DNA of 17,980 nucleotides, taken from assembly GCA_001919995.1 (NCBI GenBank), contig MNIY01000011.1, positions 1 through 17,980 on the forward strand, read 5' to 3'. This document shows positions 1 to 17,980 of this stretch, in pieces. Within the stretch, counting starts at the first letter, position 1. Each line of letters begins with the position of its first letter. The notes below the pieces were generated by a model. That model was given only the letters and a program-made list of their open reading frames with translations, searched no databases and was not told the DNA's origin. Origin of the DNA: Ktedonobacter sp. 13_1_20CM_4_53_11. GTDB taxonomy: Bacteria > Chloroflexota > Ktedonobacteria > Ktedonobacterales > Ktedonobacteraceae. Both the position numbers and the translations under genes were made by a program.

Positions 1-663
1 AACCTGGCTTCCCTCCAGGATCGTATCATCTACCCTGTCGGCGTGTACATGCTCTCCACTCTGTACGCCGGCCAGCTCCTCTAACTCGTCGGCTAAGCGC
101 GCCACTAGGTAACCATAACTACGCTCCTGCAGCAAACGTGAAGTGTTTGATTCTTCACTCATATCGTTATCCCGTAGATATTGGTACACTCCATACAATT
201 GGTGCAGTTCGCTTTCCAACTTTTGCTGCTCATTTGTGCTAAGATAGTCTATGGCTATAGGAAGTGCTCCTTCATCCTGAGATTCTGCTCGCATTGATCC
301 ATAAACAATGTCTGGATCAAAAACGCGCTCGGCTACAAACTCGTAGCCATCATCTGGCAACAAACGACGAAAGTAACAACTGCGATAGCCTGTATGACAT
401 GCCGCATCACCGTGCTGGACAACCTTTATCAAAAGGCTGGTCTCTTCACAGTTTACGAAAATATCCCGTACTTCCTGGACATTACCGGACTGTTCTCCCT
501 TGCGCCAGATAGTATTCCGGGAGCGGCTGAAAAAATGCGTATACCCTGTCTCCCGCGTCAGCGAGAGTGCCTCTTCATTCATAAATGCTACCATGAGCAC
601 CTCTCCCGTAGCATCATCTTGTATCACCGCTGGCAGTAATCCCTGTCGATCGAATTTCAGCAT
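1..663 (-). CDS. hisI: Phosphoribosyl-AMP cyclohydrolase with C-terminal MazG/HisE-like extension, 3' end outside window
   Basis: Opens the ring of phosphoribosyl-AMP in the third step of histidine synthesis (cytosolic). I translated it from the ATG at 663; the frame stays open for 221 codons to the window edge, so the stop is not seen. Residues 1-101 are a HisI domain: SRSRNTIW followed by KGEQSGN at 46-61, and zinc ligands Cys72, Cys89 and Cys96 in NCEE and CHTGYRSC. The usual metal-binding DCDxD reads N-C-E-E-T at 71-75. Residues about 120-221 are an extension with an acidic helix (DELEE, 192-196) and, after about 20 residues, LEGSQ (216-220), resembling the EExxE...ExxD pattern of MazG/HisE pyrophosphohydrolases but not textbook HisE. 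The ATG overlaps the hisF stop by 7 nt, suggesting translational coupling. HisI identity is sure; the role of the extension is inferred. Confidence 0.93.
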
Positions 664-1424
664 GGTCGCACCCACACCCCTCTCGCTTGCAAATAACACT
701 TTACATCATTAATCCGATGCTGGCCAAAATGGAAGATTGATGCAGCTAATAACGCATCTGCACCACCTGTGGTCAAGCCCTCATAGAGATGTTCTAGCTT
801 GCCAACACCTCCCGAGGCTATCACAGGTACCTGGACATTTGTAGAGACCAGCGCTGTGAGTGTCAAATCGTACCCTTTTTGCGTCCCATCTCGATCCATA
901 CTCGTCAGCAGGATTTCTCCGGTACCGAGATCAACACCCCGTTGCGCCCACTCTAACACATCTATCCCGGTAGGGGTACGACCACCATGGATATATACTT
1001 CGTAATTGCTGGGTAGTAAAGGATTGTGACGAGCATCAATGGCGAGCACAATACACTGAGCTCCAAATTGCTCGGATCCGGCACGCAACAGTTCGGGTGA
1101 CACAACCGCAGCTGTGTTAAGCGAAGTTTTATCAGCCCCTGCTCCCAGGGTTGCGCGAATATCCTCGACAGTGCGAATTCCTCCACCAACAGTAACAGGG
1201 ATGAACACCTCCTCCGCTGTTTTGCGTACAACATCAAGCATGGTCGCCCGGTTCTCATAGGTCGCAGTGATATCGAGAAAAACGAGTTCATCCGCACCTT
1301 CTCTGTTATAATACGCTGCAAGTTCCACAGGGTTTCCAGCATCACGCAGATTCTCAAAATGAATCCCTTTGACTACACGGCCTGCTGTCACATCAAGACA
1401 AGGGATAATGCGCTTGGTCAACAT
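657..1424 (-). CDS. hisF: Imidazole glycerol phosphate synthase, cyclase subunit
   Basis: Closes the imidazole ring: with ammonia from HisH it converts PRFAR to imidazole glycerol phosphate and AICAR. The 255-residue protein has the normal length and (beta-alpha)8 half-barrel symmetry. It begins KRIIPCLDV with catalytic Asp11; the second catalytic Asp130 is in LAIDARH. Phosphate-binding loops are TVGGGIRT (78-85) and IASGGVG (202-208). The segment [10 protein letters not shown] (98-107) is a mild variant of the usual DKVSINTAAV. The ATG follows a strong GGAGGAGGTT ribosome site that overlaps the end of hisA; the hisA stop lies 4 nt upstream. It sits with hisH and hisA, its structural paralogue, as in most his operons. 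The C-terminus ends in Pro-Cys because the reading overlaps the hisI start. Nothing is missing. Confidence 0.97.
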
Positions 1425-1428
1425 GTCT

Positions 1429-2193
1429 CTAACCTCCTCCTCTTTCTATCTCCTGAATTGCCGACGCCAGAACTACATCTCCCGTATAGAGCGCCCTGCC
1501 AATAATCGCCCCCTCAACTCCCAATCCGGCGACGGCTTGCAGATCATCTATTGTGCTGATGCCTCCAGAAGCAATCAATGCAGATGTTGGATATGTTGCA
1601 TCAGCAGAGGCCTTAAGAGGTTCGGTAATCACCCTCTGCATCTCTGACAATGCCTCCAGGTTCGGCCCTTTCAAAACCCCATCGCGTGCTATATCAGTAT
1701 AAATAAAACGTCGGACGCCAAGCATGCGCAATTCTCTTGCCAGAGATGTTGCCTGAGTACTGGAGGTCTCGCGCCAGCCCTGCATAGCTACCCGGCCATC
1801 CCGCGCATCCAGGCCAACGGCAATACGTTCCCCCCAACGATGCAGTGCCTCCTCTATGAGTGCACGATCGGTCAATGCTATCGTACCTAGAACAATACGC
1901 TCTATACCAAGGTCAAGCACCTGCTCGATATGTGGAAGCGCTCGCATGCCCCCTCCAACTTCAATCCGCAAGGACGTGGCCGCGCGTATGCGCCCGATGA
2001 GTCCCACATTAACAGGGTATCCGCTGGCTGCTCCATCCAGGTCAACGACATGCAACCAGCTTGCGCCAGCCTCTTGCCATCGTTGTGCGACCCTCACCGG
2101 ATCGGTATCGTAGGTAGTCACCTTGCCATAATCCCCTTGATAGAGGCGCACACAGGCTCCATCTTTGATATCAATCGCCGGTAAAATAATCAT
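1429..2193 (-). CDS. hisA: ProFAR isomerase (HisA)
   Basis: Isomerises ProFAR to PRFAR, the fourth step of histidine synthesis. Counting from the ATG at 2193 the protein has 254 residues, typical for HisA. It starts [12 protein letters not shown], with catalytic Asp8, and has the second catalytic Asp129 in GLDARDG. The barrel phosphate loops are IEVGGGMR (77-84) and IASGGIS (207-213); TDIARDG at 166-172 is the conserved strand-6 motif that distinguishes HisA from HisF. A longer reading from 2337 adds 48 residues with no HisA similarity and buries the start inside hisH, so I reject it. The chosen ATG overlaps the hisH stop by 4 nt (ATGA), typical of coupled translation. A short insertion of about 10 residues rich in Ala/Thr lies before the last strands (about 193-203). 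A dual HisA/TrpF (PriA) role cannot be excluded by eye. Confidence 0.96.
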
Positions 2194-2798
2194 TGGTTCA
2201 CCCACTGCACAAAATTCCTGAGCAATTGCAGACCCGCTTCCCCGCTCTTTTCTGGGTGAAACTGCGTACCCCAGATATGTTCGGCTACAATAACACTGCA
2301 AAAGGAAGAACCATAACCGGTGACCGCCGCTACACATCCATGATCTTGTGGCTCGACGTAATAGGAGTGAGCGAAATAAAAATAGGCATCTCCAGGAAGA
2401 TCGGCAAAGATAGGTAACCCACTGCGCGTCGGCAACACCTGGTTCCAGCCCATATGTGGAATCTTCGGTCCCTCAGGGATACGTCTCACTGCCCCGCGAA
2501 AGAGGCCCAAACCGTCGACCTCCCCCTCAGCGTGATAGTCTGCCAGCAGTTGCATGCCAAGACAAATGCCTAAAAAAGGCTTCCCCTGTTGTGTTGCCAG
2601 GCGAATAGCAACGTCCAATCTTCTCTCTTTCATACGTGCCATCGCAGTCCCACCAGAGCCAACTCCCGGCAACACAATAGCCTGTGCAGCATCAACAACA
2701 GCGGGCTCATCGGTTACCTGCACCTGGGCTCCCACGTATGCAAGGGCTTTCTCGATGCTACGCATATTACCCGCCCCGTAATCGATAACGACTATCAT
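2190..2798 (-). CDS. hisH: Imidazole glycerol phosphate synthase, glutaminase subunit
   Basis: Class I glutamine amidotransferase that hydrolyses glutamine and channels ammonia to HisF. The 202-residue protein is full length. The nucleophile Cys79 is in GICLGMQLL, and the other catalytic residues are His181 and Glu183 in TQFHPEKS. The N-terminal DYGAGN and the LPGVGSGG loop (43-50) are standard for HisH and contribute to the HisF interface and oxyanion region. The ATG follows AAGGATGAGTAG with good spacing; the preceding HAD-kinase gene ends 4 nt upstream, and hisA overlaps the hisH stop by 4 nt. Its place between an unexpected HAD-kinase fusion and hisA keeps the hisH-hisA-hisF order common in bacteria. 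No unusual residues were seen in the active site. Confidence 0.97.
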   Translation of the reverse strand: MIVVIDYGAGNMRSIEKALAYVGAQVQVTDEPAVVDAAQAIVLPGVGSGGTAMARMKERRLDVAIRLATQQGKPFLGICLGMQLLADYHAEGEVDGLGLFRGAVRRIPEGPKIPHMGWNQVLPTRSGLPIFADLPGDAYFYFAHSYYVEPQDHGCVAAVTGYGSSFCSVIVAEHIWGTQFHPEKSGEAGLQLLRNFVQWVNQ

Positions 2799-2802
2799 CT
2801 AC

Positions 2803-5283
2803 TCATCCTTCGTTCAGCGATCTATTGCCCATTTCAATTGCCTGAGCCAGCCCAAGCCAGCAAAGAGCAGGTGGTAGGCGTTTCACATCCAGCAGGTTCA
2901 TCGTTAACAACGGGCAACACATCATTGCTAACCATACCACCTCAGACCAATCTGCCGAAAGGTCATTCTTTGTACCCAGCATTTCCTTGAGTGGTGCATA
3001 GAGGTCGTGTAATTTCGCCTCGAAAATCGCCTTGCGTATCATCGTCAGCTCATAATTATGTTCAACGTAAATGTCTGAACCGCGAATATCAACAGAAATC
3101 TGCAAATCCTGCGCTACCTTCTCTGGAAAATACATCCATGTCGCGAACACGTTATGAAAGAAAGGTTTGACTATGTCGAGGAGCGGGGAATGGCGCCCGG
3201 CAAAGGCCGGGTCAAAATAGAGAAAGTCTTTCCTGTCTTCCAGGAAGACATTGCCAAAATGTGCATCTCCATGTCCAATAACAGTCGCCATTTCTCGCGC
3301 TGGATCGAGCACGATTCTCGCTCGTTCAATCAGTCCGCCAAGGGTCGGTCGCTTCCATTCTCCGGTTACAACTGTTCCATACATATTATAGACCGTCCAA
3401 CGATATTGAAGCAGTTCCTCGAAAGGTATCCCCTGCACATAGCCAGACGGGCCTTGACCAGGCAATGTGACAACTTTTCCTTGATAGAATGATTTAAACC
3501 GCTCACCTGCAAGGCGATGCCAGAAAAGCTGGTGGATAGGAGCGCGAGCGTGTTCCTCCGCCGGGCTTCTCATCATTGTCTGATCATAGATAGACAGCAA
3601 ACGAGCACACTCCCGCTTTTCAGCTGCAATGACCGTTTCAAACGCATCATCTTCAGCGGAACCTGCCTCGATCGCATGCACAAGGTCGAATATAACAGGC
3701 CAGCGCACCACCGGGTAAATTACCATCTGCCGCCCTCCCTCGTGCAGCGCCTTGAGCGGTTTGACAATGTTGTAGCCGGCCTGGTGAAGCAGGTCGGCGT
3801 GATAGTATTCTGCCAGGATGCCCTGCTCTTCGACGTGCGTCTTGAAAAAGTATTCTTCGCCGTTCAGACGATAAAATCCATTGAATGAATTCAATGAAAC
3901 CGCCTTTGGCGTCAAGGTCACACTCTCGGGATATAATTGCATATGCCGGGCGAACCAGCGCCGTAAAAGCCGCTCTGCTTTTTCTTTCTCAGAGAATTGA
4001 AGGCGTTGAATAGCAGCAAGACTATCGATCTCTTCCAATAATTTCGGCAGCCCGGTCATATCTTCAATAGTGAAATCCGGCCTGCTTTGCTCCAAAAGTT
4101 TGCGCGCCTCTGCAGTACGTGCGCCAGTTAGTACAGCCACAGTAATTGCCCCGGCCGCGCGGCCACCCAGTATGTCACTGGTCGAGTCTCCTACCACCAC
4201 AAAGGATTCATTCTTTGCAAGAGATGTTCTTGGTGCACTGGAGTCATCAAGCAATGTTGTTTCAAGACGTTCCATGGATTCAAGCAAGCCATTGAAATTT
4301 TGATCGCTATGATCAGCTGCAACCAGAAATTGAAAAGGGTGCGGCTTACTCAGGAGCGTATGATCGCCGTGTGCACGCAGCACTGCCTCCGCACGCTCGA
4401 TGTCGTCGTACGTCGCGCTATGCTCTTCGTCAAAATAGCGGTGTAACCCATACATCTCTAGAGGATAAAGGGCCTCTTGTTGGGTGCGACCGGTGGCAAA
4501 CCCCAGCAGATAACCTTGACTCTGCAGCGTTTCAAGAGTAAGCTGCACAGCTTCCAAAGGGAGTAGAGGCTGCTCAAAGTGAATACATCCAGGCTTACCT
4601 TGCTGCTTTGAAAGATGGCCATAAGTCGACGCATAGAGACTATCCCCCAGGTACCACTCTTGAAAGATATCCCGGCAAAATGACCAGAAAGGGCTGTAGC
4701 GTGAAAAAACATCCTTTATGGGATAGCCCAGTCGTTCACTGGCGTAGAGGTCAAAGCGATTGATGAGAGCAAGCCCGACACATCCTTCAAAAATGGGCAT
4801 ATCAAAAAGCGAGGCACCATGTTGAGTATCAGTGCTGCCTCTCTCCCCGTATTGATCTGAGCGCCTCACAAAGAGTGGCGATTCTCGCGGAAGTATTAAT
4901 TGTGTACTCTGCTTTCTAAAGGCCGTGAGCCATGCAGCATCCCAGGGTCGTAAGGGCAAGAGAGATTGGAGGTCTGGCACGAATGCCAACAGGTCAATCA
5001 AACTGAGGCAGGCTGCTACATAACAGCTGTCCCAATTGGAGTTGATAGCGCGCGCCTTGATTGCGAGTATCTCCGCTTCTGGAAGAATTGCACGACTGGT
5101 TCTGCGGCTCTCCTCGGCGGTCACCACAGGATGATATTGCCCATCCGCGCCCAAAATGCTAGCATCCAGGTTCCAATAGCGCGGACTATAATAGAGCTCA
5201 TGCAGCGTCAACCCTGCCGCATCCCAGTAGGCTTCTTCGTTGGTAATCACACCGTCCAGGTCAAACACCACCAGGTTCTTCAA
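2803..5283 (-). CDS. HAD phosphatase / APH-type kinase-fold fusion inside the his operon
   Basis: An 826-residue two-domain protein of unknown function. Residues 1-420 are a HAD-superfamily hydrolase: nucleophile Asp8 and acid/base Asp10 in VFDLDGVIT, Thr264 in FATGR, Lys313 in SKPHP, and Asp366/Asp370 in VVGDSTSD. About 250 residues separate motifs I and II, implying a very large cap. Residues about 440-826 look like an aminoglycoside/choline-kinase-type phosphotransferase: probable ATP-contacting Lys481 (EEYFFKT), hinge near MVIYPVV (520-526), catalytic loop HGDAHFGN (671-678; Asp673, Asn678) and metal-binding Asp691 in YFDPAF. All core residues for both activities are present. The start is TTG at 5283 after an AGAGG site and overlaps the hisG stop by 4 nt, so translation is likely coupled. 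Position suggests a link to histidine synthesis, perhaps histidinol-phosphate phosphatase, but this HAD type differs from the HisB phosphatase domain. Fold calls are firm; function is not. Confidence 0.8.
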   Translation of the reverse strand: MKNLVVFDLDGVITNEEAYWDAAGLTLHELYYSPRYWNLDASILGADGQYHPVVTAEESRRTSRAILPEAEILAIKARAINSNWDSCYVAACLSLIDLLAFVPDLQSLLPLRPWDAAWLTAFRKQSTQLILPRESPLFVRRSDQYGERGSTDTQHGASLFDMPIFEGCVGLALINRFDLYASERLGYPIKDVFSRYSPFWSFCRDIFQEWYLGDSLYASTYGHLSKQQGKPGCIHFEQPLLPLEAVQLTLETLQSQGYLLGFATGRTQQEALYPLEMYGLHRYFDEEHSATYDDIERAEAVLRAHGDHTLLSKPHPFQFLVAADHSDQNFNGLLESMERLETTLLDDSSAPRTSLAKNESFVVVGDSTSDILGGRAAGAITVAVLTGARTAEARKLLEQSRPDFTIEDMTGLPKLLEEIDSLAAIQRLQFSEKEKAERLLRRWFARHMQLYPESVTLTPKAVSLNSFNGFYRLNGEEYFFKTHVEEQGILAEYYHADLLHQAGYNIVKPLKALHEGGRQMVIYPVVRWPVIFDLVHAIEAGSAEDDAFETVIAAEKRECARLLSIYDQTMMRSPAEEHARAPIHQLFWHRLAGERFKSFYQGKVVTLPGQGPSGYVQGIPFEELLQYRWTVYNMYGTVVTGEWKRPTLGGLIERARIVLDPAREMATVIGHGDAHFGNVFLEDRKDFLYFDPAFAGRHSPLLDIVKPFFHNVFATWMYFPEKVAQDLQISVDIRGSDIYVEHNYELTMIRKAIFEAKLHDLYAPLKEMLGTKNDLSADWSEVVWLAMMCCPLLTMNLLDVKRLPPALCWLGLAQAIEMGNRSLNEG

Positions 5284-6368
5284 TGTAACCTCTTTAATCG
5301 TTCATGCAAGCTGCGAACGCGCACAGATTCTCTCTCAAAGCGATAAGTCAACGGGGTCACATCGATATGAAATGCCCCCATACTGCGTAGGATAGCGACG
5401 GCCTCCAACAATTCTGAGCTTGTATTGCCAACACGTACCACCCCCGAAATCGTACACCCATTGGGATCCGCTTTTTCGCTTACTGCCAAACCCCTTCCAT
5501 CGGAACTTGCTACACGAAACTCGAAGCCAGGGATACGCGATTTCAATTGTTGGCAAATGCGCTGAATCCCATCAGAGCCTTCGACCTGCAAATGCGCAGT
5601 AAGCAGTGAGCGATTGCGCGCTTGCATGCGAGCGTCAATCAACTCCAACATCATTGAGGCTATGCGCAGGGCCTGTTTGTTATGGTTCAGGAGCTGTGCG
5701 TTACCAATCAAGCAGGCTTGAGAACGCAAAACGATACCGTCATCTAACAATTTCAAGTGGTTTTCACGCAGTGTTGTACCGGTCTCGGTCAGATCAACGA
5801 TCAAGTCAGCTGTATCGGTCAAGGGTGCCGCCTCGAGCGCCCCGTGAGGAGAAACAATCTTACAATGAGTGATGCCATGCCGGCGCAGGAACTGTCCCGT
5901 CAGAATGGGATACTTGGTGGCAATACGCAGCCCCCGCCCTTTTTGCGTGGCATAGTAGCCTGCCAGGTGCCAGAGGTCGGCACAGGTGCTCACATCAATC
6001 CACGTTTCGGGCACCGCTACCACGAGGCGACAGGCACCGTAGTCAAGGTTACGCTCTAAAACGATGATATCTTCTCCGTTATCTCCATCAACAATCTCGT
6101 CATCACTATAACCGAGATGCTCGGCCAGGATATCATAGCCAGTTATACCAAGTGTAGCATCGCCATTGAGCACGAGCATTGGTATATCTGCGGCGCGTTG
6201 AAACACCACTTCCAAGCCCGGCATGCTTGCGATGCGTGCCAGGTACTGGCGCGGGTTGCTCCGGTTGACCTTCATCCCGCATTCGGCGAGAAAGGAGAGC
6301 GTCGAGGCCTCCAAAGTACCTTTACCCGGCAATGCCAGGCGTACTTCTTGCTCCTTCGTCACTGCCAT
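5280..6368 (-). CDS. hisG: ATP phosphoribosyltransferase, long form
   Basis: Catalyses the first committed step of histidine synthesis, joining ATP and PRPP. The 362-residue protein begins VRLALPGKGTLE, has NGDATLGITGYDIL at 68-81 in the periplasmic-binding-protein-like catalytic lobes, and the PRPP loop DLTETGTTLREN at 192-203. Residues about 253-345, ending GAFHIDVTPLTY, resemble the HisG C-terminal regulatory domain that binds histidine, so this is the long, feedback-inhibited form, somewhat longer than the usual 290-300 residues. Long-form HisG normally does not need HisZ, which matters for the neighbour upstream. The ATG at 6368 overlaps the end of the HisRS-family gene by 10 nt; the next gene starts 4 nt inside its stop. 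Identity is clear; the C-terminal domain assignment rests on its position and the terminal motif. Confidence 0.93.
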   Translation of the reverse strand: MAVTKEQEVRLALPGKGTLEASTLSFLAECGMKVNRSNPRQYLARIASMPGLEVVFQRAADIPMLVLNGDATLGITGYDILAEHLGYSDDEIVDGDNGEDIIVLERNLDYGACRLVVAVPETWIDVSTCADLWHLAGYYATQKGRGLRIATKYPILTGQFLRRHGITHCKIVSPHGALEAAPLTDTADLIVDLTETGTTLRENHLKLLDDGIVLRSQACLIGNAQLLNHNKQALRIASMMLELIDARMQARNRSLLTAHLQVEGSDGIQRICQQLKSRIPGFEFRVASSDGRGLAVSEKADPNGCTISGVVRVGNTSSELLEAVAILRSMGAFHIDVTPLTYRFERESVRVRSLHERLKRLH

Positions 6369-7864
6369 TGCTCCTTATGCGCTATATTCTCTGCCAGTGT
6401 ATCTACAGCTAAAACTCTTTCCTCGCCTGTCTGCAGATCCTTCAGAGTTACCCTCTGCGTCCGCTGCTCACTTTCACCCACAATTATTGCCAGGGCAATC
6501 TGCTTCCTCGTCGCTATTTTCAAACCGGCTCCGACACCGTGCCCGCTCACATCCACCTCCGTCCACAAGCCCTGCAATCGCGTGGAGCGAGCCACTTGCA
6601 AGGCATAGGGTACATCACTCTGGCTGACAGGAATTACCAGCGCCCGCGTAGATTCGTTCGACGGCAGGTCACTTCTATCTATAAGCGAAAGGAGACGCTC
6701 GATACCAAAGGCAAAACCGCAGGCGTTGATATCGCGATTGCCACCAACGGCGCGCACGAGGTGATCGTAACGCCCACCTCCACAGAGTTGAGCATCGAAA
6801 CCATCTTCATCGCGAGCATGTATCTCAAAAACCAGCCCGGTATAGTAGCTGACACCACGCCCAAGTGACAGGTTGAGTACAATCTGCTGTTGTGGTACTC
6901 CACACTGCTCTACAACTGCCACAAGCTGCTCTAGTTCAGTCAGCGGCTCGGCATCCAGTTCGTAGCTCGCTAACAGGGCGCGTAGTTCATCAAAGACGAG
7001 AGGAGGAGACCCGGAGAGCGCGTGTAGGGCACGCATAAACTCCAGTGCGTGCAGAATCTGCCGCCGCTGTTCACTACGTCCCACTTTCCACAGGAAGCGT
7101 TCGACAACTTCATCACGAACAGTATCATCTCCGAAGGAGATACTGATGCCGTTGAGTAGAGAGGTCATAAAGCGGGTTTCCACCTCGGATATCCCCGCGG
7201 CAACTATCTCTCTATTACTCCCTTCCACCGTGTTCAGGGGATACAATGCTTCCAGCCGCGCCTGTGCAGCTCGTTCTCCTTCTTCGGAACGGCTGATTTG
7301 TTCCATCAAACTAAGCAACAAACGCGCTGCTTGTTCATCGAGGCGCAGGCGCTGAATAAATCCACTGGCTACACCTATATGCCCCAGCTCCAGGCGGTAT
7401 TGGGTGATGTGAAGTTTTTGCAGCACATCACAGGCAAGCTGCACGATTTCAGCATCGGCGGCGACTGCCTGCCCACCGAACAACTCAACCCCCAATTGCG
7501 TATGCTGTCGATAACGGTTACGCCCAGGTGCCTCATAGCGGAAAATTGGACCGGCATATTGAAAGCGTAAAGGTAAATGCTGCTGTTGGTAGTGATCAAG
7601 GTACAGCCGGCAAATTGAAGCTGTGTACTCTGGTCGCAAACAAAGGTCTCGATGGTGCAGGCGAAAAGCATACAGGTTTTGCCACAGCTCCTGCCCAAAG
7701 CTGGTGAGAAAGAGATCGCTATGCTCTAGCATGGGAGTATCGACCGTAACATACCCCGCTTGAGCCAGGAGCGTACTCAAACTGTCAGTCAACCAGCGTC
7801 GATGCTGATACGCCTCCGGCAATATATCGTGCATCCCGCGCAACCGCTCAACGCGCTTTTTCAT
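6359..7864 (-). CDS. hisS: Histidyl-tRNA synthetase family protein (HisS, or HisZ-like)
   Basis: Class II synthetase fold. From the ATG at 7864 it has 501 residues; an upstream in-frame GTG at 7891 is less likely because an AGAAGG site lies 7 nt before the ATG. In numbering from the GTG: LRPEYT (85-90), motif 2 around GPIFRYEAPGRNRYRQ (114-129), LGRGVSYYTG (343-352) and motif 3 GGGRYDHL plus FGIERLL (371-401). Residues expected to contact histidine are present. A C-terminal domain (about 415-500) resembles the anticodon-binding domain of true HisRS, which HisZ proteins usually lack. SYYTG in place of DYYTG, and an insertion around 215-290 that makes it longer than the usual 420-430 residues, are odd. 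Because the adjacent HisG is the long form, I favour a tRNA-charging enzyme, but a regulatory paralogue is possible. The gene overlaps hisG, and the argB stop lies just upstream. Confidence 0.8.
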   Translation of the reverse strand: MKKRVERLRGMHDILPEAYQHRRWLTDSLSTLLAQAGYVTVDTPMLEHSDLFLTSFGQELWQNLYAFRLHHRDLCLRPEYTASICRLYLDHYQQQHLPLRFQYAGPIFRYEAPGRNRYRQHTQLGVELFGGQAVAADAEIVQLACDVLQKLHITQYRLELGHIGVASGFIQRLRLDEQAARLLLSLMEQISRSEEGERAAQARLEALYPLNTVEGSNREIVAAGISEVETRFMTSLLNGISISFGDDTVRDEVVERFLWKVGRSEQRRQILHALEFMRALHALSGSPPLVFDELRALLASYELDAEPLTELEQLVAVVEQCGVPQQQIVLNLSLGRGVSYYTGLVFEIHARDEDGFDAQLCGGGRYDHLVRAVGGNRDINACGFAFGIERLLSLIDRSDLPSNESTRALVIPVSQSDVPYALQVARSTRLQGLWTEVDVSGHGVGAGLKIATRKQIALAIIVGESEQRTQRVTLKDLQTGEERVLAVDTLAENIAHKEQWQ

Positions 7865-7883
7865 GAACGAAACCTTCTGCTCA

Positions 7884-8759
7884 TTATTCACCCCTTCGTA
7901 TCATTGTACCGGCTCCCTCGTCGGTGAATAATTCGCGCAGCAATATATGGGATTCCCGGCCATCGACAATATGTACACGTGGCACTGCGAGCAAGGCGTC
8001 AAGACAGGCCGAAACTTTTGGGATCATACCGCCACTGATAACGCCATCTTCAATGAGCTTCTTCGCCTCCAGTTCCCCCAGTTCCGAGATCAATGTTCCA
8101 TCTTGGCGACAGATACCCACCACATTGCTCAGGAAGATTAATTTCTCTGCGTTGAGCGCACCCGCTAAATGAGCTGCAACCAGGTCTGCGTTGATATTCA
8201 GGCAAGTATCATCTGGTCCCTGGCCAAGTGGAGCAATAATTGGAATATAGCCCTGGTCGATAAGTGTTTGCACAGGTAGGGGATCAACCGACTCGACCTC
8301 TCCAACAAAACCAAGGCGTTCATTAGCGACACGAGCACGGATCATGTTCCCATCTGTTCCACTTAAACCTACAGCGTGACCACCAAGTGAGGAAGTCATC
8401 AAAACCAGCCCCTGGTTGACCTGTCCCAACAGAACCATACGTACAACATCCAGTGTCGCTGCATCAGTGACGCGCAAACCCTGCTCAAAACGTGCCGGTA
8501 AGTTAAGCTTCTTCAGCCACTCATTAATATATGGACCACCGCCGTGCACCAGTACAGGATTGGCGCCTAACGCACGTAACCAGATGATATCCTGCAAAAC
8601 ACTGCGTTGATATTCAAGGGCGCTGCCCCCTAATTTTACCACCAGCGTCTTCCCTTTCAAAAAATCGATGTAGGGAAGTGCCTCGCGCAGTACCTGTGCA
8701 ATTAAGTGATGATCGTTGATGATGTCGCCTTCTGACGTTATTGAAAATGTAATAGACAT
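7884..8759 (-). CDS. argB: Acetylglutamate kinase
   Basis: Phosphorylates N-acetylglutamate in the second step of arginine synthesis (amino-acid-kinase fold, cytosolic). The 291-residue protein has Lys42 in VVKLGGSA, the substrate loop HGGGP (72-76), LRVTD (95-99), NINADLVA (188-195, phosphate and substrate contacts) and ATP-site Lys248 in GGMIPK. A roughly 35-residue N-terminal extension ending LPYIDFLKGK precedes the first strand; such an N-terminal helix is typical of hexameric, arginine-inhibited enzymes and absent from the insensitive E. coli type, so feedback inhibition by arginine is expected. The ATG follows GAGGAAGG at 8 nt. It lies 83 nt after argC; the next gene begins within or just after its stop, joining the arg pair to the his block. 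Confidence 0.96.
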   Translation of the reverse strand: MSITFSITSEGDIINDHHLIAQVLREALPYIDFLKGKTLVVKLGGSALEYQRSVLQDIIWLRALGANPVLVHGGGPYINEWLKKLNLPARFEQGLRVTDAATLDVVRMVLLGQVNQGLVLMTSSLGGHAVGLSGTDGNMIRARVANERLGFVGEVESVDPLPVQTLIDQGYIPIIAPLGQGPDDTCLNINADLVAAHLAGALNAEKLIFLSNVVGICRQDGTLISELGELEAKKLIEDGVISGGMIPKVSACLDALLAVPRVHIVDGRESHILLRELFTDEGAGTMIRRGE

Positions 8760-8842
8760 TTTAGAAAACCTTCCTCTTCATTTGATAATCGTTACATTGA
8801 ATAAGAACACCCAATCGCCGCTTTTGGATAACACTCGTTTCT

Positions 8843-9940
8843 TTACGGGAAAAGAGACATTGGTGATAACCCATATGTTTCTGTTAGTCCAAAAAGCCTG
8901 TTCGCATTCTGTATTGCCTGGCCTGCTGCACCTTTGACGAGGTTATCCAGGCACGAAATCACCACGAGTCGCCCGGTGCGGCTATCCACCGTTGGATGGA
9001 TAAAGCAGTTATTGCTGCCATAGGACCATTTGGTATGCGGCGGTTGATCTACGACATGTACGAAAGGCTCATCCGCGTAGTAAGCTTCATAAAGCGCCTT
9101 GACATCTGCCGTTGTCGATACATGCCTCTGGTCATCTTGTCGCAAATCAGCATAACAAGTCGCCAGAATGCCGCGTGTCATTGGTATCAGGTGTGGTATA
9201 AACGTGATTCTTAGAGGCCGGCTGAACGCGTTACCTCCCGCCAGTGCAGCCGCGGTAAGTTCCTGGGAAATCTCGGGGAGGTGGCGATGTCCAGAGAGAC
9301 TATAAGCACTCACATCTTCATTCGCCTCAGCATAGTGAGTACCTTGTGTCGGGCTGCGACCGGCGCCGCTTAACCCCGATTTGGCATCGATAATGACGTC
9401 AGGGACAATCATACCCGCAGCCACCACAGGTAGGAGTGCCAGCGTCGCAGCAGTAGCATAACAACCAGGATTCGCTATCAGCGTAGCCGCTTCAATACGC
9501 TCACGGTAACGCTCGCACAATCCATATACCGCTGTCTCCAAAAGAGCTGGTGCGGGATGAGTGTGCTTATACCATTCTTCGTAGACCGCCGCATCGCGCA
9601 AACGAAAATCGGCTGAGAGGTCTACGACCTTTGTACCCCGCTCCAATAATTGTACGACCGACGTTGCAGCCGCGGCATGCGGTAGGCAAACAAAAGCGAG
9701 ATCAGTCTGCTCAGGTTCCTCCGCGATAACAAGTGCTGCATCAAAACCAGTAGAGCTGTGATCGCGTTGCTTTAAGCCTGCATAGCATTGAGGGAAAACA
9801 TCATACAGCCGCTGCCCGGCGGCACTTCGTGCTGTTACGGCCTCCACACTGAAATGTGGATGTTGTGAAAGTAAACGCAGCAATTCTATTCCTGTATAGC
9901 TTGTCACGTTTACGATCGATACGCTGATCTTCATCATCAT
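8843..9940 (-). CDS. argC: N-acetyl-gamma-glutamyl-phosphate reductase
   Basis: NADPH-dependent reduction of acetylglutamyl phosphate to the semialdehyde, third step of arginine synthesis. In numbering from the furthest ATG (9946), catalytic Cys162 is in NPGCYATA, GLSGAGRSPTQGTHYAE (191-207) is the family signature, and HRHLPEI (220-226) carries the conserved histidines. Near the N-terminus the nucleotide loop reads NVTSYTGIELL, with Ser where Gly is common. Four ATGs lie close together (9946, 9940, 9937, 9934). The GAGAAGG site touches 9946 but is 6 nt from 9940, so 9940 is the likeliest start and the others differ by a few residues only. It is the first gene after the T-box leader, so it should be induced when uncharged arginine tRNA accumulates. 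The argB start lies 83 nt downstream. Confidence 0.96.
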   Translation of the reverse strand: MMMKISVSIVNVTSYTGIELLRLLSQHPHFSVEAVTARSAAGQRLYDVFPQCYAGLKQRDHSSTGFDAALVIAEEPEQTDLAFVCLPHAAAATSVVQLLERGTKVVDLSADFRLRDAAVYEEWYKHTHPAPALLETAVYGLCERYRERIEAATLIANPGCYATAATLALLPVVAAGMIVPDVIIDAKSGLSGAGRSPTQGTHYAEANEDVSAYSLSGHRHLPEISQELTAAALAGGNAFSRPLRITFIPHLIPMTRGILATCYADLRQDDQRHVSTTADVKALYEAYYADEPFVHVVDQPPHTKWSYGSNNCFIHPTVDSRTGRLVVISCLDNLVKGAAGQAIQNANRLFGLTETYGLSPMSLFP

Positions 9941-9999
9941 GTTCATCCTTCTCTTGATTTTCTTTGAAAGAAATGAGCGTGATGGAGGAAGCAGGCAAT

Positions 10000-10045
10000 A
10001 AAAATGCCCTCGTCCCCATCAATACAGATCTGAAGGGACGAGAGC
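10000..10045 (-). terminator. T-box-controlled intrinsic terminator
   Basis: On the minus strand GCTCTCGTCCC (10045-10035) pairs with GGGACGAGGGC (10016-10006) over 11 bp with one G-U pair, followed by CATTTTTATT. The 5' arm also forms the 3' side of the T-box antiterminator, so the two structures are mutually exclusive. It also would stop read-through from the upstream lipoprotein gene when arginine tRNA is charged. Confidence 0.92.
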
Positions 10046-10353
10046 CTGGTGTTAGCAATGCTCCCGTGGTACCACCCATCTTGTCACCAAATCAGCTTCA
10101 GCGCAACCCATCTTCCTCACCACGCTGTGACGAAGTGTTTGTGACCACTTTACTGGTTATATCGCTGCATGGGAACCACCCATCTGCTCCTACTTGCCCT
10201 GGTTAGAAGGCTTTCTTCGGTCAGCCGCTCGCGAGGCGGTTCTGAGATGGTACATCTATTCCGAACTTCCACTAGCTATCGGATCGCTGTTAGAGACCTA
10301 CCTCATACTATGTTCGCTCAACGCGGGACAGACTTTCTTATGTAGTTGTTACT
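10000..10353 (-). promoter_or_regulatory. T-box riboswitch, arginine specifier (CGC)
   Basis: Leader RNA upstream of argC that should bind uncharged tRNA-Arg and allow read-through. Stem I is visible. Lower helix parts are GTC and CCGC (10333-10323) with partners GCGG and GAC. A UGA/GA kink-like motif follows. The specifier loop has AGTA (10309-10306) opposite GAAC then CGC (10238-10236), closed above by TGAG/CTCA. The AG bulge AGCGA (10288-10284) lies below an apical stem TCCGA/TCGGA with loop motif AGTGGAAG. The antiterminator starts at 10077: GGG, bulge TGGTACC (10074-10068), ACGGGAG, partner CTCTCGT-CCC ending at 10035. The layout matches B. subtilis glyQS, where GAAA precedes specifier GGC. 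The bulge TGGT pairs with a tRNA ending A-CCA, which fits many arginine tRNAs and argues against histidine (C73). The T-box call is nearly certain; specificity is strongly supported. Confidence 0.93.
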
Positions 10354-10358
10354 CTTAA

Positions 10359-10387
10359 AGAATAGCAGTAGATTGGCGAAATGTCAA
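10359..10387 (-). promoter_or_regulatory. Sigma-70-type promoter of the arg-his operon
   Basis: On the minus strand a perfect -35 box TTGACA (10387-10382) is separated by exactly 17 nt from TATTCT (10364-10359), which matches four of six positions of the -10 consensus. Transcription would begin near 10353, about 20 nt before Stem I of the T-box. The -35 begins only 5 nt after the stop codon of the upstream lipoprotein gene, and no terminator separates them. Confidence 0.8.
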
Positions 10388-10392
10388 CGACG

Positions 10393-11571
10393 TCATACGA
10401 CGGCATTTTTCTTGGTTCGTTGCTCTCCTTCTTTCGCCTGTTCAACTGCTTGGTCTCGCTTAGGTGGTCTCCGCCTGCGCCTCGCCAGCCGATAGAGCAG
10501 ATAGAAAAAAAGAGCGATGATCACGAGTTCAACAAGACGACCCAGACTTAACCCCCCGCTTGTTCCTGGAAAAAGATAGACGTCGTCTGCAGCTGCAAAA
10601 AGTTGCGAGTAATCGCTCGCCCCCCAGGCAAATGAAAACACCGGTTGATCTTTGGGCATGCCAGGGCCCACGCTGCCCCAGTTCTGCCCGCTATCATCAC
10701 TGCGCAGAGCCCCGATATCCGTACCAATAAACACAGTTGTCGGCTTGTGAAAATCAACATAAACGACATGTACGCCTGTCCCTACCAGTGACTCCTGGCT
10801 GGTCTTCCAGTGCGCTCCATAGTCCTGCGAAAGGTAGAAGCCATGATTCGTTCCGGCAAAGATTAGCCCCTTAGTCCCCCCTATGACATTAGTATCTGGT
10901 TGGACAGAATTTACTACAGAAGGGGCCAGACCTGTATTGAAGGTTTGCCACGATCCACCCCTGTTATCGGAGCGGTAAATACCCGAAGCAGTAGCGGCCC
11001 AGAGCTGCCCGCCGAGTACATCAAAAGTCAATGCATTGATGGTAGTAGCCGGAGGAAGGCCCTTATTGATGGAAGACCATGTATTTCCACCATCCAGGCT
11101 CACAAGTACCCCATGAGATGCCGTGCCAGCGAAAATTGTCTGTGGCGCTTTGAGGTCGAACGTAAGCGCAGTATAGTTAAATGACTGATCAGCGGCAGCT
11201 TTACCCACCAGGATCCAGTGGAGTGCTGCGTCAGTACTGACAAAGAGACCAGCGTCTGTCGCAGCGTACAATTTTTTCCCTGTGGCATCGAACGAGAGGG
11301 TGTTGATAGAAATCGTTGGTGGTAGACCTGTTCGATGCTCAGCCCAATGCTGCCCACCATCACTACTGGCAAATACTTTTCCCCGCGAACTGCCTGCAAA
11401 GATATCCTGCGGATTATTGAAATCTACCGCGAGCGTGCGAATATGCTGGTGTGGTAATCCACTCGATTGCCAATTCCCGCCGGCAAAGATTCCTGAGGTA
11501 GGTGAACAGGCAGAAAGGCAGAGCATTACGGTCGCGAGAAGCAGAAAAACTTTCGGTGCTGTAATACGCAT
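10393..11571 (-). CDS. Asp-box beta-propeller lipoprotein with C-terminal membrane helix
   Basis: A 392-residue exported protein. It starts with a lipoprotein signal peptide (residues 1-21, lipobox LSAC, Cys22). The body has six Asp-box repeats of the S-x-D-x-G-x-x-W type: 69-76, 112-119, 158-165, 201-208, 248-255 and 291-298, spaced 37-46 residues, as in BNR/sortilin-like or YCF48-like propellers; the second and fourth are degenerate. Residues about 345-361 (LVELVIIALFFYLLYRL) form a membrane helix, followed by RRRRR and a charged tail. Lipid anchor plus a second membrane span is unusual; one of the two may not be used. The ATG at 11571 follows GAGGT at 4 nt. It lies 12 nt after the OCD-family gene, so is probably co-transcribed. 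Such propellers often bind proteins or glycans outside the cell; the actual role is unknown. Confidence 0.85.
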   Translation of the reverse strand: MRITAPKVFLLLATVMLCLSACSPTSGIFAGGNWQSSGLPHQHIRTLAVDFNNPQDIFAGSSRGKVFASSDGGQHWAEHRTGLPPTISINTLSFDATGKKLYAATDAGLFVSTDAALHWILVGKAAADQSFNYTALTFDLKAPQTIFAGTASHGVLVSLDGGNTWSSINKGLPPATTINALTFDVLGGQLWAATASGIYRSDNRGGSWQTFNTGLAPSVVNSVQPDTNVIGGTKGLIFAGTNHGFYLSQDYGAHWKTSQESLVGTGVHVVYVDFHKPTTVFIGTDIGALRSDDSGQNWGSVGPGMPKDQPVFSFAWGASDYSQLFAAADDVYLFPGTSGGLSLGRLVELVIIALFFYLLYRLARRRRRPPKRDQAVEQAKEGEQRTKKNAVV

Positions 11572-11583
11572 ACATACCTCGGA

Positions 11584-12543
11584 CTAAGGGAGTAGTGGCA
11601 GTTCTTCGCCAAAGCCCTGCGTTAACGCCTGATTATAAACATGAGCCGCGGCTGCGATATCTTCGAGCGCAATCCCTAGACCCTTATAGAGGGTAATATT
11701 CTCTGCCGCATCACGTTGCGGACCCCGCCTACCGACTACTTCAGACAGATCAAATACTCTATCCCAATTAAATAGATTTTCTTCGGCAGGAATGATGAAA
11801 TCTCCTGCCTCAGTTTGTGCTTGCTCTCGCGAATCGGTAACAATCAAATAACTCCGCTGTAAAGTCGATAAATCAATTTCACGTTTTGTATGCCAGTTTG
11901 AGCCTATAGCATTGATATGACAACCTGGTTTGAGCCATTCTCCCTGGAAGACCGGGTCTGAAGACGAGGTTGCGGTAATCAAGATATCTGCTTCCTTGAC
12001 CACCTGACGAGCGCTGGGTACAGGCCTCACTTCAATATTGAGTACTTTCGCCATCTCGTTACAAAAGATATTACAAGCCTGTGCATCGCGACTGTAGACA
12101 TAAGCTATCGTCACAGGACAAACAGCACATATCCCCATCAGTTGGGTAACAGCCTGATTACCAGAACCAATCAGGCCAACGATGGTGGCATCTGGTCGCG
12201 CTAGGAATTTGGTAGCCAGGCCACTGGTCCCCCCTGTGCGCATTCGTCCTAACCAATCGGCCTCGATAATAGCGAGGAGCTGTCCATCTTGAGCGCTATG
12301 GAGCATCACAACAAAGCGTACCCCTTCCCGAAATGCCGTATACGATTTATACCCCAGCACACCCAGGGTGGGTGCAGCCGCGGACAGCACGTGCAATACG
12401 CCATTTAACAGCCTGATACGTTGACGAGGAAGATTTATTGCATTTTTATCCGCTAGAGCGCCAAATACTTGTTCCAATATGGCTACAGTATCAGGCATAG
12501 ACAAAAGAATACGGACATCTTCCTCACGTAATACTAAAGCCAT
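11584..12543 (-). CDS. Ornithine cyclodeaminase / mu-crystallin family NAD(P)-dependent enzyme
   Basis: Members include ornithine cyclodeaminase (ornithine to proline plus ammonia), alanine dehydrogenase and cyclic ketimine reductases. In this 319-residue protein the substrate lobe carries GYKSYTAF (64-71, with the likely catalytic Lys66) and RMRTGGTSGLATKFLAR (100-116); the Rossmann loop is GLIGSGNQA (123-131); GSNWHTKREID (214-224) and LYKGLGIALEDIAAA (285-299) are family hallmarks. Length is normal. No convincing ribosome site precedes the ATG at 12543. It lies among PLP enzymes and just upstream of a lipoprotein gene. Substrate cannot be told from sequence; because it is far from argC-argB and under a different promoter, I would not assume an ornithine role. 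Confidence 0.88.
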   Translation of the reverse strand: MALVLREEDVRILLSMPDTVAILEQVFGALADKNAINLPRQRIRLLNGVLHVLSAAAPTLGVLGYKSYTAFREGVRFVVMLHSAQDGQLLAIIEADWLGRMRTGGTSGLATKFLARPDATIVGLIGSGNQAVTQLMGICAVCPVTIAYVYSRDAQACNIFCNEMAKVLNIEVRPVPSARQVVKEADILITATSSSDPVFQGEWLKPGCHINAIGSNWHTKREIDLSTLQRSYLIVTDSREQAQTEAGDFIIPAEENLFNWDRVFDLSEVVGRRGPQRDAAENITLYKGLGIALEDIAAAAHVYNQALTQGFGEELPLLP

Positions 12544-12570
12544 AGGAGTTGCTCGATATTCGACTACTGC

Positions 12571-12963
12571 TTACGACTGCTTACGACGGATAATGCGTCG
12601 CATGTAAACCACTGTTTCTTCTATCTCATAGTTCTTAGGTAATTTAAACTGTTTATCGTTTTGCGGAAACAGTACATCTCGTAACCTGTTCAGTGTCGGT
12701 AAAGTATTACTGACTGGCCGTGGTGGTTTTGCAGGCGGCATCACGCGGGCCATCAGGCCACGCCGCACTAACTCGATACCAACTCCAACGGCAACTGCCC
12801 CAACTCCCGCGGCAAAACGCGGCAATTGGGGATTCTGTAATAAAGAAGGAGTACGGTTTTGTATTGTTACCAGGCTTGTTGAGGGTACTGTTAAATCTGC
12901 CCCACAACGACGGCAATACGAGTCACCTTCTTCATTTCCGAAACGACATTTAGGACATAGCAT
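12571..12963 (-). CDS. Small zinc-ribbon protein with a hydrophobic segment
   Basis: From the ATG at 12963, 8 nt after AAGGAGGG, the product has 130 residues. It begins with a four-cysteine zinc ribbon, CPKC followed by CRRC about 14 residues later (CxxC...CxxC), the kind found at the N-terminus of many small bacterial membrane proteins. A glycine/alanine/valine-rich stretch of about 20 residues (near 50-70, FAAGVGAVAVGVGIELV) could be one membrane helix. The rest is basic and proline-rich and ends with RRIIRRKQS. An in-frame ATG 30 nt upstream (12993) has no ribosome site and lies before the cysteines, so I reject it. It sits between the class V PLP protein and the OCD-family gene with short spacers. 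I recognise no family beyond the ribbon. Confidence 0.75.
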   Translation of the reverse strand: MLCPKCRFGNEEGDSYCRRCGADLTVPSTSLVTIQNRTPSLLQNPQLPRFAAGVGAVAVGVGIELVRRGLMARVMPPAKPPRPVSNTLPTLNRLRDVLFPQNDKQFKLPKNYEIEETVVYMRRIIRRKQS

Positions 12964-13003
12964 TCGCGTATCCCTCCTTAAAGAACGCTGCACTGCACTT
13001 TCT

Positions 13004-14065
13004 TTACTTCCTACTCTCTAGTATCTCGGCAATCGCGCCGATGACCAGAGCATTTTCTTCTATGGTATTGTAAAAATATGGCGAAGCCCGCAACAATCCT
13101 GGACGTGAGTCCGTAATGATATTACGCGCGACAAGGGCCTTCACCACTTCTTCAGGTTGTTCAATCTCCAACATTACAATGGAACTGCGTTGTTCTGGCT
13201 CCAGCGGAGCACGCACTTTCCAACCATGTTCACGAGCCTGGGCAATCAGGTCATTGGTCAAATAGCGGGTACGCTCACAAATCTGCTCTACACTAATCTC
13301 CTGTACAATATCAAGTCCGCCATTCGCTGCGTAAATCGCAGCAACAGCAGGCGTTCCCATTTCAACTCTGGTAGCATCTGGACGAAAATCAAACTCCCGT
13401 GTCTTAAACTGGAACTGTTCGCTATGTCCAAACCACCCGGCAATCGTAGGTTGTAACTGGGATATCAATCCTTCACGGATATAAACAAAGGCCAATCCGG
13501 GACCACCCATCAACCATTTCAGTGTACCCGTCACCAGGAAATCAACGTCCATGGCATTGACGTTTATCGGTATCTGGCCAGTCCCCTGGTAATCATCGAC
13601 CAGCATATAGGCACCGTGCTTGTGCGCGATATCGGCGACCGACCGTATATCCTGGATATAGCCACTCGTATAGAATACACGTGAAGTAGCCACTAATGCC
13701 GTTTTATCATCAACCTCGCGCTCAAACAATTCTGGGGGAGTATAAATACGATCAGGACTTTCAACAAAACGACACTCGACGCCTATACGCTGCAATTGCG
13801 CTCCAATAATGGCAGCAAATTTCTGTCTAGCCTTGGCGATCTCCCCCATCCAGATTTCATACCAGGCATGCGCTCCCCACTCGTTCCACATCTCCATGAA
13901 TTGTGCCAGGCGTTGCATCGATCGATTCGAGAGGGCACCCAATGAGCAACTGTTTAGGTACGTCTTCCGCTGCAGGATCGGGAACTCTGAGCGATACGCC
14001 AGTAATTCTGGATGTTCGATGGCGACGGGGGCCGGATATTGCACCCTGGACTCATTCATGGTCAT
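13004..14065 (-). CDS. Class V aminotransferase/kynureninase-like PLP protein, apparently with internal deletion
   Basis: A fold-type I PLP enzyme of the NifS/kynureninase branch, 353 residues. Visible: N-terminal TYLNSCSLGALS (35-46), cofactor Asp in MLVDDYQGTGQ (154-164), Schiff-base Lys183 in GTLKWLMGGPG, and a C-terminal small domain ending LRASPYFYNT (325-334). Between FAAIIGA (83-89) and RIGVECRFVES (93-103) the chain jumps directly from the early helix to the strand that normally follows the first part of the large domain. About 50 residues that usually hold the PLP-phosphate loop and a substrate-side helix seem absent, at about 13796-13801, while the frame is kept. It may therefore be inactive or repurposed. 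The ATG follows AAGGAG at 10 nt. It lies 85 nt after the cysteine desulfurase gene. Fold is certain; the deletion is judged from family knowledge, not alignment. Confidence 0.85.
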   Translation of the reverse strand: MTMNESRVQYPAPVAIEHPELLAYRSEFPILQRKTYLNSCSLGALSNRSMQRLAQFMEMWNEWGAHAWYEIWMGEIAKARQKFAAIIGAQLQRIGVECRFVESPDRIYTPPELFEREVDDKTALVATSRVFYTSGYIQDIRSVADIAHKHGAYMLVDDYQGTGQIPINVNAMDVDFLVTGTLKWLMGGPGLAFVYIREGLISQLQPTIAGWFGHSEQFQFKTREFDFRPDATRVEMGTPAVAAIYAANGGLDIVQEISVEQICERTRYLTNDLIAQAREHGWKVRAPLEPEQRSSIVMLEIEQPEEVVKALVARNIITDSRPGLLRASPYFYNTIEENALVIGAIAEILESRK

Positions 14066-14150
14066 CGTGTATCTACTCCTTCAAGGAAATATCGACCGAT
14101 TATTTGCCCTATACCGGTGTTCACCATTCTTTGAGACTCTGTTCTCTATT

Positions 14151-15320
14151 TTACCGCTTATTATGCAGAGTTGCTATAGTTCTTACCAGCAAAGTTGCCG
14201 CTTGCTCCACTTCTTCCTCGCTTGACCAGCGCCCAAGGGTCAAACGTAGCGCCCCAAGCGCTGTTTCGCGAGATAGCCCCATAGCCAACAACACCGGTGA
14301 GGGATCGGTATTGCCCTCGTGACAGGCGGAACCAGTAGAACTGGCTACCCCTGGAGTGGCAGCGAGTACCTCTTCCCCTATAACACGATCAATACTGATG
14401 TTGAGTGTATTGGGCAATCGCTCGCTGGCATGCCCATTAAGATGGACAAACCCGGGAAGAGAAGTTTCGAGTCGTCGTTGCAGCCGATCTCGCAATCGTC
14501 GCAGGCGTTCCTGGCTCTCTTCAAGCTGCTCCCGGGCCACCATACAGGCTACGCCTAACGCTACGATATACGCGATATTCTCTGTACCAGCTCTCCGCCC
14601 AGCTTCCTGCCCCCCGCCGTAAATGACCGGTTCAAGCTGCAAGCCCTGCCGCACGTAAAGCGCGCCAACACCTTTTGGAGCATATACTTTATGTCCAGCA
14701 ACGGTCAGCAGATCAACAGGGAGCTCATCCAATCGGGTCGGAATTTTGCCCACCGATTGCGCTGCATCGCTATGCATGAGCACATCGTGACGGCGAGCAA
14801 GCTCCGCAATCTCGGCAATTGGTTGTAGCGTACCGGTCTCGTTATTGGCATGCATGATCGTAATCAAGACGGTTTGCTCGTCAATCGCCGCTTCAACATC
14901 CGCTGGACTGACCCGTCCTGTCGCGTCGACAGGCACATAGGTAATACGAAATCCGTGCAAACGCTCCAGTGCACGACACGTATTGAGCACAGCCGGATGC
15001 TCTGTTATCTGCGTAATGATATGATTGCCACTGGCCCGCCTGGCAAGCGCGACACCGCGAATGGCAAGATTATCGCTTTCGGAACCACCAGCTGTAAAAA
15101 TTATCTCGCTGGGCAAACAATGCAGCAACCCTGCTACCTGTTGCCGTGCGTTGTCAACGGCCCGATGAGCTATATGTCCATAGCCATGTGTACTTGAAGG
15201 GTTGCCAAAGTACGTTGAGAGATAGGGAAGCATGGCCTCAACTACCACCGGGTCAACTGGCGTGGTAGCGTTGTAATCAAGGTAGACAGGCCCATCTTGC
15301 AAGCCTGGATGTGTTTTCAA
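14151..15320 (-). CDS. Cysteine desulfurase, NifS/IscS type
   Basis: Removes sulfur from cysteine as a persulfide for iron-sulfur clusters, thiolated tRNA or thio-cofactors. The 389-residue protein begins YLDYNATTPVDP (13-24), has FGNPSSTHGYG (38-48), His108 in TEHPA, NNETGTLQPI (159-168), Asp185 and Gln188 in HSDAAQSVGK, PLP Lys211 in AGHKVYAPKG, RRAGTENI (242-249) and the persulfide Cys333 in SSTGSACHEG. All catalytic residues are present, and the long active-site loop indicates group I (IscS/NifS) rather than SufS. The start is TTG at 15320, supported by GAGGAGGT 5 nt upstream; no better ATG lies nearby. No iscU, thiI or mnmA is adjacent; its neighbours are other PLP enzymes, so it may be a housekeeping gene in a loose operon or supply sulfur to a local pathway. 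Symbol left blank because nifS and iscS cannot be told apart here. Confidence 0.93.
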   Translation of the reverse strand: MKTHPGLQDGPVYLDYNATTPVDPVVVEAMLPYLSTYFGNPSSTHGYGHIAHRAVDNARQQVAGLLHCLPSEIIFTAGGSESDNLAIRGVALARRASGNHIITQITEHPAVLNTCRALERLHGFRITYVPVDATGRVSPADVEAAIDEQTVLITIMHANNETGTLQPIAEIAELARRHDVLMHSDAAQSVGKIPTRLDELPVDLLTVAGHKVYAPKGVGALYVRQGLQLEPVIYGGGQEAGRRAGTENIAYIVALGVACMVAREQLEESQERLRRLRDRLQRRLETSLPGFVHLNGHASERLPNTLNISIDRVIGEEVLAATPGVASSTGSACHEGNTDPSPVLLAMGLSRETALGALRLTLGRWSSEEEVEQAATLLVRTIATLHNKR

Positions 15321-15379
15321 ACGATACCTCCTCGTGGCTCAGTTGGTTTTCTCATTACTCGCTTCTAACTTCTACAGTT

Positions 15380-16876
15380 TTATTGAGCTTCGTGAATCCT
15401 GGCAAGCTCAGCCTGTATACTCCCCCACAAGTCTCGTACATCCTGCTCTGTCGTGCGCAAATTCCCAACTGCAATACGGATGGTAAATATACCATGCAAC
15501 TTGGTGTGCGAAAGGAAGAAGCGTCCGGCGGCATTGATATTGTTCATGATACGCTCGTTCAAAGCTTCTAGCAATGCTTCATCATCCAATCCCTTTGAAT
15601 GTGCTCGGAAACAGACGGTACTGAACAGCGTTGGAGCCATCAGTTCAAAGTTGGGGGATTCACTAACCCACTGTGCGACAAGTTGCCCCAGGCGAATGTG
15701 TTCGTGAATACGAGCGGCCAGTCCCTCTTGCCCAAAATAGCGCATAACCATCCAGAGCTTGAGCGAACGGAAACGCCGTCCCAATGAAGTGCCATAGTCC
15801 ATCAGATTGGGAACTGCATCATCCGCACTCTCAGTGTTACGCAAATATTCTGGTATAAGGCTAAAGGCAGCTTTCACGACATCGGGCTTTCGAGTGTAGA
15901 AAACACTGCAATCAATGGGGGTAAAGAGCCACTTATGCGGATTCACGATCAAGGTATCAGCACGTTCGCAACCATCCAGCACCCAGCGCATCGTCGGGTC
16001 GACAGCCGCGGAACCTCCATAGGCGCCATCAACATGCAGCCAGAGACCGTAACGCTCGCAGATCTCGGCGATCTGCGCTACCGGGTCGATGCTGGTGGTC
16101 GAGGTTGTCCCAACGGTCGCCACTACGGCAAAGGGCTGCCAGCCGTCTGCAAGGTCTTGCTCGATAGCTTGTTCAAGTTGAGCTACATCCATGCGAAATG
16201 AACTGTCCACACCAATTTTATACAGCCCCTCCTGGCCAACACCCAGCACAATACCGGCCTTTTCGACAGAAGAATGGGCTTCTTGCGAGGCATAGTAGCG
16301 CAAGCGCGGTACTTCGGGCCGGCCAGACATGCCCTGCTGGCGAATATGCAGACCTGGAATAGCTTCACGTGCCGCTGCGAGGGCATACATCGTTCCCGAT
16401 GAAGCTGTATCATTGATGACACCGAAAAGGGGAGAGGGCAAACCAAGCATCTGTCGCAACCAGTCGAGCGTGACCTGTTCCAGTTCGGTCGCAGCCGGTG
16501 ATGTACGCCAGAGCATGGCATTGACATTCAGGACACCAGAGAGCATTTCACCAAGTATACCAGGGCCAGAACCTGTGATGCCGAAATAAGCTAAAAAACC
16601 AGGTGAATTCCAGTGCGTAATCCCTGGCATGATTATGCGATCAACATCAGCAAGGATATCTTCCATAGCTTCCGGCTGCTTTGAGGGCTGTGTGGGCAAT
16701 GAAAGCTGAATATCACCTGGAGCGGTCCGCGCCAGCACAGGATAGGAACCTACATTCGACAGGTAGTCTGCCATCCAATCCACGACCTCGTGTCCATAGT
16801 GACGAAATGCCTCTGTATCCATATCGCCAGTCGCCTTCGGTTTTTGGGCCTTATCAAGCGCTTTGCGTTCTTCCAT
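15380..16876 (-). CDS. Group II PLP-dependent amino acid decarboxylase
   Basis: Resembles aromatic-L-amino-acid/glutamate-type decarboxylases (DDC family), which release CO2 to give an amine. In numbering from an upstream in-frame ATG at 16912: LTLDWLRQMLGLP (148-159), TSPAATELEQ (137-146), His213 in SQEAHSSVEKAG, Asp295 in HVDGAYGG (usually HVDAAWAG), and PLP Lys327 in NPHKWLFTPIDC. I prefer the ATG at 16876 (residue 13, giving 498 residues): GAGAGG lies 9 nt upstream, while the 16912 ATG overlaps a terminator hairpin. The N-terminal YGHEVVDWMADYL is the typical dimer-forming opening, and the C-terminus is complete. It lies 59 nt before the cysteine desulfurase gene. The substrate cannot be read from sequence: tyrosine, tryptophan or phenylalanine are likely, with cysteine-sulfinate or aspartate possible. 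Confidence 0.9.
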   Translation of the reverse strand: MEERKALDKAQKPKATGDMDTEAFRHYGHEVVDWMADYLSNVGSYPVLARTAPGDIQLSLPTQPSKQPEAMEDILADVDRIIMPGITHWNSPGFLAYFGITGSGPGILGEMLSGVLNVNAMLWRTSPAATELEQVTLDWLRQMLGLPSPLFGVINDTASSGTMYALAAAREAIPGLHIRQQGMSGRPEVPRLRYYASQEAHSSVEKAGIVLGVGQEGLYKIGVDSSFRMDVAQLEQAIEQDLADGWQPFAVVATVGTTSTTSIDPVAQIAEICERYGLWLHVDGAYGGSAAVDPTMRWVLDGCERADTLIVNPHKWLFTPIDCSVFYTRKPDVVKAAFSLIPEYLRNTESADDAVPNLMDYGTSLGRRFRSLKLWMVMRYFGQEGLAARIHEHIRLGQLVAQWVSESPNFELMAPTLFSTVCFRAHSKGLDDEALLEALNERIMNNINAAGRFFLSHTKLHGIFTIRIAVGNLRTTEQDVRDLWGSIQAELARIHEAQ

Positions 16877-16904
16877 AGTAAGTAACCTCTCGACTAAAGA
16901 ATAA

Positions 16905-16949
16905 GCCCCCATCGGAATGGGGGCAGAGCACCTCCATGAGGATGGAGGT
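16905..16949 (-). terminator. Tandem hairpins, likely terminator after the glutaredoxin-like gene
   Basis: Two perfect 8-bp stem-loops stand 5 nt apart. Read on the minus strand the first is ACCTCCAT/ATGGAGGT with a 4-nt loop (16949-16930), and the second is GCCCCCAT/ATGGGGGC with loop TCCG (16924-16905), followed by TTATTCTTT. The second fits an intrinsic terminator that ends the glutaredoxin transcript. On the plus strand the first hairpin is followed by ATTATATTCTCTTT, so the pair could also stop opposing transcription. It overlaps the furthest possible start of the decarboxylase gene, which supports the 16876 start. Confidence 0.75.
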
Positions 16950-16972
16950 ATTATATTCTCTTTCAGAGATTT

Positions 16973-17242
16973 CTACGAGAACTTCGCGGCAAGTTCCCTT
17001 GGTCCTGGTTCGACCAGAATAGAACCATCTGGAAAGACAATGGTTGGGACGCTTTGCATGCCGCCGTTCACACGAACAACGTATTCAGCCGCGCTTTCGT
17101 CCTCCTCAATATTGATAAATTCATAGGGTATGCCATGCGCATCAAACCAGCGTCTCGCCATACGACAATCACCGCACCACTTTGTGGCATACATCTTAAT
17201 TACTTCGTGTTTCTCTGAGGGGGGTAATAGGGTATCTTGCAC
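16973..17242 (-). CDS. Glutaredoxin/mycoredoxin-like thiol-disulfide protein
   Basis: An 89-residue thioredoxin-fold protein. After a short lead, VIKMYATKWCGDC (14-26) gives strand 1 and the redox pair Cys23-Cys26; SVPTIVF (64-70) holds the cis-proline Pro66; the C-terminus ends in a helix (PRELAAKF). The CGDC centre resembles mycoredoxin and other actinobacterial/chloroflexal small glutaredoxins (WCGxC) more than the classical CPYC. It probably reduces protein disulfides or mixed disulfides with a low-molecular-weight thiol, but the thiol cannot be inferred. The start is GTG at 17242 with GAAGGAG 6 nt upstream; ATG at residue 17 would remove strand 1. It is followed by a hairpin terminator and lies 103 nt after the reductase gene. 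Confidence 0.88.
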   Translation of the reverse strand: MQDTLLPPSEKHEVIKMYATKWCGDCRMARRWFDAHGIPYEFINIEEDESAAEYVVRVNGGMQSVPTIVFPDGSILVEPGPRELAAKFS

Positions 17243-17345
17243 AAATAGCTCCTTCGATTTTTGAGGCTGAGATAGCTTATTTTCTACTTATTGGAACACG
17301 TGGTAATGCCTGAATATTCCAGCCTGCTTGAGCCGAGTGGGATTT

Positions 17346-17980
17346 TCACCTCTCCACCATCTGCACCGCAGGCGTATTGATACGCTCTAACATCATATCG
17401 AGAAACTTTTTCCCGCTGCTGGCGATAAGCCCTGGATTACGAGCGAGGACGCCCATTACCAGGCCCGTACTAAAGTCTCCCCGTAACGCCTGAGCCATTT
17501 GTGAAGGCGTGAGACGCTTCATCAAGTCAAGCGCATCATCCCATTTTTCGTCGCTATAGTTCGCGATACGCTTATTAATCATGTAAGAAATATCCATGTC
17601 ACGGCCAAAGCGCGCGCGCCATTGCTTATCGAAACGCCCCAAAAAGGCTGCTGAGGTATTCCCAGCTTTGACCGCTTCAGCAGCAACGCTCCCGGCCATT
17701 TGACCGGAGTAAATGGCAAAGCGAATCCCTTCTCCTACTAACGTTGAACCATGACCTCCTGCATCGCCAGCCAGCAGCAGACCATCACGGGAGAAACGCT
17801 CAAGGGGACCCTCAGAGGGAAAAAGTCCTGTATGAAATTCAATCGGGCTGGCATCTTTGAACTTCTCAGTCAACTGTGGAACATCTCGTATAATACTATC
17901 CAGGTAAATACGCGCGTCATCATCGCAATCGGGATGAATAACACCCACGCCGAGACGAACGTGCCCATCACCGTGCGGAA
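17346..17980 (-). CDS. Geranylgeranyl reductase-family FAD-dependent oxidoreductase, C-terminal part
   Basis: Partial: the frame is open to the window's right edge, so only about 211 C-terminal codons are visible and the FAD GxGxxG region is missing. GLLLAGDAGGHGSTLVGEGI (about 105 codons in) is the second FAD-contacting motif of the geranylgeranyl reductase/FixC/digeranylgeranylglycerophospholipid reductase group; upstream, DGHVRLGVGVIHPD fits the strand before the substrate cavity. The C-terminus (RARFGRDMDISYMINKRI and on) is the helical tail typical of the family. Such enzymes hydrogenate isoprenoid chains of quinones, chlorophylls or lipids. An in-frame GTG at 17948 is not the true start, since the family motifs continue before it. 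Its substrate is unknown, and no isoprenoid gene is next to it. Confidence 0.85.
   Translation of the reverse strand, partial: PHGDGHVRLGVGVIHPDCDDDARIYLDSIIRDVPQLTEKFKDASPIEFHTGLFPSEGPLERFSRDGLLLAGDAGGHGSTLVGEGIRFAIYSGQMAGSVAAEAVKAGNTSAAFLGRFDKQWRARFGRDMDISYMINKRIANYSDEKWDDALDLMKRLTPSQMAQALRGDFSTGLVMGVLARNPGLIASSGKKFLDMMLERINTPAVQMVER

What the first reader, a model, noticed from the sequence alone, without database searches (positions are those of the whole stretch)
2803..5283. HAD phosphatase fused to a kinase-fold domain inserted between hisG and hisH
Seen: a single 826-residue chain with all four HAD motifs and, C-terminal to them, HGDAHFGN and FDPAF of an APH/choline-kinase fold; TTG start overlapping hisG and only 4 nt before hisH. 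Known: HAD enzymes supply histidinol-phosphatase activity in many bacteria, but the HisB type has a different motif I and no kinase. Inference: a phosphatase plus kinase in one chain could act on the same metabolite in opposite directions, or the HAD half could fill the histidinol-phosphatase step missing here while the kinase half modifies another substrate. The roughly 250-residue cap is also unusual.
Basis: partly seen in the sequence, partly recalled or inferred. Interest (0 to 1): 0.8.

Follow-up and report, generated by a model that had tools for sequence, protein, structure and literature searches.

The report
Kinase-phosphatase fusion replacing histidine enzyme HisB
A two-part enzyme (a phosphatase joined to a kinase) sits in the histidine operon of a bacterial family in which no copy of the dehydratase HisB could be found, and its kinase half also lies beside histidine genes in other bacteria where HisB was not found either, which hints at an undescribed route to this amino acid.

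Summary
An 826-aa ORF (minus strand, 2803-5283, TTG start) overlaps hisG by 4 nt, lies 4 nt before hisH, and joins a HAD phosphatase to an APH-fold kinase; the catalytic residues of both halves are invariant in 18 relatives. It is no local oddity: it is in 27 of 29 genomes of its family and next to hisH in 25 of those 27. The dehydratase domain of HisB (IGPD, PF00475) is found in 0 of 29. An unfused version of the kinase is in 17 of 396 genomes of another Chloroflexota class, beside hisD in 16 of 17, and IGPD is found in 0 of 17; in two of them an unfused HAD follows the kinase. Kinase-bearing lineages share a HisD clade with three changed active-site residues, and HisC is above cut-off in 0 of the 17. 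Best reading: the kinase replaces IGPD (phosphorylate a hydroxyl, lose phosphate) and the HAD supplies a phosphatase step in a rebuilt lower half of histidine synthesis. Shown: fold, motifs, context, mutual exclusion. Inferred: substrates, order of steps, histidine as product. The large cap is ordinary (1QYI type). No biochemistry exists for any of this.

The parts
2803..5283 (-). HAD-kinase fusion gene, 826 aa, TTG start
4003..5283 (-). HAD phosphatase half with large helical cap (residues 1-427), 1QYI type
2806..4002 (-). APH-fold kinase half (from residue 428)
5280..6368 (-). hisG, overlapping the fusion start by 4 nt
   Evidence: TIGR00070 181 bits
6359..7891 (-). hisZ-like (HisS/HisZ family) gene
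   Evidence: TIGR00443 and TIGR00442 both over cut-off
2190..2798 (-). hisH
   Evidence: TIGR01855 221.8 bits
1429..2193 (-). hisA (listed ORF runs to 2337; start at 2193 inferred from the profile match)
   Evidence: TIGR00007 252 bits from residue 51 of the listed ORF
657..1424 (-). hisF
   Evidence: TIGR00735 373.7 bits
1..699 (-). hisI/hisIE, cut by the window edge
   Evidence: PF01502, NF000768 over cut-off
7884..8759 (-). argB, upstream neighbour kept in many relatives
   Evidence: TIGR00761 246.5 bits
8843..9946 (-). argC, upstream neighbour kept in many relatives
   Evidence: TIGR01850 387.7 bits

Best explanation
The gene encodes two catalytic parts of a lower histidine pathway that has no HisB dehydratase. 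The upper pathway, encoded in the same operon (HisG, HisZ, HisIE, HisA, HisH, HisF), makes imidazole-glycerol phosphate (IGP). The C-terminal APH-fold kinase takes the place of IGPD: it phosphorylates a side-chain hydroxyl of IGP, or of a compound made from it, so that phosphate rather than water leaves; elimination beside the imidazole ring gives the enol/ketone that IGPD would have made. The N-terminal HAD half is the phosphatase of the branch and removes the original 3-phosphate, before or after that step. Shown here: folds, intact motifs, operon membership, mutual exclusion with IGPD, association with a variant HisD. Inferred: the substrates, the elimination, the order of steps, and that histidine is the product.
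Against: No biochemistry. No lyase domain is seen, so the elimination is unassigned. A full-length HAD of this type was found in only 2 of the 17 unfused-kinase genomes (only the 4 best candidates per genome were scored). HisC is over cut-off in 14 of 16 fusion-bearing family genomes tested, as a canonical route would also have. TIGR01656 is over cut-off in 13 of 27 fusion-bearing genomes. IGPD was also not found in 27 kinase-free genomes (22 of 34, 5 of 18); of the 22, only G059 has hisH over cut-off. G007 and G012 lack fusion and hisH yet keep the variant HisD. The genomes are related, and the variant HisD clade may have one origin, so the counts are not independent. Histidine prototrophy of these bacteria was not established.
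Confidence: 0.5

Rival explanations
1. The upper his genes are kept to make IGP for a product other than histidine, while histidine is taken up. HAD, kinase and the variant HisD convert IGP to an unknown imidazole compound.
For: IGPD not found in 29 of 29 family genomes; HisC not over cut-off in 17 of 17 unfused-kinase genomes; HisD active site changed. Families f2 and f4 of the same order mostly lack hisH, HisD and IGPD altogether, so histidine auxotrophy is plausible nearby.
Against: Conservation of the whole block with hisZ and the arg genes in 25 of 27 genomes looks like primary metabolism; HisD keeps its catalytic Glu-His pair and two zinc-ligand His.
Confidence: 0.2
2. The HAD half is an ordinary histidinol phosphatase and the kinase half acts on an unrelated substrate or only regulates; IGPD is replaced by something not recognised here.
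For: HADs serve as HolPase in known pathways; the HolPase step is often unfilled (HisN low-confidence in 42 of 148 organisms, PMC7311316, passages); the HAD motifs are intact.
Against: The kinase, not the HAD, is the constant partner of IGPD absence and of hisD in the second lineage.
Confidence: 0.17
3. The two halves run in opposite directions on one metabolite, as a regulatory or repair cycle.
For: Two intact active sites of opposite type in one chain.
Against: In 15 of 17 unfused-kinase genomes no full-length HAD of this type was found; it does not explain IGPD absence.
Confidence: 0.06

Closest known systems
Bifunctional HisB of E. coli (HAD histidinol phosphatase + IGPD; architecture recalled)
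   Same: A HAD phosphatase at the N-terminus joined to a second catalytic domain, in the his operon.
   Different: The second domain is an APH-fold kinase, not IGPD (no PF00475 hit); the HAD half is 1QYI type and has no TIGR01656 hit at E<=0.001.
S. aureus Q8NW41 (PDB 1QYI), HAD of unknown function
   Same: Same HAD core and large cap; sequence E 4.6e-32, Foldseek E 3.9e-20, TM 0.74 by target length.
   Different: Stand-alone 384 aa chain without kinase; its genomic context was not examined.
LxmK of the lexapeptide dehydratase LxmKY
   Different: About 11% identity; peptide substrate; its partner is a HopA1-like lyase, here a HAD phosphatase or none.
5-methylthioribose kinase and PsiK
   Different: About 10% identity; no sequence match of the family profile to any PDB chain at E<=1; own invariant motifs such as SLNS, EYY, GHGDAH (G245 near-invariant) and CCP.

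Membership tests
HAD superfamily phosphatases | Four HAD motifs (DxD, T/S, K, GDxxxD) | tested here: met
   Invariant in 19 aligned fusions; PF13242, PF13419, PF00702 over cut-off
HisB-type / HAD histidinol phosphatase (TIGR01656) | Match to the family model | tested here: not met
   Not among NCBIfam hits at E<=0.001 for the fusion
HisB-type / HAD histidinol phosphatase (TIGR01656) | Histidinol-phosphate phosphatase activity | not testable with these tools
   Needs an assay
IGPD (PF00475) | IGPD domain in the fusion | tested here: not met
   No PF00475 hit at E<=0.001 for the fusion
APH / choline-kinase-like kinases | Kinase fold with Lys, Glu, HxDxxxxN and Asp motifs | tested here: met
APH / choline-kinase-like kinases | PF01636 above the curated cut-off | tested here: inconclusive
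   Window member 16.3 bits against 23.2; 27 of 40 relatives match at E<=0.01
LxmKY-type kinase-lyase dehydratase | Kinase paired with a phospho-lyase | tested here: not met
   The fusion's other domain is a HAD; no other Pfam family in the chain. Works-like is not excluded
Canonical HisD (partner enzyme in kinase-bearing genomes) | Gln/Asp zinc-ligand and His substrate-site residues (E. coli 259, 360, 367; numbering and roles recalled) | tested here: not met
   Glu/Asn/Ala in all informative kinase+ rows

The most novel reading that the evidence does not exclude
A distinct lower histidine pathway that avoids imidazole-acetol phosphate, HisC and histidinol: the HAD (or another phosphatase) turns IGP into imidazole-glycerol; the variant HisD oxidises its terminal alcohol to imidazolyl-glycerate with two NAD+; the kinase phosphorylates a side-chain hydroxyl whose elimination gives imidazole-pyruvate; a general aminotransferase makes histidine. 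This would explain together the absence of IGPD, the absence of HisC over cut-off in 17 of 17 unfused-kinase genomes and in fusion-bearing G005 and G022, and the rebuilt HisD active site, whose substrate would lack the amino group.
Probability: 0.25. Interest if true: 0.95.

Novelty: new variant of a known kind. Interest (0 to 1): 0.8.

Why it matters
IGPD is, as far as I recall, the one dehydratase of every described histidine pathway and a herbicide target. If a kinase replaces it across whole lineages, the second half of a textbook pathway has an undescribed alternative. Predicted histidine auxotrophies in these Chloroflexota would become prototrophies, and there are concrete genes to test. 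Kinase-driven dehydration, known from peptide antibiotics, would then also act in core amino-acid synthesis.

Tried and rejected
Rejected: chance ORF or frameshift join (one open frame in 25 of 27 family genomes; invariant motifs). Rejected: the cap as a novelty (1QYI cap). Rejected: a recent local insertion (same position in 25 of 27 relatives). Considered and not adopted: the HAD as the IGPD substitute, because only 2 of 17 unfused-kinase genomes have a full-length one. Considered: kinase acting on IGP itself, followed by canonical HisC and HisD. It stays open as one version of the best explanation, but fits badly with the absence of HisC over cut-off in the 17 and with the HisD changes.

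Literature: the searches listed no paper that I recognised, from titles and starts of abstracts, as describing an IGPD-free histidine route or this fusion. The library holds open-licence PMC papers only. I opened passages of two papers, PMC12141560 and PMC7311316, and read no paper whole.

Limits of the counts: HisD residues were read in 21 of 28 HisD-bearing family genomes (19 kinase-bearing plus G007 and G012; G015 gave two rows) and in 16 of 17 unfused-kinase genomes (G629 not seen); L173 is truncated at the last two residues; of 12 comparison rows one (L058) is an uninformative fragment, and the rest are 9 IGPD-bearing genomes, G059, and a second HisD of G037. For the tree duplicates were dropped before the count, and five rows (L107, L108, L119, L170, L182) were mislabelled by a regular expression; by the residue table they are variant HisDs, and with that the variant rows are the one 100/100 clade. 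In one search I tested 18 of the 20 kinase-free genomes of that class printed (which printed 20 of 379). In the profile searches only up to 4 first-look candidates per genome were scored. The control genome of B. subtilis did not ring for IGPD or HisD, which I cannot explain.

Full report
What is there. The nearest held genome is G001 (48% of sampled 31-letter words). A near-identical locus lies in a record titled Chloroflexi bacterium isolate CF_110, and several database relatives are named Ktedonobacteraceae, so I call G001's family f1 Ktedonobacteraceae. On the minus strand the order is argC, argB, a hisZ-like gene, hisG, the 826-aa fusion, hisH, hisA, hisF, hisIE. The fusion's TTG start overlaps the hisG stop and its stop lies 4 nt before hisH.

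Distribution and context. Of 61 genomes searched with the whole protein, the fusion is in 27 of 29 of the family, in 0 of 18 genomes of other families of the order, and in 0 of 14 further genomes of the phylum apart from two short weak HAD matches in G048. In the 27, hisH follows the kinase in 25, hisG precedes the HAD in 20 and argB in 6; G013 is cut by contig ends, and G005 and G017 have hisG beside the fusion but no hisH there.

IGPD (PF00475) is matched in 12 of 61 genomes and in 0 of the 29 of the family; 13 of 14 controls ring. hisH is over cut-off in 38 of 61: 26 of these have the fusion and none of the 26 has IGPD; of the other 12, 11 have IGPD (G059 is the exception). In the sister-family genomes G031 and G037, hisD (in G037 fused to an aminotransferase), IGPD and hisH lie together, so the fusion stands where hisD and hisB precede hisH in those. 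For the phosphatase step, TIGR01856 and TIGR02067 have no over-cut-off hit in the family, though TIGR02067 was over its cut-off in only 2 of 14 controls. TIGR01656 is over cut-off in 14 of 29 family genomes, 13 of them with the fusion; I take these for heptose-phosphatase-type HADs, which is an untested guess.

The kinase without the HAD. A profile of the kinase half matched 28 of 400 Chloroflexota genomes: the 27 of the family and the distant G259. There the unfused kinase follows hisD and faces hisG-hisZ. In the class of G259 it is in 17 of 396 genomes. hisD is directly adjacent in 16 of 17 (not G629) and hisG in 13 of 17. IGPD is matched in 0 of these 17, which are 93-98% complete, and in 13 of 18 kinase-free genomes of the class that I tested, one of the 13 being a sub-cut-off fragment. 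In G489 and G667 the order is hisD, kinase, HAD, then convergent hisG and hisZ, so the two halves of the window's fusion occur as neighbouring separate genes. The HAD profile matched 20 of 396 genomes: these two at E 1e-108, and 18 others at 2e-32 or weaker, none of them kinase-bearing.

HisD and HisC. HisD is matched in 28 of 29 family genomes (not G001, 76% complete), away from the his block, with neighbours that look by eye like nuo genes and recO (no search made). All variant HisDs read, 21 family genomes and 16 unfused-kinase genomes, carry Glu, Asn and Ala where 9 of 9 IGPD-bearing genomes read have Gln (once Asn), Asp and His; the catalytic Glu-His pair is kept. By sequence they are still nearer to solved HisDs (313 bits) than to the sulfopropanediol-type paralogues (244 bits or less). 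HisC (TIGR01141) is over cut-off in 14 of 16 fusion-bearing family genomes tested, in 0 of 17 unfused-kinase genomes (G259 249 bits, cut-off 276.55; the other 16 at E 1e-31 to 1e-38), and in 20 of 21 IGPD-bearing genomes tested. G007, without fusion or hisH, also has it. Fusion-bearing G022 (one contig) and G005 (99% complete) do not.

Interpretation. Three lines point at the kinase as the replacement for IGPD: adjacency to his genes in two different arrangements, mutual exclusion with IGPD in 44 of 44 kinase-bearing genomes (27 + 17), and the company of a changed HisD. Kinship reduces the weight of the numbers: Fisher p 7.6e-9 for 0 of 44 against 25 of 52 is uncorrected, and the shared HisD clade suggests that the module may have arisen once. 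Chemically, phosphorylating a hydroxyl beside the imidazole would turn a poor leaving group into a good one. An APH-like kinase does this for Ser/Thr dehydration in LxmKY (PMC12141560, passages). The HAD fits as the phosphatase of the branch, a step often unfilled by known enzymes (PMC7311316, passages). Whether the kinase acts on IGP itself or on a dephosphorylated, oxidised derivative is open. The HisC and HisD data lean to the latter, which is the novel case.

Limits. Function is inferred from genomes only, and the window's own assembly is not held. IGPD was also not found in 27 kinase-free genomes; in the 22 of these only G059 has hisH over cut-off, and for the 5 hisH was not sought. G007 and G012 keep the variant HisD without fusion or hisH; in G012 a hisI gene lies beside it. 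The elimination step has no assigned domain. The upper pathway in the unfused-kinase genomes rests on hisG and hisZ only.

Noticed in passing
window 6359-7891 (-): The hisZ-like gene is over the cut-offs of both HisS (TIGR00442, 310.9 against 286.75) and HisZ (TIGR00443, 273.8 against 271.65) and keeps an HGTP anticodon-binding domain, so it resembles a whole histidyl-tRNA synthetase.
   Followed up: no
window 5280-6368 (-): HisG is 362 aa although a hisZ-like gene is present; the Pfam HisG match covers residues 58-238 only, leaving a long C-terminal part without a Pfam name.
   Followed up: no
window 11584-16912 (-): An ornithine-cyclodeaminase-like gene, two class V aminotransferases and a PLP decarboxylase upstream of argC; of the family loci compared, only G003 (L022) shows the first three in the same place.
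   Followed up: partly
L038 (G027), about 7972-10295: In this genome the fusion lies in separate frames and the database has separate HAD (419 aa) and kinase (337 aa) entries named Dictyobacter kobayashii on a contig of the same length: a natural split or a frameshift.
   Followed up: no
protein clusters P0203 and P0316: An unfused HAD and an unfused kinase whose longest contig is 68001 bases in both cases, so perhaps neighbours in a further lineage.
   Followed up: no
genomes G030-G047 (families f2, f4 of the same order): 16 of these 18 genomes have no IGPD and no HisD match and no hisH over cut-off, as if the histidine pathway were lost; G031 and G037 keep it.
   Followed up: no
genome G059: hisH and a canonical-type HisD but neither IGPD nor the kinase was found: a possible further gap or an assembly gap.
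   Followed up: no
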